From contig JAIUNJ010000007.1 of assembly GCA_020161855.1 (NCBI GenBank), positions 1-64,000 on the forward strand: DNA of 64,000 nucleotides, given 5' to 3'. Below are positions 1 through 64,000 of the stretch, piece after piece; position 1 is the first letter of the stretch; every line of letters begins with the position of its first letter. The position numbers and the translations under genes were made by a program. The notes under the pieces were generated by a model that worked only from the letters and a program-made list of their open reading frames with translations, did no database searches and had not been told where the DNA came from. This DNA is from Pseudomonadota bacterium. Lineage in GTDB: Bacteria > Pseudomonadota > Alphaproteobacteria > Rhizobiales > Aestuariivirgaceae.

Positions 1-2379
1 CAGGGCCTGTCGCTGCCGGCCGGCATGTCGTTCGGCACGTTCGAGGTCATCCAGGCCGCCGTGTTCACCGGCGTCATGGGCGCGGCGCTTCTGTCTGCGA
101 TCTGGCTGATCCGCGAGCGCGGCCGCATCGCGTCGGACAATCTCGACCTGCGCGGCCGCATCGCCGAACTGTCGACGGCGCTGCAGCGCTCCGAGGCTCT
201 GCTCAATCTCAAGGACCAGCGCCTCGTCGTCTGGATGAAGGACAACCCCAAGCCCGACATCGTCGGCTCGCTGAGCCTGACCGCCGGCGTGCCGGAGGAA
301 CGCGCCCAGTTCCTCGCCTTCGGCCGCTGGCTGAGCCCCCGCTCGGCGGCGGCGCTCGAGCGCGCCGTTTCCGATCTGCGCGGCGGCGGCAGGCCGTTCG
401 AGATGGTGGCCGAGACGCAGAACGGCGCGCTTCTGGAGGTTCATGGCCGTTCTTCGGCGGCGAACGCCGTCGTCCGTTTCCTGTCGCTGTCGGATGCGCA
501 GAAGGCGCATGGGCGGCTGAAGGCCGACCACGCCTTGCTGGCGAGCGAGAACGATACGATCCGCTCGCTGCTCGACGCTCTGCCGCTGCCGTTCTGGCTG
601 CGCGAGGACAATGGCCGGCTGCGCTGGGTCAACCGCGCTTTCGCCAGCGCGGTCGATGCGAGCGACGGCGAGGCTGCCCTGCGCGACGGCAAGGAACTGC
701 TACCGACGAATGCGCGCGACGCGATCGCGCAGCATCACCGCGGCCAGGCCGTCTACGAGCAGACCGTGTCGACGGTCGTCGGCGGCGACAGACGGCTGTT
801 TTCAGTCACCGATTTTTCCGCCGGCGAGCTCAGCGCCGGCATCGCCACCGACTCGACCGAGATCGAGACCGTGCGCGAGGAGCTGCGCAAGGTACAGCGC
901 AGCCATTCCGAGACGCTCGACCAGCTCACCACCGCGGTCGCCATCTTCGACGCGTCGGAAAAGCTGCGCTTCTACAATCAGGCGTTCCAGAAGCTGTGGG
1001 ACCTCGAAGCCGCTTTCCTCGAAAGCGCGCCGGCGAACGCGATGCTGCTCGACCGGCTGCGCACCGACGGCAAGATCGCCGAGCAGCCGGAATGGCGGCG
1101 CTGGAAGGACGGCGTGCTCGCCGCCTACCGCGCCGTGCAGACGCAGGAGGACTGGTGGCACCTGCCGGACGGCCGCACACTGCGCGTGCTCGCCACGCCG
1201 CATCCGACCGGCGGCCTGACCTGGATCTTCGAGAACCTGACCGAGAAGATGGACCTCGAGAGCCGCTACAACGCCGCCGTGCGCGTGCAGGGTGAGACGC
1301 TGGACAATCTGGCGGAAGGCGTCGCCGTGTTCGGGCCTGACGGACGGCTGCGGCTGTCGAACCCGGCCTTCGCGAAGCTCTGGGGCCTGTCGGACGACCT
1401 GGCGAAGGCCGGCACCCATATCGCCGCCATTCGCGGCGCGTGCGACCTCGTCGCGCGCACCAGCCCCTGGGCCGGCTTCGTCTCCGATGTCACCGGCTTC
1501 GCCGACGAGCGCCGCGACCGGCACGGCGAGACCGAGCTGAACGACGGCAACGTGCTGCGCCACGCGCTGATCCAGTTGCCGAACGGGCAGGTGATGATGA
1601 CCTTCGTCGACGTCACCGATACCGTGAACATGCAGCGCGCGCTGAAGGACAAGAACGAAGCGCTGCAGGCCGCCGACCAGTTGAAGAACGACTTCGTCCA
1701 GCACGTGTCCTACGAACTGCGCTCGCCGCTGACCAATATCATCGGCTTCGCCGAGCTGATGGGTCTGCCCGACACCGGGCCGCTGACGCCGAAGCAGCGC
1801 GATTACCTCAACCATATCGGCTCGTCCTCGGCGGTGCTGCTCACCATCGTCAACGACATCCTCGACCTCGCCACCGTCGACGCCGGCATCATGGAGCTCG
1901 ACATCGGCGAGATCGATGTCGACCAGATCGTCAAGCAGTCGGTGGAGCTGGTGGCCGAGCGCGTGCGCGAGCATGCGCTCTCGATCGAGACCGATCTGTC
2001 GGCCGCGCCGCAGCGCATGGCGGCCGACGAGAACCGGCTGCGGCAGGTGCTGTTCAACCTGCTCAGCAATGCGGTGAACTATGCGCCCGACGGCAGCACG
2101 ATCACCATCGCCTGCAAGGGCCTGCCCGGCGCGGTGGAATTCTCCGTGCGCGACGAAGGTCCGGGCATTCCACCCGAGGTGCTGGACACGGTCTACCGGC
2201 GTTTCGAATCGCGGACCAATGGCGGCCGCAGGCGCGGCGCGGGCCTCGGCCTGTCGATCGTGAAAAGCTTCGTCGAGCTGCACGGCGGCGAGGTGGTGAT
2301 CGAGACCACGCCCGGCAAGGGAACACTGGTCACCTGCCGCTTCCCGACCGCGACGGCCATTCGCCCGGCGGCGGAATAG
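1..2379 (+). CDS. divL: DivL-like PAS sensor kinase with Tyr in place of the phospho-accepting His (5' partial)
   Basis: The frame is open from base 1, so the true start probably lies left of the window; the first ATG is at 25 (784 aa from there). An N-terminal membrane segment (about residues 8-30 from that ATG) is followed by a coiled linker, several PAS-like domains (about 180-540), a dimerisation/acceptor helix and a C-terminal HATPase domain with an N box (RLRQVLFNLLSNAVNYAP), a G1 box (DEGPGIP) and a G2 box (GAGLGLSIVKS). The acceptor helix reads HVSYELRSPL where ordinary kinases have SHELRTPL, so Y563 replaces the histidine. That substitution is the hallmark of DivL, which in Caulobacter works through CckA in cell-cycle control. 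The next gene is a tsaE start, which I recall as a usual neighbour. The role is inferred from family. This gene looks G+C-richer by eye than the rest of the window and may come from the other side of the 2.5-kb junction. Confidence 0.82.
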   Translation, partial: QGLSLPAGMSFGTFEVIQAAVFTGVMGAALLSAIWLIRERGRIASDNLDLRGRIAELSTALQRSEALLNLKDQRLVVWMKDNPKPDIVGSLSLTAGVPEERAQFLAFGRWLSPRSAAALERAVSDLRGGGRPFEMVAETQNGALLEVHGRSSAANAVVRFLSLSDAQKAHGRLKADHALLASENDTIRSLLDALPLPFWLREDNGRLRWVNRAFASAVDASDGEAALRDGKELLPTNARDAIAQHHRGQAVYEQTVSTVVGGDRRLFSVTDFSAGELSAGIATDSTEIETVREELRKVQRSHSETLDQLTTAVAIFDASEKLRFYNQAFQKLWDLEAAFLESAPANAMLLDRLRTDGKIAEQPEWRRWKDGVLAAYRAVQTQEDWWHLPDGRTLRVLATPHPTGGLTWIFENLTEKMDLESRYNAAVRVQGETLDNLAEGVAVFGPDGRLRLSNPAFAKLWGLSDDLAKAGTHIAAIRGACDLVARTSPWAGFVSDVTGFADERRDRHGETELNDGNVLRHALIQLPNGQVMMTFVDVTDTVNMQRALKDKNEALQAADQLKNDFVQHVSYELRSPLTNIIGFAELMGLPDTGPLTPKQRDYLNHIGSSSAVLLTIVNDILDLATVDAGIMELDIGEIDVDQIVKQSVELVAERVREHALSIETDLSAAPQRMAADENRLRQVLFNLLSNAVNYAPDGSTITIACKGLPGAVEFSVRDEGPGIPPEVLDTVYRRFESRTNGGRRRGAGLGLSIVKSFVELHGGEVVIETTPGKGTLVTCRFPTATAIRPAAE

Positions 2380-2385
2380 CATAGT

Positions 2386-2535
2386 ATGGACGAGATTTCC
2401 GTCGCGCTGGCAGACGAGGCGGCGACCACGCGGCTCGGCGCCGATCTGGCGGCCGCGGCGAAACCCGGCGATCTTTTCGCGCTGCACGGCGACCTCGGCG
2501 CGGGCAAGACGACGCTGGCGCGCGGCTTCATCCGC
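2386..2535 (+). pseudogene. tsaE: 5' fragment of tsaE (tRNA t6A biosynthesis ATPase)
   Basis: The first 50 codons match TsaE, the ATPase that helps TsaB/TsaD make the t6A modification of tRNA. The Walker A loop is intact (GDLGAGKTTLARGF), but the frame then changes identity at residue 50. Everything after FIR, including the conserved PTFTLV-type segment, Walker B and the rest of the roughly 150-aa family length, is absent. TsaE is normally essential, so an organism with only this copy should not live. The fragment should therefore be read as a broken gene or an assembly edge. It starts 6 bases after the divL stop, as in an operon. Confidence 0.8.
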
Positions 2536-2538
2536 GTT
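2524..2538 (+). other. Chimeric junction between tsaE and an M32 carboxypeptidase gene
   Basis: The single open frame 2386-2988 joins the N-terminus of TsaE to the C-terminus of an M32 peptidase with no stop or frameshift. The residues at the seam, GFIRVDADEV, can be read as the end of the TsaE segment (ARGFIR) and as the usual M32 stretch (FIRVDADEVTYP). Both parents could therefore share about 9-12 identical bases here. Short shared sequence is what a k-mer assembly misjoin or a microhomology deletion would leave. Base composition also appears to drop across the seam. Confidence 0.7.
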
Positions 2539-2988
2539 GATGCCGACGAGGTGACCTATCCCATGCACGTGATCCTGCGTTTCGAGATGGAGCAGGAGAT
2601 CATCAGTGGGCGGATGAAAGCGGCAGATATCCCGGAAGCATGGGATGCCAAGATGCGCGCCTATCTGGGGCTGTCGACCATCGACAACATGAAGGATGGC
2701 CCGATGCAGGACGTGCACTGGCCGGGCGGCGCCTTTGGCTATTTCCCGAGCTACACGCTGGGGGCACTGCTGGCGGCCCAGCAATGGGCGGCGATCCGGC
2801 GGGTGCATCCATCCGTCGACGACGACCTGCGCAAGGGCGATTTCGCGGCACTCAACGATTGGCGCCGCAAGAACATCTGGGAGAAGGCGTCGACGCTCTC
2901 GACCCCCGATCTCATCCGTGCCGCAACGGGCGAGGAACTCTCGGCCAAGGCCTTCATTTCGCATCTCCGGAAGCGTTACACCGGATAA
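2526..2988 (+). pseudogene. 3' fragment of M32 family (Taq-type) metallocarboxypeptidase
   Basis: From residue 48 of the fused frame onward the protein is the last third of an M32 carboxypeptidase. Recognisable segments are VDADEVTYPMHVILRFEME, DVHWPGGAFGYFPSYTLGAL and a C-terminus ending LRKRYTG. Full-length family members are about 500 aa; here only about 153 residues remain. The HEXXH zinc-binding motif, which lies upstream of this segment, is missing, so the product cannot be a working peptidase. It has no start signal of its own, because translation would enter from the tsaE start at 2386. It may be the edge of an intact gene in the true genome. Confidence 0.82.
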
Positions 2989-3018
2989 GCCTTTGATCCT
3001 GAATAGTGAATTTAATGC

Positions 3019-3047
3019 TTGACAGGCGCGCGGTGTTTCACTAGATT
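3019..3047 (+). promoter_or_regulatory. Sigma70-type promoter upstream of the PLP decarboxylase gene
   Basis: TTGACA at 3019-3024, a 17-base spacer, and TAGATT at 3042-3047. It lies in the 244-base gap between the M32 remnant and the decarboxylase start, leaving a leader of roughly 180 bases. No other feature was seen in that gap. The boxes are strong; the long leader is the main doubt. Confidence 0.55.
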
Positions 3048-3232
3048 TGTGGACAATCCAGAACCGCGCCCGGATTTCCGCCAGCAATAGTCCTGCAAGC
3101 CCAAGAGGACGACGTGGCGGGGGCCCTGCGCCTTCGGGATCAACTTTCACTTCAGGTGGCCTATCGAAGCGCTCCCTCGACGCCAGCCCCGGGTTTCCCT
3201 AGGCTGTCACTGCGGGTTCGCCGGAGGTTTGC

Positions 3233-4648
3233 ATGACACCTTACGAAATCAGGCGTCTCTTCACGATTGCGCATGAACGGGCCGTGCGTTTCCGGACCGA
3301 GCGTGACCTCTGGCCCCAGTCGCCGCGCCAGAACTACGCGGCCTGCCGTGCCGACTTCGACGCCGCCCTGCCGGAAGACCCGGTGCCGCCCGAAGAGGTG
3401 ATTGCCGAACTCGCCGACAGGGCCGAACGTGGCCTGCAGATGTCGACGGGTCCGCGCTTCTTCGCCTGGGTCATCGGCAGTTCCCATCCCGTGGGCGTTG
3501 CCGCCGACATGATGGTCAGTGCATGGGGGCAGAATACCGGCAACCATCAGGCCGCTCCCTCGGCCTCTGCCGCCGAAACGGTGACGGCAAAATGGCTACT
3601 TGAGCTTCTGCATCTGCCGGGCCAGGCCTCGGTGGGTTTCGTGACGGGTGCCACGGTCGCCAACATGGTCTGCCTGGCTGCGGCGCGCGGTGAGGTGCTG
3701 CGCAGGGCCGGGTGGGATGCTGACTCACAGGGCCTGTTCGGCGCACCGCCGGTGAGCGTGCTGATCGGAGACGATGCACATACCACGGTGTTCTCGGCCT
3801 TGCAGTTTCTCGGCCTCGGACATGACCGCGTGGTGCGTGTTGCGACCGACGCGCAAGGCGCGATTGTGCCGGCAGCCTTTGCCTCGGCGCTGGCGGAGGT
3901 GAGCGGTCCTTCGATCGTCATCCTGCAGGCGGGGCAGATCAACACGGGTGCCTGCGATGCCTTCGCCACGCTGATCCCGCTGGCGCATGGCAAGGGCGCC
4001 TGGGTTCATGTCGATGGTGCCTTTGGCCTGTGGGCGAGGGCCAATCCCGGCACTTTCGCGCTGACGGAAGGCATGGAGCAGGCGGACAGCTGGGCGACCG
4101 ATGGCCACAAATGGCTGCAGACGCCCTACGACAGCGGCTTTGCCATCGTGAAGGACGAAGTGGCGCATCGCCGGGCCATGACCATTGCCGCAAGCTACCT
4201 CCCGATGACGGCGGAGGGGGAGCGCGACCCCACGCATTACGTGCCGGAACTTTCACGGCGGGCGCGGGGCTTTCCGGCCTGGGCCATGATCAAGGCGCTG
4301 GGACGCAGCGGCATTGCAGAGATGGTCAACCGCCACTGCACGGTCGCCCGCAGCATGGCACAGGCACTGGCACGGGAACCGGGCGTGGCTGTTCTCAACG
4401 ACGTGGTGATGAACCAGGCCATCATCCGCTTCGGCGCGGACAAGGACGTGGCCGAAGGTGACGCCATCACCCAGAAGACCATCGCCCGCATCCAGCAGGA
4501 CGGCGAATGCTTCGCCGGGGGTGCCCGCTGGCGTGGGCAGCAGGTGATGCGCCTCTCGGTGATCGGCTTCGACACGGACGAGGCCGAGGCCGAGCGAAGT
4601 GTTGCGGCAATGCTGCGCGCCTACCGCAACGTGCGTCAATCCGGTTGA
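3233..4648 (+). CDS. Group II PLP-dependent amino acid decarboxylase family protein
   Basis: A 471-aa pyridoxal-phosphate enzyme of the aromatic-amino-acid/glutamate decarboxylase superfamily. The PLP lysine is K293 in ATDGHKWLQTPYDSG. Upstream segments fit the fold: a TGGATVAN-like cofactor loop (FVTGATVANMVCLA) and WVHVDGAFG, whose Asp contacts the pyridine nitrogen. The start is chosen at ATG 3233 because GGAGG sits at 3223-3227. The gene stands alone, and its stop is 3 bases from the convergent copA stop. The substrate cannot be told from the sequence; tyrosine, tryptophan, DOPA or another amino acid are all possible. It is soluble, without a signal peptide. Confidence 0.85.
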   Translation: MTPYEIRRLFTIAHERAVRFRTERDLWPQSPRQNYAACRADFDAALPEDPVPPEEVIAELADRAERGLQMSTGPRFFAWVIGSSHPVGVAADMMVSAWGQNTGNHQAAPSASAAETVTAKWLLELLHLPGQASVGFVTGATVANMVCLAAARGEVLRRAGWDADSQGLFGAPPVSVLIGDDAHTTVFSALQFLGLGHDRVVRVATDAQGAIVPAAFASALAEVSGPSIVILQAGQINTGACDAFATLIPLAHGKGAWVHVDGAFGLWARANPGTFALTEGMEQADSWATDGHKWLQTPYDSGFAIVKDEVAHRRAMTIAASYLPMTAEGERDPTHYVPELSRRARGFPAWAMIKALGRSGIAEMVNRHCTVARSMAQALAREPGVAVLNDVVMNQAIIRFGADKDVAEGDAITQKTIARIQQDGECFAGGARWRGQQVMRLSVIGFDTDEAEAERSVAAMLRAYRNVRQSG

Positions 4649-4651
4649 GCG

Positions 4652-7006
4652 CTAGATCCTGGTGCGCCGCAGCCGCAGCGCATTGGCGATGACGCTGACC
4701 GAGGACAAGGACATGGCCGCGGCGGCAATCACCGGCGACAGCAGGATGCCGAAGACCGGATAGAGAATGCCGGCGGCCACCGGCACCCCGGCAGCGTTGT
4801 AGACAAAGGCAAAGAACAGGTTCTGGCGGATGTTGCGAAGCGTGGCGCGCGACAGGTTGCGGGCCCGGACGATGCCCATCAAATCGCCCTTGAGCAAGGT
4901 GATCTGGGCGCTTTCCATGGCAACGTCAGTGCCCGTGCCCATGGCGATGCCGACATCGGCTGCGGCGAGGGCAGGCGCGTCATTCACGCCGTCGCCCGCC
5001 ATGGCAACCTTGCGGCCCTCCGCCTTGAGACGCTGGACAATGGCGGCCTTCTGATCGGGAAGCACTTCGGCCTCGACGGCGGCAATGCCCAGGCGGCGGG
5101 CGATGGCATCCGCCGTCGTCCGGTTGTCGCCGGTGAGCATGATGACATCGACCTTCTCGGCACGCAGGGCCGCCAGTGCTTCAGGTGTTGTCGCCTTAAC
5201 GGGATCGGAGATGGCAATGACACCGGCCACCTTGCCGTTGATGGCGACGAAGATGGCTGTAGCACCGTCGCGGCGGGCGGCCTCGGCGGCAGCGGCAAGC
5301 TCGTCAGTGGCAATGGAAAGTTCTGCGAGGAACTTCACATTGCCAATGGCGAGGCGCTTGCGCTCGACCATGCCGATGGCGCCTTTGCCGGTGGGTGAAT
5401 CGAAGCCCATCACCTTGGCCAAGGCGAGGCCCCGGGCCCTGGCGGCGGAGACGATGGCAGCGGCGAGCGGGTGCTCACTCGCCTGCTCGACGCTGGCGGC
5501 GAGGCGCAGCATTTCGCCTTCGTCCTGGCCCGGAAGCACGGTGAGGCCCGTGACCGAGGGCTTTCCTTCGGTCAACGTACCGGTCTTGTCGATGACCAGC
5601 GTGTCGATCGCGGCCATATGCTCCAGCGCCTCGGCATTCTTGATGAGGACGCCGGCCTGGGCACCGCGGCCGACACCGACCATGATCGACATGGGCGTCG
5701 CAAGTCCGAGGGCGCAGGGACAGGCAATGATGAGGACGGCAACGGCCGCGACCAGGCCATAGGTGAGGCGCGGCTCCGGCCCCCAGATCGCCCAGGCAGC
5801 AAAGGCAGCAAGGGCGACGAGGAGAACGAGTGGCACGAACCAGCCCGAGACCTGATCGGCAAGGCGCTGGATGGGGGCACGGCTGCGCTGCGCCTCGGCC
5901 ACCATCTGCACAATGCGGGCGAGAACCGTGTCGCGCCCCACCTTGTCGGCCGTCATGACGAAACCGCCGGAGGCATTGAGCGTGCCGCCGATAACGCGGT
6001 CGCCCTGTGCCTTGGAGACGGGAAGCGATTCACCCGTCACCATCGACTCGTCGACGACACTTTGCCCTTCCGCGACGATGCCATCGACAGGCACTTGCTC
6101 GCCCGGCCGCACACGCAGGCGCTGGCCCTTGACGATCTCCTCCAGCGGCACGTCGTGCTCGCTGCCGTCATCGGCAATGAGACGGCCTGTCTTGGGTGCA
6201 AGTTTCAGCAACGCCTTGATGGCATTCGAGGTGTTGTCACGGGCGCGGAGCTCCAGCACCTGGCCAAGCAGGACCAGCACAGTGATGACGGCGGCGGCCT
6301 CGAAATAGACGGGCACCGAACCGTCATGCCCGCGAAAGGCGGGCGGAAAGAGGCCGGGGGCAAAGGTGGCCAGCACGCTGTAAGCCCAGGCGACGCCAGT
6401 GCCCAAGGCAATGAGCGTGAACATGTTGAGATTGCGGGTGACGAGCGATTGCCAGCCGCGCACGAAAAAGGGCCAGCCGGCCCAGAGCACGACAGGCGTT
6501 GCCAGCGCAAACTGGATGAGGTTCGAAGTGGCGGGCATCACGAGGCTGTGAATGTTGAAGAGATGGCCGCCCATCTCGAGCAGGAACACCGGCAACGCCA
6601 GGGCGAGGCCGATCCAGAAGCGCCGCGTCATGTCGGCGAGTTCATGGTTGGGGCCTGACTCCGCGGTGACGACGAGCGGTTCCAGCGCCATGCCGCAGAT
6701 CGGGCAGGTGCCCGGTCCATTCTGACGCACTTCGGGGTGCATGGGGCAGGTGTAGATTGCATCCGTGGGCAGAGCCTCTTTCGCTGCGGCGATGAGGGCG
6801 GGATCGAGGTAGCGCTCGGCATGGCCCACAAACTTGCTGCGGCAGCCGGCGCCGCAGAAATAGTAGGTTTTGCCAGCATGCGTGGCCTTGTGCGGTGTCG
6901 CGTGCGGATCGACGCTCATGCCGCAGACCGGATCGATCTCGGTTTTTCCAGTGTGGCCATGGCCATGGCCGTGGGCGTCGTGGTGATGGTGGTCGTGGCC
7001 GCTCAT
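4652..7006 (-). CDS. copA: Copper-exporting P1B-type ATPase with His-rich tail, YHS and HMBD metal-binding domains
   Basis: A 784-aa heavy-metal pump. In order: a His-rich N-terminus ([15 protein letters not shown]), a YHS domain ([10 protein letters not shown] then YYFCGAGC), a heavy-metal-binding segment ([24 protein letters not shown]), about eight membrane helices, an actuator domain (TGES), the CPC ion motif at C429-P430-C431, the phosphorylation motif DKTGTLTEG with D473, and a [10 protein letters not shown] hinge. The classical GMTCxxC HMA domain is not present. CPC points to Cu(+) (or Ag) export to the periplasm. Start ATG 7006 is preferred over upstream in-frame codons because a GAGGAG ribosome site precedes it and the CueR promoter at 7038-7068 lies directly upstream. 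It is divergent from cueR. Confidence 0.93.
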
Positions 7007-7037
7007 GACGGTCTCCTCAAGTCTGCACTTGACGCTC

Positions 7038-7068
7038 GCCATAGACCTTCCCATCATTGGAAGGTCAA
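7038..7068 (-). promoter_or_regulatory. CueR-type copA promoter with overlapping dyad operator (19-bp spacer)
   Basis: Reading toward copA: -35 TTGACC (plus-strand 7063-7068), a 19-base spacer, and -10 TATGGC (7038-7043). Inside the spacer is a perfect inverted repeat, GACCTTCC (7044-7051), 7 bases, GGAAGGTC (7059-7066). MerR-family activators act on exactly this over-long 19-base spacing, untwisting the DNA when metal binds, and the ACCTTCC-N7-GGAAGGT dyad is the known CueR site type. The same operator sits just upstream of cueR, so autoregulation is likely. Confidence 0.9.
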
Positions 7069-7081
7069 GAGGAGTTTCCCC

Positions 7082-7483
7082 ATGAATATCGGCAGTGCCG
7101 CCAAGGCCTCCGGCGTCTCGGCCAAGATGATCCGCTACTACGAGGAGATCGCCCTGCTGCCCGCGGCGAAGCGCACGGCAAGCGGCTACCGCGATTATGG
7201 GCAAAGCGATGTGCACCGGCTGCAGTTCATTCACCGGGCCCGTGACCTGGGTTTCTCGGTCGAGCGCATCCGGCTGCTGCTGCAACTCTGGAACGACCGC
7301 AAGCGGCCAAGCCGCGAGGTGAAGAGCATCGCCACGGCGCATATTGCGGAAGTCGAAGACCAGATCCGGCGTATGCAAGGCTTGCTCAAGACCCTGCGGC
7401 ACCTGGCGGATGCCTGCGACGGCGATGGACGGCCGCACTGCCCGATTCTCGAGGATCTGGCTGAACAGGGGCGGGCACATTGA
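7082..7483 (+). CDS. cueR: CueR/HmrR copper-responsive MerR-family regulator
   Basis: A 133-aa regulator. The N-terminal winged helix ([21 protein letters not shown]) is followed by a dimerisation helix and a C-terminal metal loop CDGDGRPHC, a C-X7-C spacing that matches the Cu(+)-binding pair of CueR. The protein should activate copA when cytosolic Cu(+) rises. Start ATG 7082 is supported by GAGGAG at 7069-7074; longer frames begin inside copA and are rejected. It is divergently arranged with copA across a 75-base gap that contains the operator. Confidence 0.92.
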
Positions 7484-7576
7484 CGGCCCGCTGCCGCCTT
7501 GTTCAGGCCTTGTTCAGCCGCTGAGGTCGATCACAGGCTCATCGTTCGACTCGTTCACGGGAACAGGGAGAGTGGC

Positions 7577-7771
7577 ATGAAGACGCGTTTTCGACTGTGG
7601 GCAGCGCTGGCCTGGCTTCTGGCCATGTTCAACTTCTCGCTGGCCAGCGCCAGCGACGCCAGCGACCGCGATGAACTCATTTCCGCGCAGGACAGCAGCG
7701 AAGTTGCTGACAGCGTCGACACTCCGGCACCCAAGGGCATGACCCGCCACCGCCATTCCGACCTGTTCTGA
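7577..7771 (+). CDS. Small secreted protein of unknown function (64 aa)
   Basis: Begins MKTRFRLWAALAWLLAMF, a good signal peptide with likely cleavage near ASA-S (about residue 25). That would leave a mature peptide of about 40 residues, acidic in the middle (SDRDELISAQDSSEV) and ending with a short basic, His-containing tail (TRHRHSDLF). AGGGAG precedes ATG 7577. I do not recognise a family. Its position next to cueR/copA and the two tail histidines could suggest a periplasmic metal link, but that is speculation. There is no cysteine. Confidence 0.5.
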   Translation: MKTRFRLWAALAWLLAMFNFSLASASDASDRDELISAQDSSEVADSVDTPAPKGMTRHRHSDLF

Positions 7772-7840
7772 AGGAGGCTGCCGCAGGGCGCTCTCCCGGG
7801 CTAGACTTGCGCGACATGCGAGTCCCGCCGGGAGATGCCG

Positions 7841-8422
7841 ATGACAACGCCGCAGCCGCCAAAGGCAAATGAAGCCGAACCTGCCTCCGCCGTGAAACGC
7901 CACGCCGTCAGCGACAGCGGTTTCAAGTCGCTCTCCCAGGAGGAGCGCCGGAGCCTGGCCCAGCTCATCCGCCGGGCAAGAGTCTCGCGCAATGTGCATT
8001 CCGATCTTGAAGGGCAGCGCAGCCTCGGCGAGCGCCTCTCCGACGCCGTGGCAGCCTTCGGCGGCTCATGGACCTTCATCATCATCTTTTCAGGGGTGCT
8101 GCTGTCCTGGTGCCTGCTCAATACAGTGGTGCTCGCGGCAGGGGCCTTCGATCCCTATCCCTATGTGTTCCTCAACCTCGTGCTTTCCACCATCGCGGCG
8201 GTGCAGGCGCCGATCATCATGATGTCGCAGAACCGGCAGGCATCGCGCGACCGCGTGGTGCAGCAGCACGATTATGAAGTAAACCTGAAGGCCGAGATCG
8301 AGATCATGGCGCTGCACGAGAAGATGGACGAGTTGCGGCTGAAACAGTTCGGCGAGCTTCTCACCATCCAGCAGCGCCAGATCGAAATGCTGACCCACCT
8401 GATCGAAGGACGAAAGACATGA
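7841..8422 (+). CDS. DUF1003 family membrane protein
   Basis: A roughly 193-aa protein matching the DUF1003 pattern: a charged cytosolic N-terminus, the typical LGERLSDAVAAFGGSWTFI entry to two adjacent membrane helices (about residues 75-130), a short loop with DPYPYVFLNLVLS, the signature AAVQAPIIMMSQNRQ, and a long amphipathic C-terminal helix. The family function is unknown. ATG 7841 is preferred over ATG 7835 because GGGAG at 7830-7834 is at the right distance only for the later codon. The stop overlaps the next start (ATGA at 8419-8422), so the two are probably translated together. Confidence 0.85.
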   Translation: MTTPQPPKANEAEPASAVKRHAVSDSGFKSLSQEERRSLAQLIRRARVSRNVHSDLEGQRSLGERLSDAVAAFGGSWTFIIIFSGVLLSWCLLNTVVLAAGAFDPYPYVFLNLVLSTIAAVQAPIIMMSQNRQASRDRVVQQHDYEVNLKAEIEIMALHEKMDELRLKQFGELLTIQQRQIEMLTHLIEGRKT

Positions 8423-8946
8423 AGGCCGTGGACGTGCTGCGCGGGTTTGCGCTTGCTGTGGCGTTGCTCATGCTTGCTGGCTGCGTGCTGCAGGCCTCGC
8501 CGCCACTCTTCGCAGAGAAGCAGGGTGAGATGGTATTCAAGGGCCAGGGCACGCAGTTTGTGAGCTACTCGCTGAATCGCGACACAAAGGCTTGGGAAAA
8601 GGACGACGAGCCCATGGTCTTCAATGCGGTGGGCAAACACTACGAGTCCCCGACCAAGTCCGGTGTCACATCCCTGTCCTTCATTGCCCTGCAGAAGGGC
8701 TGGTGGGTGGTACAGGGCGCAGAGGATGGTGGCCCCTCGGGCTACATGCTGGCGCAGCGGCAGGGCAAAGCGATGCTGCTCTATCCGCTCATGTGCACTA
8801 ATCTCAAGAAGGTGCAGGCGATTGCACCGAAAGTCAGATTTGAAGGCGATGATTGCTTTGCCGGGAAGGACTTCGGGCTGGCTACTTTCAGAGCCATGAT
8901 CAAATCGCTGCCGCCGGCGGCCCTGAAGATCGAGCCTGCTGCCTAG
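8419..8946 (+). CDS. Predicted lipoprotein of unknown function
   Basis: A 175-aa protein with a lipoprotein signal: hydrophobic residues 10-20 followed by lipobox LAGC, with acylation at C22. The mature part has aromatic-rich beta-like segments (SLSFIALQKGWWVVQG; GYMLAQRQGKAMLLYP) and two further cysteines (about residues 133 and 146). Family not recognised. It is coupled to the DUF1003 gene by a 4-base overlap, so the pair probably acts at the envelope. The residue after the lipid Cys is Val, which does not suggest inner-membrane retention by the Asp+2 rule. Confidence 0.65.
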   Translation: MKAVDVLRGFALAVALLMLAGCVLQASPPLFAEKQGEMVFKGQGTQFVSYSLNRDTKAWEKDDEPMVFNAVGKHYESPTKSGVTSLSFIALQKGWWVVQGAEDGGPSGYMLAQRQGKAMLLYPLMCTNLKKVQAIAPKVRFEGDDCFAGKDFGLATFRAMIKSLPPAALKIEPAA

Positions 8947-9008
8947 CCGCCATTTACGCCGGTTGCTGGCTGGGGTAGCTTGCGCCGCCTCAAAACCGGA
9001 CACATGCC

Positions 9009-9428
9009 ATGAGCAGCAGCCAGAGCCATGCCGACAGGTTGCGAAAGGCCTATCAGGTCTGGAATGACACCAAGGGTGGCAACCTCGACATGTGGCTGGA
9101 CCTTATGTCCCCCACAGTGCGCTACAAGTCCGTGGGCGGCGGTCCCAAGGTCGATGCCTTCGCCTCGCCGCGCGACAGCAAGGAGGAGGTGCGCGAGCAC
9201 CTGACCGCCCTCGTCAAGAACTGGGAACTGATCTATTTCACCGTGCTCGACACGGTCTCGGAGGGCGAGAAGGTTGTCGTGCTCTCGGAAATGGCCTGGC
9301 GCAACCGCGCCACCGGCAAGAGGATCGACACGCCGCATATCGGCCTCTTCACCTTCGAGAACGGCAAGGTGGTCACGTATTATGAAACCTTCGACACGCA
9401 CAGAATGATCCAGGCGGCGACGCCGTGA
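9009..9428 (+). CDS. SnoaL-like / NTF2-fold protein
   Basis: A 139-aa single-domain protein with the NTF2-like cone pattern: an N-terminal helix (AYQVWNDTKGGNLDMWLDLMSP), then a strand-rich half ending in GLFTFENGKVVTYYETFDTHRM. This fold covers small isomerases, hydrolases and binding proteins; the substrate is not predictable here. There is no signal peptide. It is an isolated gene between the lipoprotein and the Excalibur gene, in the same direction. Confidence 0.75.
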   Translation: MSSSQSHADRLRKAYQVWNDTKGGNLDMWLDLMSPTVRYKSVGGGPKVDAFASPRDSKEEVREHLTALVKNWELIYFTVLDTVSEGEKVVVLSEMAWRNRATGKRIDTPHIGLFTFENGKVVTYYETFDTHRMIQAATP

Positions 9429-9459
9429 AGGCGCGGCCGGTCTACGCCGGGCTGCGCTA

Positions 9460-9867
9460 ATGGGCATGAGATGTCTTCTCGTTGTTGTGCTTCTCGGGCT
9501 GGCAGGCGCGGATACCATTGCTTTCGGTCAATCCTGCGGAGGCAAACGCTATTGCCGCGAAATGACATCCTGTGCCGAGGCGCGCTTTTATCTGGAGACA
9601 TGCGGTCTCTCGCAGTTGGACGGTGATGGTGACGGCTCGCCATGCGAGAGTCTATGCGGAGACGGCGGCAACAGAAGGTCGTCGCAGTCCTCAAAGGGCG
9701 GCAATGCAACGCCACTGCTTGAGACAGCGCCTCTCGAATGTGGCGCGAAATCAAGATGCAGGGAAATGACGAGCTGCGCCGAGGCGACGTTCTACCTCAA
9801 GACCTGCGGGGTCAGCAGTCTCGACGGCAACAATGATGGCATCGCCTGCAACGCGTTGTGCAAGTAG
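9460..9867 (+). CDS. Secreted protein with two Excalibur calcium-binding-type repeats
   Basis: A 135-aa protein with a signal peptide (about 1-23) and two copies of the same Cys-rich unit. Each contains CREMTSCAEA, then FYLxTCGxSxLDG, then an Asp-rich loop (DGDGDGSPCESLC; DGNNDGIACNALC). These are Excalibur domains, whose DxDxDG loop resembles an EF hand. In other bacteria they commonly sit at the C-terminus of secreted nucleases; here the nuclease is missing and only the repeats remain, joined by a Ser/Gly/Asn-rich linker of about 25 residues. It is convergent with the RACo gene, stop to stop 14 bases. Confidence 0.78.
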   Translation: MGMRCLLVVVLLGLAGADTIAFGQSCGGKRYCREMTSCAEARFYLETCGLSQLDGDGDGSPCESLCGDGGNRRSSQSSKGGNATPLLETAPLECGAKSRCREMTSCAEATFYLKTCGVSSLDGNNDGIACNALCK

Positions 9868-9881
9868 CGCGCCGAGGAAAA

Positions 9882-11924
9882 TCAGCCGCGCCGCCGTCTC
9901 CGCCGCTCGCCGCCTTCATCATCAGCCATCACCACCGTCTTGATGGGGGGCAGGGTGAGAGCCTTCTTCAGGTTGGCGAAGTCCGCGGTCTTGTGCGGCA
10001 GGGCCATGGCCTCGACGAAATGCTGCTGGAACTTGGGTTCGACCGCCGTCTCGATCTTCTCGATGCGGCGCACGACGCTTTCGATCTCGTCGCGGGCCTT
10101 CTTGTTGAGAAGCGCGATGCGCGCACCCGTGCCCGCAGCATTGCCGGCTGACTGCACGCGCGACAGGTCACAATCGGGAATGAGGCCGAGCACCATGGCA
10201 TATTTCATGTCAATGTGGCTGCCGAAGGCGCCCGCAAGCCTGATCTTCGACACCTCGTCGATGTTGAGCTTGTCCATGAGCAGGCGCACACCGGCATAGA
10301 GCGCCGCCTTGGCCATCTGGATGGCGCGGACATCATTCTGCGTGATGCGGATGAGTGGCTCGTTGCCATCGACGCGCGGCTGGCGGATGACATAGTTGAA
10401 GGTGCGCTTGTAGGGCTCGATGCGGCTTGAACGCTCGGCCATGGCACCGTCGACAAGCCCATCCTGGTTGATGATGCCGGCGAGATACATCTCGGCAATC
10501 GCCTCGATGATGCCCGAGCCGCAGATGCCGGTAACGCCGGTGCTGGAAATCTCTTCCTCGAAGCCGTCTTCGTCGCTCCACTTGTCGGAGCCGATGACCT
10601 TGTAGCGGGGCTCGAGGGTTTCCGGGTTGATGCGGATGCGCTCGATGGCGCCGGGCGCGGCGCGCTGGCCCGAGGAGATCTGGGCCCCTTCGAAGGCAGG
10701 GCCTGTGGGTGAGGAGCAGGCCAGCAGCCGGGCCCGCGAGCCCAGCACGATCTCGGCGTTGGTGCCGACGTCGACGCAGAGCATATATTCGTCCTGCTCG
10801 TGCGGCGCCTCGGACAGGACCACGGCGGCGGCATCTGCCCCCACATGCCCGGCAATGCAGGGCAGCACATAAGCCCAGGCGCCGGGATTGAGGCGGAACT
10901 CCATCTCGCGGGCGGGGAAGGTCAACGGGAGGCCCGTTGCGAGTGCAAAGGGCGCGCCGCCGAGCTCGGTCGGGTCGATGCCGAGGAAGAGGTGGTGCAT
11001 CACGGGATTGCCGACCAGCACCACTTCCAGAATATCGGTGACCGGCACCTGCGCCTGCTTGGCCACTTCTTCGGCCAGTTGCTGCAGGGCGGCACGGATG
11101 GCGGAGGTCATCTCCTTCTCACCACCGGGATTCATCATCACATAGGACACGCGGCTCATGAGATCTTCGCCGAAGCGGATCTGCGGATTCATGAGGCCTG
11201 CGGAGGCGGCGACTTCGCCCGTCGAGAGATTGGTGAGGTGGGCCGCAATGGTGGTCGAGCCGACGTCGATGGCCAAGCCGAAGGTCTTGTCGTGGAAGCC
11301 GGGCCAGATGGCCGAGAGACGGTTGCCGCCGCCGGGCGCGCGCGAATAGATGGCGCAGGTGATCTTCCACTCGCCCTTGCGCAGGGCTTTCTGCAACTCG
11401 GCGATGATGGAAAGATCGCAGGAGACGTTGTCGAGGCTCCATTGCGTGCGCAGCGCATTGTAGACCCGTTCCAGATCGGAGGACGGGTTGTGCATGTCCG
11501 GTTCCTCCACTTCGATGAAGTAGAGCTTCGTTGCCGGATCAAGCGCGATCACGCGGGTGTCGGCCTCCTTGCGGACGACCTGCTTGTGAACCTGGCTTTC
11601 CGGCGGCACGTCGATGACGAGATCGCCCTGAATCTGCGTCTGGCAGGACAGGCGGCGCCCGGCGGGCAGGCCGCGGATGCGATCGTAGCGCTCCTCGACC
11701 TTGGTGACGCCCGAGACATGGGCCACGGCCGAGGTGATGCCATGCTTGGCAAACTCGCCTTCGCCGATGCTGATCTGGCAGCGGCCGCAGATGGCGCGCC
11801 CGCCGCAGACGGAGTCGATATCGACGCCAAGGCTCCGGGCGGCCTGAAGCACAGGCGTGCCAACGGGAAAGCGCCCGCGCTTGCCGGAGGGAGTGAAGAC
11901 GATGAGCGGGTTCTGTTCGGTCAT
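9882..11924 (-). CDS. RACo-type corrinoid activation ATPase (2Fe-2S plus ASKHA domains)
   Basis: A 680-aa protein. The N-terminus is a plant-type ferredoxin domain with C40, C46, C49 and C94 (CGGRAICGRC, later SCQTQ). A linker follows, then a DUF4445/ASKHA ATPase with phosphate-binding loops FGLAIDVGSTT and LCVDVGTNAEIVLG and a glycine-rich GVTGICGSGIIEAIAEMY. Members reduce inactive Co(II) corrinoid proteins back to Co(I), using ATP, in methyl-transfer pathways. A methyltetrahydrofolate:corrinoid methyltransferase lies 3.4 kb away on the same strand, which supports that role. No corrinoid protein is present in the window. The C-terminus is Arg-rich (GGERRRRRRG). Confidence 0.85.
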   Translation of the reverse strand: MTEQNPLIVFTPSGKRGRFPVGTPVLQAARSLGVDIDSVCGGRAICGRCQISIGEGEFAKHGITSAVAHVSGVTKVEERYDRIRGLPAGRRLSCQTQIQGDLVIDVPPESQVHKQVVRKEADTRVIALDPATKLYFIEVEEPDMHNPSSDLERVYNALRTQWSLDNVSCDLSIIAELQKALRKGEWKITCAIYSRAPGGGNRLSAIWPGFHDKTFGLAIDVGSTTIAAHLTNLSTGEVAASAGLMNPQIRFGEDLMSRVSYVMMNPGGEKEMTSAIRAALQQLAEEVAKQAQVPVTDILEVVLVGNPVMHHLFLGIDPTELGGAPFALATGLPLTFPAREMEFRLNPGAWAYVLPCIAGHVGADAAAVVLSEAPHEQDEYMLCVDVGTNAEIVLGSRARLLACSSPTGPAFEGAQISSGQRAAPGAIERIRINPETLEPRYKVIGSDKWSDEDGFEEEISSTGVTGICGSGIIEAIAEMYLAGIINQDGLVDGAMAERSSRIEPYKRTFNYVIRQPRVDGNEPLIRITQNDVRAIQMAKAALYAGVRLLMDKLNIDEVSKIRLAGAFGSHIDMKYAMVLGLIPDCDLSRVQSAGNAAGTGARIALLNKKARDEIESVVRRIEKIETAVEPKFQQHFVEAMALPHKTADFANLKKALTLPPIKTVVMADDEGGERRRRRRG

Positions 11925-12090
11925 GACCGCCGCTTATAGCCAAAAGGCCATTTCCCGGGCGAGCCAAATGCGACAGGTTTTCGGTGTGGTCCCGGCGCGC
12001 TGCAACCGCCGCGGCGTAGACAGCAGGAGCGGAGCAGGCTGATTTTAGGCTGCATTGCCAGCCATCCGAACGCCTATTTGGAGCCAGCCC

Positions 12091-12591
12091 ATGACGACCA
12101 CAAAGACCTTCTTCATTGCTGCGGCGCTGGCCGCCGTCTCGGCCTTCGCACCCGCCATGGCGGATGAGGCCCAGCTTGCCCGGGGCAAGTATCTGACCGG
12201 CATTGCCGGCTGCAACGACTGCCACACCCCAGGCTATTTCCTCGGCAAACCCGATGCTTCCCGTTTCCTGGGCGGCTCGGAGGTGGGTTTCGAGATCCCG
12301 GGGCTTGGCGTTTTCTACGGCCCGAACCTGACGCCCGACAAGGAGACGGGGCTCGGTGACTGGACTGTGGAACAGATCGTCACGGCCATGACCACGGGTG
12401 TGAGACCGGATGGCCGCCATCTGGTTCCGGTCATGCCCTGGCCGAGCTTTGCCAGTCTCACGCCCGAGGATGCACAGGCCATCGCGGCCTATCTCAAATC
12501 ACTTCCGCCAGTCCAGAACAAGGTTCCGGGTCCCTTCGGCGCAGCCGAGAAGCCGACAGGCTTCGTGATGAAGATCATTCCGCCGAACTGA
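12091..12591 (+). CDS. Secreted monohaem cytochrome c
   Basis: A 166-aa protein with a signal peptide (cleavage near AMA-D, about residue 24) and one haem motif, C41-N-D-C44-H45. The probable axial Met is M115 in PVMPWPSF. The intervening pattern NLTPDKETGLGDWT and GVRPDGRH resembles cytochrome subunits of periplasmic alcohol or aldehyde dehydrogenases, but no partner dehydrogenase is adjacent. Start ATG 12091 is preferred over an in-frame start at 12055 because it opens the signal peptide. It converges on the cupin gene with one base between stops. Confidence 0.85.
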   Translation: MTTTKTFFIAAALAAVSAFAPAMADEAQLARGKYLTGIAGCNDCHTPGYFLGKPDASRFLGGSEVGFEIPGLGVFYGPNLTPDKETGLGDWTVEQIVTAMTTGVRPDGRHLVPVMPWPSFASLTPEDAQAIAAYLKSLPPVQNKVPGPFGAAEKPTGFVMKIIPPN

Positions 12592-12592
12592 T

Positions 12593-13042
12593 TCAGGGAC
12601 GGATGAAACCCGCGACTTTGGCGTCCTTGCCGAGTTGCGCGAGATCATCGGCGGTTGGAAGCTGCGGGCGGTCCCGCTCGACATTGACCAGACAGAGGAA
12701 GCCAAGCGGTGCATCGGCGGCAGCACGGAACTGATGCCAGGACAGGCTTGGCACATGGATCAGGTCATGCTCGCCGATGTCGTGGATCTTGCCATCGACC
12801 AGGCATTGGCCCCGCCCGCGCAGGATCAAGACATTGTGCAGATGTTCATGACGCTCGAGCGTCGAGTGCCCGCCGGGCTTCACTTCGAAATAGCGCCATT
12901 GGGCGGGCAGCTTCTCGACACCGTCAAAGAGGATCTGACGGGTCACGTCCTTGTAAGGGCCGCCTTCCTTGTAGGCGAGGACATCGACACCTTCCCAGCC
13001 GAAGTCGCTGAAGTGACGAACGAGTTTGCTTTCATCGGTCAT
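12593..13042 (-). CDS. Cupin-domain protein, coupled to the RuBisCO-like gene
   Basis: A 149-aa single cupin. Motif 1 reads GGHSTLERHEHLHNVLILRG (two or three metal-ligand His) and motif 2 is GEHDLIHVPSLSWHQFRA. It is probably a small metal-binding enzyme (isomerase or dioxygenase type) or a sugar-acid binder. Its ATG overlaps the RuBisCO-like stop (13039-13042), so the two products are made together and may act in one pathway. No signal peptide. Substrate unknown. Confidence 0.8.
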   Translation of the reverse strand: MTDESKLVRHFSDFGWEGVDVLAYKEGGPYKDVTRQILFDGVEKLPAQWRYFEVKPGGHSTLERHEHLHNVLILRGRGQCLVDGKIHDIGEHDLIHVPSLSWHQFRAAADAPLGFLCLVNVERDRPQLPTADDLAQLGKDAKVAGFIRP

Positions 13043-14178
13043 GGCTTGCGTTCCTTCATGGCGTTGTCGAGCCCCGTGACGAAGGCCCGGGCGCTGACTT
13101 CCTGATCGGGTGAATAGCGGAGGAGGGCGCCGCCGATGAGAAGGGCGGTATCCACACCGAAAGCGTCGATCATGGTGCCGATCTTCTCGATCGTCATGCC
13201 GCCTGCGGGTGAGGGGAAGGCGCCGTTGAGCCCACCCCAGGGTTTGCGCAGATCATCCGCCAGTTCAACGCACTCCTCGCGCGAGAAGGTAAAGCGGCCG
13301 CCGAAGTTGGGGAAGACGGAGATGTCGGCCCCGAAGAGGCGGAAGAGCTTGCCGAGCAGCACGGCCGGCGTCATGCCATGGCGCGGGTCGTGGAAATGTG
13401 TGCCCGAAAAGGTCGGGTGCGTCATGACGGCGAGATCATACTTGCGGGCCAGATAGAAGCCGGTGTCGGGGCCGATCAGGAAGGGTGGCACGAGGACGCC
13501 GAAGCAGCCCTGTTCCTTGGCGAAGGCCGCTTGCGCTTCAACCTGGTCGAAGCGGCCCGCGAGCATGGGATAGTAGTGAGTGACATTACCGCTCTTTGCG
13601 TTGCCTTCGCGGATGGCCTCGGCGATGCGGGCGATGCGTTCCCTGAAGGGATGGAAATGCTGGTCGATCAGGCCATGATCGTCCTTGATGACATCAAGTC
13701 CGCCACGCGCATAACCGCCACACATGGCGGCAAGCTCGGGTGAAGAAAGGCCAAGCGGCTTGATCGCGGTGGTGGCGAGCGGCCTACCATGGACATTCAG
13801 GGCCTTGCGAATGCCCTCGATGCCATAGCGGGGACCACCGAAGGCCTTGAGCTGGTCGGGGGTGAAGCTGATGTCGACGATCTTGATGCCGCGCCGGATC
13901 GAGATGTTCCCGAAGAGGACGTTCAAGAGGCCGGGAATCTCGTTGTTGGTGATATCGACGCGATAGCTGATGAGAACGTCGTAGTCGGTTGGCGTTCCCG
14001 GGCGCTCGGTGATCTTTTCAATGATTCCGACAATGCCCTTTTCCCAATGGCCCGCGGGCACAGCGTCGGCCGGGATCTCAACGGTCTGCTCAATGCAGAT
14101 ATCCTTGGCATGGGCCTCGATGGACCGGTCATCGTCCGGCGTGACGCGATAGAGGACAGTGAAACGAGGTGCAGTCAT
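13039..14178 (-). CDS. RuBisCO-like protein (form IV type, large-subunit family)
   Basis: A 379-aa member of the RuBisCO large-subunit superfamily. The barrel region keeps K140 (AIKPLGLS, equivalent to catalytic K175) and K165/D167 in GGLDVIKDDH (the carbamylated-Lys motif), plus H254 and GK at 276-277. It differs from true RuBisCO: the Glu of KDDE is His168, the residue after H254 is Pro instead of Arg, and the SGG phosphate loop reads PAGG. CO2 fixation on RuBP is therefore unlikely. Known RuBisCO-like proteins are enolases, isomerases or decarboxylases in sulfur salvage or sugar-acid breakdown. Alternative starts at 14187 and 14214 exist, and none has a clear ribosome site. It is the first gene of a two-gene operon with the cupin and divergent from the desaturase-family gene. 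Confidence 0.88.
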   Translation of the reverse strand: MTAPRFTVLYRVTPDDDRSIEAHAKDICIEQTVEIPADAVPAGHWEKGIVGIIEKITERPGTPTDYDVLISYRVDITNNEIPGLLNVLFGNISIRRGIKIVDISFTPDQLKAFGGPRYGIEGIRKALNVHGRPLATTAIKPLGLSSPELAAMCGGYARGGLDVIKDDHGLIDQHFHPFRERIARIAEAIREGNAKSGNVTHYYPMLAGRFDQVEAQAAFAKEQGCFGVLVPPFLIGPDTGFYLARKYDLAVMTHPTFSGTHFHDPRHGMTPAVLLGKLFRLFGADISVFPNFGGRFTFSREECVELADDLRKPWGGLNGAFPSPAGGMTIEKIGTMIDAFGVDTALLIGGALLRYSPDQEVSARAFVTGLDNAMKERKP

Positions 14179-14291
14179 GATGCTCATGCCGTTCGTGAAG
14201 GGACGGCATGCCAATCGCCATTTTTGCCGCCTGAGTCCAGATTGATTTCAGCGGGGAATGCCGCCTATGTTCCCGTGTGGGAGGAACTGAC

Positions 14292-15299
14292 ATGGATGAA
14301 AGCATCTATGGCAAGACCGAGCGCGGGCAATGGGCACCAGCCAAGCCCGTGAGCTATGGGCCCGCCTTTGCATGGCCACCGCGGCCCGCAGCATTTCTCA
14401 AATGGTTCTTCGGCATTCCCGGCTTCCTGTTTCCATGGAACGTGCCCTATGCGCTGCTGGGCATCGCCATCTGGGCCTACGCCACGCCATCGCTCGCGAC
14501 GATGGCCACGCTTGAACCGGGATGGGTGCTGTTCGTGCTGGCGCGGAATGTGGTGCTGGCTGTGCTCGTCTATGGCGCCTGGCACCTCTGGTTCTACGTC
14601 TGGCGGAAGCAGGGCACGAACTTCAAATACAACAAGCAGTGGCCGAAGCCGGAGTCTGCGGTCTTCCTGTTTCGCAACCAGACCTACGATAACATGTTCC
14701 ACACGCTGGTGAGCGGCGTACCGATCTGGACGGCCTATGAGGTGCTGCTGTTGTGGGCCTATGCCAATGGCTGGGCACCTATGATCGGCTTTGGCGAACA
14801 TCCGGTTGCCTTCGTGGCGCTGTTCTTCCTCGTGGCGCTGATCCATGAGGTCGGGTTCTATTTCGCACACCGGCTGCTGCACTTCCCGCTGCTCTATCGC
14901 TGGGCACACCACTTGCACCATCGCAACACCAATCCCGGGCCATGGTCAGGCCTGTCGATGCATCCAATCGAACACGCGATCTATTTTGCCACGATCCTGC
15001 TGTTCTTCGTGATCCCGGCGCACCCTATCCACATGATCAATCTGGCATCACGTCTCGGGCTTGCGCCTTCCGAAGGCCACACCGGCTTTGACCGGCTGGA
15101 GCTTGGCGACAAGGCTTCAATGGACGTGTCGTATTACGCCCACTACCTGCACCACAAATATTTCGAGGTGAACTATTCCGACGGCATGGTGCCGCTCGAC
15201 AAGTGGTTCGGCTCATTCCACGACGGTACGCCCGAGGCCCACGAGCGCATGAAACAGCGCCGCGCCCGGATGGGCAACAAGCTGGCCCAGAACGGGTAG
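14292..15299 (+). CDS. Sterol desaturase / fatty acid hydroxylase family membrane enzyme
   Basis: A roughly 335-aa integral membrane protein with the diiron His clusters of this superfamily: HEVGFYFAHRLLH, HHLHHR and HYLHHK. Several hydrophobic segments lie between about 35 and 260. Members add or remove hydrogen on lipid substrates using O2 and diiron; the substrate (sterol, hopanoid, carotenoid or fatty acid) is not evident. ATG 14292 has GGGAGGA at 14279-14285 and is preferred over an in-frame GTG at 14277. It is divergent from the RuBisCO-like operon and convergent with the methyltransferase, one base between stops. Confidence 0.85.
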   Translation: MDESIYGKTERGQWAPAKPVSYGPAFAWPPRPAAFLKWFFGIPGFLFPWNVPYALLGIAIWAYATPSLATMATLEPGWVLFVLARNVVLAVLVYGAWHLWFYVWRKQGTNFKYNKQWPKPESAVFLFRNQTYDNMFHTLVSGVPIWTAYEVLLLWAYANGWAPMIGFGEHPVAFVALFFLVALIHEVGFYFAHRLLHFPLLYRWAHHLHHRNTNPGPWSGLSMHPIEHAIYFATILLFFVIPAHPIHMINLASRLGLAPSEGHTGFDRLELGDKASMDVSYYAHYLHHKYFEVNYSDGMVPLDKWFGSFHDGTPEAHERMKQRRARMGNKLAQNG

Positions 15300-15300
15300 G

Positions 15301-16257
15301 TTACCTGCGGCGGCGGGATTCGCGGGCAGCGCGGCGGGCAGCAATGTCCTCGGCGGAGGGGGCTGCTTCACCAGCCGGGCGATTGGCCGAAGGCGCCGGG
15401 GCGAGATCGCGGAAACGGTTGTTCCAGAAGCGGCAATGCGCATCCGTACCATTGAGAACGTTGGCGCCGTAAATGGCGTGCATGTCCTCGTCGTGCATCG
15501 GATTCATGATCGCCGATGTCATGCCGTGCGAGGCGGCCATGGCGAGGAAGTAGCCGGTGAGGGCGCGGCGGTTCGGCATGCCGAAGGAGATGTTCGAGGC
15601 GCCGCAGGTGGTGTTGACCTTCAGTTCCTCGCGCAGGCGGCGTACCAGGCGGAAGACCTGCTGGCCGGCGGTGCCCATGGCACCAATCGGCATGACGAGT
15701 GGATCGACAACGATGTCGTGGCTCTTGATGCCGTAGTCGGCAGCGCGCTGGACGATCTTCCTGGCCACCTCGAAGCGCACATCCGGATCTTCCGAAATGC
15801 CGGTTTCGTCGTTGGAGATGGCAACCACCGGGACGTTGTACTTGGCGACGAGCGGAAGGATCGCCTCAAGCTTTTCTTCCTCGCCGGTGACGGAGTTCAC
15901 GAGCGGGCGGCCCTTGACCGTCTCGAGACCGGCCTTGAGGGCGGATGTGACAGAGCTGTCGATGCAGATCGGCAGGTCGGAGACCGACATGACGATCTCA
16001 AGCGTCTGGCGCATCAGCGGCGGCTCGGACTCGTTCGGGTTGACCGCGGTGACACCTGCGTTAACATCGAGGATATGTGCGCCGGCCTCGGTCTGGGCCA
16101 GGGCATCCTTGATCACGGTTTCAAAATTGCCGGCCTGCATTTCGGCGGCGAGCTTCTTGCGGCCCGTGGGGTTGATGCGCTCACCAATGACCGTGAAGGG
16201 ACGGTCAAAGCCGATGATATGCTCGCGGGTGGCGGAGGCAACGAGTGTGTGTGTCAT
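15301..16257 (-). CDS. Methyltetrahydrofolate:corrinoid methyltransferase
   Basis: A 318-aa pterin-binding (DHPS-like TIM barrel) protein. Supporting segments are FTVIGERINPTGRKKL, GAHILDVNAGV with the pterin-binding Asp/Asn, LPICIDSS and ASNISFGMPNRR. The family moves a methyl group between a corrinoid protein and tetrahydrofolate. With the RACo-type activator at 9.9-11.9 kb it forms part of a corrinoid one-carbon module. About 55 C-terminal residues are low-complexity Ala/Arg ending ESRRRR, beyond the usual family end. Translation is coupled to the upstream PF13769 gene by ATGA at 16254-16257. Confidence 0.88.
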   Translation of the reverse strand: MTHTLVASATREHIIGFDRPFTVIGERINPTGRKKLAAEMQAGNFETVIKDALAQTEAGAHILDVNAGVTAVNPNESEPPLMRQTLEIVMSVSDLPICIDSSVTSALKAGLETVKGRPLVNSVTGEEEKLEAILPLVAKYNVPVVAISNDETGISEDPDVRFEVARKIVQRAADYGIKSHDIVVDPLVMPIGAMGTAGQQVFRLVRRLREELKVNTTCGASNISFGMPNRRALTGYFLAMAASHGMTSAIMNPMHDEDMHAIYGANVLNGTDAHCRFWNNRFRDLAPAPSANRPAGEAAPSAEDIAARRAARESRRRR

Positions 16258-16556
16258 GAGGGGTTCCTGCCTCCGTTGGCAATGAGGGCTTTGATGCGGT
16301 CGCGGGTGTATTCAGCCTCGAGGCTGGCCTTGGCCTTGTCGGCCTCGGCGGCAAGATCGTCAGACACGGTCACGGGTTCGCCGCGCCGCCAGTCAGCCAG
16401 ATAGTCATCGGTGTTGGTGGCGCCATCACGCATCGCGGCCATGTCGATCGCTTCCATGAAGCTGTTGTCGAGCATGCGCTTCTCTTCCTTGCGGCCGATC
16501 TTGACCGAGACCGCGGAAGGAATGTCGCGCCAGTAGGTGATGATGAGGTTGGCCAT
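16254..16556 (-). CDS. PF13769 (so-called virulence factor) small protein
   Basis: A 100-aa protein containing the pattern LIITYWRDIPSAVSVK at the N-terminus and a helical C-terminal half (DYLADWRRGEPVTV). It resembles the small family labelled virulence factor (PF13769), which is repeatedly found beside methyltetrahydrofolate:corrinoid methyltransferases in alphaproteobacteria. The name has no proven functional basis. It overlaps the methyltransferase start by 4 bases. A role as an accessory protein of corrinoid methyl transfer is an inference from that linkage. Confidence 0.75.
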   Translation of the reverse strand: MANLIITYWRDIPSAVSVKIGRKEEKRMLDNSFMEAIDMAAMRDGATNTDDYLADWRRGEPVTVSDDLAAEADKAKASLEAEYTRDRIKALIANGGRNPS

Positions 16557-16596
16557 GGCCAGCGCCTATGCCATGGCCCAAAAACGACTTCTAGTG

Positions 16597-16618
16597 AAAA
16601 AACGACACCCGCCGGTGC
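16597..16618 (-). terminator. Weak Rho-independent terminator candidate after glsB-like gene
   Basis: On the minus strand a short GC-rich imperfect hairpin (about 5 pairs, GCACC-GGCG-GGTGT) lies just before TTTTTT (plus-strand A-run 16597-16602). It sits 30-50 bases past the stop of the GlsB-type gene. The stem is short, so the call is tentative. Confidence 0.3.
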
Positions 16619-16645
16619 GGACCCGCTACCCCAGGCGCAGAAGGT

Positions 16646-16906
16646 TCAGGCAGCATCCTTGGGCTTGACGACGAGGCCCCAGATGAAAAGCACCACGCAG
16701 GCGCCAATGATCGAGCCGATGAAACCGGTATATTCGCCGGGTCCATAGAAACCCAGGGCCTGTCCCAGAAAACTAGCCACAAATGCACCGACAACACCGA
16801 GCAGGGTCGTCAACACGAAGCCCTTGGGTTCGTTTTTCCCCGGCATGACAAACTTGGCAATGATTCCCGCCAGAAAGCCGATGATGATGGTCCAGATGAT
16901 TCCCAT
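16646..16906 (-). CDS. GlsB/YeaQ/YmgE family stress-response membrane protein
   Basis: An 86-aa protein made almost entirely of three hydrophobic helices, starting MGIIWTIIIGFLAGIIAKFVMPG and containing the family pattern GFVLTTLLGVVGAFVASFLGQ. This is the transglycosylase-associated protein family (PF04226), small inner-membrane proteins linked to stress, with unknown molecular role. The start at 16906 is preceded by GGGAGCG; an upstream in-frame extension has no hydrophobic or conserved content and is rejected. Confidence 0.85.
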   Translation of the reverse strand: MGIIWTIIIGFLAGIIAKFVMPGKNEPKGFVLTTLLGVVGAFVASFLGQALGFYGPGEYTGFIGSIIGACVVLFIWGLVVKPKDAA

Positions 16907-17025
16907 GTGACGCTCCCGTGTGTGGCGGCAGGCATTATTGCGGCATGGCAGGCGCAATGCAACGCACCTTCTTGAAATCGCCATGCTGCGGGCCAATGTT
17001 TACAGACACAAGACAGGAGAGTGCC

Positions 17026-17463
17026 ATGTCCAACAACAAGATACCGTCCCTTGCCGTGCTGCTGGGTCTCGTGGCCGTTGCGGGCTACCAGAACCGCGAG
17101 AAGATCGGCGAGTTCGTGAAGGGCCTGTCGGATGGCGACGAGTCTACGCCTGTCGGAAAGCTTGTAGCCCAGGCAAAGAAGGCTGTCGGCGGCGCGGAAG
17201 GCTTCTCGCTGCCCGGTAGTCTTGGCGAGCTTGTCGACAAGTTCAAGCAGGCCGGGCAGGGCACCAAGGCCGATAGCTGGGTGTCATCGGGCAGCAACGA
17301 GCCCGTCGAGGCGCCGCATGTCGAGAAGGCTCTCGGCGACGACCTGATCGATCAGTTGCTGAAGCAGACTGGCCTCAGCAAGCAGGAACTGCTGGACCGG
17401 CTTACCAAGTCGCTTCCCGAAGCCGTCGACAAGCTGACTCCCGACGGCAAGCTTCCGGCCTGA
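17026..17463 (+). CDS. YidB family protein (DUF937-like)
   Basis: A 145-aa protein. A short hydrophobic N-terminal segment (LAVLLGLVAVAGY) is followed by a linker rich in Gly/Lys and a C-terminal helical domain with the YidB-type motif ALGDDLIDQLLKQTGLSKQELLDRLTKSLPEAVDKLTPDGKLP. The function of the family is not settled. ATG 17026 has AGGAG at 17015-17019. It is divergent from the GlsB gene across a 119-base gap, and 213 bases without a gene follow before rlpA, in which I see no clear promoter. Confidence 0.8.
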   Translation: MSNNKIPSLAVLLGLVAVAGYQNREKIGEFVKGLSDGDESTPVGKLVAQAKKAVGGAEGFSLPGSLGELVDKFKQAGQGTKADSWVSSGSNEPVEAPHVEKALGDDLIDQLLKQTGLSKQELLDRLTKSLPEAVDKLTPDGKLPA

Positions 17464-17676
17464 TGGAGTACGCGCTCGCGGCTGGCAGCCGGAGCTGAAC
17501 GTGCCGTTCTCGGAGCGTTAACGCCAGCCGCTCACACATCATTAACGGTATCTGGGACAAATTACCCTGTGGATGGGTCTGCCTCCCGGCATGCTCAGCC
17601 CCCTTCTTGGGACGGGAGGGACGAGTTGGGTACCGCCAGAGGCTGAGGCCTGCGGCACAGTGTGGGAGTTTGCGTG

Positions 17677-18696
17677 ATGCGTCGTTACCTGGGAGTGGTG
17701 GGTATCTCCATCCTGCTGGCGCTTGGGCTGGCCGCCTGTTCATCCGGACACAAGAAGACCTCCAAGCTTGATCCTTTCGCGGGCAAGGGCAGCCCCTACT
17801 ACAAGGGCAAGGGCGCGATCCCTGAAGGCGGCGGCCGCTATCATGTAGGCAAGCCCTATCAGGTTGCCGGCAAGTGGTTCACGCCGAAAGAACAGCCGGG
17901 CTACGACAAGAAGGGCGTCGCCTCCTGGTATGGCGAGGCCTTCCACGCCCGCAAGACGGCAAACGGTGAATGGTTCGACATGAACGATCTCACCGCAGCC
18001 CATCCGACGCTTCCGATCCCGAGCTATGCCAAGGTCACCAATCTCGAGAACAACAAGCAGATCGTTGTTCGTATCAATGATCGCGGGCCCTTCGTCGGCA
18101 CCCGTCTGATCGATCTCTCCAAGGCATCGTCAAAGGAACTGGGCTTCAAGCAGCAGGGCAAGGCCAATGTCCGGGTGCAGTGGATCGGCAACGCGCCGCT
18201 CAACGACAAGAGCTATGCCCACCTGCAGATGATGAACAAGCTGGCCGATCGCGGCGCTTCCATGCGCCAGCTCGCGTCGGCGGCAGATGATCTGTCGGCG
18301 GCCAAGGTGCAGGTTGCGGGCCTCAAGCCGCGCACGACCGATATCACGGAGCAGCCGCCGGTGCAGCAGGCCTCGGCCGAACAGGCGGCATCGCAACAGT
18401 CGCTGTATCAGCAGGCTTCGACACCCGCCGTCGATAATCGCTCCGGCGGCTTTGTCGTTCAGGTGGCGACCTTCCGCGATCTCGAGAACGCCCAGGGTGC
18501 TGCAGATTCGGTTGCTGCGTTTGGGCCAACCCGCCTTCTGGAAACCAATTCCGACTCGGGCACCTTCTACCGCCTGCAGGTGGGGCCGATCTTCGACAAG
18601 CCGGAAGCAACAAATGCCCTCTATGCGGTGCGTGACAACGGCTTCCCCGAAGCCCGCCTGGCGCGCATCGTCATTCAGCAGGTTTCAAGCCGGTAA
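17677..18696 (+). CDS. rlpA: RlpA septal-ring lytic transglycosylase-like lipoprotein with SPOR domain
   Basis: A 339-aa outer-envelope lipoprotein: lipobox LAAC with C21, then a double-psi beta-barrel domain (about 75-175) containing GVASWYGEAFHARKTANGE, AKVTNLENNKQIVVRINDRGPF and LIDLSKAS. A Gln/Ala-rich linker leads to a C-terminal SPOR domain starting at GGFVVQVATF (about 265). RlpA proteins bind denuded glycan strands at the division site, and some cut them. ATG 17677 has GGGAG at 17664-17668. It precedes the DD-carboxypeptidase gene, placing two wall genes side by side. Confidence 0.92.
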   Translation: MRRYLGVVGISILLALGLAACSSGHKKTSKLDPFAGKGSPYYKGKGAIPEGGGRYHVGKPYQVAGKWFTPKEQPGYDKKGVASWYGEAFHARKTANGEWFDMNDLTAAHPTLPIPSYAKVTNLENNKQIVVRINDRGPFVGTRLIDLSKASSKELGFKQQGKANVRVQWIGNAPLNDKSYAHLQMMNKLADRGASMRQLASAADDLSAAKVQVAGLKPRTTDITEQPPVQQASAEQAASQQSLYQQASTPAVDNRSGGFVVQVATFRDLENAQGAADSVAAFGPTRLLETNSDSGTFYRLQVGPIFDKPEATNALYAVRDNGFPEARLARIVIQQVSSR

Positions 18697-18707
18697 GGTT
18701 GCGGTGT

Positions 18708-18736
18708 TTGCAATTGCGCATCTGAAGCTCTAATGA
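18708..18736 (+). promoter_or_regulatory. Promoter for the dacA-tmk-holB-metG operon
   Basis: TTGCAA at 18708-18713, a 17-base spacer, TAATGA at 18731-18736, about 37 bases before the dacA ATG. It is the only reasonable sigma70-like pair in the 76-base gap. Confidence 0.5.
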
Positions 18737-18772
18737 AATTCGCAGAGTGAGCCACGCTCTGCGGACCTCAAG

Positions 18773-19939
18773 ATGCGCATAATTTTCTTCGTTGTTTCCC
18801 TGCTTGCAGCTGCTTTCCTGCCAGGGCTGGCGCTTGCCCAAAGCGCTATCGACCAACCGCTCAATGCCAAGGCGCCCTATGCACTTCTGATCGACGAGAA
18901 GTCAGGGAAGATTCTGTTTGAGCGCGATGCTGACGTTCCCATCTCGCCGGCAAGCATGAGCAAGCTCATGGTGCATGCGATTGTCTTTGACATGCTCAAG
19001 TCCGGGCAACTGGCCGAGGATACGAAGTTCCAGGCCAGCCGCGACCTGCCTAAGAGGGTGGCCGCTCTTGGCCCCAAGGCAGCCCAGATGAATATCCGGG
19101 CCCGCGAGCAGGTTTCGGTGCTCGACCTGCTGAAGGGCTCGATCATTCTCTCGGCCAATGATGCCAACATCCTGCTGGCCGAAGGGATCGACCAGCGCCA
19201 GGCCGTGTTCGTGAGCCGCATGAACAGCAAGGCCGAGGAACTCGGTCTCAAGACGGCGCGCTTTGCCAATGTCACCGGTTTCGACGATCCGGATGAGAAG
19301 ATCAGCGTCCGCGATCTGGCCAAGCTGGCCGAATACATCATCAACGAGCACCCCGAATATTTCCCGCTCTATGCCCAGCGGGAGTTCACCTGGAACAAGC
19401 TGAAGCAGTTCAACCGCAACCCGCTCCTGTCGGACTACCGGGGCGCCGATGGCCTGAAGACCGGACAAACGGCTGAATCCGGTTACAGTTTGGTGGGCAC
19501 CGCGCAGCGCGAAGGCCGCAGGCTCGTCCTCGTCATTGCTGGTTTGCCGACGGAAGCCGATCGGAAGGCGGAAGCGGCGAAAATGCTCGACTGGGGTCTC
19601 TCCCGCTATCGCACGGTGCAAGTCTACCAGACCGGCGACAAGGTCGGTGAGGCGCGGGTCTGGGGCGGCAACAGGGATTTCGTCGATCTGGTCACCCGGG
19701 ACTCATTCCAGGTGACGTTGACGCCCGAAGAGCGCGCCACTGCTGAGGTGAAGCTGACTTATCAGGGCCCGCTGCTTGCGCCCGTAACGGCCGGTACCGT
19801 TGTCGGCAAGGTGCGTGTGACCGTCGAGGGGAAAACCATTGCCGAACTGCCGGTGATGACATCGACATCCGTGGAGCCTGTGAACTCCATGTGGGAGAAG
19901 GCCTGGGATAGCGCCAAGATCATGATCTTTGGCGGCTGA
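18773..19939 (+). CDS. dacA: D-alanyl-D-alanine carboxypeptidase (PBP5/6 family)
   Basis: A 388-aa periplasmic serine DD-peptidase with a signal peptide (cleavage near ALA-Q, residue 22). Catalytic motifs are S61-x-x-K64 in PASMSKLM, the SxN-type LSANDA, and KTG in GLKTGQTAESGYS. The C-terminal beta domain (from about 285) and a final amphipathic segment (MWEKAWDSAKIMIF) resemble the membrane anchor of PBP5. It trims D-Ala from peptidoglycan stem peptides. First gene of an operon; its TGA shares the A with the tmk ATG (TGATG at 19937-19941). Confidence 0.92.
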   Translation: MRIIFFVVSLLAAAFLPGLALAQSAIDQPLNAKAPYALLIDEKSGKILFERDADVPISPASMSKLMVHAIVFDMLKSGQLAEDTKFQASRDLPKRVAALGPKAAQMNIRAREQVSVLDLLKGSIILSANDANILLAEGIDQRQAVFVSRMNSKAEELGLKTARFANVTGFDDPDEKISVRDLAKLAEYIINEHPEYFPLYAQREFTWNKLKQFNRNPLLSDYRGADGLKTGQTAESGYSLVGTAQREGRRLVLVIAGLPTEADRKAEAAKMLDWGLSRYRTVQVYQTGDKVGEARVWGGNRDFVDLVTRDSFQVTLTPEERATAEVKLTYQGPLLAPVTAGTVVGKVRVTVEGKTIAELPVMTSTSVEPVNSMWEKAWDSAKIMIFGG

Positions 19940-20574
19940 TGACGCGCGGACTTTTCATCACGCTGGAAGGTGGCGAAGGCACCGGCAAGTCCACACAGGC
20001 GTTGCGTCTCACCGATCGATTGAAAGCATCAGGTCATGATGTCGTGCTGACGCGCGAGCCCGGCGGAACACCGCAGGGAGAAGCCTTGCGCAACCTGCTG
20101 GTTTCAGGCGACCCTGGAGCATGGAGTGCCAATGCCGAAGCCATGCTCAATGCAGCGGCGCGCGAGACTCATGTGCGGCAGGTGATCATGCCCGCCATTG
20201 CAGCCGGAAAGACAGTGATCTCGGACCGCTTCATGGACTCGACGCGGGTCTATCAGGGCTTTGCTGGCGGGGCTGACATGTCGCTGATCGATGCGCTGGA
20301 ACGCGCCGCCACACACGGCCTTCTGCCCAGCCTGACGCTTGTATTCGATCTCGCACCCGAGGTGGGTCTTGCCCGTGCCAAGGCCCGTGGCACCACCAAC
20401 GAAGACCGCTTTGAGCGCAAGGGCCTGCCATTCCACGCGCAGCTGCGCAAAGGCTTCCTGTTGATTGCCAGGGCCGATCCGCAGCGCTGCGCGGTAATCG
20501 ATGCCAGCCAGTCTCCCGATGACGTCTTCAGCCAGTGCTGGAGCAGGGTGGAGGAGGCCATGCAACGTGGCTGA
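19939..20574 (+). CDS. tmk: Thymidylate kinase
   Basis: A 211-aa dTMP kinase making dTDP for DNA synthesis. P-loop EGGEGTGKST (residues 10-19), the dTMP-binding TREPGGT, and SDRFMDSTRVYQG are all present. Length is normal for the family. The start overlaps the dacA stop by one base. holB follows with an 8-base overlap, so dTTP supply and the clamp loader are encoded together, as in many alphaproteobacteria. Confidence 0.95.
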   Translation: MTRGLFITLEGGEGTGKSTQALRLTDRLKASGHDVVLTREPGGTPQGEALRNLLVSGDPGAWSANAEAMLNAAARETHVRQVIMPAIAAGKTVISDRFMDSTRVYQGFAGGADMSLIDALERAATHGLLPSLTLVFDLAPEVGLARAKARGTTNEDRFERKGLPFHAQLRKGFLLIARADPQRCAVIDASQSPDDVFSQCWSRVEEAMQRG

Positions 20575-21559
20575 GGATCATGAAGACCCGCGGGAGGTGC
20601 CCTGGCACCCGCGCCTGGCAGACCGTGTGTTGGGCCATGATGGAGCCCGGGCCCTGTTTGATGCGGCACTGGCCTCTGGCAAGCCACATCATGCGTGGCT
20701 GATCAGCGGCCCGCGCGGTATCGGAAAGGCAACACTCGCCTACAAGCTTGCCAGCGCCCTGCTGGCCCAGACGACACCCGCCCAGACGGCTCAATGGATC
20801 AGTGCGCGGGCCCATCCCGATCTCTTTGTTCTCGAACGAAGCCTGAACGACAGCAAGCCCAGACGCCTGAGAGGCGAAATTGCCGTCGAGGATTCACGGC
20901 GGCTTGGCGAGTTCTTTGCCCGCACATCGGGCAGCGGTGGCTGGCGCGTTGCCATCATCGACGCCGTTGACGATCTTTCCAGCGAGAGCGGCAATGCGCT
21001 GCTCAAGCTCGTGGAGGAGCCGCCGCCGAAGAGCATCATCTTTCTCGTCTGTCATCTGCCGGGACGGTCGCTCAGGACATTGCGTTCGCGCTGCCTGAAG
21101 CTGCCGCTGCAACCGCTTTCGGACACGGATACCGAGTCTGTGCTTCGGGCCTTGCATCTCGACCCCGCGCCGGACGAGGCCGAACTTGAGCGTGCTGTCC
21201 GGCAGTCCGCGGGCAGTCCGGGCCGTGCCATCGACCTCATGTCCAGCACCGGGGCCAAGGCCTTTGACCTGTTTCTGCGCCGTCCCAACGGGTCGGAGGC
21301 GGAACGGCTCGCCATTGCCAATCATTTCTCGGCACGCCAGCAATCCCAGGGGGACTTTCTGGTCTTCACCGACCTTCTTCTCGGCTGGCTGGCGCGGGCA
21401 GCGCTGGCGCAGCCAGAAAGTGCCGCAGGCAACCGGCTTTCCCGCCTGCACCAGGAATTGTCCGAGCGGCGGCGGATTGTCGAAGGCTACAACCTCGACC
21501 GCCGCATGGCCGTGATCGAGGCCCTAGGCCAGGTGCAGGATGCCTTGAAGGCGGCCTGA
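20567..21559 (+). CDS. holB: DNA polymerase III delta' subunit (clamp loader)
   Basis: A 330-aa AAA+ clamp-loader subunit. P-loop GPRGIGKATLAYKLA, then VAIIDAVDDLSSESGNALLKLVEEPP, which holds the Walker B-like and sensor region, and LRTLRSRCLKLPLQPL, the sensor/Arg segment. I chose GTG 20567, which gives VAEDHEDPREVPWHPR; GGAGGAGG lies at 20551-20557. An ATG further upstream (20501) would run 66 bases deeper into tmk and gives an unconserved N-terminus. The zinc-binding cysteine cluster of E. coli delta' is absent. Confidence 0.9.
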   Translation: MAEDHEDPREVPWHPRLADRVLGHDGARALFDAALASGKPHHAWLISGPRGIGKATLAYKLASALLAQTTPAQTAQWISARAHPDLFVLERSLNDSKPRRLRGEIAVEDSRRLGEFFARTSGSGGWRVAIIDAVDDLSSESGNALLKLVEEPPPKSIIFLVCHLPGRSLRTLRSRCLKLPLQPLSDTDTESVLRALHLDPAPDEAELERAVRQSAGSPGRAIDLMSSTGAKAFDLFLRRPNGSEAERLAIANHFSARQQSQGDFLVFTDLLLGWLARAALAQPESAAGNRLSRLHQELSERRRIVEGYNLDRRMAVIEALGQVQDALKAA

Positions 21560-21580
21560 TTCCGGGGCAATAGGCCCGGC

Positions 21581-23137
21581 ATGAGCAAAGAGCCATATCT
21601 GATCACGACAGCCATTCCCTATGCGAACGGCGCTCCTCACATCGGCCACGCCTATGAGCGGATCGGCACCGACGTGATGGCGCGCTTTGCCCGCCTTGAC
21701 GGGCGCGAGGTGTTCTTCGTGACCGGCATGGACGAGCATGGCCAGAAAATGCAGCAGACGGCGGCCCGTGAGGGATTGACGCCGCAGGGGCTTGCTGACC
21801 GTACCGCAGCCCAGTTCGAGGCCATGGGCGATCTTCTGAATGCCCGCGCCGATGATATCGTGCGCACCACCTCCGAGCGCCATAAGCTGGCTGTGAACGA
21901 CATCTGGAGGCGGATGGAGGCCAACGGCGACATCTACCTGTCGAAGTATGCGGGCTGGTATTCGGTGCGCGACGAGGCCTTCTACGGCGAGGACGAAACC
22001 GAGCTTCGCGATAGCAAGCGCTTTGCCATCAAGACAGGCACGCCGGTCGAATGGGTGGAGGAGGAGAGCTACTTCTTCAGGCTGTCGGCTTACGCGAAGC
22101 CGCTGCTGGAGCACTATGCGCGAAATCCGGATTTCATCGTGCCGGAGCAGTACCGGAACGAGATCGTGGCCTTTGTGGAGCGCGGCCTGACAGATCTTTC
22201 AATCAGCCGGACCACCTTCAACTGGGGCGTCCCGGTGCCGGACAATCCGAAGCACGTCATGTATGTCTGGGTGGACGCGCTCACGAACTACATCACCGCC
22301 ACCGGCTTTCCCGACGCAGCAGCGCCGCGTGCCAAGTTCTGGCCAGCCGCTGCACATGTGATCGGCAAGGACATCACGCGCTTCCACGCCATCTACTGGC
22401 CGGCCTTCCTGATGTCGGCCAAGCTGCCGGTGCCCAAGCAGATCGTTGTGCACGGCTTCCTGTTCAATCGCGGGGAGAAGATGTCGAAGTCGACGGGCAA
22501 CATCGTCTCGCCTGCCGATCTCGTGGAACGCTACGGCGTCGATCCGGTGCGCTACTTCTTCATGCGCGAAGTGCCATGGGGCCAGGATGGTTCCTACAGC
22601 CACGAGGCCATCATTGCCCGCATGAATGCCGAACTGGCGAATGACCTTGGCAACCTCGCCCAGCGCTCGCTGTCGATGATCGCCAAGAACTGCGCGGGCA
22701 AGGTTCCGGCCTGTGGGCCACTGAGCGATGCCGACAAGGAGATCCTTGCGGCAGCAGACGGCTTGCTTGCCGAGGTGAGGACGCAGCACAAGGCTTATGC
22801 CATCAGCAAGGCCATGGATGCCATCTGGCGTGTCGTCGCTGACGCCAACCGCTACTTCGCAGGGCAGGAGCCCTGGGCCCTCAAGAAGACCGATCCGGCC
22901 CGCATGGAGACGGTGCTCTATGTCACGGCGGAGGTGCTGCGCATCGTCGGTCTGTTGATCCAGCCCTATGTGCCGGGCGCCTCGGCCAAGCTGCTTGATC
23001 TTCTGGCGGTGGGTGAGGGTGAACGGAGCTTTGCGGCCATTGGCCGGCGATTGACTCCGGGTGCCGCGCTGCCCGCCCCACAGCCAGTCTTCCCACGCTT
23101 CGTGGAAGAAGGGGCAGAAGCCACGCCACGCGCATGA
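21581..23137 (+). CDS. metG: Methionyl-tRNA synthetase
   Basis: A 518-aa class I synthetase. HIGH-type motif [14 protein letters not shown] at residues 13-26; KMSKS in EKMSKSTGN (about 300). The anticodon-binding helical domain (NELANDLGN...) follows. The length matches the short MetG form without the C-terminal dimerisation domain. The stop overlaps the tatD start by 4 bases (ATGA 23134-23137). Confidence 0.96.
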
Positions 23138-23937
23138 GCAGGGCCCTGATCGTCGACAGCCATTGTCACCTCGACTTTGACGGGCTGAGCAGCAATCTGC
23201 CGGTGATCCTGGCGCGGGCCGCCGAACAGGACGTAGGGCTCATGCTGTCGATCTCGTCACGGGTCCGGCAGTTCGACAAGCTGCGCCAGATCGCAGAAGA
23301 AAATGATAATGTTTTCTGCACGATAGGTACTCATCCTCACAACGCGCATGAGGAAGTGGACCTGCCAGCGTCAGAGTATGTCCGGCTGGCACAGCATCCG
23401 AAGGTGGTGGGGATCGGCGAGGCGGGTCTCGACTACCACTATGATTTCAGCCCCAGGGAAGCGCAGGCCAAGGGGTTCCTGACGCAGATCGCTGCGGCCC
23501 GGGAAACAGGCTTGCCGCTGGTCATCCACACCCGCGAGGCGGAGGAGGACACGGCGCGCCTGCTCGAGGAGGAGATGGCGAAGGGCACGTTCAAGGCCGT
23601 GTTGCACTGCTTCACCTCGCAGGATTGGCTGGCCCGCAAGGGCGTTGAACTGGGGCTCTATGTCTCCTTCTCCGGCATCCTCACCTACAAGACGGCAGAG
23701 AATCTGCGCGACACGGCCCGCGGATTGCCGGAGGACCGGATCCTGGTGGAGACGGATTCACCCTATCTCGCACCAGTGCCCTACCGGGGCAAATCCAATG
23801 AACCATCTTTCGTGCGGAAGACGCTGGAGGTGCTGGCAGCGGCCCGCGGCACCGATGTTGACCACATGGCGCGGGTGACGAGCGACAACTTCTTCAGGCT
23901 GTTCTCCAAGGTGCCGCGACCGGCAGGCTTCGCATGA
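23134..23937 (+). CDS. tatD: TatD family metal-dependent hydrolase (DNase)
   Basis: A 267-aa TIM-barrel hydrolase: DSHCHLDF near the N-terminus (two metal His), [24 protein letters not shown] and [14 protein letters not shown]. TatD proteins are 3'-5' exonucleases or nucleic acid repair enzymes. Coupled by ATGA overlaps on both sides, to metG and the MBL gene. This three-gene order is common in alphaproteobacteria. Confidence 0.92.
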
Positions 23938-24728
23938 GCCTGCGCGTCACCATACTGGGGTGCGGGTCTTCAGGCGGCGTTCCCCGCATCGGTCCGGATT
24001 GGGGTGGCTGCGACCCGCTCAACCCGCGTAACCGGCGGCGGCGATGTTCGATCATGCTGGACCGAGAGACCGCCAGCGGGACAACCCGCGTGGTGATCGA
24101 CACGTCGCCCGACTTTCGCGAGCAGATGCTGAGTGCGGGCGCCGGGGAGATCAGTGGCGTCTGGTTCACCCATGAGCATGCCGACCATACCCACGGCGTC
24201 GATGACCTGCGCGCCTATTTCTTGCGGCAGCGCGGGCGCATTCCGGTCTGGGCCGACGAGCAGACCTACAGCATGCTGTCACGGCGCTTTGCCTATTGCT
24301 TCGAGACGCAGCCGGGCAGCGACTATCCGCCCATCCTCGATCACCGGCTGATCCGCGACGAGCGCCCGGTGATGACCGACGGAGCGGGGGGCGAGATCAG
24401 CGGCATCCCGTTCCGCGTCCACCACGGCAGCATTGATGCGTTGGGCTTCCGGATTGGCGGGCTGGCCTATACGCCGGACGTCAACGGCATTCCGCAAGAC
24501 AGCATCCGCTATCTGGAAAACCTCGATATCTGGATCGTGGATGCACTGCGGCCCAAGGCCCATCCGACCCATTTTTCCCTGCCGGAAACCCTGCAGTGGA
24601 TCGAGCGCATGAAGCCGCGCCGGGCCATCCTGACCAACATGCATGTCGATCTCGACTACGAGGCCCTCAAGAGACAACTCCCGCCCGGCGTGGAACCGGC
24701 CTATGATGGCATGACAGTCGAAGCCTGA
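23934..24728 (+). CDS. MBL-fold metallohydrolase (PhnP-like)
   Basis: A 264-aa beta-lactamase-fold hydrolase: ILGCGSSGGVPRIG at the N-terminus, the zinc motif HEHADHTHGVDDLR, and AILTNMHVDLDYEAL near the end. The family includes the PhnP cyclic phosphodiesterase and RNase Z-like enzymes. Here the partner is TatD, not a phn operon, so a phosphodiesterase role in nucleotide or RNA turnover is possible but unproven. Last of the coupled set; 23 bases separate it from the large unknown gene. Confidence 0.88.
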   Translation: MSLRVTILGCGSSGGVPRIGPDWGGCDPLNPRNRRRRCSIMLDRETASGTTRVVIDTSPDFREQMLSAGAGEISGVWFTHEHADHTHGVDDLRAYFLRQRGRIPVWADEQTYSMLSRRFAYCFETQPGSDYPPILDHRLIRDERPVMTDGAGGEISGIPFRVHHGSIDALGFRIGGLAYTPDVNGIPQDSIRYLENLDIWIVDALRPKAHPTHFSLPETLQWIERMKPRRAILTNMHVDLDYEALKRQLPPGVEPAYDGMTVEA

Positions 24729-24751
24729 TTCCTTCACTTCGGAGTGTTGCC

Positions 24752-27232
24752 ATGCGCCGTTTTGCCCTGTCGCTCGCCATTGCCGGCCTGCTGGCCGCGT
24801 CTGCTTCTCCTCTTGCCGCACAGACGGCCTGCATCCCCGAAAGGCCGCAGCAGGTGGTGGATATCTACAGCGCCGAGCCTTTCAGCGCCCGGAGCTGGCG
24901 CGTGCTCAACGGCCTCGGCGATCCCAATATCGAGAGCAGCAGCTACGCCTTTTCGGACTACGGCCTGCAGGACGAATGGAAGAAGCTCGCCCAATCTCTC
25001 GCCCCCGACATGCCGGACCTGCAGAATGTCGCTTATGATTGCCGCATGGGTTACCCGCTGCAGACGCTGAAGGAGCGCGTTGCGTTATCGGGGGCGAATG
25101 ACCCCTATATCAAGCAATGGCTCACCATGCAGGGCAAGGTGCTGAAGGCCTGTGGTGACGAGGTGGTCGACCCGGCGCAGATTCCGCCGCCGCTGGCTTT
25201 CGAGAACAAGCCCGAGCTGACGAAACTGCAGGCCGAAGACCGCGCCTATCAGGAGGCCTCCATTGCCTTCTACACCGACAAGCCGGCAGCCATTCAGAAG
25301 TTCAAGGAGATCGGTGCCTCACAGTCGGTGCACCGGGCTGCGGCGCGCTATAACGTGGCGAACCTGCTGGCCAACGCCAACAATGTGAAAGATGCTCGCG
25401 CCGAGGCCAATGCCATTCTGGCCGATCCGTCACTCGCCAGTGTGCACGAGATGACGCGTGCCCTGCTGGGCTATGTCGCCAACATCGAGGATACGGCAGA
25501 AGGCTGGACCGTGCTTCTCGACAATACAATCGCGACCCTGAGCCAGCCCAAGGCCGATATCGAGGCGAGCGAGGCCCGCAAGGACGCCTACGGTAAGGCG
25601 CTCTATGACATCGACTACGCCGGCATCCGGGCGAAGCGCGACGACTGGTGGATCACCGCCACGCTGCCGGAAAATCCGACACTCTCGAAGGCCATTGTCG
25701 ATTCCGCTCGCAAGCACCCGATGGCCCTGTGGATGATGGCGGGCCAGTCTGTGAACGAGAAGTATGGCCAGCTGCCATGGTCCTTTGTCGGCAAGACCTG
25801 GAGCGGCTGGGCTTCGTCCTATGTGGATCGCGCCCTGGCGCTGCAGCCCGCGGGCGAGGGCATCAAGGGCCCCGCGCGCGATGTGCTTTTGGCCCTCAAG
25901 GCCGGAACCGATGACGCGAGCCGCAAGGACCTGTGGGACAAGGCGCGGGCCGCCTGGAACGCAACGCAATCATCCTGTGGTGACGCACCGGACGCCGCGG
26001 CCGTCGCCGCATTGCTTGATCAGGCCGTCCGCGTCTCGGCCATGGCAGGCAAGTATGACGAGATTTATGACGGGCTTTCGGGCCTGCCGTTGCTCCATTC
26101 GACGTCCTACCAGAACGTCATCCTGCCTCACCTGATGCACTACCTTCTGGCGACCGGCAATGCCGCAGAGGGCAGGCGCCTGCGCGACAAGTTGTTTACG
26201 CCAGAGTTCCTGTCGAGCTTCAATGCCAATGACCAGGCCTGGCGGCGCGAGCCCTACAGCAAGTTCATGAGCTGGGTGGCTGAAGACAAGGACAAGTTCG
26301 TTGCTGCCGCCGGCCTGACGACCCAGCAGCTGTCACAGCCGCTGCTCAACATCGTTTCGGCCCGGACCATGCGCAACCTCTCGAAGCTGGATGCGTTCAC
26401 GGCTGAGCAACGCGGGCTTCTGGCCCGCACCGCCTGGACCCGCGACTATGCCCGCGGCCGCCCGGCGAGGAATGCCGATACGCAGCAGATGCTTGACCTC
26501 AATCCGGAGATCAAGGCCGCGCTCGACAAGGTGAAAGCGGATTATCCCAAGCTTCGCGCGGACCGGCAGTGGCTTCTGACCATTCTCCGCAATCCGCGCT
26601 TCGGCATTCTCCTCAACACGCCCGATTGGAGCGATCCCCTTGAGGCTAAGCGGGAGAACTTCGCCGAGATCGATGCCTATGACCACAACGACAAGAACTG
26701 GTGGTGCCCGCTGCAAACGGACCGCTACACGGGCGCAATCAGGCGCAGCTTCGATGAGGATGCCGGGCTTTCGTCGCTGACGATCTATCCGCAGAAAGAG
26801 CTTCTGCCGCTGCTCGAGCCGGATGCCCTGAAAGCCAGCAACAAGGCGCGTGATGCCCTGCTGAAGGCCCATCCCATCGTGAAATCGGCAGAGTTCAATG
26901 AACTCCGCGACATGGCACGTGCGCCGTCGGCACCGAAGAAGCTCTCCGATCTGGCGATACGCTGGGGCAAGGCCGTGAACCGCGATGATGGCGCCGCAGA
27001 GGCCTTGGCGCTGGCGGTCCGGACGACCCGCTACGGCTGCAGCTGGGCGGGCGGGCATGGCAAGTATTCGCAAGCGGCCCAGGGCCTGCTCAAGAACAAG
27101 TTCGGACAGACGAGCTGGGCGGCATCAACGCCTTACTGGTTCGATTGCATGCGTGCCGTCTGGGACAAGGACTACAACAAGGTAGTGACCTGCGATCCCA
27201 TGACCTTTCCGAAGCAGCCGCCGCTCCGCTGA
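24752..27232 (+). CDS. Large secreted protein of unknown function (826 aa)
   Basis: Signal peptide, residues 1-23, cleaved near LAA-Q. The mature protein looks almost wholly helical. Stretches such as YQEASIAFYTDKPAAIQKF and AAARYNVANLLANANNVKDARAEA read like TPR/Sel1-type hairpins, without a clear repeat register. Cysteines are few (about 27, 92, 130, 410, late pairs), which allows disulfides. The C-terminal third has Trp-rich conserved-looking blocks (DHNDKNWWCPLQTDRY; TTRYGCSWAGGHGKYSQAA). I do not recognise the family. It may ride on the dacA-MBL operon, starting 23 bases after it, and its stop abuts the stop of the convergent permease with no base between. Confidence 0.7.
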   Translation: MRRFALSLAIAGLLAASASPLAAQTACIPERPQQVVDIYSAEPFSARSWRVLNGLGDPNIESSSYAFSDYGLQDEWKKLAQSLAPDMPDLQNVAYDCRMGYPLQTLKERVALSGANDPYIKQWLTMQGKVLKACGDEVVDPAQIPPPLAFENKPELTKLQAEDRAYQEASIAFYTDKPAAIQKFKEIGASQSVHRAAARYNVANLLANANNVKDARAEANAILADPSLASVHEMTRALLGYVANIEDTAEGWTVLLDNTIATLSQPKADIEASEARKDAYGKALYDIDYAGIRAKRDDWWITATLPENPTLSKAIVDSARKHPMALWMMAGQSVNEKYGQLPWSFVGKTWSGWASSYVDRALALQPAGEGIKGPARDVLLALKAGTDDASRKDLWDKARAAWNATQSSCGDAPDAAAVAALLDQAVRVSAMAGKYDEIYDGLSGLPLLHSTSYQNVILPHLMHYLLATGNAAEGRRLRDKLFTPEFLSSFNANDQAWRREPYSKFMSWVAEDKDKFVAAAGLTTQQLSQPLLNIVSARTMRNLSKLDAFTAEQRGLLARTAWTRDYARGRPARNADTQQMLDLNPEIKAALDKVKADYPKLRADRQWLLTILRNPRFGILLNTPDWSDPLEAKRENFAEIDAYDHNDKNWWCPLQTDRYTGAIRRSFDEDAGLSSLTIYPQKELLPLLEPDALKASNKARDALLKAHPIVKSAEFNELRDMARAPSAPKKLSDLAIRWGKAVNRDDGAAEALALAVRTTRYGCSWAGGHGKYSQAAQGLLKNKFGQTSWAASTPYWFDCMRAVWDKDYNKVVTCDPMTFPKQPPLR

Positions 27233-28057
27233 CTACTTGCCCGCACCCGCCGTATGCTCGGCGTCACGGGTGAGGTAGTAGGCGGCCAGGATGGGGATGA
27301 AGGTGACGCACATGACGAAGATGGCGACCACGTTTGTCACGGGCCGCTGACGCGGTCTGATCAGTTCATCGAGCATCCAGATCGGCAAAGTCTTGGCGTC
27401 CACGCCGGTGCCGGCGGTGAATGTCGTGACGATCACTTCGTCGAATGAGAGCGCGAAGGCGAGCATGCCGCCGGCGAGCAGCGCCGAGCCGATTTGCGGC
27501 AGTACGACATAGCGGAAGGTCTGGAAGCCGTCGGCTCCGAGATCCATTGACGCCTCGATCATTGAGCCCGAGAGCCGCCGGAAGCGCGCCAGCGCATTGT
27601 TGAAGACAACGACGATACAGAAGGTGGCGTGGCCGAGGATGATCGTCCACATCGAGAAGGGAATATCGGCGACATTGAAGGCCGAACGGAGCGCGATGCC
27701 GGTAATGATGCCGGGAAGGGCAATCGGCAGGATGAAGAGAAGCGAGATGTAATCCTTGCCGATGAAGCGGGATTTCCACAGGGCCGCAGCCGCCAGGGTT
27801 CCGAGGACGAGTGCCACGGCAGTGGCGATCGAGGCGATCTTCACCGAGAGCCAGATGGCGTCCCAGATATCCTGCCGCTCCCACACCACGGCGAACCATT
27901 TGGTCGTATAGGCGGGCGGCGGGAACTGGTAGCTCTTCTCCTCGGTTGTGAAGGCATAAAGGAAGATCAACAGCAGCGGCACGTGCAGGAACAGCACGCA
28001 GAGCAGGGCGGCGAGCTTGAGGCCCCAGGGCGCCCGGGGTTCCAGGTTAGAGCGCAT
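27233..28057 (-). CDS. Polyamine-type ABC transporter permease (PotC/PotI-like)
   Basis: A 274-aa inner-membrane protein with about six helices. The coupling-helix (EAA) motif is [22 protein letters not shown]. The N-terminus ends a helix followed by the periplasmic [18 protein letters not shown], typical of PotC/PotI. ATG 28057 gives an 11-base overlap with the preceding permease stop. Last gene of a minus-strand operon SBP-ATPase-permease-permease. Substrate is putatively spermidine/putrescine or a related organic cation. Confidence 0.88.
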
Positions 28058-28988
28058 TGAAAGCCCCCATGCGCTTTGCGATCGACAGATAGACAAACAT
28101 GATCAGGATCGGCACGACCGTGAAGGCCGCCGCGAGCGGGATGTTTCCGGCAGTACCCTGCAGGGTGTAGACGGCCTGGCCGAGATAGAAGGCCGAGCTG
28201 CCGACGATCTGCGGAACGATGTAGTCGCCCAGCGTCAGCGAGAATGTGAAGATCGATCCGGCAATCAGGCCCGGAAGGGCGAGCGGCCAGATGACGTGGC
28301 GGAAGGTCTGGCCAGGTGTACCGCCGAGATCAGAAGAGGCCTCGATCAGGTTTGCAGGAACGCGCTCCAATGCGGCCTGCGTCGGCAGGATCATGAAGGG
28401 CAGCCAGATGTACACGAACACGATGAAGGTGCCGAAATAGCTGATGGACAGACTGGGGCCGCCCAGCACGGGCGTCGCCAGCAAGGCGTCAAGCAGCCAC
28501 GTGAGGTGAAGCTTCGCAGCAACCCACGAAATGATCCCTTCCTTGGCGAGAATGAGCTTCCAGGAATAGACCTTCACGAGGTAGCTCGACCACAGCGGCA
28601 GCATCACCAGAATGTAGAAGAGCGCCTTCCATTTTCCTTTCGCATAGCGCGCGGCAAAATAGGCGAAAGGGTAGGCGATGATGGCGGCGGCAATGGTGAC
28701 GGCGGCAGCCATCAGCACCGTACGCAGGATGACGTCAAAATTGGCCGGATTGAAGAGCTGGGCGATCGTGGAGAGCGTCGGCTCATAGATGATGAAGCCC
28801 GAGAACTCATCGATTGAGAAGAAGGCGTGCGCCAGCAAGGCCAGCAGCGATCCGATGTAGACAACGCCGAGCCAGAGCAGCGGCGGCAGGAAAAGCAGGA
28901 TCAGAAAGGCATTGGGGCGCCGGAAGATCCAGTCGGATATCCGGCGGAACAGCCCGCCGCGTGCATCGCTGATGACGTGATCGCTCAA
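28047..28988 (-). CDS. Polyamine-type ABC transporter permease (PotB/PotH-like)
   Basis: A 313-aa permease with a cytosolic N-terminus and about six helices. The EAA motif is [21 protein letters not shown], followed by [13 protein letters not shown], a typical PotB segment. It starts inside the ATPase stop codon (ATGA at 28985-28988) and overlaps the next permease by 11 bases, so stoichiometric synthesis is likely. Confidence 0.88.
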
Positions 28989-30010
28989 GCTTCACCACCC
29001 ATGACATGCATGGCACTGCGCGGCCAGGCGAGCGTGAGCTTGTCACCCAGCGCAAGGCCAGCAGCGGGGGCGGAAACCGACAGCACCTGATCACCCTTGA
29101 CCCGGGTATTGATGCGTGTGATCGCGCCCTGATAATGAACCGAGGTTACTTGCGCCGGGAAAGAGACAACATCTCTGGCGGCCTTCTCCTTGGCACTGAG
29201 AACCCGGATCTTTTCAGGCCTGAGACTCGACCAGTTGGCGCCAAGACCACAGGCCTTGGTAAAATCGGGTGAGAGGACGTTGGAGGAGCCGACAAAATCA
29301 GCAACGAAGCGGGTCTGCGGGCGCTCGTAAACGTCCTCAGGGCGGCCAACCTGAACAATGCGACCCTCGTTGAAGATCGCCACGCGGTCGGCCATGGACA
29401 GCGCTTCGCCCTGATCGTGTGTCACAAAGATGAAGGTGATCCCCAGCTTGCGCTGCAGGCTCTTGAGCTCGACCTGCATCTGTTCGCGGAGCTTGAGATC
29501 GAGCGCACCCAGCGGCTCGTCAAGCAGCAGGACCTTGGGCTCGTTGACCAGGGCACGGGCAAGAGCGACCCGCTGGCGCTGCCCACCGGAAAGCTGTCCG
29601 GGCTTACGGCTGCCGTAGCCAGCAAGGGCCACAAGTTTCAGCGCCTCCTCCGACTTCGCCAGCCGCTGGTTGCGGTCAACCCCTTTGACCATCAAGCCAT
29701 AAGCGACGTTGTCCAGCACGTTCATGTGGGGAAAGAGCGCATAGTCCTGGAACACCGTGTTCACGGCGCGGCGATAGGGCGGAACGCCTTCTGCCGTCTC
29801 GCCGAAAATCTCGATGTGACCCGATGTCGGCTGCTCGAAGCCCGCAATGAGGCGGAGACAGGTGGTCTTTCCGGAGCCGGATGGGCCTAGCATGGCAAAG
29901 AACTCGCCGCGGGCAATATCGAGGTCAACGGCGTCGACAGCACGAACATTGCCGAAATGCCGCGATACGTCCTGAAAGCGCACCGCCACCGTCGCATTGC
30001 TCAAAGTCAT
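28985..30010 (-). CDS. Polyamine-type ABC transporter ATP-binding protein (PotA-like)
   Basis: A 341-aa ATPase: Walker A GPSGSGKTT, signature LSGGQRQRVALARAL, Walker B VLLLDEPLGALD, His switch VTHDQGEA, then a C-terminal TOBE domain (from about 270). ATG 30010 was chosen. A longer TTG start at 30031 would follow the GGGAGGGG arm of the upstream hairpin, so initiation there cannot be excluded. It lies behind a hairpin that separates it from the binding-protein gene. Confidence 0.9.
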   Translation of the reverse strand: MTLSNATVAVRFQDVSRHFGNVRAVDAVDLDIARGEFFAMLGPSGSGKTTCLRLIAGFEQPTSGHIEIFGETAEGVPPYRRAVNTVFQDYALFPHMNVLDNVAYGLMVKGVDRNQRLAKSEEALKLVALAGYGSRKPGQLSGGQRQRVALARALVNEPKVLLLDEPLGALDLKLREQMQVELKSLQRKLGITFIFVTHDQGEALSMADRVAIFNEGRIVQVGRPEDVYERPQTRFVADFVGSSNVLSPDFTKACGLGANWSSLRPEKIRVLSAKEKAARDVVSFPAQVTSVHYQGAITRINTRVKGDQVLSVSAPAAGLALGDKLTLAWPRSAMHVMGGEA

Positions 30011-30035
30011 TTTGAAGTCCCGCCCAAACAAGAAA

Positions 30036-30061
30036 CCCCTCCCGCGATGAAGCGGGAGGGG
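30036..30061 (-). terminator. Intercistronic hairpin after the binding-protein gene (attenuator)
   Basis: A perfect 10-bp stem CCCCTCCCGC (30036-30045) / GCGGGAGGGG (30052-30061) with a 6-base loop. On the transcribed minus strand it is followed by TTTCTTGTTT. It lies 18 bases after the SBP stop and before potA. This placement usually protects or terminates the binding-protein message so that it is made in excess over the transporter subunits. Confidence 0.75.
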
Positions 30062-30079
30062 AAGTGACTATTCAGAGGA

Positions 30080-31267
30080 TCAGCGACCGCCAAGGACGGC
30101 GATCATGTCGGTGACCCAGCGGTGATAGGGCACACAGCCTTCAGCCTGCGACTTGCAGGCGGCGACCGGGGTACGCCAGAAGTGAACCTTCTCGAAGTTC
30201 TGCAGGCCGTTGGTGTCGCAGCCTGAATCCGTCAGCAGGGCGTTGCCCTTGCAGGCGGCAAGGTTCGACGGCACGGAGCCAAACCAGGCGGCAAGATCAC
30301 CTTGCACCTTCGGCTGGATCGAGTGCTCCATCCACATATAGGCGCAATTCGGATGCGGTGCTTCGGCGGCCATCATCGTGGTGTCGGCCCAGCCAGTGGC
30401 GCCTTCCTCCGGAATGGTCGAGGCAATCGGCGTCTTTTCCATAACGGCCGGATCGGCCCGCAGCAGGTTCACCTGGAACGGCCACGAGGATGAAGCCACA
30501 ACGCCTTCATTCTTGAAGTCGTCGATCTGGATGAAGGCGTCGTGCCAGTAGCGCGACACAAGCTGCTTCTGCACGCGCAACTGATCGAGAGCAGCCTTGT
30601 ACTGTGCTTCAGTCAGCTCATAGGGGTCCTTGATGCCGAGTTCGGGCTTCTTCTTCATGAGGTAAAGCGCGGCGTCAGCGATATAGATCGGGCCGTCGAA
30701 GGCCTGAACGCGGCCCTTGTTGGACTTGCCGTCGGGCAGGGTCTGCTCTTCGAAAACAACTGACCAGCTCTTCGGGGCCTCGGGGAACACCTTGGTGTTA
30801 TAGGCGAGAACGTTGGCACCCCACTGATAGGGCGCACCATAGTGCTGGCCGTCGACGAAGTGCCAGGGTGCTTCCTGCAGGCGCTTGTCGACGTCCTTGA
30901 AGCTCGGGATCAGAGAGATGTTCACCGGCTGGACGCGCTTGCCCTTGATCATGCGCAGGGAGGCATCGCCCGACGCTGTGACAAGATCAAAGCCGCCTTC
31001 GTTCATCAGGGCGACCATTTCGTCCGAGGTGCCGGCCGTCTTGACGTTGACCTTGCAGCCCGTCTTGGTTTCGAACTCGGTCACCCAGTCGAAATTCTTG
31101 TCCGTGGCGCCACGCTCAATGTAGCCGGGCCAGGCAACGATATCGACCTGGCCTTCGCCCTTGCCGAGCTCCTTCATCATCTCCTGCGCATAGACGGGCG
31201 CGGACAGCGCAAAAGTAAGCGCCGACGCCGTCACAGCGGAAACGACGTTTCTGCAGATTGTTTTCAT
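30080..31267 (-). CDS. Extracellular solute-binding protein of the polyamine-type ABC importer (PotD-like)
   Basis: A 395-aa periplasmic binding protein with a signal peptide ending near VYA-Q (residue 27). The start of the mature domain, QVDIVAWPGYIERG, matches PotD/PotF-type proteins, and ASGDASLRMIKGKRVQPVN is the usual N-lobe segment. ATG 31267 is preferred over the adjacent ATG 31270 for its distance to GGGAG. It contains six cysteines in the C-terminal third, which is more than usual and may give disulfides. First gene of the operon, divergent from the amino-acid importer. Confidence 0.88.
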   Translation of the reverse strand: MKTICRNVVSAVTASALTFALSAPVYAQEMMKELGKGEGQVDIVAWPGYIERGATDKNFDWVTEFETKTGCKVNVKTAGTSDEMVALMNEGGFDLVTASGDASLRMIKGKRVQPVNISLIPSFKDVDKRLQEAPWHFVDGQHYGAPYQWGANVLAYNTKVFPEAPKSWSVVFEEQTLPDGKSNKGRVQAFDGPIYIADAALYLMKKKPELGIKDPYELTEAQYKAALDQLRVQKQLVSRYWHDAFIQIDDFKNEGVVASSSWPFQVNLLRADPAVMEKTPIASTIPEEGATGWADTTMMAAEAPHPNCAYMWMEHSIQPKVQGDLAAWFGSVPSNLAACKGNALLTDSGCDTNGLQNFEKVHFWRTPVAACKSQAEGCVPYHRWVTDMIAVLGGR

Positions 31268-31372
31268 CATATTCTCCCTTGGGGCATTGTTCGCCACATA
31301 TCTGCGCGGAGGCCGCCCCGAGGGCCTTGTTCCGCGCCCCTGACAGGCGGCTTGCAGTTAGTTAGCGCGAGT

Positions 31373-31401
31373 TTGACCGCGACGTAAAGAACCCCTATGA
31401 A
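31373..31401 (+). promoter_or_regulatory. Promoter of the amino-acid ABC importer operon
   Basis: TTGACC at 31373-31378, a 17-base spacer, TATGAA at 31396-31401, giving a leader of about 50 bases before the TTG start at 31461. It lies in the 193-base divergent gap. I could not identify an equally good pair for the opposite, polyamine-type operon. Confidence 0.65.
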
Positions 31402-31424
31402 GTCCACAAGGCGCCCGGAAAGAG

Positions 31425-31456
31425 GCGCCCTGTCAGTTCATAGGGTCAGGGGGCGC
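31425..31456 (+). promoter_or_regulatory. Leader fold that may cover the ribosome site of the ABC ATPase gene
   Basis: GCGCCCTG (31425-31432) can pair with CAGGGGGCGC (31447-31456), allowing a two-base bulge. The right arm contains AGGGGG, the only ribosome-site candidate before the TTG start. A competing fold pairs two GGCGCC hexamers at 31410-31415 and 31424-31429. Together these could give an on/off choice. Read by eye only. Confidence 0.3.
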
Positions 31457-31460
31457 GCAG

Positions 31461-32249
31461 TTGGCTAATCAGCAGGCCGGTGCCACAACTTCGGCAGTCA
31501 TCGTCGATGATCTGCACAAAGCTTTTGGCGAACTCGAGGTCCTGAAAGGGGTTTCGCTTAACGCCCGCGAAGGTGACGTGGTGTCGATGATCGGAGCCTC
31601 CGGCTCCGGCAAGAGCACCTTTCTCCGCTGCATTAACTTCCTTGAAATGCCCACCAAGGGCCGCATTGTCGTGACGGGTGAAGAGATCGCCCTGAAGCCG
31701 GCCCGTGACGGCAACCTGCATCCTTCCGACAAGCGCCAACTGGAGCGCATCCGCACCAAGCTTGGCATGGTTTTTCAGAGCTTCAATCTCTGGCAGCACA
31801 TGACGGTGATCGAGAACGTCATGGAGGCGCCCGTCCATGTGTTGAAGGTTCCCAAGGCAGAAGCCCGGGCCCGTGCCGAAGCTCTGCTGCAGAAAGTCGG
31901 CCTCTATGACAAGCGCGACCAGTATCCAGCTTTCCTCTCAGGTGGACAGCAGCAGCGGGCGGCCATTGCCCGGGCGCTCGCCATGGAGCCAAAGGTGATG
32001 CTGTTCGATGAACCAACGTCGGCTCTTGATCCTGAGCTCGTCGGCGAGGTTCTCAAGGTGATCCGGGACCTGGCGAAGGAAGGCCGCACCATGATCCTCG
32101 TGACCCACGAGATGAAGTTTGCGCGCGATGTGTCTTCCCACGTGATCTACCTGCACCAGGGCGTGATCGAAGAGGAGGGGCCGCCCGCACAGGTGTTTGG
32201 CACGCCGCGCAGTGAGCGTTGCAAGCAGTTTGTCTCCGGTATCCATTGA
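31461..32249 (+). CDS. Polar amino acid ABC transporter ATP-binding protein (HisP/OccP-like)
   Basis: A 262-aa ATPase: Walker A GASGSGKST, Q-loop VFQSFNLWQHMTV, signature LSGGQQQRAAIARAL, Walker B VMLFDEPTSALD, switch VTHEMKFARD. The insert ALKPARDGNLHPSDKRQLERIR is characteristic of the histidine/octopine subgroup. No ATG or GTG fits the conserved N-terminus, so TTG 31461 is the likely start, giving MANQQAG. It opens an operon with a binding protein, two permeases and an amidohydrolase. Confidence 0.9.
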   Translation: MANQQAGATTSAVIVDDLHKAFGELEVLKGVSLNAREGDVVSMIGASGSGKSTFLRCINFLEMPTKGRIVVTGEEIALKPARDGNLHPSDKRQLERIRTKLGMVFQSFNLWQHMTVIENVMEAPVHVLKVPKAEARARAEALLQKVGLYDKRDQYPAFLSGGQQQRAAIARALAMEPKVMLFDEPTSALDPELVGEVLKVIRDLAKEGRTMILVTHEMKFARDVSSHVIYLHQGVIEEEGPPAQVFGTPRSERCKQFVSGIH

Positions 32250-32298
32250 GGCACCGGGGCCGATACAAAATCTAGAACTTAACCAAGGGAGACGACCA

Positions 32299-33093
32299 AT
32301 GAAATTGACCAAGCGACTTCTTCTTGCTGCGGTGGCGGCCACGGCTTTTGCCACGGCCTCCCCAGCCATGGCCGACCTCAAGTTCGGCGTGGCAGCGGAA
32401 CCCTATCCGCCATTCTCTTCCAAGGACGCCTCCGGCACCTGGGTGGGCTGGGAAATCGACCTGATGAACGCGCTCTGCGCCGAGATGAAGGAGAAGTGCG
32501 AGCTGGTGGAAGTGGCCTGGGATGGCATCATACCCGCGCTGACGTCGAAGCAGATCGACGTGATCTTCTCGTCTATGTCGATCACGGCCGAGCGCAAGCA
32601 GACAATCGATTTCTCGGACATGTACTACAACACGCCGACCGTGATCATCGGTGCAAAGAACGGCGATCTCGATATTGCTCCTGAGCACCTGGCCGGAAAG
32701 ACCATCGGTGTGCAGACATCGACAATTCACGAGAAGTACCTGCAGAAGTATTATGGCGCTGGCTCTACGATCAAGACCTATGCGACTCAGGACGAGGCTA
32801 ACAATGACCTCGCTGCTGGCCGTCTTGACTATGTTCAGGCTGACGGTTCTGCCCTCGACGCGTTCCTCAAGACGGAGCAGGGCGCTGCCTGCTGCGAACT
32901 CAAGGCTGCCGTGCCCGATGACAAGGAAATCCTTGGCGAGGGCGTGGGCGCAGGCCTCCGCAAGGAAGACACGGCTTTGAAGGACAAGATCAACGCGGGC
33001 ATCGCCGCCCTGGCCAAAGCGGGCAAGTTCGACGAGATCACGAACAAGTATCCCGAACTGGTGGGCAAGATGGTTGTCCCCAAGGCCAACTGA
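32299..33093 (+). CDS. Polar amino acid ABC transporter substrate-binding protein
   Basis: A 264-aa periplasmic protein with signal peptide cleaved near AMA-D (residue 25). The mature start LKFGVAAEPYPPFSSKDASG and the GWEIDLMNALCAEMKEKCELV segment are typical of the lysine/arginine/ornithine/histidine/octopine group (SBP_bac_3). GGGAG precedes ATG 32299. The ligand is probably a cationic or polar amino acid or an opine-like derivative. Confidence 0.9.
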   Translation: MKLTKRLLLAAVAATAFATASPAMADLKFGVAAEPYPPFSSKDASGTWVGWEIDLMNALCAEMKEKCELVEVAWDGIIPALTSKQIDVIFSSMSITAERKQTIDFSDMYYNTPTVIIGAKNGDLDIAPEHLAGKTIGVQTSTIHEKYLQKYYGAGSTIKTYATQDEANNDLAAGRLDYVQADGSALDAFLKTEQGAACCELKAAVPDDKEILGEGVGAGLRKEDTALKDKINAGIAALAKAGKFDEITNKYPELVGKMVVPKAN

Positions 33094-33100
33094 GAAAACA

Positions 33101-33124
33101 GGGCCCGCGAGTGATCGCGGGCCC
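33101..33124 (+). terminator. Intercistronic hairpin after the amino-acid binding-protein gene
   Basis: A perfect 9-bp stem GGGCCCGCG (33101-33109) / CGCGGGCCC (33116-33124) with loop AGTGAT, 8 bases after the SBP stop and 19 before the permease start. It has no U-run, so it more likely stabilises the upstream message than fully terminates. It mirrors the hairpin in the divergent importer operon. Confidence 0.65.
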
Positions 33125-33142
33125 TAAGCTTTCTGCGCCACC

Positions 33143-33865
33143 ATGGCTGATAAACCCGGATTTCCCGAGATTTTGTCGCTCGGCAACACAGGCTACGGCG
33201 ACGAGCTTCTGTGGGGTGCCGTGATGACGCTGAACATCGCGCTCTTTGCCTATGGCATCGGGCTGTCCATCGGAATCGTTGGAGCGATCTGCAAGCTGCA
33301 TGGCAGCAAGCTCACCCGCAGTATCCTCAACGGCTACACGACATTGGTACGCGCGGTGCCCGAGCTCATTCTGATCCTCTTGCTCTATTATGCCGGAACG
33401 GCGGCCCTCAACGCGCTGCTGGCAAGCCTCGGCTACGGCGCCTTCGCCATCAACGGATTCATGGCGGCCGTCATCGTGCTCGGTTTTGTGCAAGGGGCTT
33501 ATTCGACTGAAGTGCTGCGCGCCGCCATCATGGCCATCCCCGTTGGACAGCTTGAGGCCGCACGTTCCTTCGGCATGTCGCCCTGGATGGAGTTCCGCCG
33601 CATCACCTTGCCAGCCATGCTGCCCTTCGCACTGCCGGGCCTCGCGAATCTCTGGCTGATCTGCACCAAGGATACAGTCCTCATTGCCGTTGTTGGCTAT
33701 ACCGAGCTGGCGCTGGCGACGCGCCAGGCTGCCGGAAACACGAAGATGTATTTCACTTTCTTCATGGTTGCAGGCGCGATCTACCTTTTGATCAGCCTGC
33801 TTTCGCAGAAGGGGTTCAACTGGCTGGAGGCACGGGTCCGGCGCGGCCAGAGAGTGCAGGTCTGA
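33143..33865 (+). CDS. Polar amino acid ABC transporter permease (HisQ-like)
   Basis: A 240-aa inner-membrane protein with five or so helices and the motif GQLEAARSFGMSPWMEFRRITLPAMLP, the EAA coupling loop of HisQ/HisM permeases. GAVMTLNIALFAYGIG at the N-terminus is also typical. Four bases separate its stop from the second permease start. Confidence 0.9.
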   Translation: MADKPGFPEILSLGNTGYGDELLWGAVMTLNIALFAYGIGLSIGIVGAICKLHGSKLTRSILNGYTTLVRAVPELILILLLYYAGTAALNALLASLGYGAFAINGFMAAVIVLGFVQGAYSTEVLRAAIMAIPVGQLEAARSFGMSPWMEFRRITLPAMLPFALPGLANLWLICTKDTVLIAVVGYTELALATRQAAGNTKMYFTFFMVAGAIYLLISLLSQKGFNWLEARVRRGQRVQV

Positions 33866-33869
33866 CGCC

Positions 33870-34667
33870 ATGGCCTGGGTGATCGCAAAGAACATCATCA
33901 AGGCTGTCGTGCTGGGGGCACTTCTCGCGATCGCTGCGCTGATCGTCTACTGGTTCTTTTTCGCCTCGCGCTGGGACTGGATCCCGAAATACCTTCCACT
34001 CCTCCTGCGCGGCCTTTGGTACACAATCACGCTTCTGGCGCTTTCGTGTCTCTTCGGCTTCCTTCTTGCCGTTCCCATCGGACTTGTGCAGGTGACCGGG
34101 CCGGGGTGGCTCGCCTTGATCGCGAAAAGCTTCTGCACGGTGATCCGCGGCACCCCGCTGCTGATTCAGGTGTGGCTGCTATACTATGGCTTCGGCTCGC
34201 TTTTTCCGCAGATTGGCATGGCGTGGCCTGGCTTCAAGGAGCATTTCATGTGGCTCATCCGGTTGGATGGCTACTGGTATGCGCTTCTAGCCTTTACCCT
34301 CTCCTATGCCGGCTACGAAGGCGAGGTGATGCGTGGGGCCTTTCTCGGGGTGCCGCGGGGTGAACTCGAAGCTGCGCGGGCCTTCGGCATGTCGCCAGCC
34401 AAGGTGGCGCGGCGGGTCTGGTTCCCACGAGCGGTCAGGCTGGTCTTCCCGACACTTGCCGGCGAGACCGTGCTGCAGCTGAAATCAACTCCTCTCGCCT
34501 TTACCATTGCCGTCATGGATCTCATGGGCGTGACGTCCAAGATCCGGCAAGATACCTATCTCACCTTCGAACCCCTGATGTTGCTCGCGGTGCTCTACAT
34601 GGGGCTCACTTTCATCCTGATCCTCATCTTCAACAGGCTCGAACGATCGATCCCGACCCGCCGATGA
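33870..34667 (+). CDS. Polar amino acid ABC transporter permease (HisM-like)
   Basis: A 265-aa permease; the coupling loop reads GELEAARAFGMSPAKVARRVWFPRAVRL, and FCTVIRGTPLLIQVWLLYYG is the characteristic HisM segment. It forms the heterodimer channel with the preceding permease. The stop overlaps the M20 gene start by 4 bases. Confidence 0.9.
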   Translation: MAWVIAKNIIKAVVLGALLAIAALIVYWFFFASRWDWIPKYLPLLLRGLWYTITLLALSCLFGFLLAVPIGLVQVTGPGWLALIAKSFCTVIRGTPLLIQVWLLYYGFGSLFPQIGMAWPGFKEHFMWLIRLDGYWYALLAFTLSYAGYEGEVMRGAFLGVPRGELEAARAFGMSPAKVARRVWFPRAVRLVFPTLAGETVLQLKSTPLAFTIAVMDLMGVTSKIRQDTYLTFEPLMLLAVLYMGLTFILILIFNRLERSIPTRR

Positions 34668-35827
34668 TTGAACAACGCATCTCTGCTTTCGCCGACGAAC
34701 TGCTCGCCCTCCGGCACGATTTTCATGCCCATCCGGAACTTTGCTTTCAGGAGTTTCGCACCAGTGGCATTGTGGCGCGCGAGTTGCGGGCGCTCGGTTT
34801 CGAGGTTGCCGAAGGTGTAGCGGGAACGGGTGTCGTGGGTACTATCCGGAATGGCAAGGGTAATCGAGCCATCGCCATCCGGGCCGACATGGACGCCTTG
34901 CCATTCGTCGAGGAAACCAATCTGCCGCACGCTTCGAAGACGCCAGGCGTCATGCACGCCTGCGGACACGACGGCCATACGGCAATGCTGCTCGGCCTCG
35001 CCAAATACCTCGCCCGCCACAAAGACTTCGATGGCACGGTCCATCTGGTTTTCCAACCGGCCGAGGAGGACATCAGCGGCGCACACCGCATGATCGCCGA
35101 AGGTCTCTTCGAGAAGTTCCCGGTTGATTCCGTGTTTGCGCTCCACAATCTGCCGGGGGTACCGGTCGGTGAGGTTCGTGTCAGGCCCGGCGCCATCACT
35201 GCGGCCGTCGACATTATCGATATCACCGTAAGGGGTATTGCCGGGCACGGCGCGCTACCGCATCTGGCGGCCGATTCAGTTGTGGCGGCTTCCGCGATTG
35301 TCATGGCCCTGCAGACGGCGATCTCCCGCATCAATGATGCGCTGGATCCTGCTGTTCTGACGGTGGGCTCCATCCACGGTGGCACGCTTGCAACGGCCAT
35401 CCCTGAGACCGTAACCATGAAGACGGGGCTTCGCACCACCAGCAAGGCCTCGCGCGAAAAGCTTCTGCAGCGGATACCCGAGATCATCCACGGGCAGGCC
35501 GCAAGCTTTGGCTGCAAGGCAGAGCTCGACTATGGCGACTGCATCATCTACCCCGTGGGCATCAATGATGTGACGGCAACAGAAGGCGTCCGCCAGGTGG
35601 CTATCGACCTCGGGCAGGACATGAGCCAGGTCGATCTCCGCGGTCCCCTGATGTTCTCGGAAGACTTTGCTTTCATGCTGGAGAAGGTGCCCGGCTGCTA
35701 TTTCGGCATTGGCAACGGCCAGACGAAGAGCCTTCACGACACGGGGTACGACTTCAACGATGCGCTTCTGGTCCCCGGCACAGCCTTCTGGGCGCGGCTG
35801 GTCGAAAAGGTCCTGCCGCTGCAATAA
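34664..35827 (+). CDS. M20 family amidohydrolase (aminoacylase / hippurate hydrolase type)
   Basis: A 387-aa soluble metallopeptidase-fold enzyme. Metal motifs are RADMDALP, HACGHDGHTAMLLG and the EED of FQPAEEDISG; a dimerisation domain sits at about 185-290. Members cleave the acyl group from N-acyl amino acids such as hippurate or N-acetyl derivatives. Translational coupling to the permease (ATGA at 34664-34667) suggests the importer brings in an N-acylated or amide-linked amino acid that this enzyme then splits. That is an inference from context. Confidence 0.87.
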   Translation: MIEQRISAFADELLALRHDFHAHPELCFQEFRTSGIVARELRALGFEVAEGVAGTGVVGTIRNGKGNRAIAIRADMDALPFVEETNLPHASKTPGVMHACGHDGHTAMLLGLAKYLARHKDFDGTVHLVFQPAEEDISGAHRMIAEGLFEKFPVDSVFALHNLPGVPVGEVRVRPGAITAAVDIIDITVRGIAGHGALPHLAADSVVAASAIVMALQTAISRINDALDPAVLTVGSIHGGTLATAIPETVTMKTGLRTTSKASREKLLQRIPEIIHGQAASFGCKAELDYGDCIIYPVGINDVTATEGVRQVAIDLGQDMSQVDLRGPLMFSEDFAFMLEKVPGCYFGIGNGQTKSLHDTGYDFNDALLVPGTAFWARLVEKVLPLQ

Positions 35828-35866
35828 GCTGAAAGTTCTTCGGCGGCGGCTAAGCCGGTATCGGCT

Positions 35867-35941
35867 TGGTGAGCCCGACTGGGATCGAACCAGTGACCCT
35901 CTGATTAAAAGTCAGATGCTCTACCACTGAGCTACGGGCCC
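35867..35941 (-). tRNA. tRNA-Lys (anticodon UUU), CCA encoded
   Basis: A 75-nt cloverleaf read on the minus strand. Acceptor GGGCCCG pairs with CGGGCTC (one G-U), D arm GCTC/GAGC, anticodon stem TCTGA/TCAGA with loop CTTTTAA (anticodon TTT), T arm ACTGG-TTCGATC-CCAGT, discriminator A and encoded CCA at 35869-35867. It is convergent with the M20 gene, 39 bases away. Confidence 0.96.
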
Positions 35942-35971
35942 GACGCGGCGCATTTGCGCGGGAATGCGGCC

Positions 35972-36000
35972 CTCATAAGGGGCCTCTTTGCCGTGGTCAA
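35972..36000 (-). promoter_or_regulatory. Promoter of tRNA-Lys
   Basis: On the minus strand TTGACC (plus 35995-36000), a 17-base spacer, and TATGAG (plus 35972-35977), about 30 bases before the tRNA 5' end. G+C-rich bases follow the -10, as usual for stable-RNA promoters. Confidence 0.7.
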
Positions 36001-36106
36001 GCCAAGCAAAATCCGCCAAAAATGCCACAATTAAGGGTCTAATCATCTGCCGCTGGTAGGACGTAGCGGCAACAGGCAAAAGACCGGGACGAGGCAGGGG
36101 AACCAT

Positions 36107-37444
36107 ATGACGGGATTGGCGATTATCGTGCTGGCGGCTGGTATGGGCACGCGCATGAAATCGGCCCTGCCCAAGGTCATGCACAAGGCCGCCAGCCGCT
36201 CTTTGCTGGGCCATGTTCTCTCTGCTGCCAAGGCACTTGCACCGGACCGCATTGTGGTCGTTCACGGGCCCGGGCAGGAGGCCGTCAAGGCCGAGGCCAC
36301 GCGCTACGCCCCAGACGCGATGATGGCTGAGCAAAGCGAGCGCAAGGGCACGGGTCATGCCGTCATGCAGGCCGGACCCGCGCTTGCCGGTTTTTCCGGA
36401 AAGGTCCTGGTGCTCTATGGCGACACGCCGCTGATCCGGAAGGAATCACTTTATCCGCTTCTGGCCGGCTCAGCAGGGATGGCCGTCCTCGGTTTCCGCG
36501 CCTCCAATCCACATGGTTATGGCCGCCTGATCGCGAGCGGGAGCGCAATTCTCGCCATTCGGGAGGAGCTTGATGCAACGCCCGAGGAACGAAAGATAAC
36601 CCTCTGTAACTCAGGCATTATCTGCATAGCCAATGAATTGCTCTCGCAGCTCCTGCCACAGCTTTCCAACGCCAATGCAAAGGGCGAATACTACCTCACA
36701 GACCTTGTAGAGCTGGCGAATACCGCCGGTGTTACCGTGTCGCTCAACGAATGCCCGGAATCCGAGACAATAGGCGTCAATGACCGCATCCAGCTTGCAG
36801 CCGTCGAGGCCGAGTTCCAGCGCCGCTATCGCCATGAGGCCATGCTGGGCGGCGCCACATTGGCCGATCCGGCGACTGTCTATTTTTCCGCTGACACCAA
36901 GATCGGCCGCGACACGGTGATCGAGCCCAATGTTTTCTTCGGCCCCGGCGTTACGGTTGGCGACAATGTCGAGATTCTCGCCAACTGCCACATCGAAGGG
37001 GCAACCATAGCCAAGGGCGCCCGGATCGGCCCCTTTGCCCGCCTGCGACCCGGTGCCGACATCGGGGAAGATGCCCACGTGGGCAACTTTGTCGAGGTCA
37101 AGAAATCGCGGATTGGCAAGGGTGCAAAGGCCAATCACCTGAGCTACATCGGGGACGCCCGGGTTGGTGCCGGAAGCAACATCGGGGCAGGGACGATTAC
37201 CTGCAATTACGATGGATACGAGAAGCACCTGACCGAGATCGGCGAGAACGTCTTCGTGGGTTCCAATTCAGCACTGGTTGCCCCTGTGCGAATCGGCACC
37301 GGCGTGAATATCGCGGCAGGAAGCGTCATCACCCAGTCGGTGCCTGACGACGCGCTGGCCATGACGCGGCCACAGCTGGTGGTCAAGGAAGGCTGGGCGA
37401 AGCGCTACAGGGCGGCAAAGCAGGCCAAGAAGGCGAAAGCATAG
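36107..37444 (+). CDS. glmU: Bifunctional GlmU: glucosamine-1-P acetyltransferase / GlcNAc-1-P uridylyltransferase
   Basis: A 445-aa cytosolic enzyme. The N-terminal uridylyltransferase has LAAGMGTRMKSALPKVMH (residues 7-24) and VLYGDTPL. From about 235 the left-handed beta-helix hexapeptide repeats begin, with the acetyltransferase active-site region NFVEVKKSRIGKGAKANHLSYIGD. It makes UDP-GlcNAc for peptidoglycan and LPS. A 6-bp hairpin (36048-36069) lies in its leader. glmS follows after 10 bases, giving consecutive steps of one pathway. Confidence 0.96.
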   Translation: MTGLAIIVLAAGMGTRMKSALPKVMHKAASRSLLGHVLSAAKALAPDRIVVVHGPGQEAVKAEATRYAPDAMMAEQSERKGTGHAVMQAGPALAGFSGKVLVLYGDTPLIRKESLYPLLAGSAGMAVLGFRASNPHGYGRLIASGSAILAIREELDATPEERKITLCNSGIICIANELLSQLLPQLSNANAKGEYYLTDLVELANTAGVTVSLNECPESETIGVNDRIQLAAVEAEFQRRYRHEAMLGGATLADPATVYFSADTKIGRDTVIEPNVFFGPGVTVGDNVEILANCHIEGATIAKGARIGPFARLRPGADIGEDAHVGNFVEVKKSRIGKGAKANHLSYIGDARVGAGSNIGAGTITCNYDGYEKHLTEIGENVFVGSNSALVAPVRIGTGVNIAAGSVITQSVPDDALAMTRPQLVVKEGWAKRYRAAKQAKKAKA

Positions 37445-37454
37445 GAAGACGAAC

Positions 37455-39281
<1,827 letters not shown>

Positions 39282-39290
39282 GCGGCAGAC

Positions 39291-39623
39291 TTAGTTCGCC
39301 CGCTTGTCGCGGAGCCGGTAGCAGCCTGCGGACTTGTCGAAACCGGAAAAGTAGTCACGCACCTGCGGATGGCGCACGGGCGTGTGCGTTTCGTCGTTCA
39401 GCAGGTTCTGTTCGGAGACGTAAGCGATGTATTCGGTCTCTTCGTTCTCGGCGAGCAGATGATAGAAGGGCTGGTCCTTGCGCGGGCGCGCTTCTTCCGG
39501 AATGGAGTTGTACCACTCTTCCGTATTGTTAAAGACCGGATCCACGTCGAAAATCACGCCGCGAAAATCGAAAAGCCGATGCTTCACGATCTGTCCGATC
39601 CCGAATTTTGCGAGGGGCAGCAT
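39291..39623 (-). CDS. hspQ: Heat shock protein HspQ (YccV-like)
   Basis: A 110-aa protein with the HspQ/hemimethylated-DNA-binding fold: GQIVKHRLFDFRGVIFDVDP, EEWYNSIPEEARPRKDQPFYHLL and VSEQNLLNDETHTPVRHPQV. HspQ binds or specifies substrates for Lon-type proteolysis in enterics. Start: ATG 39623 (MLPLAKFGIGQ) is taken, but ATG 39629 two codons upstream is nearly as good, and neither has a clear ribosome site. Confidence 0.9.
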   Translation of the reverse strand: MLPLAKFGIGQIVKHRLFDFRGVIFDVDPVFNNTEEWYNSIPEEARPRKDQPFYHLLAENEETEYIAYVSEQNLLNDETHTPVRHPQVRDYFSGFDKSAGCYRLRDKRAN

Positions 39624-39698
39624 TCCCATCAGGGCTGATTGCCAAGGTTGGCAATTGAAGGCAAGAGGGCGAGGGGAAAGCCGGAACGCCTCCAGAAC

Positions 39699-40640
39699 AT
39701 GATTGAAATTCTCAACATCGCCCCGCCATTCTTCGGTCTGATCCTGCTCGGCGCAGTTGCGCCCCGACTCTGGACGGCGAGCGAGGATGGGTTGGCCTGG
39801 CTGAACATCTTCGTTGTCTACTTTGCCCTGCCGTCGCTCATCTTCCTGGTGGTGGCCGCAACGCCGCTTGAACAGCTGGTAAGCCCCGCCTTTGTGACGG
39901 TGACAGCGGGTGTCACAGCCTTCGCCTTTCTGCTCATGCTCCTGCTGTCGAAGCTGACGCTTGGCACCGATCTCAGGACAGCAGCCCTTCAGGGCACCGC
40001 TGCCAGCTATGGCAATGTGGGCTACATGGGATTGCCGCTTGCCGTTGCCTTCTTCGGGCCTGCTGCAGCCGTTCCCGCGGCCCTTGTCTTCTGTTTTGAC
40101 TGCACGGTGGAGTTTATCCTGACAGCCTTCTTTGCTGGCGTCAGTGACCGCAGGGGTGCGACCCGGGGTGCCATGGCACGGAAGATCCTGAAGGACCTTG
40201 TCACGCATCCCTTCATTGTCGCCACCATTCTTGGCGTTCTGGCTTCGGCCCTTCACTTCAAGCCGGGTGGAGCCCTGTTATCGATCCTTGAGATGCTTAT
40301 GCGGGCGGCTGGCCCTGTGGCGCTCTTTGCGATGGGCGTGACTGTCTCCCTGAGGCGCTTTGCCGGCGTGGGCCGGGAACTCCCGCTGCTGGCGGCCATC
40401 AAGATCGTGATCCAGCCTGCGCTCGCCTATCTGGCCGTCAGCCTGCTCGTGGCACCCGATCCAGTCTGGCTGCAGGTGGCAGTAATGATGGCTGCGCTGC
40501 CGACGGCTTCAAACGCCTTCATTCTCGCCCGCCAGTACGAGACATATGTGGATGGAGCAGGGGCCGCCGTGCTGGCGACAACTGTGCTGAGTGTCGTTTC
40601 AATCCCCGTTCTTGTCTATCTGCTGCAGCACTGGCTGTAG
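39699..40640 (+). CDS. AEC (auxin efflux carrier) family transporter
   Basis: A 313-aa inner-membrane protein with about ten helices and short loops, beginning MIEILNIAPPFFGLILLGAVAPR. Conserved pieces include the LQGTAASYGNVGYMGLPLA crossover and the C-terminal MMAALPTASNAFILARQY. AEC proteins in bacteria export or import small organic acids such as malate; the cargo here is unknown. ATG 39699 was chosen because upstream in-frame codons add a charged, unconserved extension. It converges with the ubiH-type gene (3 bases). Confidence 0.88.
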   Translation: MIEILNIAPPFFGLILLGAVAPRLWTASEDGLAWLNIFVVYFALPSLIFLVVAATPLEQLVSPAFVTVTAGVTAFAFLLMLLLSKLTLGTDLRTAALQGTAASYGNVGYMGLPLAVAFFGPAAAVPAALVFCFDCTVEFILTAFFAGVSDRRGATRGAMARKILKDLVTHPFIVATILGVLASALHFKPGGALLSILEMLMRAAGPVALFAMGVTVSLRRFAGVGRELPLLAAIKIVIQPALAYLAVSLLVAPDPVWLQVAVMMAALPTASNAFILARQYETYVDGAGAAVLATTVLSVVSIPVLVYLLQHWL

Positions 40641-40643
40641 CGT

Positions 40644-41828
40644 TCAGGCTCTCATTGCGAAGGGAAGATTCGCATCGGGCGCAAGCCCATGGCGCATGAC
40701 CAGATTCCGCAACGGCGGAAAAGCTGCAATCAGGGAAAGCCCGCCAGCGCGCAACAGATGAAGCGGTAGCAAATCCGCGATGAGTGACTTGTTCACAAGC
40801 GAAATTGCCGCCTGGCGCTCGTTGACGTCGATCACGCGGCGGCCGTGGTAATCTCCAAGTGCGGCTTCGCTGCCGGGGTCATCATGGCCCATCACAACAT
40901 CAGCGACATGCCCGGCATCGCGCAGCGACATGTTGAGCCCCTGCGCGCCAATGGGCGGGAAGGCGTGGGCTGCCTCACCAACAAGCATGGTGCGAGAGGC
41001 AGCAAAGCGCCGCGCGGTGAGGCCCCTCATGGCGAAGCTGCGCGGCGGCGTGACATCGCTGACGAGACCGAGTTCACCATGTGTGCCCAGCTGAATTTCC
41101 GAGGCCAGTGCGGAGGGATTCTCCAGAATTCGCTCTATCCTGTCAGGAGACGCCATCCAGACCAGGCTTGAGTGCCGGCCCGGCAGCGGCACAGTGGTGA
41201 GCGGCCCGCCGATGCGGTGGCGCTCGGTTGAACAATCTCCGTGGGGGCCGGAATGCCGGAAGTTGGCTACGAGCGCTGCCTGATCAAAGGACCAGCGATC
41301 CGCGTCGATGCCTGCTGCCCCGCGCAACACTGAATTCTGACCATCCGCCGCGACCAGCAAGGGCGCGGTGAAACGCCGGCCATCCACAAGCACAACTGTC
41401 GCCTGATGATGACCATGTTCAACAGCGGCTACTTCGCCTTCAAGCAGCCGGGCGCCAAGGCGTTGCGCCGCCTCCACCAGCCGGGGCACCATATCGGCAA
41501 GCGGGATATTCCACCCGAAACTCTCTAGGCCCAGTTCAGAAGCCGAAAATGTCAAAGCCGGAGCGGAGAACAGATTGCCGGTCTCGTCCCGGATGGACAG
41601 ATGCCGCAGTGGACTCGACGACGCGGAAAGCGCTTCAGGCCACACGCCAAGCCTCTGAAGCAACCGCAGCGCGGGCTGCATGAGCGCTATCGTGCGTGGA
41701 TCGAATGATACAGGCGGCGGCGCCACCAGCATGGTGTCAACGCCCTCAAGCGCCAAAAGCCCCGCGATTGCCAGTCCGGCAGGGCCACCGCCCACAACGA
41801 TGACACGCGCATCGCTCATCACAATCAT
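40644..41828 (-). CDS. UbiH/UbiF/COQ6-type FAD hydroxylase
   Basis: A 394-aa flavin monooxygenase for ubiquinone ring hydroxylation or a related reaction. FAD Rossmann motif VVGGGPAGLAIAG, the DG motif AADGQNSVLRG, and MLVGEAAHAFPPIGAQGLNMSLRD, in which the usual GD is GE. Its ATG 41828 overlaps the preceding GST stop (ATGA); ATG 41819 is an alternative start. Which ring carbon it hydroxylates cannot be told. Confidence 0.88.
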   Translation of the reverse strand: MIVMSDARVIVVGGGPAGLAIAGLLALEGVDTMLVAPPPVSFDPRTIALMQPALRLLQRLGVWPEALSASSSPLRHLSIRDETGNLFSAPALTFSASELGLESFGWNIPLADMVPRLVEAAQRLGARLLEGEVAAVEHGHHQATVVLVDGRRFTAPLLVAADGQNSVLRGAAGIDADRWSFDQAALVANFRHSGPHGDCSTERHRIGGPLTTVPLPGRHSSLVWMASPDRIERILENPSALASEIQLGTHGELGLVSDVTPPRSFAMRGLTARRFAASRTMLVGEAAHAFPPIGAQGLNMSLRDAGHVADVVMGHDDPGSEAALGDYHGRRVIDVNERQAAISLVNKSLIADLLPLHLLRAGGLSLIAAFPPLRNLVMRHGLAPDANLPFAMRA

Positions 41829-42439
41829 GCCAGCGGATAGGCCTGCATACTGGCGCGGGCAGAAAAACCGTCAAAGAACTGGGTCAGCTTGCTTCTGCCT
41901 TTGCGCCAGTCAAGTGCAGCGTGCCGGAAATCAATGTAGCCGATGGCGCAGGCCGCCGAGATGCTGCCGACGTTCACATCGGCCAGCACGTCGCCGCCAT
42001 TCTTCTCAAGATCGTCCAGGGCCGCGTCGATACGCTGAATGAGGCGCGTCTTATACTCTGGCCAGCGCTTTTCCTCCGGCCGTTGTGTCTGTTCATAGCG
42101 CAGGAGGACGGATGCATCAGCCATGCCCTGTGCAGTGGCCTGCAGGGTCAGCACGTGAAAGCGCTTCACGCCGTCGTGCGGGATGAACTGACTCTGGCCG
42201 CTGACATGCGCGAGATATTCCATGATCACGCGGCTGTCGTGTATGGCATGCGCATGTTCCGTCACCAGCACCGGAACCTTAGCAATCGGCGAAAGCTTCT
42301 GCAGGTCGCTGTTGACCTCGGTCGGCTTCACCCCGGCCTGCAACCGCTCCACGCGATCATTGAGACCGGCCTCGTGAGCTGTCACCAAGGCCATTCGCAC
42401 GAACGGCGAAACGACGTCGCCAAAAATCTTCAATGTCAT
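41825..42439 (-). CDS. Glutathione S-transferase family protein
   Basis: A 204-aa GST fold: thioredoxin-like N-terminal domain (MTLKIFGDVVSPFVRMALVTAHEAGL...), the cis-Pro strand KVPVLV, HDSRVIMEYL, and an all-helical C-terminal domain. The N-terminal Ser in VSPFVR may serve as the catalytic residue. Cytosolic. It is coupled to the downstream hydroxylase by a 4-base overlap. Confidence 0.87.
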   Translation of the reverse strand: MTLKIFGDVVSPFVRMALVTAHEAGLNDRVERLQAGVKPTEVNSDLQKLSPIAKVPVLVTEHAHAIHDSRVIMEYLAHVSGQSQFIPHDGVKRFHVLTLQATAQGMADASVLLRYEQTQRPEEKRWPEYKTRLIQRIDAALDDLEKNGGDVLADVNVGSISAACAIGYIDFRHAALDWRKGRSKLTQFFDGFSARASMQAYPLA

Positions 42440-42542
42440 CGCAGATCATCCTCACATGCGACGGCATTGAAGGTCATGGCACAAGGCAAGTCAAAGAAAA
42501 TGGACGGGCGGATTGTCACCGGGGCAGGGCTGCCCCTGCGCC

Positions 42543-43250
42543 TCAGTATTTCCGCAGAAGCCCCACGAGCTTGCCCTGCACCCGCACCCGGTCAGGCCCG
42601 AAAATCCGTGTCTCATAGGATGGATTGGCGGCCTCCAGAGCTACTGAATCGCCCTTCTTGCGCAGCCGCTTGAGGGTCGCCTCCTCGTCATCCACCAACG
42701 CAACAACGATATCGCCGTTGATGGCCGTATCACCCTTGCGAATAATCACCGTATCGCCATCGAAAATGCCGGCATCGATCATCGAGTCTCCCTTGACCTC
42801 AAGGGCGAAATGCTCGCCGCCGCCCAGCATTTCCGGGGGCACATTGATGTTGTTGGAATGATCCTGGATGGCCGCGATCGGAACACCTGCCGCGATCCGC
42901 CCCATCAACGGCACGAAAGCGCTGCGTGGTGCGCCATCGTTGGCCGCGGTCACCGGCCGTGGCGGCACCTTGCCCAAGGCCCCTTCGATCACATTCGGCT
43001 TGAAACCAGGCTTCTTTCCAAGGCTCGGTGAATGCGAGTCCGGAAGCTTGAGCACCTCCAGAGCGCGGGCCCGATTTGGCATACGCTTGATGAAACCACG
43101 CTCCTCCAGCGCCACAATCAACCTGTGAACACCGGACTTGGACTGCAGATTGAGCGCTTCCTTCATCTCCTCGAAAGAGGGCGGCACACCTTCTTCCTTT
43201 AGGCGCTGATTGATGAAGAGCAAAAGTTCAAGCTGCTTGCGGGTGAGCAT
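42543..43250 (-). CDS. lexA: LexA SOS repressor
   Basis: A 235-aa repressor-protease. The N-terminal winged helix ([20 protein letters not shown], then [21 protein letters not shown]) is followed by the autocleavage bond A121-G122 in [12 protein letters not shown], nucleophile S156 (KGDSMIDAG) and K194 (EATLKRL). It blocks DNA-damage genes until RecA filaments trigger self-cleavage. Its own promoter, with an SOS box in the spacer, lies at 43295-43322. It sits downstream of the moa/trp operon on the same strand but appears to be transcribed separately. Confidence 0.96.
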
Positions 43251-43294
43251 TTTCGGCCCTCTCAGAAACGGAATCGGAACATATGTGAAACACT

Positions 43295-43322
43295 ATTATC
43301 ATGTTCTGGCATTGTTCGGCAA
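43295..43322 (-). promoter_or_regulatory. lexA promoter
   Basis: On the minus strand TTGCCG (plus 43317-43322), a 16-base spacer and GATAAT (plus 43295-43300), about 45 bases before the lexA ATG. The SOS box fills most of the spacer. Confidence 0.6.
43303..43317 (+). promoter_or_regulatory. Alphaproteobacterial SOS box (LexA operator)
   Basis: GTTC at 43303-43306, 7 bases, GTTC at 43314-43317: an exact match to the direct-repeat GTTC-N7-GTTC operator used by LexA in alphaproteobacteria. It sits 53 bases before lexA and within its promoter spacer, so autorepression is expected. Confidence 0.88.
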
Positions 43323-43342
43323 GTGTATCTGTTCCGGCCGAC

Positions 43343-44545
43343 TCAGAAAGTGAGAATGAGAACCGGTACTTGCTCTCCGGCCTTGGCCGCGGGCGCCAGC
43401 GGCGGCCGCACGATCAGGCACTGCGCCATCTGGAGGGTCCGCTGCATCGACGAGTCCTGCAGCGCGAAGGGGGTCGCTTCCCGGCGTCCATCGGCAGCGA
43501 CGCGCAGGGTCGCCCTCACATAGTCCTGCCGGTGGTCATTGGCGTCCATGTCCGCCCCAAGCGTAGCCGTCACGGACGCTTCATCAGCAGGCAGACCAAG
43601 CATCCGCCCGATCAGCGGCTTCACAAAAAGATGTGCCGTAACCAGTGCCGACACCGGATTGCCCGGCAGGCCCATCACATGCGTCTGGCCCTTCCGCCCG
43701 TACATGAAGGGCTTGCCCGGCCGCATTGCAATCTTCCAGAAATCAATGCGGATGCCGGCGGCCTTGAAGGCCTCCTGGACATAGTCATGATCGCCCACGG
43801 AAGCGCCGCCGGTTGTGAGAAGGATGTCGGCTGAAAGCCCCTTCCTTACCGCGGCAACCGTGGCACGCAGGTTGTCTTTGACGATGCCGAGATTTCCAAT
43901 CTCCGCCCCAAGCGATGCGGCCATGGCCGCGATGGCATGGCTGTTGGACGAGTAGATCTGGTCGGCACGGGCCTTCTCGCCGGGCAGGGTAAGCTCGTCG
44001 CCCGTTGTGAAAAGAACGACGCGAGGCCGCCGGCGAACCCGGAGCCGTGGCGCATTGGCGGCAGCGGCCAGGCCAATGTCACGGGGCCGCAGCTGTTGCC
44101 CCGCTTCCAGCAAGGCGTCGCCCTTGGCGAAATCGAGGCCCCGGCGGCGGATATGACGGCCTCGGGAGGTGCCCTCGACGACGCGCAACACGTCACCCTC
44201 GCGCTCTGTATTCTCCTGGATGACGACGGTATCAGCGCCCGAAGGAAGGGGCGCTCCGGTGAGGATGCGCACGGCCTCGCCGGCTTTGACGGCCTTGCGG
44301 TACGCAGCGCCCGCCGCAGAGACGCCGGCCACGCGAAGTACAGCGGGCAGCGCCGCAAGATCGGCATGGCGGACAGCATAGCCATCCATGGCGGATGCGG
44401 CGAAGGGCGGTTGATCACGCCCCGCACGCACAGGCACAGCGAGAACACGGCCAAGGCAATCCTCAAGCCGCACGGTCTCGGCCTGTAGCGGCTTCACCCC
44501 GTCGAGAATGCGGGCAAGTGCGTCCTCAACGGGAAGAAGCGCCAT
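43343..44545 (-). CDS. moeA: Molybdopterin molybdotransferase MoeA
   Basis: A 400-aa enzyme inserting molybdate into adenylated molybdopterin. Segments: FAASAMDGYAVRHAD, VRILTGAPLPSGADTVVIQENT, LFTTGDELTLPGE, and TTGGASVGDHDYV, followed by MRPGKPFMYGRKG and GLPGNPVSALVTA. It follows moaC by 4 bases, completing an operon that couples tryptophan genes to molybdenum cofactor genes. Confidence 0.94.
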   Translation of the reverse strand: MALLPVEDALARILDGVKPLQAETVRLEDCLGRVLAVPVRAGRDQPPFAASAMDGYAVRHADLAALPAVLRVAGVSAAGAAYRKAVKAGEAVRILTGAPLPSGADTVVIQENTEREGDVLRVVEGTSRGRHIRRRGLDFAKGDALLEAGQQLRPRDIGLAAAANAPRLRVRRRPRVVLFTTGDELTLPGEKARADQIYSSNSHAIAAMAASLGAEIGNLGIVKDNLRATVAAVRKGLSADILLTTGGASVGDHDYVQEAFKAAGIRIDFWKIAMRPGKPFMYGRKGQTHVMGLPGNPVSALVTAHLFVKPLIGRMLGLPADEASVTATLGADMDANDHRQDYVRATLRVAADGRREATPFALQDSSMQRTLQMAQCLIVRPPLAPAAKAGEQVPVLILTF

Positions 44546-44549
44546 TGTG

Positions 44550-45020
44550 CTAGTCCGCCCTGAACTCGCCAGACTTGCCGCCGGTCTTCATGGCAAGCCG
44601 CACGTCGGTAATCTTCATGCCGCGATCCACGGCCTTCAGCATGTCGTAGATCGTCAAACAGGCGACAGTACAGGCGGTGAGCGCTTCCATCTCGACGCCC
44701 GTCTTGCCCTCGACCTTGACGGTCGCTTCGACATCGACGCGATCTTCGCCGACGGTAAACTCAACGCTGACCTTGCTGATCATCAGCGGATGACACAGCG
44801 GAATGAGATCGGCGGTTTTCTTGGCCGCCATGATCCCGGCAATGCGGGCCGTCGCCAGAACATCCCCCTTGCTCGCTGTTCCTGCCTTCAGGAGCGCCAC
44901 GGTTTGCGGCAGCATGACGACGCAGCCCCTTGCGGTGGCTGAGCGGGCTGTAACTTCCTTGCCCGAGACATCCACCATGTGGGCCTGGCCCTTGTCGTCC
45001 AGGTGGCTGAGCTTGCTCAT
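44550..45020 (-). CDS. moaC: Cyclic pyranopterin monophosphate synthase MoaC
   Basis: A 156-aa enzyme for the second half of the first molybdenum cofactor step. The N-terminus [34 protein letters not shown] and [28 protein letters not shown] are diagnostic. It starts within the trpC stop codon (ATGA 45017-45020). Confidence 0.95.
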
Positions 45021-45811
45021 GGCTTGGTCAGGATCGCCTTTGTCGCCGAGGTCACGTCCTCCTGACGCATGAGGCTTTCGCCAATCAGGAACGTATTGAC
45101 GCGCACCATGGACAACCGGGCGAGATCGGAGGGGGTAAAGAGGCCGCTCTCACCGACGATCATCCTTTCGTCCGGAATACGCGGCGCGAGACGCTCGGTC
45201 GTTTCGAGCTGGGTTTCGAAGGTATGGAGATTGCGGTTGTTTATTCCGATCAGAGGCGACTTGAGTGCGAGTGCCCGGTCCAGCTCGGCTTCGTCATGAA
45301 CCTCGATCAGAACATCCATGCCATAGGCGAAGGCCGCCGCCTCAAGTTCATCGGCCAAAACATCATCGATCATGGCCATGATCAGGAGAATGCAATCAGC
45401 GCCCCAGGCACGAGCCTCAGAGACCTGATAGACATCGAGCATGAAATCCTTGCGCAACGCGGGCAGGGAGCACGACTTCCTGGCTTCGGTCAGGAATTGC
45501 GGGGCTCCCTGAAAGCTCGGCGTGTCGGTCAGAACGGAAAGACAGGCTGCCCCACCTGCTTCATAAGCACGCGCAAGGGCAGGAGGGTCAAAATCGGCGC
45601 GGATCAGCCCTTTGGACGGTGAGGCCTTCTTGATCTCTGCGATCAGGGCCCAGTTCCGCTCTGCCAGCTTGGCATCGAGGGCTTTCTTGAAGCCTCGCGG
45701 TTTCGGCTGCGCCCGTGCATGAACGTCCAGCGAGGCAAAGGAAATTGAGCCCTTCGCTACCGCTACCTCTTCGCGCTTGTAGGCTGCGATCTTGTCGAGG
45801 ATCGTGGCCAT
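45017..45811 (-). CDS. trpC: Indole-3-glycerol phosphate synthase
   Basis: A 264-aa TIM barrel. [22 protein letters not shown] carries the catalytic Lys and phosphate site; [26 protein letters not shown] and [11 protein letters not shown] are family segments. Fourth tryptophan step here; it is not fused to TrpF. Its ATG overlaps the trpD stop by one base. Confidence 0.96.
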
Positions 45812-46824
45812 CAGCGGTTTGAAACCTCAACAAGCCGCTGCAATGCGGCCACGGCGGCCCCCGAGGCCAGCGCCTGTCCGGCCTTGGCGACACCCGACTT
45901 GAGGTCATTTGCCTTGCCGGCAACGACGAGCGCAGCACCCGCCGTCATGGTTGCAGCATCTGCGAAGGCCGACGGCTCTCCGCGCAGGACCGCCTTCAGG
46001 CCTTCTGCGTTGTGCGCTGCGTCACCACCCTTGAGGTCTTCAACGGAGGAACGCTTCAGCCCGGCTGCTTCGGGCGTAACTTCAAAGCTCCGGATCTGGC
46101 CGTCCTTCAGTTCCGATATGAACGTCGTGCCCGACGGCACAATCTCATCGAACCCACCTTCGCCATGACAGATCCAGCAAGCTTCGCTGCCGAGGTTTTT
46201 CAGAACATGAGCCAGCGGTTCAACCCAGGCCTTTGAGAAAACCCCCGTGATCTGACACCTGGCGCCCGCCGGATTGGAAAGGGGGCCGAGCAGATTGAAA
46301 ATTGTCCGCGTACCGAGTTCCACGCGTGTCGGCCCCACGTGCTTCATCGATGAATGGTGCTGGGGCGCAAACATGAAGCCCAGCCCCACCTCATCGATAC
46401 ACCGCGAAATGACGTCTGGGCCGACATCGATCTTGACCCCCAATGCCATCAAGACGTCGGCGGCGCCCGAGCGTGAGGATAATGCCCTGTTGCCGTGCTT
46501 CGCCACCTTGAGGCCTGCGCCTGCCGCAATAAACGCCGCACAGGTGGAGATGTTATAGGAGCCAGAGGCATCACCGCCTGTGCCAACAATATCGATGGCA
46601 TCGGCAGGCGCCTGGACGCGCAACATCTTCTCGCGCATGACCTCGACGGCGCCCGTGATCTCGTCGACAGTTTCGCCACGGACACGAAGCGCCATGAGCA
46701 GCCCGGCGATCTGAGACGGTGTGGCCTCGCCCGACATGAGGATGTTAAACGCCGTACGCGCTTCCTCGCGGCTGAGCGGCTTTCCGTCAGCGGCCTTTGC
46801 AATCAGAGGCTTGAGTTCGCTCAA
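45811..46824 (-). CDS. trpD: Anthranilate phosphoribosyltransferase
   Basis: A 337-aa class III phosphoribosyltransferase. [20 protein letters not shown] is the PRPP loop, [21 protein letters not shown] follows, and [13 protein letters not shown] is conserved. Separate from trpG, unlike the enteric fusion. The start overlaps the trpG stop by 4 bases. Confidence 0.96.
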
Positions 46825-47396
46825 CGTTTCACCCCTGCAATGTCGAGAAAGTTCTTTAAAATGGTATGGCCATGCTCGGAGGCAATGCTTTCGGGATGGA
46901 ACTGCACGCCATGAACATTCAAGGTCTTGTGCTGAAGGCCCATGATCAGACCATCTGTCTCCGCGGTAATGGCGAGCTCGGACGGCAGGGACTTCCTGTC
47001 CACGACCAGCGAATGATAGCGCGTCGCCTTGAACCCTTGCGGGAGATCTTTGAAAACACCCTCGCCGTCGTGGTTCACAGCGGAAACCTTGCCGTGCATC
47101 TGCACAGGCGCGCGGACGACGTCGCCGCCGAAAACTTCACCAATGGCCTGCAGGCCGAGACAGACACCAAAGACAGGAATCTTGCCCGAAGCTTCGCGGA
47201 TCAGGTCATTGATGATGCCGGCATCGGACGGAACACCCGGTCCAGGTGAGATGACAATTGCCTCAGGCCGGGCAGACATCACCTGTCCAACACTGATCTT
47301 ATCATTCCGGTGAACAACCGTTTCGGCCCCGAGGTCCCCGAGGAAGTGATAGAGGTTCCATGTGAAGCTGTCATAGTTATCGATGAGGATGATCAC
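46821..47396 (-). CDS. trpG: Anthranilate synthase component II (glutamine amidotransferase)
   Basis: A 191-aa class I amidotransferase. Nucleophile Cys in [13 protein letters not shown], oxyanion [11 protein letters not shown], and His/Glu in [13 protein letters not shown]. It supplies ammonia to TrpE and may serve PabB too, since such subunits are often shared. Coupled on both sides by 4-base overlaps. Confidence 0.94.
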
Positions 47397-48910
47397 TGTC
47401 CCCTCCCGGCGCGCCCGGCGAAGCGCACGGCCTCTTCAGCAGCCTTGAACAAGGCCTTGGCCTTGTTGATGCATTCCTGATTTTCGCTCTCCGGCACACT
47501 GTCAGCAACAACACCCGCGCCAGCCTGAACGTACATCTTGCCGTCCTTCACTATCGCCGTACGCAGGACGATGCAGGTGTCCATCTCGCCGTCTGCGGAG
47601 AAGTAGCCCACGCAACCGGCATAGACACCGCGCTTGTGTTTCTCCAACTCGTCGATGATCTCCATGGCGCGCACCTTGGGCGCGCCAGAGACCGTACCCG
47701 CCGGAAAGCCGGCGACGAGCGCGTCGATGACATCGTGCTTCCGGTCAAGCGTGCCCTCTACGTTGGAGACGATATGCATGACCTGGCTGTAGTATTCGAG
47801 GATGAACTTGTCGGTGACCTTTACACTGCCGATCTGCGACACGCGGCCGACGTCGTTGCGGCCAAGGTCGAGCAGCATCAGATGTTCTGCCAGTTCCTTG
47901 GGATCAGCGAGAAGCTCTTCTGCCAGTTCTCGGTCGCGAGTCGGCGTAGCACCACGCGGCCGCGTACCGGCGATAGGCCGGATCGTGACCTTGCCGTCGC
48001 GGACACGAACGAGAATTTCCGGGCTGGAGCAGACAATCGCGACATCGTCAAAGTTCAGATAGACAAGAAAGGGAGATGGGTTGACCCGCCGCAGCGCCCT
48101 GTAAAGATTGAACGGGGGCAGGGTGAACTCGGTCTCGAAGCGTTGCGACAGCACGACTTGGAAGATGTCGCCTGCTGCGATGTATTCTTTCGCCTTGAGC
48201 ACCATGGCCTTGTATTCGTCAGGCGACGTGTTCGACACCTGCGGCCGGATCGAAGGCGTGTCGCCGTCCTTGAGCGTCATGTCCAGGGGGCGGTCAAGCG
48301 CATCGACCACTTCAGAGATCCGCTCCACGGCGAGCGCATAGGCCTTGCGCGGCGAAAGCCCGGGCGTGACATAGACAGGCGCTGTGACCGCAACCTCGTC
48401 TTTCACGCTGTCAAAGATCGCCATGACCGTCGGCCGGATCATGACTGCGTCCGGGAGGCCGAGGATATCTGGATTCTCGTTCGGCAGGTGCTCCATCCAC
48501 CGCACACAGTCGTAGCCAAGATAGCCGAACACACCGGCCGCCATCGGCGGAGCATCTTCCGGAAGCTTGATCTGGCTCTCCGCCACGAGGGCCTTCAGCG
48601 CGACAAGGGGATCACCAGAGATAGCCTCGAACGGGCCGTCTGGCGCATTCAAGGCCTTCCTGTTTATCTCGGAGGATGATCCCCGGGCCTTCCAGATGAT
48701 ATCCGGATGAAGGCCAATCATCGAATAGCGGCCACGCACGGCGCCACCCTCGACCGACTCCAGCAGGAAGGAGTATCGGGCATTGCGGCTCAGTTTCAGC
48801 ATTGCCGAAACAGGGGTTTCGAGATCTGCCACAAGGCGCGTCGACAAAACCTGTGCCTCGCCCCGTTCGTAGGCACGGGCAAACTGGTCGTAGTCGGGGA
48901 CGATCATCAT
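47393..48910 (-). CDS. trpE: Anthranilate synthase component I
   Basis: A 505-aa chorismate-using enzyme. N-terminal regulatory segment FLLESVEGG (the usual Trp-feedback LLES site), GRYSMIG, and the catalytic half with PSPFLVYLNFDDVAIVCSSPE, IAGTRPRGATP and GTVSGAPKVRAMEIIDELE. Start: ATG 48910 or 48907, 19 bases after the ppiD stop; the long frame further upstream lies inside ppiD and is rejected. No leader peptide or attenuator fits in that gap. Confidence 0.94.
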   Translation of the reverse strand: MMIVPDYDQFARAYERGEAQVLSTRLVADLETPVSAMLKLSRNARYSFLLESVEGGAVRGRYSMIGLHPDIIWKARGSSSEINRKALNAPDGPFEAISGDPLVALKALVAESQIKLPEDAPPMAAGVFGYLGYDCVRWMEHLPNENPDILGLPDAVMIRPTVMAIFDSVKDEVAVTAPVYVTPGLSPRKAYALAVERISEVVDALDRPLDMTLKDGDTPSIRPQVSNTSPDEYKAMVLKAKEYIAAGDIFQVVLSQRFETEFTLPPFNLYRALRRVNPSPFLVYLNFDDVAIVCSSPEILVRVRDGKVTIRPIAGTRPRGATPTRDRELAEELLADPKELAEHLMLLDLGRNDVGRVSQIGSVKVTDKFILEYYSQVMHIVSNVEGTLDRKHDVIDALVAGFPAGTVSGAPKVRAMEIIDELEKHKRGVYAGCVGYFSADGEMDTCIVLRTAIVKDGKMYVQAGAGVVADSVPESENQECINKAKALFKAAEEAVRFAGRAGRGQ

Positions 48911-48929
48911 GGCCGGCGGTCCATCTCTG

Positions 48930-50828
48930 TCAGCGCACCGTGAGCGCGCTGCCGCGGATCGTCGTCCAGAGCTCTTCGTTGATTTCAAGATCGCTGGCCT
49001 GCCGCGCCGCCGCAAGGAACACGCGCTCCATGTCGGCCGAAAGACCCTTCTTCGCCGTATCAGCCACTTCCTTGGCAGACTGCGATGCTGTTGCCATCGC
49101 CGGAGGTGCAACTTTGGTCACCTCGATGATCTTGGCGCTCTTGCCATCGCCATCCAGCGACCACGTCAGGCTATTGGCAGGAGAGGCAAACAAGGCTTCC
49201 GTTGCCCGCGCATCGAAGTCTTCCGTGATATTCACGCGCTTCACGCCGGCGATGGTCTTGACCTGGGCATTGCTCTCGCTCGCCAGGGTCTCAAGCTTCG
49301 TCGTCGTTCCAGCCTTCTCGACAAGTGCCTTGGCTTTCGCGGCCAGAGCGCCAGCAAGCTTTTCGGCGGTGACGTCGGTCCGGACCTGATCCTTCACTTC
49401 GTCAAAGGGACGCAAGGCCGATGGAATGATCTCACGGACTTCATACCAGATGTAATTGTCACGGCCCGCAATGGCGTCTTCCTGGAGGCCCACGTCACTC
49501 TCGAAAACGCGCTTCAACACCTCGTCGCGGTCAGGCAGCGTGACCGGCTTGCCGGACTTGTCAAAGCCCGCGGCGCTGACTGCCGGCACAATGATGACCG
49601 GGATGCCGGCCTTCGCAGCAATGTCTTCAAAGCGCGTATCGCTGGCGCGCGCGTCTTCCACTGCCTCATAGACCGACTGGATTTCTTCCCGCGCACGCTC
49701 TTCCTGCAGGCGGCGGGTCAATTGATCCTTCACTTCCTCGAGCGTTGCCTGATGCTCTGGCGATATCTTCGTCACCTTGACGATCGACAGGGAGAGATTG
49801 CCTTCGATCGGGGCGCTGACGGTGCCTTCAGGGAGGCTGAAAACCGCATCCGCCAACTTGCTGTCGAGGAAGTCTGTCTTCTTGCGGTCCGCGAAAGTGA
49901 TGTCCGACGGCTTTGCACCGTACTCGGCTGCAACGGCAATAAAGTCGGCACCGCCATCGAGCTTCCGCTTGGCCTCGTCGGCCTTGGCACGGTCGGGAAA
50001 CGAGAGCTGCAGCACTGAACGGAGTTCGGGAGTGAAGTAGTCCGCTTTGTCACGCTCGTAGCCGTCCTTGAGCTCCTCTTCGCTGACCGACAGCTTGGCC
50101 GCAATGTCCAAAGGCTCCACCTTCAGCACGACAATGCTGCGATACTCAGGGGCGGTATAGGCCGCGGGTGTCTCGTCATATTGCTTCTTCAGCTCGTCGT
50201 CGGTCGGCGGCGGTACCTCTGACGGATCAATCGTCAGGGTGAAATAGCGCGCATCACGGGTCTCGTCGCGATAGCGGAGGAGGGCGGTCGTCACGGCGCG
50301 CGGCAGAACGACATCCTGCGACGCGAGGTCTGTAACGGCGAGCCGCAGCCTGTTGTTCTCTTCTGCGGCGAGAAACGCCTGCTCCGTCAGCCCGTTCTGG
50401 GCCAGCACGTTGTTGAAGCGGCTGCGGTTGAATGCGCCGCTGGTGTCCTGGAAGGCAGGGCTTGCCATGACCTCAGCCACAATCTGGTCATGAGACATCG
50501 CGAGGCCCAGTCTCTCGACACGGTCATCCACCACTGCGCCGTTCACAATGCGATCGAAGATGATCTGGTCGAGTCCCATGCGGCGGGCCTCTTCGAGGCT
50601 GACGACCTTGCCCGTCGTTTGCGCGACTCGGTTAAGTTCACGCATCAGGTCTTCGCGGTAGGCTTCGCTCGAGACGCTGATCCGGCCGACCGTTGCAAGG
50701 TCCTGCGCGCGGAAGCCGCGGAAGACGTCCTCGATGCCCCAAATGGCGAAGCTGAAGACGAGAAAGAACATCATGCCGCGCATGAGCCAGGTCATCACCT
50801 TGTTGTTCTTGAGCGTCGAAAGGGCCAT
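48930..50828 (-). CDS. PpiD/SurA-type periplasmic peptidyl-prolyl isomerase, membrane anchored
   Basis: A 632-aa folding factor. One N-terminal membrane anchor (MRGMMFFLVFSFAIWGIEDVF, about 17-37), a SurA_N-like helical chaperone domain, then a rotamase-like region (about 265-380, with AAEYGAKPSDITFADRKKTDFL) and a helical C-terminus. It should help outer-membrane or secreted proteins fold at the inner-membrane face. First gene of the transcript that continues into trpE. Confidence 0.9.
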   Translation of the reverse strand: MALSTLKNNKVMTWLMRGMMFFLVFSFAIWGIEDVFRGFRAQDLATVGRISVSSEAYREDLMRELNRVAQTTGKVVSLEEARRMGLDQIIFDRIVNGAVVDDRVERLGLAMSHDQIVAEVMASPAFQDTSGAFNRSRFNNVLAQNGLTEQAFLAAEENNRLRLAVTDLASQDVVLPRAVTTALLRYRDETRDARYFTLTIDPSEVPPPTDDELKKQYDETPAAYTAPEYRSIVVLKVEPLDIAAKLSVSEEELKDGYERDKADYFTPELRSVLQLSFPDRAKADEAKRKLDGGADFIAVAAEYGAKPSDITFADRKKTDFLDSKLADAVFSLPEGTVSAPIEGNLSLSIVKVTKISPEHQATLEEVKDQLTRRLQEERAREEIQSVYEAVEDARASDTRFEDIAAKAGIPVIIVPAVSAAGFDKSGKPVTLPDRDEVLKRVFESDVGLQEDAIAGRDNYIWYEVREIIPSALRPFDEVKDQVRTDVTAEKLAGALAAKAKALVEKAGTTTKLETLASESNAQVKTIAGVKRVNITEDFDARATEALFASPANSLTWSLDGDGKSAKIIEVTKVAPPAMATASQSAKEVADTAKKGLSADMERVFLAAARQASDLEINEELWTTIRGSALTVR

Positions 50829-50861
50829 TGCAGATTCCGTCAGGCGATTGAGTGAAACATC

Positions 50862-50890
50862 ATTGTAAAGAGTGGCAATTCTGCTCGCAA
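50862..50890 (-). promoter_or_regulatory. Promoter of the ppiD-trpEGDC-moaC-moeA operon
   Basis: On the minus strand TTGCGA (plus 50885-50890), a 17-base spacer and TACAAT (plus 50862-50867), about 34 bases before the ppiD ATG, in the 111-base divergent gap with tpiA. Confidence 0.65.
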
Positions 50891-50939
50891 GCGCGAGATG
50901 ACGCTGCTATGACGGCTTCCCCTGGGAGGTTCAAGTGAA

Positions 50940-51698
50940 ATGACGGCAGCACCAATCCGCGCCCTCGTGGCAGGCAACTGGAAAATGAACGGCACAACTG
51001 CGGCCTTGCGCGAACCCCGGTTGCTGGCAGCCATGCTGAAAGGCGTTAAGCTGAAATGCGATGTGCTCGTCTGTCCTCCGGCGACCATTCTCCGCCGCGC
51101 CAAGGCGGTGATGAAAGGGTCAAAGATCAGGGTTGGCGGCCAGGACTGCCATGCGGCGGCATCCGGCGCCCATACTGGTGATATCTCCGCTGATATGCTC
51201 AAGGACGCAGGTGCCAGCATGGTGATTGTTGGCCATTCCGAGCGCCGCACCAATCACAAGGAAACGGATGCCGAGGTGCTGGCAAAGGCCAAGGCCGTGC
51301 ATCGCGCGGGGCTCACAGCCATCATCTGTATTGGTGAGACACTTGAGGAGCGCAAGGCGGGCAAGACGCTTGAGGTTCTGACAGCCCAGATCAAGGGCTC
51401 AGTTCCCGCGGAGTCCAACGCTGGAAACACCGTAGTTGCCTACGAGCCGGTCTGGGCCATTGGCACGGGACTCACGCCGACCACAGCGGAAGTCGCCGAA
51501 GCACACACCCATATCCGCGCCGAGTTGGAAAAGGCCATGGGGGCCGAGGGCAGCCAAACCCGGATCCTCTATGGCGGTTCGGTTAAGCCATCAAACGCGG
51601 CCGAGTTGATGTCGGCGGCGAATGTCAATGGCGCCCTCGTGGGTGGAGCAAGCCTTAAAGCGGCTGATTTTATCGGTATCATAAAGACTTACATGTAA
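50940..51698 (+). CDS. tpiA: Triosephosphate isomerase
   Basis: A 252-aa glycolytic enzyme. GNWKMNG holds the catalytic Lys, VIVGHSERR the His, and [13 protein letters not shown] the catalytic Glu; loop 7 is [16 protein letters not shown] precedes ATG 50940. Divergent from ppiD. Confidence 0.97.
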
Positions 51699-51853
51699 TA
51701 TTCAAAGTTCTCTGTGAGCGACAGGTCATGTGCCCCGATTACGCGAGTGCATGCAGACAGAAGCTCTGACCAATTCACTGACTTCAACCTTGCAGGGCGG
51801 TTGCGCCGCTCCCAAATAGCCGTTAAACGCGCCCCAGCTTTGTTGGAAATCTC

Positions 51854-52243
51854 ATGGAAACCCTGCTTCTCGTCGTTCATCTCATCATCGCCATTGCCCT
51901 CGTCGGCGTGATCCTGCTGCAGAAGTCGGAAGGCGGCGCACTCGGCATCGGTGGTGGTAATGGCGGCCTGGGCAGCATCTTCTCCGCCCGCGGCGTCGGC
52001 AACACCCTGACCCGCACCACAGCCTGGCTCGCGGTTGCCTTCTTCGTGACTTCGATTCTTCTGACTGTATTGGCAACGCGCGGCGGAACAGGTGGCAACG
52101 CATTTGACCGCGCCCAGCCTGCAACGCAAACGGAACAGGGCGGTTCAACCACGCCAGGTTCGGCCCAGCCCGACACCAGCGGCGGCGCGGTACTGCCCAA
52201 TCTGGGGCAGCCGGCTCAGCCGCAGGTTCCGACGAACCAGTAA
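51854..52243 (+). CDS. secG: Preprotein translocase subunit SecG
   Basis: A 129-aa protein with two membrane helices (about 2-22 and 53-73) joined by a Gly-rich cytosolic loop (GGALGIGGGNGGLGSIFSARG), which is the SecG signature, and a low-complexity Gln/Pro/Thr C-terminal tail. It assists SecYE protein export. A strong hairpin terminator follows. The 155-base gap before it holds no gene. Confidence 0.93.
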   Translation: METLLLVVHLIIAIALVGVILLQKSEGGALGIGGGNGGLGSIFSARGVGNTLTRTTAWLAVAFFVTSILLTVLATRGGTGGNAFDRAQPATQTEQGGSTTPGSAQPDTSGGAVLPNLGQPAQPQVPTNQ

Positions 52244-52262
52244 GATTGTCGTTTTGATCGTT

Positions 52263-52292
52263 GAGCCGTGAAACAGAAATGTTTCACGGCTC
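52263..52292 (+). terminator. Hairpin terminator after secG
   Basis: A perfect 12-bp stem GAGCCGTGAAAC (52263-52274) / GTTTCACGGCTC (52281-52292) with loop AGAAAT, 19 bases after the secG stop. It is followed by TCCACATTTTG, a modest T-run. The strongest terminator-like hairpin in the window. Confidence 0.75.
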
Positions 52293-52357
52293 TCCACATT
52301 TTGAATCCGGCACCTGCATTCCGTGCTTCGAATCGCAAACGGTGCGAGTTAGGATAG

Positions 52358-53992
<1,635 letters not shown>

Positions 53993-53996
53993 CGCC

Positions 53997-56357
53997 GTGG
54001 CGCGCGCCGCCTTCCGCTTGCTTGTTGTCTGGCTGGCGCTGGCCTGTGCGAGCGTTGCTGCGCTGGCCTTCGACGACGCAACGCTGACAGCGGCACAGGA
54101 TAGGGCCGCCGGGATCAAGACCCAGCTGGACGGCATTCAGGCTGTCATTGCTGACAGCGTCAGCAGCGACGATCAACTTTCGGCGCAGCGGGCTCTCATC
54201 GAGCGCCTCAGGGAACAGGCGGGGTCGGAAGCGCAGAAGCTGACGGAGCCGCTGAGCGATGTTCAACAGCAGCTTGCACGGCTGGGACCGCCTCCCGCCG
54301 ATGGGCAGGCTGAAGCGGAGCCGATCTCGTCGGAACGGGCCAATCTGAGCGGCCAAGCCTCGAATATTCAAGCTGCCGTCAAACGCTTCGAGCTACTCCA
54401 ACTCGACGCCGACCAGACCCTCCAGAGGCTTCTTGCAAAACAGCGCGCGCTGTTCCTGCAGCGCATCTTCAAGGCGGACCGTACCGTCCTCAACCCACAG
54501 CTTTGGCTCGACTATGCCAGTGGCATGCGAATCCTGTCGTGGAGGCTTTCGGGCACATGGAACAGCCTTTCGAACATCCAGCTCTCGGCAATCAATATTC
54601 CCGGCCTCGTGCTCATCCCTCTTGGTTTGGTCGTCATTCTTTTGGCGCGCCGCTACTTTTTGCCGCTCATCTCAAGTTGGGCCGGCTATGCAAATGGCCA
54701 CTTGCCCGAAGGGCAGGTTGAACCCGCACTTCTGCGTCTTTGGCGCGTTGTCTGGGGATGTCTGAGCTTCACCATTGCCATCGTCTTTCTCGCAATCGTC
54801 GTCACAACCGCTGTCGAGTCTTCAAACCTGCTAAGCGACCTTGGGTCGTCAGTGTTCAGGGCTATGGTTTCAGCCCTGGTCGATACAGCCATCTACGGGC
54901 GCATCGCCTACCTGATCTCGCAGCCCGGCAATCCTTCGCGCCGGCTGATTGCTGTCGACTCGCAGTCCGCCCGCACCCTGACGACTCTGGTGATCGTTGG
55001 CGCAGCGGCCTACGCCATCAGCAACGAGTTGATTGCCCTTGCCGAAAAGATGTTCCTGCCGGTCGGTTTCGTCATCGGACAATCCGCTGTCGCCGTCCTG
55101 CTGATGGTAACGCTCCTCGGGCTCATCCTGTCCGTCATCAGACGCCAGGCGAGCGAGGACCATGGCGGAGAGCAGCCGTTCTTCCTCGTGTGGTTCCTCA
55201 GGCTGATGCCTTTGCTCTGGATCCTGCTCGCTGTTTCGCTGGTTGCTCTTTTCCTTGGATATATCGCTTTCGCCTATTTCATCGTGGGCAACCTTCTCGA
55301 TACAGCATTGCTGGTGGTTGTGCTGGGTGTGCTCCATGCCTTTTTCCAGGCTTTCGCGGAATCTGTCGCACGTCCTGAAACAAAGGTCGGCCGCCTTCTG
55401 CGTCAGGTAACAGGGCTTGCCGAAGATGGTGTCGGCCGTCTCGTCCTCACCTTCAGGACCATCGCGGATGTCGTGATCATTCTGATCGCTGTTCCGTCGC
55501 TCATCGCGATGTGGACGGTCACGCTTCTCGATCTCAGCACCATGTTCGGTGCGATGATGCGGGGGTTCACTGTCGGCAACATCGTGATCTCGCCGTCAAT
55601 GATTGCGCTTGCGCTTCTTGTGCTGGCAATCGGCGTCGTCCTGACACGTGTTTTTACATCCTGGCTGCAAAACCGCATTCTGCGCGAGACGAGACTCGAC
55701 AAGGGTGTTCAGGTCTCGCTCCGCACCAGCGCCGGCTATGTGGGCTATACCCTCGCAGCCGCCCTCGCGCTCTCAGCAGCCGGTCTCGACTTCTCTACCT
55801 TGGCGATTGTCGCCGGCGCCCTCGGCGTTGGTATCGGTTTCGGCCTGCAGTCTATCGTCAACAATTTCGTTTCCGGCTTGATCCTTCTGGCCGAAAGGCC
55901 AGTGCGGGTCGGAGACTGGATTGTGACACCCGGCGCCGAGGGTATCGTGCGCAACATCAATGTCCGCGCCACGGAGATCGAGACCTTTGACGGCAGCTCC
56001 ATCATCATCCCGAACCAGACGCTCATCACCAATCCGGTTCGCAACTGGACACTGCGGGACACGATGGGGCGTTTCTCCGTGAATGTCGGCTTCGTTCATG
56101 GCGTGGATACCGCGCAAGTCGTGAGCACGCTTGAGAAGCTCGCGAGCAGCCATCCGAAAGTGATGCGCCACCCGCCGCCGAAGGTGGTCCTGTCAAAAAT
56201 CGCGCCCAATGGCCTGCAGTTCGATCTGTCGGGGCAGGTGGCCGACGTTCTGGAAGCTGCGTCCGTCGCCAGCGACCTGCGCCTTGCAATTGTAGGAAGT
56301 TTCGACAAGAAGCTCCTCGAATGCGCAGAGAACACAATTCAGCATGAGCAGCAGTGA
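53997..56357 (+). CDS. MscS-type mechanosensitive channel with DUF3772 N-terminal domain
   Basis: A 786-aa membrane protein: signal peptide (about 1-22), a periplasmic helical DUF3772 region with coiled-coil character (SDDQLSAQRALIERLREQAG), about ten membrane helices, then the MscS pore helix and beta domain (VAGALGVGIGFGLQSIVNNFVSGLILLAERPVRVGDWI, cited here only by its ends at residues near 605-640) and ATEIETFDGSSIIIPN. It should act as an osmotic-shock release valve. GTG 53997 is the start because earlier in-frame codons lie inside pyrG. It overlaps the thioesterase start by 14 bases. Confidence 0.88.
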   Translation: MARAAFRLLVVWLALACASVAALAFDDATLTAAQDRAAGIKTQLDGIQAVIADSVSSDDQLSAQRALIERLREQAGSEAQKLTEPLSDVQQQLARLGPPPADGQAEAEPISSERANLSGQASNIQAAVKRFELLQLDADQTLQRLLAKQRALFLQRIFKADRTVLNPQLWLDYASGMRILSWRLSGTWNSLSNIQLSAINIPGLVLIPLGLVVILLARRYFLPLISSWAGYANGHLPEGQVEPALLRLWRVVWGCLSFTIAIVFLAIVVTTAVESSNLLSDLGSSVFRAMVSALVDTAIYGRIAYLISQPGNPSRRLIAVDSQSARTLTTLVIVGAAAYAISNELIALAEKMFLPVGFVIGQSAVAVLLMVTLLGLILSVIRRQASEDHGGEQPFFLVWFLRLMPLLWILLAVSLVALFLGYIAFAYFIVGNLLDTALLVVVLGVLHAFFQAFAESVARPETKVGRLLRQVTGLAEDGVGRLVLTFRTIADVVIILIAVPSLIAMWTVTLLDLSTMFGAMMRGFTVGNIVISPSMIALALLVLAIGVVLTRVFTSWLQNRILRETRLDKGVQVSLRTSAGYVGYTLAAALALSAAGLDFSTLAIVAGALGVGIGFGLQSIVNNFVSGLILLAERPVRVGDWIVTPGAEGIVRNINVRATEIETFDGSSIIIPNQTLITNPVRNWTLRDTMGRFSVNVGFVHGVDTAQVVSTLEKLASSHPKVMRHPPPKVVLSKIAPNGLQFDLSGQVADVLEAASVASDLRLAIVGSFDKKLLECAENTIQHEQQ

Positions 56358-56790
56358 CACAACATCGCCGGAATCCGGCCTCGACTATCTGAGACGTATC
56401 ATCCGCGACAAGACCTGGTCGGGCATGGGGGAGACGCTCGACATCAGCGTTCTGGAGGCGGGTGATGGCTACGCCGTTGCCCAAGGCACTCCCTCGGAGC
56501 GCTTCTATAACACCATGATGCGCGTGCATGGCGGCTTTGCCGCAACGCTCATCGATACGGCCCTGGGATGCGCCGTGATGACGAAGCTGCCGACGATGGT
56601 GGGCTATGGCACGGTCGAGTTGAAGGTCAACTATGTGCGCAAGATCGACGTTGCGTCGGGACCTCTTCTAGCCCGTGCAACTGTGATCCATGCCGGCCGC
56701 ACCATGCTCACTGCCGAGGCAAAGGTTGCAGACAGGTCTGGCGTCCTCTATGCCCACGGCTCAGGCACATTTCTCGTTTATCCAAAATGA
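56344..56790 (+). CDS. PaaI family (hotdog) thioesterase
   Basis: A 148-aa hotdog protein. The [17 protein letters not shown] helix carries the conserved Gly/Asp, and [11 protein letters not shown] and [23 protein letters not shown] are family strands. It probably hydrolyses an acyl-CoA of unknown type. It begins inside the MscS gene and its stop overlaps the kdsA start (ATGA at 56787-56790). Confidence 0.88.
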
Positions 56791-57620
56791 ACCCCAATTC
56801 TGTTGTAAACGTCGGCAGCGTCAAGTTCGGCAACACCCTGCCTCTCTCCCTTATCGCCGGTCCCTGCCAACTCGAGAGCCGCGAGCACGCCTTCATGATG
56901 GCGGGCGCGTTGAAGGAACTCTGCGCCAAGCTCGGCATCGGCCTTGTCTACAAGACATCCTTCGACAAGGCGAACCGCACCAGCCTCAAGGGCCGCCGCG
57001 GTCTTGGCCTGGAAAAGTCGCTGGGCATTTTCGCCGACATCCGCAAGGAGTTCGGCCTTCCTCTTCTCACGGACGTCCATGATGCGGGCCAATGTGCCAC
57101 GCTGGCGCCGGTCGTTGACGTGCTACAGATTCCGGCCTTCCTGTCACGCCAGACCGACCTTCTGGTGGCAGCCGCGCAGACCGGCAAGGTCGTCAACGTC
57201 AAGAAGGGCCAGTTCCTGGCGCCCTGGGACATGAAGAACGTCGCTGCGAAGATCACTGAAAGCGGCAATCCGAATGTCCTGCTCACCGAACGCGGGGCCA
57301 GCTTCGGCTACAACACACTGGTTTCTGACATGCGCGCCTTGCCTCTGATGGCTGAAACAGGTGCACCGGTGATTTTCGATGCCACGCATTCGGTCCAGCA
57401 GCCGGGCGGGCAGGGAACATCATCAGGTGGTGACCGGCGCATGGTTCCCGTGCTGGCGCGCGCCGCCGTAGCAGTTGGTGTTGCCGGTGTTTTCGTGGAG
57501 ACGCATGAGGATCCCGACAACGCACCATCCGATGGGCCAAACATGGTGCGGCTCGACAAGATGCCCGAACTCCTGGAAACCCTAATGGCCCATGACGCCA
57601 TCGCGAAGCGGAAGCGCTAG
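56787..57620 (+). CDS. kdsA: KDO-8-phosphate synthase
   Basis: A 277-aa aldolase-like TIM barrel condensing PEP with arabinose-5-phosphate for LPS core. [35 protein letters not shown] and [12 protein letters not shown] are diagnostic. The reading frame extends upstream into the thioesterase, but ATG 56787 with its ATGA overlap is the likely start. Its TAG stop shares CTAG with the stop of the convergent cinA-type gene. Confidence 0.96.
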
Positions 57621-58084
57621 CTGGCAGCCGCGAGCAGTTCAAGTGCAAGACCGACGCTTGCCAGACGAATGGTGTCTCGGCCCAGAGGCCCGAAGCGGCG
57701 TACTTCCAGCCGCACATCCCCATCCCGCCGCGCGCAGGCAAAGTGAACGAGCCCGACCGGCTTTTCCGGCGAACCACCGTCTGGCCCGGCAACGCCGGTG
57801 ATGGCAACGGCAATGTCGGCGCGGGAATGCGCAATTGCACCGCGCGCCATCGCCTCGGCCACCTCGGCACTGACCGCGCCATGCTGCCTGATCAAAGTCG
57901 CGGGAACACCGATCATCTCGGTCTTGGCCTCGTTCGAATAAGTCACAAAACCACGGTCCAGAACGGCCGAACTGCCTGGGACGTCGGTGATCGCTGCCGC
58001 AACGAGGCCACCCGTGCAGCTTTCGGCCGTGGCCACCATCAGCTTCTTTGTCTTCAGCAGGGCCACAAGTTCTGAAGCGGTCAT
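57617..58084 (-). CDS. CinA C-terminal domain protein (NMN amidase type)
   Basis: A 155-aa protein consisting only of the CinA amidase domain: [22 protein letters not shown] (Ser nucleophile region), [15 protein letters not shown] and [14 protein letters not shown]. It lacks the N-terminal MoaB-like pyrophosphatase half of full CinA. It likely deamidates nicotinamide mononucleotide in NAD recycling. Its start overlaps the ispDF stop by 4 bases. Confidence 0.9.
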
Positions 58085-59253
58085 AGCGGCAGCCTCACAG
58101 TCGCGGTCGCAAAGGCGGCCATGCCTTCCTTGCGGCCAATCGCTCCCATCGTTTCGGTTGTCGTGGCCTTGATGGCAATGCGGGCGGGGTCAAGCGCCAG
58201 GAGGGAGGCGAGCCTCTCCTTCATGGCGGCGATATGAGGCCCGATCCTCGGAAGCTCGGCGAGGATTGTTAGGTCAATGTTGGAGATGATGCCACGCCGC
58301 GCCTGCAGCAGCTCCGAGGCCTTTGCCAGAAAGATCGAGGACGCTGCACCCTTCCACTGCGGATCGCTGGGAGGGAAAAAGTGGCCGATATCACGTTCGC
58401 CAAGAGCACCGAGAATGGCATCGGTGAGGGCGTGCATCGCCACGTCGGCGTCTGAATGTCCCTTGAGCTTCTGCGTATGAGGAATGGCCACACCGCACAG
58501 CGTGACGTGATCACCGGCTTCGAAGACATGGAAGTCGATGCCCTGTCCGGTACGGATATCGGGCCGCTCGGCAAAAAGCCGTGCGGACAGTTCACGGTCG
58601 GCAGCGATGACATCAATCGATGTGGTGAGCTTGCGGTTGTGCTGGTCGCCCGCAACGATCTTGACTGGAATACCGTCGAACTCGGCGACCGCGGCGTCAT
58701 CCGTGAAGCCGCCCTGGCCCTCCCGGGCCGCGCGGCGGTGTGCGGCGAGAATGCGCTCGAAGGAGAAACCTTGGGGAGTCTGCACGAACCACATGGAGCC
58801 ACGGTCCACCGTTTTCTCGATGAACCCGTCGGGGGCAAACTTCATTGTGTCCGCCACGGGAAGCCCCGGAATGACCGCTTCAGCGTGGTCAAGCTCGGCG
58901 ATTACGGCCGAAATCACGCCGGCTGAAATGAAGGGGCGAGCAGCATCGTGGATGAGAATCTTGCCGGGCGCGTGCGCCACACAGGCTTCGATGCCAAGGC
59001 GGCAGGAGTCCTGGCGGTTCGCGCCGCCGGTCACCGGCTTCGGCAGCGCCAACCCCTCGGTCGCCTGCCTGAACAGCTCCTCGTGGCCTTCCCCGATCAC
59101 CGGCTGCACGTGGTCGACATGCGGATGCGATAGAAAGGCCTCCAGCGTCCAGCGAATGACCGGCTTACCGCCAATCAGGTGGTATTGCTTGGGCTTGGCG
59201 CCTCCAGCCCGCAAGCCGCTGCCACCTGCCACGATTACGGCCGCCACTGTCAT
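58081..59253 (-). CDS. ispDF: Bifunctional IspD/IspF (MEP isoprenoid pathway)
   Basis: A 390-aa fusion. The N-terminal IspD cytidylyltransferase has VIVAGGSGLRAGGAKPKQY and ILIHDAARPF; the C-terminal IspF cyclase (from about 233) has RTGQGIDFHVFEAGDHV with the metal Asp/His, LKGHSDADVAMHALTDAILGA, and ends in IKATTTETMGAIGRKEG. It catalyses two non-consecutive steps of isoprenoid precursor synthesis; the fusion is common in alphaproteobacteria. It is divergent from dusB. Confidence 0.96.
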   Translation of the reverse strand: MTVAAVIVAGGSGLRAGGAKPKQYHLIGGKPVIRWTLEAFLSHPHVDHVQPVIGEGHEELFRQATEGLALPKPVTGGANRQDSCRLGIEACVAHAPGKILIHDAARPFISAGVISAVIAELDHAEAVIPGLPVADTMKFAPDGFIEKTVDRGSMWFVQTPQGFSFERILAAHRRAAREGQGGFTDDAAVAEFDGIPVKIVAGDQHNRKLTTSIDVIAADRELSARLFAERPDIRTGQGIDFHVFEAGDHVTLCGVAIPHTQKLKGHSDADVAMHALTDAILGALGERDIGHFFPPSDPQWKGAASSIFLAKASELLQARRGIISNIDLTILAELPRIGPHIAAMKERLASLLALDPARIAIKATTTETMGAIGRKEGMAAFATATVRLPL

Positions 59254-59308
59254 GGCGCCGCAATAGCTACGCGCTGCAACAAAGGGAAGGACATGGCCGC
59301 GTTTTCCG

Positions 59309-59336
59309 TTGACGGAGCAGGCTTTTCGACTATTGT
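59309..59336 (+). promoter_or_regulatory. Promoter of the dusB-ntrBC operon
   Basis: TTGACG at 59309-59314, a 16-base spacer, TATTGT at 59331-59336, 38 bases before the dusB ATG. The 120-base gap also contains the ispDF leader on the other strand; no sigma54 (GG-N10-GC) site was found. Confidence 0.6.
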
Positions 59337-59373
59337 GCCCTCAAATTAAGCGTTCTTGGTTTTTGCATAATTT

Positions 59374-60387
59374 ATGAGCATATCTATCGGGCCGGTCCAG
59401 TCGCGGAATCGCGTCTTTCTGGCGCCCATGTCGGGCGTCACCGACGAGGCCTTCCGGCTGATTGCGCATGAGCGGGGCGCCGGCCTCGTAGTGTCGGAAA
59501 TGGTGGCCAGCGAGGAACTCGCGCGCGCGCGGCCAGACATGGTGCGCCGGGCCCAGGGCCGTACCAAGCTTTCGCCCTTTGTCATCCAGTTGGCAGGCCG
59601 CGAAGCGAAGTGGATGGCGGAGGGCGCACGGCTTGCACAAGACCTCGGTGCAGACGTCATCGACATCAACATGGGATGCCCGGCGCGGCAGGTGACCGGC
59701 GGTCTTTCCGGCTCTGCCTTGATGCGTGATCCCGATCATGCCCTTGGCCTTATTGAGGCGACCGTTGCTGCAGCCCAGGTGCCTGTCACGCTCAAGATGC
59801 GTCTCGGCTGGGACCATGGTTCGCTCAATGCCGCGGATATCGCCCGCCGCGCCGAGTCGGCTGGCATCCAGATGATCACTATTCATGGCCGCACGCGCTG
59901 CATGTTCTACACGGGCCGCGCCGACTGGAATGCGATCCGCGCCGTGCGGGAGGCGATCAAGATCCCGCTCGTCGCCAACGGAGACGGCGAGACGGTCGCC
60001 GATGCCCGTGCCATGCTGCAGGCCTCTGGCGCCGATGCAGTCATGTTCGGCCGTTCCACCTATGGCAGGCCATGGTGGCCCGGTGTTGTTGCCCACGCCC
60101 TTGACGAGGGATCAGGGATGGCCGAGCCCGGCCTCGATGAAGAGCGCGATCTCGTCCTCTGGCACCAGGACGAGACTTTGCGGCTCTACGGCGCCGATCT
60201 GGGCAACAAGACCTTCCGCAAGCATTGGGGCTGGACTCTCTCGCGGCTTGAGCTTCGCGGGCTGCTCACCCCCGAAGAGCACGCCACAGCGCGTGCGACC
60301 TATCTCTCTACCAAGGACAACGCGAAGGTGACATCCGGCATCCGCCGCATCTACGACACGCTGCTCGACGCGAGGGCGGTCGCATGA
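59374..60387 (+). CDS. dusB: tRNA-dihydrouridine synthase DusB (NifR3)
   Basis: A 337-aa FMN enzyme reducing uridines in the tRNA D loop. RVFLAPMSGVTDEAFRLIA, the catalytic Cys in INMGCPARQVTGG, KMRLGWDHGS and ITIHGRTRCMFYTG are family hallmarks. It heads the nitrogen regulation operon, as nifR3 does in other alphaproteobacteria. ntrB begins in its stop codon (ATGA 60384-60387). Confidence 0.94.
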   Translation: MSISIGPVQSRNRVFLAPMSGVTDEAFRLIAHERGAGLVVSEMVASEELARARPDMVRRAQGRTKLSPFVIQLAGREAKWMAEGARLAQDLGADVIDINMGCPARQVTGGLSGSALMRDPDHALGLIEATVAAAQVPVTLKMRLGWDHGSLNAADIARRAESAGIQMITIHGRTRCMFYTGRADWNAIRAVREAIKIPLVANGDGETVADARAMLQASGADAVMFGRSTYGRPWWPGVVAHALDEGSGMAEPGLDEERDLVLWHQDETLRLYGADLGNKTFRKHWGWTLSRLELRGLLTPEEHATARATYLSTKDNAKVTSGIRRIYDTLLDARAVA

Positions 60388-61514
60388 CCCAGACCCATGC
60401 GCAGAAGCCGTTGCCTGCCCTGCAGGCCATGTTCGATTCCATGCCCAACCCGATCTTGCTGCTCGACAGCGCTGATCAAATCCGCCTCGTAAACGGTGCG
60501 GCCGAGGATTTCTTCCAGGCGGGCAAGGCCGTGCTGCAACGCCTCACACTGAAGGAACTCGTGCCCTTCTCGAGCCCAGTTCTGCATTCGGTGAAACAGG
60601 TGCGAAGCTCGGGCGGCATCGTCAACGAGTATGCCGTTGCCGTTGGTACGCCGCGCCTCGGTGGCGAACGGATCATCGATTTGCAGACGGCACCGGTCAT
60701 TGATGACCCTGAGCATGTCATCGTGATGCTGCAACGGCGCTCCGTCGCGCATCAGTTCGATCTGCAACTGAGCCATCAGGGAGCCGCGCGTTCGGTGTCG
60801 GGCATGGCCACGATGCTGGCCCACGAGATCAAGAATCCGCTGGCAGGCATCCGTGGCGCCGCCCAGTTGCTCGAACCTGCCTTGCCCGACTCAGACCGCC
60901 AGCTCACCCGGCTCATTTGCGACGAGACGGATCGCATCCGCCAGCTTGTCGATCAGATGGAGGTCTTCTCTGACGAGCGCCCGCTGGACCGGAAGCCCGT
61001 CAACATTCACGTCGTCCTGGATCGCGTGAAGCAGCTTGTGCTCGCCAGTGCGGGCGAGCGCATTGTCGTCCGTGAGGATTATGACCCTTCATTGCCTGCC
61101 GTGCACGGCAACGCTGACCAGCTTGTTCAGGTCTTCCTCAATCTCGCAAAGAACGCGACCGAGGCCATGATTGACGCGCAGGGCCGCGGTGATCTCATCA
61201 TGACAACAGCCTTCCGGCCGGGCATGCGGCTTTCCGTTGCCGGAAACAGCGAGAAAGTGTCCCTGCCGCTGGAAGTCTGCGTGCACGACACGGGTCCCGG
61301 CGTTCCTGACGAGCTGTTGCCCCATATTTTCGAACCCTTCGTCACCAGCAAACGTTCGGGCAGGGGCCTCGGCCTTGCCCTGGTCGCCAAGATCGTCCGC
61401 GACCATGGCGGCGTCGTGGAGTGCAAACCCCGTTCCTCCAAGGGCACGACATTTCGCGTGCTCCTGCCCCTCACGCCCGGTTCCTCCGTCGCTCCCTCGA
61501 CACATGACACCTGA
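60384..61514 (+). CDS. ntrB: Nitrogen regulation sensor kinase NtrB
   Basis: A 376-aa cytosolic kinase: PAS domain (about 10-115), acceptor H147 in LAHEIKNPLAGIRGAAQLL, N box VFLNLAKNATEAM, HDTGPGVPDELL, and GRGLGLALVAKIVRDHGG. It phosphorylates NtrC when nitrogen is scarce, under PII control. No membrane segment, as expected for NtrB. Confidence 0.95.
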   Translation: MTQTHAQKPLPALQAMFDSMPNPILLLDSADQIRLVNGAAEDFFQAGKAVLQRLTLKELVPFSSPVLHSVKQVRSSGGIVNEYAVAVGTPRLGGERIIDLQTAPVIDDPEHVIVMLQRRSVAHQFDLQLSHQGAARSVSGMATMLAHEIKNPLAGIRGAAQLLEPALPDSDRQLTRLICDETDRIRQLVDQMEVFSDERPLDRKPVNIHVVLDRVKQLVLASAGERIVVREDYDPSLPAVHGNADQLVQVFLNLAKNATEAMIDAQGRGDLIMTTAFRPGMRLSVAGNSEKVSLPLEVCVHDTGPGVPDELLPHIFEPFVTSKRSGRGLGLALVAKIVRDHGGVVECKPRSSKGTTFRVLLPLTPGSSVAPSTHDT

Positions 61515-61532
61515 TTCAAAGAGCATGATCCC

Positions 61533-62972
61533 ATGACATCACGCACTATCCTCATTGCAGATGATGACAGCGCCATCCGGACGGTGCTGACCCAGGCCCT
61601 CACGCGCGCGGGCTTCTCTGTGCGGGCAACGGGTATGGCCTCTGCCCTCTGGCGCTGGATCAGCGAAGGCGAAGGCGATGTGGTGGTCACTGACGTCATC
61701 CTTCCTGACGAGAATGCCTTCGATGTCATTCCAAGGATCAAGAAACACCGGCCGCAATTGCCAGTCATCGTCATGAGCGCCCAGAACACAATCATGACGG
61801 CAATCCGCGCGGCTGAGCTCGGCGCCTACGACTATCTCCCCAAGCCTTTCGACCTGAACCAGTTGGTGCAGGCCGTCACTCGTGCCCTTGATCAATCAGC
61901 GAAGGCGCCAAGGACCGCAGTTGCGGGGCAGGGCGAGACATTGCCGATCATCGGCCGGTCCTCGGCCATGCAGGAAATCTACAGGCTCATTGCCCGTCTC
62001 ACCCAAACTGACTTGACCGTCACAATCATTGGTGAGAGCGGCACAGGCAAGGAACTGGTCGCCCGCGCGCTGCATGACTTTTCCAAGCGACGGAAAGGTC
62101 CGTTTGTTGCACTCAACATGGCGGCAATCCCGCGGGAACTGATCGAGTCTGAGCTTTTTGGCCATGAGAAAGGTGCCTTCACCGGCGCCGCATCGCGCGT
62201 CGCCGGCCGCTTCGAACAGGCCGAAGGCGGCACGCTGTTCCTGGACGAAATCGGTGACATGCCGCTGGAGGCCCAGACGCGGTTGCTGCGCGTGCTGCAG
62301 CAGGGGGAATATACGACGGTCGGCGGATCGACTCCGATCCGCACCAATGTGCGCATCATTTGCGCCACCCATCGCGATCTGAAGCGCCTGATCAATCAGG
62401 GGCAGTTCCGGGAAGATCTCTACTATCGTCTCAACGTGGTGCCGTTGCGGCTGCCGCCGCTCCGCGACCGGCTTGAGGATGTGCCTGACCTCGTCCGTCA
62501 TTTCCTGTCGCGGGCGACGGCAGAAGGCCTGCCAGCCAAGGAATTCTCGCAGGCCGCACTTGAGAAGCTGGTGGCTTACAAATGGCCAGGTAACATCCGC
62601 GAACTGGAAAACCTGGTGAAACGCCTGCTTGCCATGGAGGTGCAGGATATTGTTTCGGCTGACGCAGTCGAACGCGAGTTGGAGGCGCATGCCTCCATCG
62701 CGCAGGCGAGCAATTCCAACTCGCTGCCGCAGACGCTGCCGGAGTTCATGGAGCAGCATCTGACAGCCTATTTTCAATCCTATGGATCGGCGCTGCCGCC
62801 TCCCGGGCTCTACGAGCGCATTCTGGCCGAAGTTGAGCCGCCGCTGCTGCGCGCCTCCCTTGCAGCAACCCATGGCAATCAACTGCGCGCCGCGGATCTC
62901 CTCGGCATCAATCGCAACACATTGCGCTCCAAGCTCAGGGAACGGAACGTCATACCAGTTCGGGGGCTGTAA
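61533..62972 (+). CDS. ntrC: Nitrogen regulation response regulator NtrC
   Basis: A 479-aa sigma54 activator: receiver with D54 (VVVTDVILP), AAA+ domain with Walker A GESGTGKE, the sigma54-contact loop ekGAFTGA, Walker [14 protein letters not shown], and a Fis-type DNA-binding helix at the end ([22 protein letters not shown]). Starts 18 bases after ntrB. Confidence 0.96.
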
Positions 62973-63030
62973 CCCTTCCGCAACAGTCACTGTTGAAATT
63001 TCGCCACAGTGGCCGCATTAATGGCGTCTG

Positions 63031-64000
63031 ATGCTGCGCCGTCCGAGCCTTCCCGAAGTCCATTTCAGTGACCGTTTTCGCGGCCTCACGGCTTGGGCTG
63101 CTCTGGCACTCGTTACGCTCGGCATCCTCACAGGATTGAGCACGTTCGCAGTGCTGACTGGCCTTACGCCCATTCAGCCGACTGATAACATCGTCTGGTG
63201 GTTGCTCATCACCAACTTGGTAATCGTGGCGCTCATGAGCCTGATGGTGCTCACCCAGGTGTTCCATCTGGTGAGAGAGCAGAGACGGGGAACGCCGGGA
63301 GCAGGCCTCCATATCCGGCTGATCTCGCTGTTCAGCCTCGTGGCGATCGCCCCTGCCTTGTTGGTGGCCATCTTCGCATCAGTGACGCTCAACCGCGGTC
63401 TCGACGCCTGGTTCTCCGAGCGCACCCGCGCAATTGTCGATACGTCCTCCACGGTCGCCGAAGACTATCTGCGCAATGCTGGAGAGGCGACCCGCACCGA
63501 TCTTGCCAACATCTCGGCTGATCTCACGCAGCAGATCGAACTCTACACGAACGACAGGCCAGCCTATATCCGCCGCGTTGCCCGCCATGCTGCCCTGAGA
63601 AACTTGGCAGCTGCCTTTGTGTTCGAGGCCGGAACGCGACGCGTCGAAGCCAATACGACACTCAATGACCGCATCAAGTTCGTGGCGCCTGAGCCGGAAT
63701 ACCTGGCGCAGGCCGCAAAGGGCGACGCCGTCGTCATTCAGCCGCATGGCACCAGCAATGTGGTCCGGGCGCTTGTGAAGCTGCAGGGTTACCCCGATCA
63801 CTATCTCTACATCTATCGCCTGATTTCTCCGGTCGTTATTCAGCAGCTCAACACAACGCGGGAAGCGAAGGCGGAATATGATCGCATGATGGCGCAGCGC
63901 GTTGGTGTGCAGCTCACCTTTGGCCTTGTCTATGCGCTGGTGGCACTCGTCTTCCTCCTTGCAGCCATCTGGGCCGGGCTTCGCTTTTCAGACCGTCTCG
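63031..64000 (+). CDS. ntrY: Nitrogen regulation membrane sensor kinase NtrY (3' partial)
   Basis: The frame from ATG 63031 stays open to the window end (323 codons). The visible part is the sensor half: three N-terminal membrane helices (about 20-100), a periplasmic domain with NRGLDAWFSERTRAIVDTSSTVAEDY, and another helix (LTFGLVYALVALVFLLAAIW) reaching the window edge. This layout and the position after ntrC are those of NtrY. HAMP, PAS and kinase domains should lie beyond the window, followed by ntrX. Confidence 0.9.
   Translation, partial: MLRRPSLPEVHFSDRFRGLTAWAALALVTLGILTGLSTFAVLTGLTPIQPTDNIVWWLLITNLVIVALMSLMVLTQVFHLVREQRRGTPGAGLHIRLISLFSLVAIAPALLVAIFASVTLNRGLDAWFSERTRAIVDTSSTVAEDYLRNAGEATRTDLANISADLTQQIELYTNDRPAYIRRVARHAALRNLAAAFVFEAGTRRVEANTTLNDRIKFVAPEPEYLAQAAKGDAVVIQPHGTSNVVRALVKLQGYPDHYLYIYRLISPVVIQQLNTTREAKAEYDRMMAQRVGVQLTFGLVYALVALVFLLAAIWAGLRFSDRL

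Follow-up and report, generated by a model that had tools for sequence, protein, structure and literature searches.

Among described systems, the closest to the DNA analysed here are the chimeric contigs of the GUNC paper (PMC8201837). Passages of that paper describe chimeric contigs as occurring in metagenome-assembled genomes by misassembly, which they call relatively rare compared with mis-binning. As in those contigs, fragments of different sources are found here in one contig. Unlike the wholly mis-binned contigs considered in the same passages, the case presented here concerns a short tip of one contig. The genome (G000; 19 contigs totalling 3,363,020 bases, completeness 91.94%) has a listed contamination of 0, which counts against a misjoin; according to those passages, a low listed value does not exclude chimeric contigs, as would be the case here. 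At the level of genes, the two systems for comparison are a TsaE-AmgK/APH protein encoded after a PAS histidine kinase gene, as observed on contig C7 of the same genome and, with the same type of architecture, in a Mesorhizobium sp. metagenome-assembled genome (locus L044), and the M32 carboxypeptidase (Taq type, PF02074). The literature matches listed contain, by their titles and abstract openings, no report of a TsaE-AmgK or other TsaE fusion.

The window, by which the whole stretch of 64,000 bases analysed here is meant, corresponds to C14:1-64000. Its first base is base 1 of contig C14, which the sequence-only reading of this DNA had not taken into account, and the seam discussed below is therefore about 2.5 kb from the contig end. 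When compared with the C7 and L044 loci, the window has the upstream kinase and the first 50 residues of the TsaE protein, but not the rest of TsaE or any of the AmgK/APH kinase domain, and M32 sequence is present instead. The features are as follows.

1 to 2534, no strand: foreign contig tip, assigned to the Mesorhizobium lineage by DNA identity and composition.
25 to 2379, plus strand: PAS/HisKA/HATPase histidine kinase, complete, 784 residues, assigned as foreign (Pfam PAS_7, HisKA, HATPase_c).
2386 to 2988, plus strand: TsaE-M32 hybrid open reading frame, 200 residues, a single open frame.
2386 to 2534, plus strand: 5' part of a Mesorhizobium-type tsaE(-amgK) gene that breaks off behind the P-loop (TsaE profile positions 2-41 of 128).
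2520 to 2537, no strand: seam zone; the identity to the L044 tsaE ends at 2534, and the exact runs shared with M32 loci begin at 2520-2530.
2524 to 2988, plus strand: last third of an M32 carboxypeptidase gene, assigned to the native lineage, with its 5' side cut (M32 profile positions 335-489).
2996 to 3125, no strand: intergenic repeat, nearly confined to G000 by sequence matches and taken to mark native DNA.
3233 to 4648, plus strand: pyridoxal-dependent decarboxylase (PF00282), used as the right-side control.

The description of 2386-2988 as one uninterrupted frame that starts as TsaE and continues as the last third of an M32 peptidase is confirmed by hmmscan. In the full 200-residue frame, the TsaE family (PF02367) matches residues 9-63 with an E-value of 3.6e-10, and when residues 1-49 are scanned alone, the match covers positions 2-41 of the 128 positions of the Pfam profile. 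The match passes the Pfam cut-off (26.6 bits) and scores 32.6 bits with TIGR00150, below the cut-off of 60.1. About two thirds of the domain, everything 3' of the P-loop, is missing, so that this half falls short of a complete P-loop ATPase domain, which spans about 128 positions. Peptidase_M32 (PF02074) matches residues 42-198 with an E-value of 5e-60, aligning to the last third of the family, up to its end (profile positions 334-489 of 489). Unlike M32 enzymes, with a domain of normally about 489 positions, the hybrid lacks the N-terminal two thirds and the HEXXH zinc site. In the M32 frame of contig C13 this motif is at residue 263, and the residue equivalent to the seam is near 344, hence downstream of it. 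Since TsaE is cut after the P-loop and the M32 HEXXH lies upstream of the seam, enzymatic activity is unlikely for both halves, in agreement with the earlier proposal that both are nonfunctional.

The two sides have different closest taxa: Mesorhizobium and family f23 on the left, and the organism's own genus on the right. The region 21-2534, from the kinase into tsaE, is 80.3% identical at the DNA level to L044 (contig C3_k141_12661), and the kinase, whose foreign status had not been recognized before, is 78% identical in its best amino acid segment to the same Mesorhizobium genome. In a scan of named genomes, which favours close relatives, 137 kinase relatives were found and 80 kept, with L044 as the best; 68 of the 80 have Mesorhizobium in their record title, and the remaining 12 are from Nitratireductor, from Chelativorans or from records whose names stop at a higher rank. 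When 397 genomes of the order were searched, all of the nine top-ranking places outside G000 itself belonged to family f23 (70-74% DNA identity, E = 0), and eight of these nine extend to 2522-2528 of the 2530-base query, while the best congener sampled, G017 (E = 2.6e-50), is far below them. Family f23 is very probably the family that holds Mesorhizobium, since two f23 loci match named Mesorhizobium records in their alignment figures (L126 and L123 are identical in these figures, as are L127 and L083). The organism of G000 and Mesorhizobium would then belong to the same order and to different families. Contig C14 thus has parts of different source lineages, Mesorhizobium on the left and its own genus on the right. 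Only one boundary of the foreign piece is visible, because on the other side it runs to the contig end.

The composition was compared using order-4 Markov log-odds, trained on native and Mesorhizobium DNA, with negative values on the Mesorhizobium side. The region 1-2385 scores -0.0296, and the lowest of the native 2.4-kb chunks scores +0.0055 (0 of 56 chunks as low). The first Mesorhizobium training set contained the homologous kinase, and in a control run with the kinase and tsaE-amgK cut out, the region scores -0.0234, the native minimum being +0.0046 (none of 52 chunks as low). When the native training excludes the C7 kinase of the same genome, that kinase scores -0.0004, which is under the native chunks and well above the left side of the window; the kinase gene type itself thus draws the score somewhat toward Mesorhizobium. 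All 600-base windows of 2701-6300 fall on the native side. In addition, the G+C content, earlier noted to seem higher on the left, is indeed 0.68 in 1-2385 and 0.72 in 2386-2530, versus 0.62 in 2530-2988.

Tip composition was also scored at both ends of 17 of the 19 contigs, all except C9 and C10. The first 900 bases of contig C5 are on the Mesorhizobium side (-0.0294). The tip of C13 (1-860) scores +0.0073; it is not Mesorhizobium-like, which counts against a misjoin. Among the other ends, the last 900 bases at the right end of C19 (L279; G+C 0.72) are slightly Mesorhizobium-like at -0.0140, and the last 900 bases at the right end of C14 are barely on the Mesorhizobium side at -0.0017.

Contig C7 carries the genome's own histidine kinase-tsaE-amgK locus, in which the kinase has 38% amino acid identity with the window kinase and is followed on its 3' side by an intact 508-residue TsaE plus AmgK/APH frame. 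The foreign piece at the tip of C14, as judged from these alignments, is the start of such a kinase-tsaE-amgK locus from another lineage. A full tsaE elsewhere in the assembly had been proposed, together with long reads across the seam, as support for a real fusion. The gene is present, but it does not show the fusion to be real, because the left side of the window belongs to another lineage.

The right side of the seam belongs, on the evidence of the M32 tail tree, the decarboxylase and the repeat, to the G000 genome, and for the M32 tail itself the assignment rests on the tree. In this tree, the C14 tail is the sister of G011, G006 and G032, with support values of 97/91 (41 rows) and 97/93 (25 rows), and it shares 76-77% amino acid identity with G006 and G032. 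The decarboxylase is nearest to that of G032 among the congeners (77% amino acid identity over query residues 1-468), and matches to it are found in 17 of the 37 genomes of the genus, G000 included. In G016 (C211:10075-11465; L186/L196) the decarboxylase is matched in two pieces with one stop in each, and this copy is possibly a pseudogene. The intergenic repeat is matched at 34 or more stretches of G000, a lower bound because 23 of the 45 candidates were scored, and among the other 36 congeners it is matched in six, in all of them by short or weak matches (best E-value 9.6e-8). It is about 120 bases long, consists of two blocks (about 3008-3063 and 3076-3120) and has copies on C1, C7, C8 and C12-C19. 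No Rfam family is found at the gathering score in 1-10000 of the window, the repeat included.

A full-length M32 frame is present on contig C13 (C13:338-1786; locus L006, C13:1-1822). The proposal that a full M32 gene might be found elsewhere is borne out in so far as this frame is full length, but the frame is a mosaic, with a C-terminal part that falls outside the native-lineage clade. The N-part (first 297 residues) is the sister of G006 and G032 (support 100/99, 79-80% amino acid identity), and its grouping with non-congeners is rejected (AU p = 0.0007). The C-part falls with G277, f6 and f23 (97/94), its immediate neighbour being G277 (90/80), and it is nearest to several families at 67-70%. 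Its placement inside the group of C14, G006, G011 and G032 is rejected (AU p = 0.0012); one clade of all congeners plus the C-part is not rejected (AU p = 0.19), and this counts against a misjoin. The groups of the AU tests were named after the first trees had been inspected. The C-part is a long branch with an unsure exact placement, and it may derive from another genus or from a congener that is more distant. Identity windows place the switch of partner between residues 301 and 340, and a two-segment change-point fit of the identity to G006, G032 and G024 gives a break at residue 429, such that the exact position of the switch is uncertain. The C13 frame had also been considered as an ordinary intact second copy, and this was dropped, given the different tree positions of its N- and C-parts and the switch of partner at about 301-340.

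M32 matches are found in 24 of the 37 genomes of the genus, six of which have two. In the five of these other than G000, the two matches are complementary pieces of one gene, with an overlap of at most 15 profile positions; two different M32 tails are found in G000 only among the 37 genomes. The similar tree positions of the C13 N-part and the C14 tail, and their 79-80% and 76-77% identities to G006 and G032, suggest that they are parts of one gene. The native M32 gene seems to be split over C13 (N-part) and C14 (C-part), both of which would have wrong tips, and the two contigs would be neighbours in the genome, an adjacency for which the trees are the basis. The gene order does not support this join: no kept open reading frame of 3203-20000 of the window has a partner in 15 congener M32 stretches, as obtained with a crude picker that kept the M32 frame itself in 12 of the 15 and dropped it in G010, G011 and G025. 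Of the 23 congeners in which M32 is matched, five (G009, G011, G023, G025 and G035) have the gene cut by a contig end, when about 2.4 would be expected by a rough hand estimate from rounded contig numbers; this comparison was not used as evidence.

Exact identity between the window and L044 at the seam covers 2512-2534, and the stretch GFIRVDADEV corresponds to residues 47-56 of the hybrid. The sequence-only reading proposed that a short identical stretch had joined the two parents. Such a shared stretch is plausible, because 22 M32 loci (21 of congeners plus that of C13) share 5-15 nt in register with the L044 tsaE, with 6-7 nt for the nearest congeners (G006, G011, G024 and G032). It is not proven, since the lengths in known relatives may not be those of the true parents. 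As found in the known relatives, 5-15 nt is too short to show a shared assembler word, which counts against a misjoin.

A pattern similar to that of C13 and C14 is suggested by alaS, for which a gene appears to be cut near one contig tip and a foreign copy to be present at another. C5:1-946 (L162) encodes a C-terminal piece of alaS, which is 81% identical to family f23 and, among the matches listed, 74% identical to the best congener; with the control training, this region scores -0.0208, on the Mesorhizobium side. The alaS of C15 (L172, C15:1226-3889) aligns to the C5 piece for 194 of 314 residues, breaks off after the KLEREL region and continues as an unrelated tail.

It is highly probable, as judged from these sequence comparisons, that the hybrid frame is an assembly misjoin at the tip of C14, that is, a chimeric contig end and not biology. 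This was also the simplest reading of the sequence in the earlier proposal, and it is the best supported one, with different closest taxa and a composition step on the two sides of a seam 2.5 kb from a contig end. It is favoured by the tip position, the split between lineages and the step in composition, as well as by the native locus on C7, the mosaic M32 of C13 and the similar C5 tip. About 2.53 kb of Mesorhizobium-like DNA, with a complete kinase and the first 50 codons of tsaE-amgK, would have been wrongly joined to C14 inside the M32 carboxypeptidase gene of another alphaproteobacterium of the same order. The native M32 gene would run from C13 (N-part, to about residue 300-340) into C14 (C-part, from about residue 344); the tip of C13 would also leave the native lineage within this gene, and both contig tips would have been extended with wrong sequence. 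The frame stays open because the break is in register at GFIR, a stretch compatible with both proteins. The joins were presumably made by the assembler, by a scaffolding step or in chimeric library molecules, not in the cell. In a variant counted within the misjoin, the M32 tail too would be foreign, derived from a congener, and native DNA would begin no earlier than the repeat near 2996. The C14 tail shares only 60% amino acid identity with the M32 that the genome carries on C13, and the first matched base of the repeat follows the M32 stop after just 7 bases (2989-2995), as this variant would allow; it is nevertheless very improbable, since the tail and the C13 N-part share their place in the tree, as sisters of G006/G032, at 76-77% and 79-80% amino acid identity.

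The sequence could also be the scar of a real event, in which Mesorhizobium DNA was taken up and recombined illegitimately into M32, generating an in-frame but useless hybrid gene. The frame that is open through the seam and the short in-register identity would agree with such an event, and the loss would be tolerable with the genome's own tsaE and another full-length M32 frame on C13. However, the foreign DNA runs to the contig end, so that a second boundary is not seen, a similar foreign piece is present at the C5 tip, and mosaicism also affects the other M32 frame, which lies at the tip of C13; two unrelated events would be needed in one native gene at two contig ends. We consider this scar improbable. 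A genuine recent transfer of Mesorhizobium-like DNA, with the hybrid kept as a relic beside the genome's own tsaE, likewise has little chance of being correct, as it requires these separate coincidences. It can also be imagined that the hybrid is a functional fusion in which the TsaE P-loop regulates a peptidase-derived domain, as the single open frame and the intact Walker A loop would permit. Everything past position 41 of the 128-position TsaE profile is nevertheless missing, as is the M32 HEXXH, and the halves are of different lineages. Moreover, when 1-3300 is used as the query against 61 genomes, none of the left-type matches listed extends past 2549 and none of the right-type ones begins before 2516, and apart from the window itself none of these covers both halves. 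The probability of a functional fusion is very close to nil. A cellular fusion gene, also considered, was ruled out, as both halves are incomplete and of different lineages.

If the misjoin is correct, the first 2.5 kb of C14, with its apparently complete sensor kinase, should not be attributed to the organism of G000, and the C5 tip, the C13 M32 and the end of the C15 alaS are also suspect. Left uncorrected, these regions would enter automatic annotation as a spurious fusion protein, a spurious kinase and a mosaic M32 peptidase.
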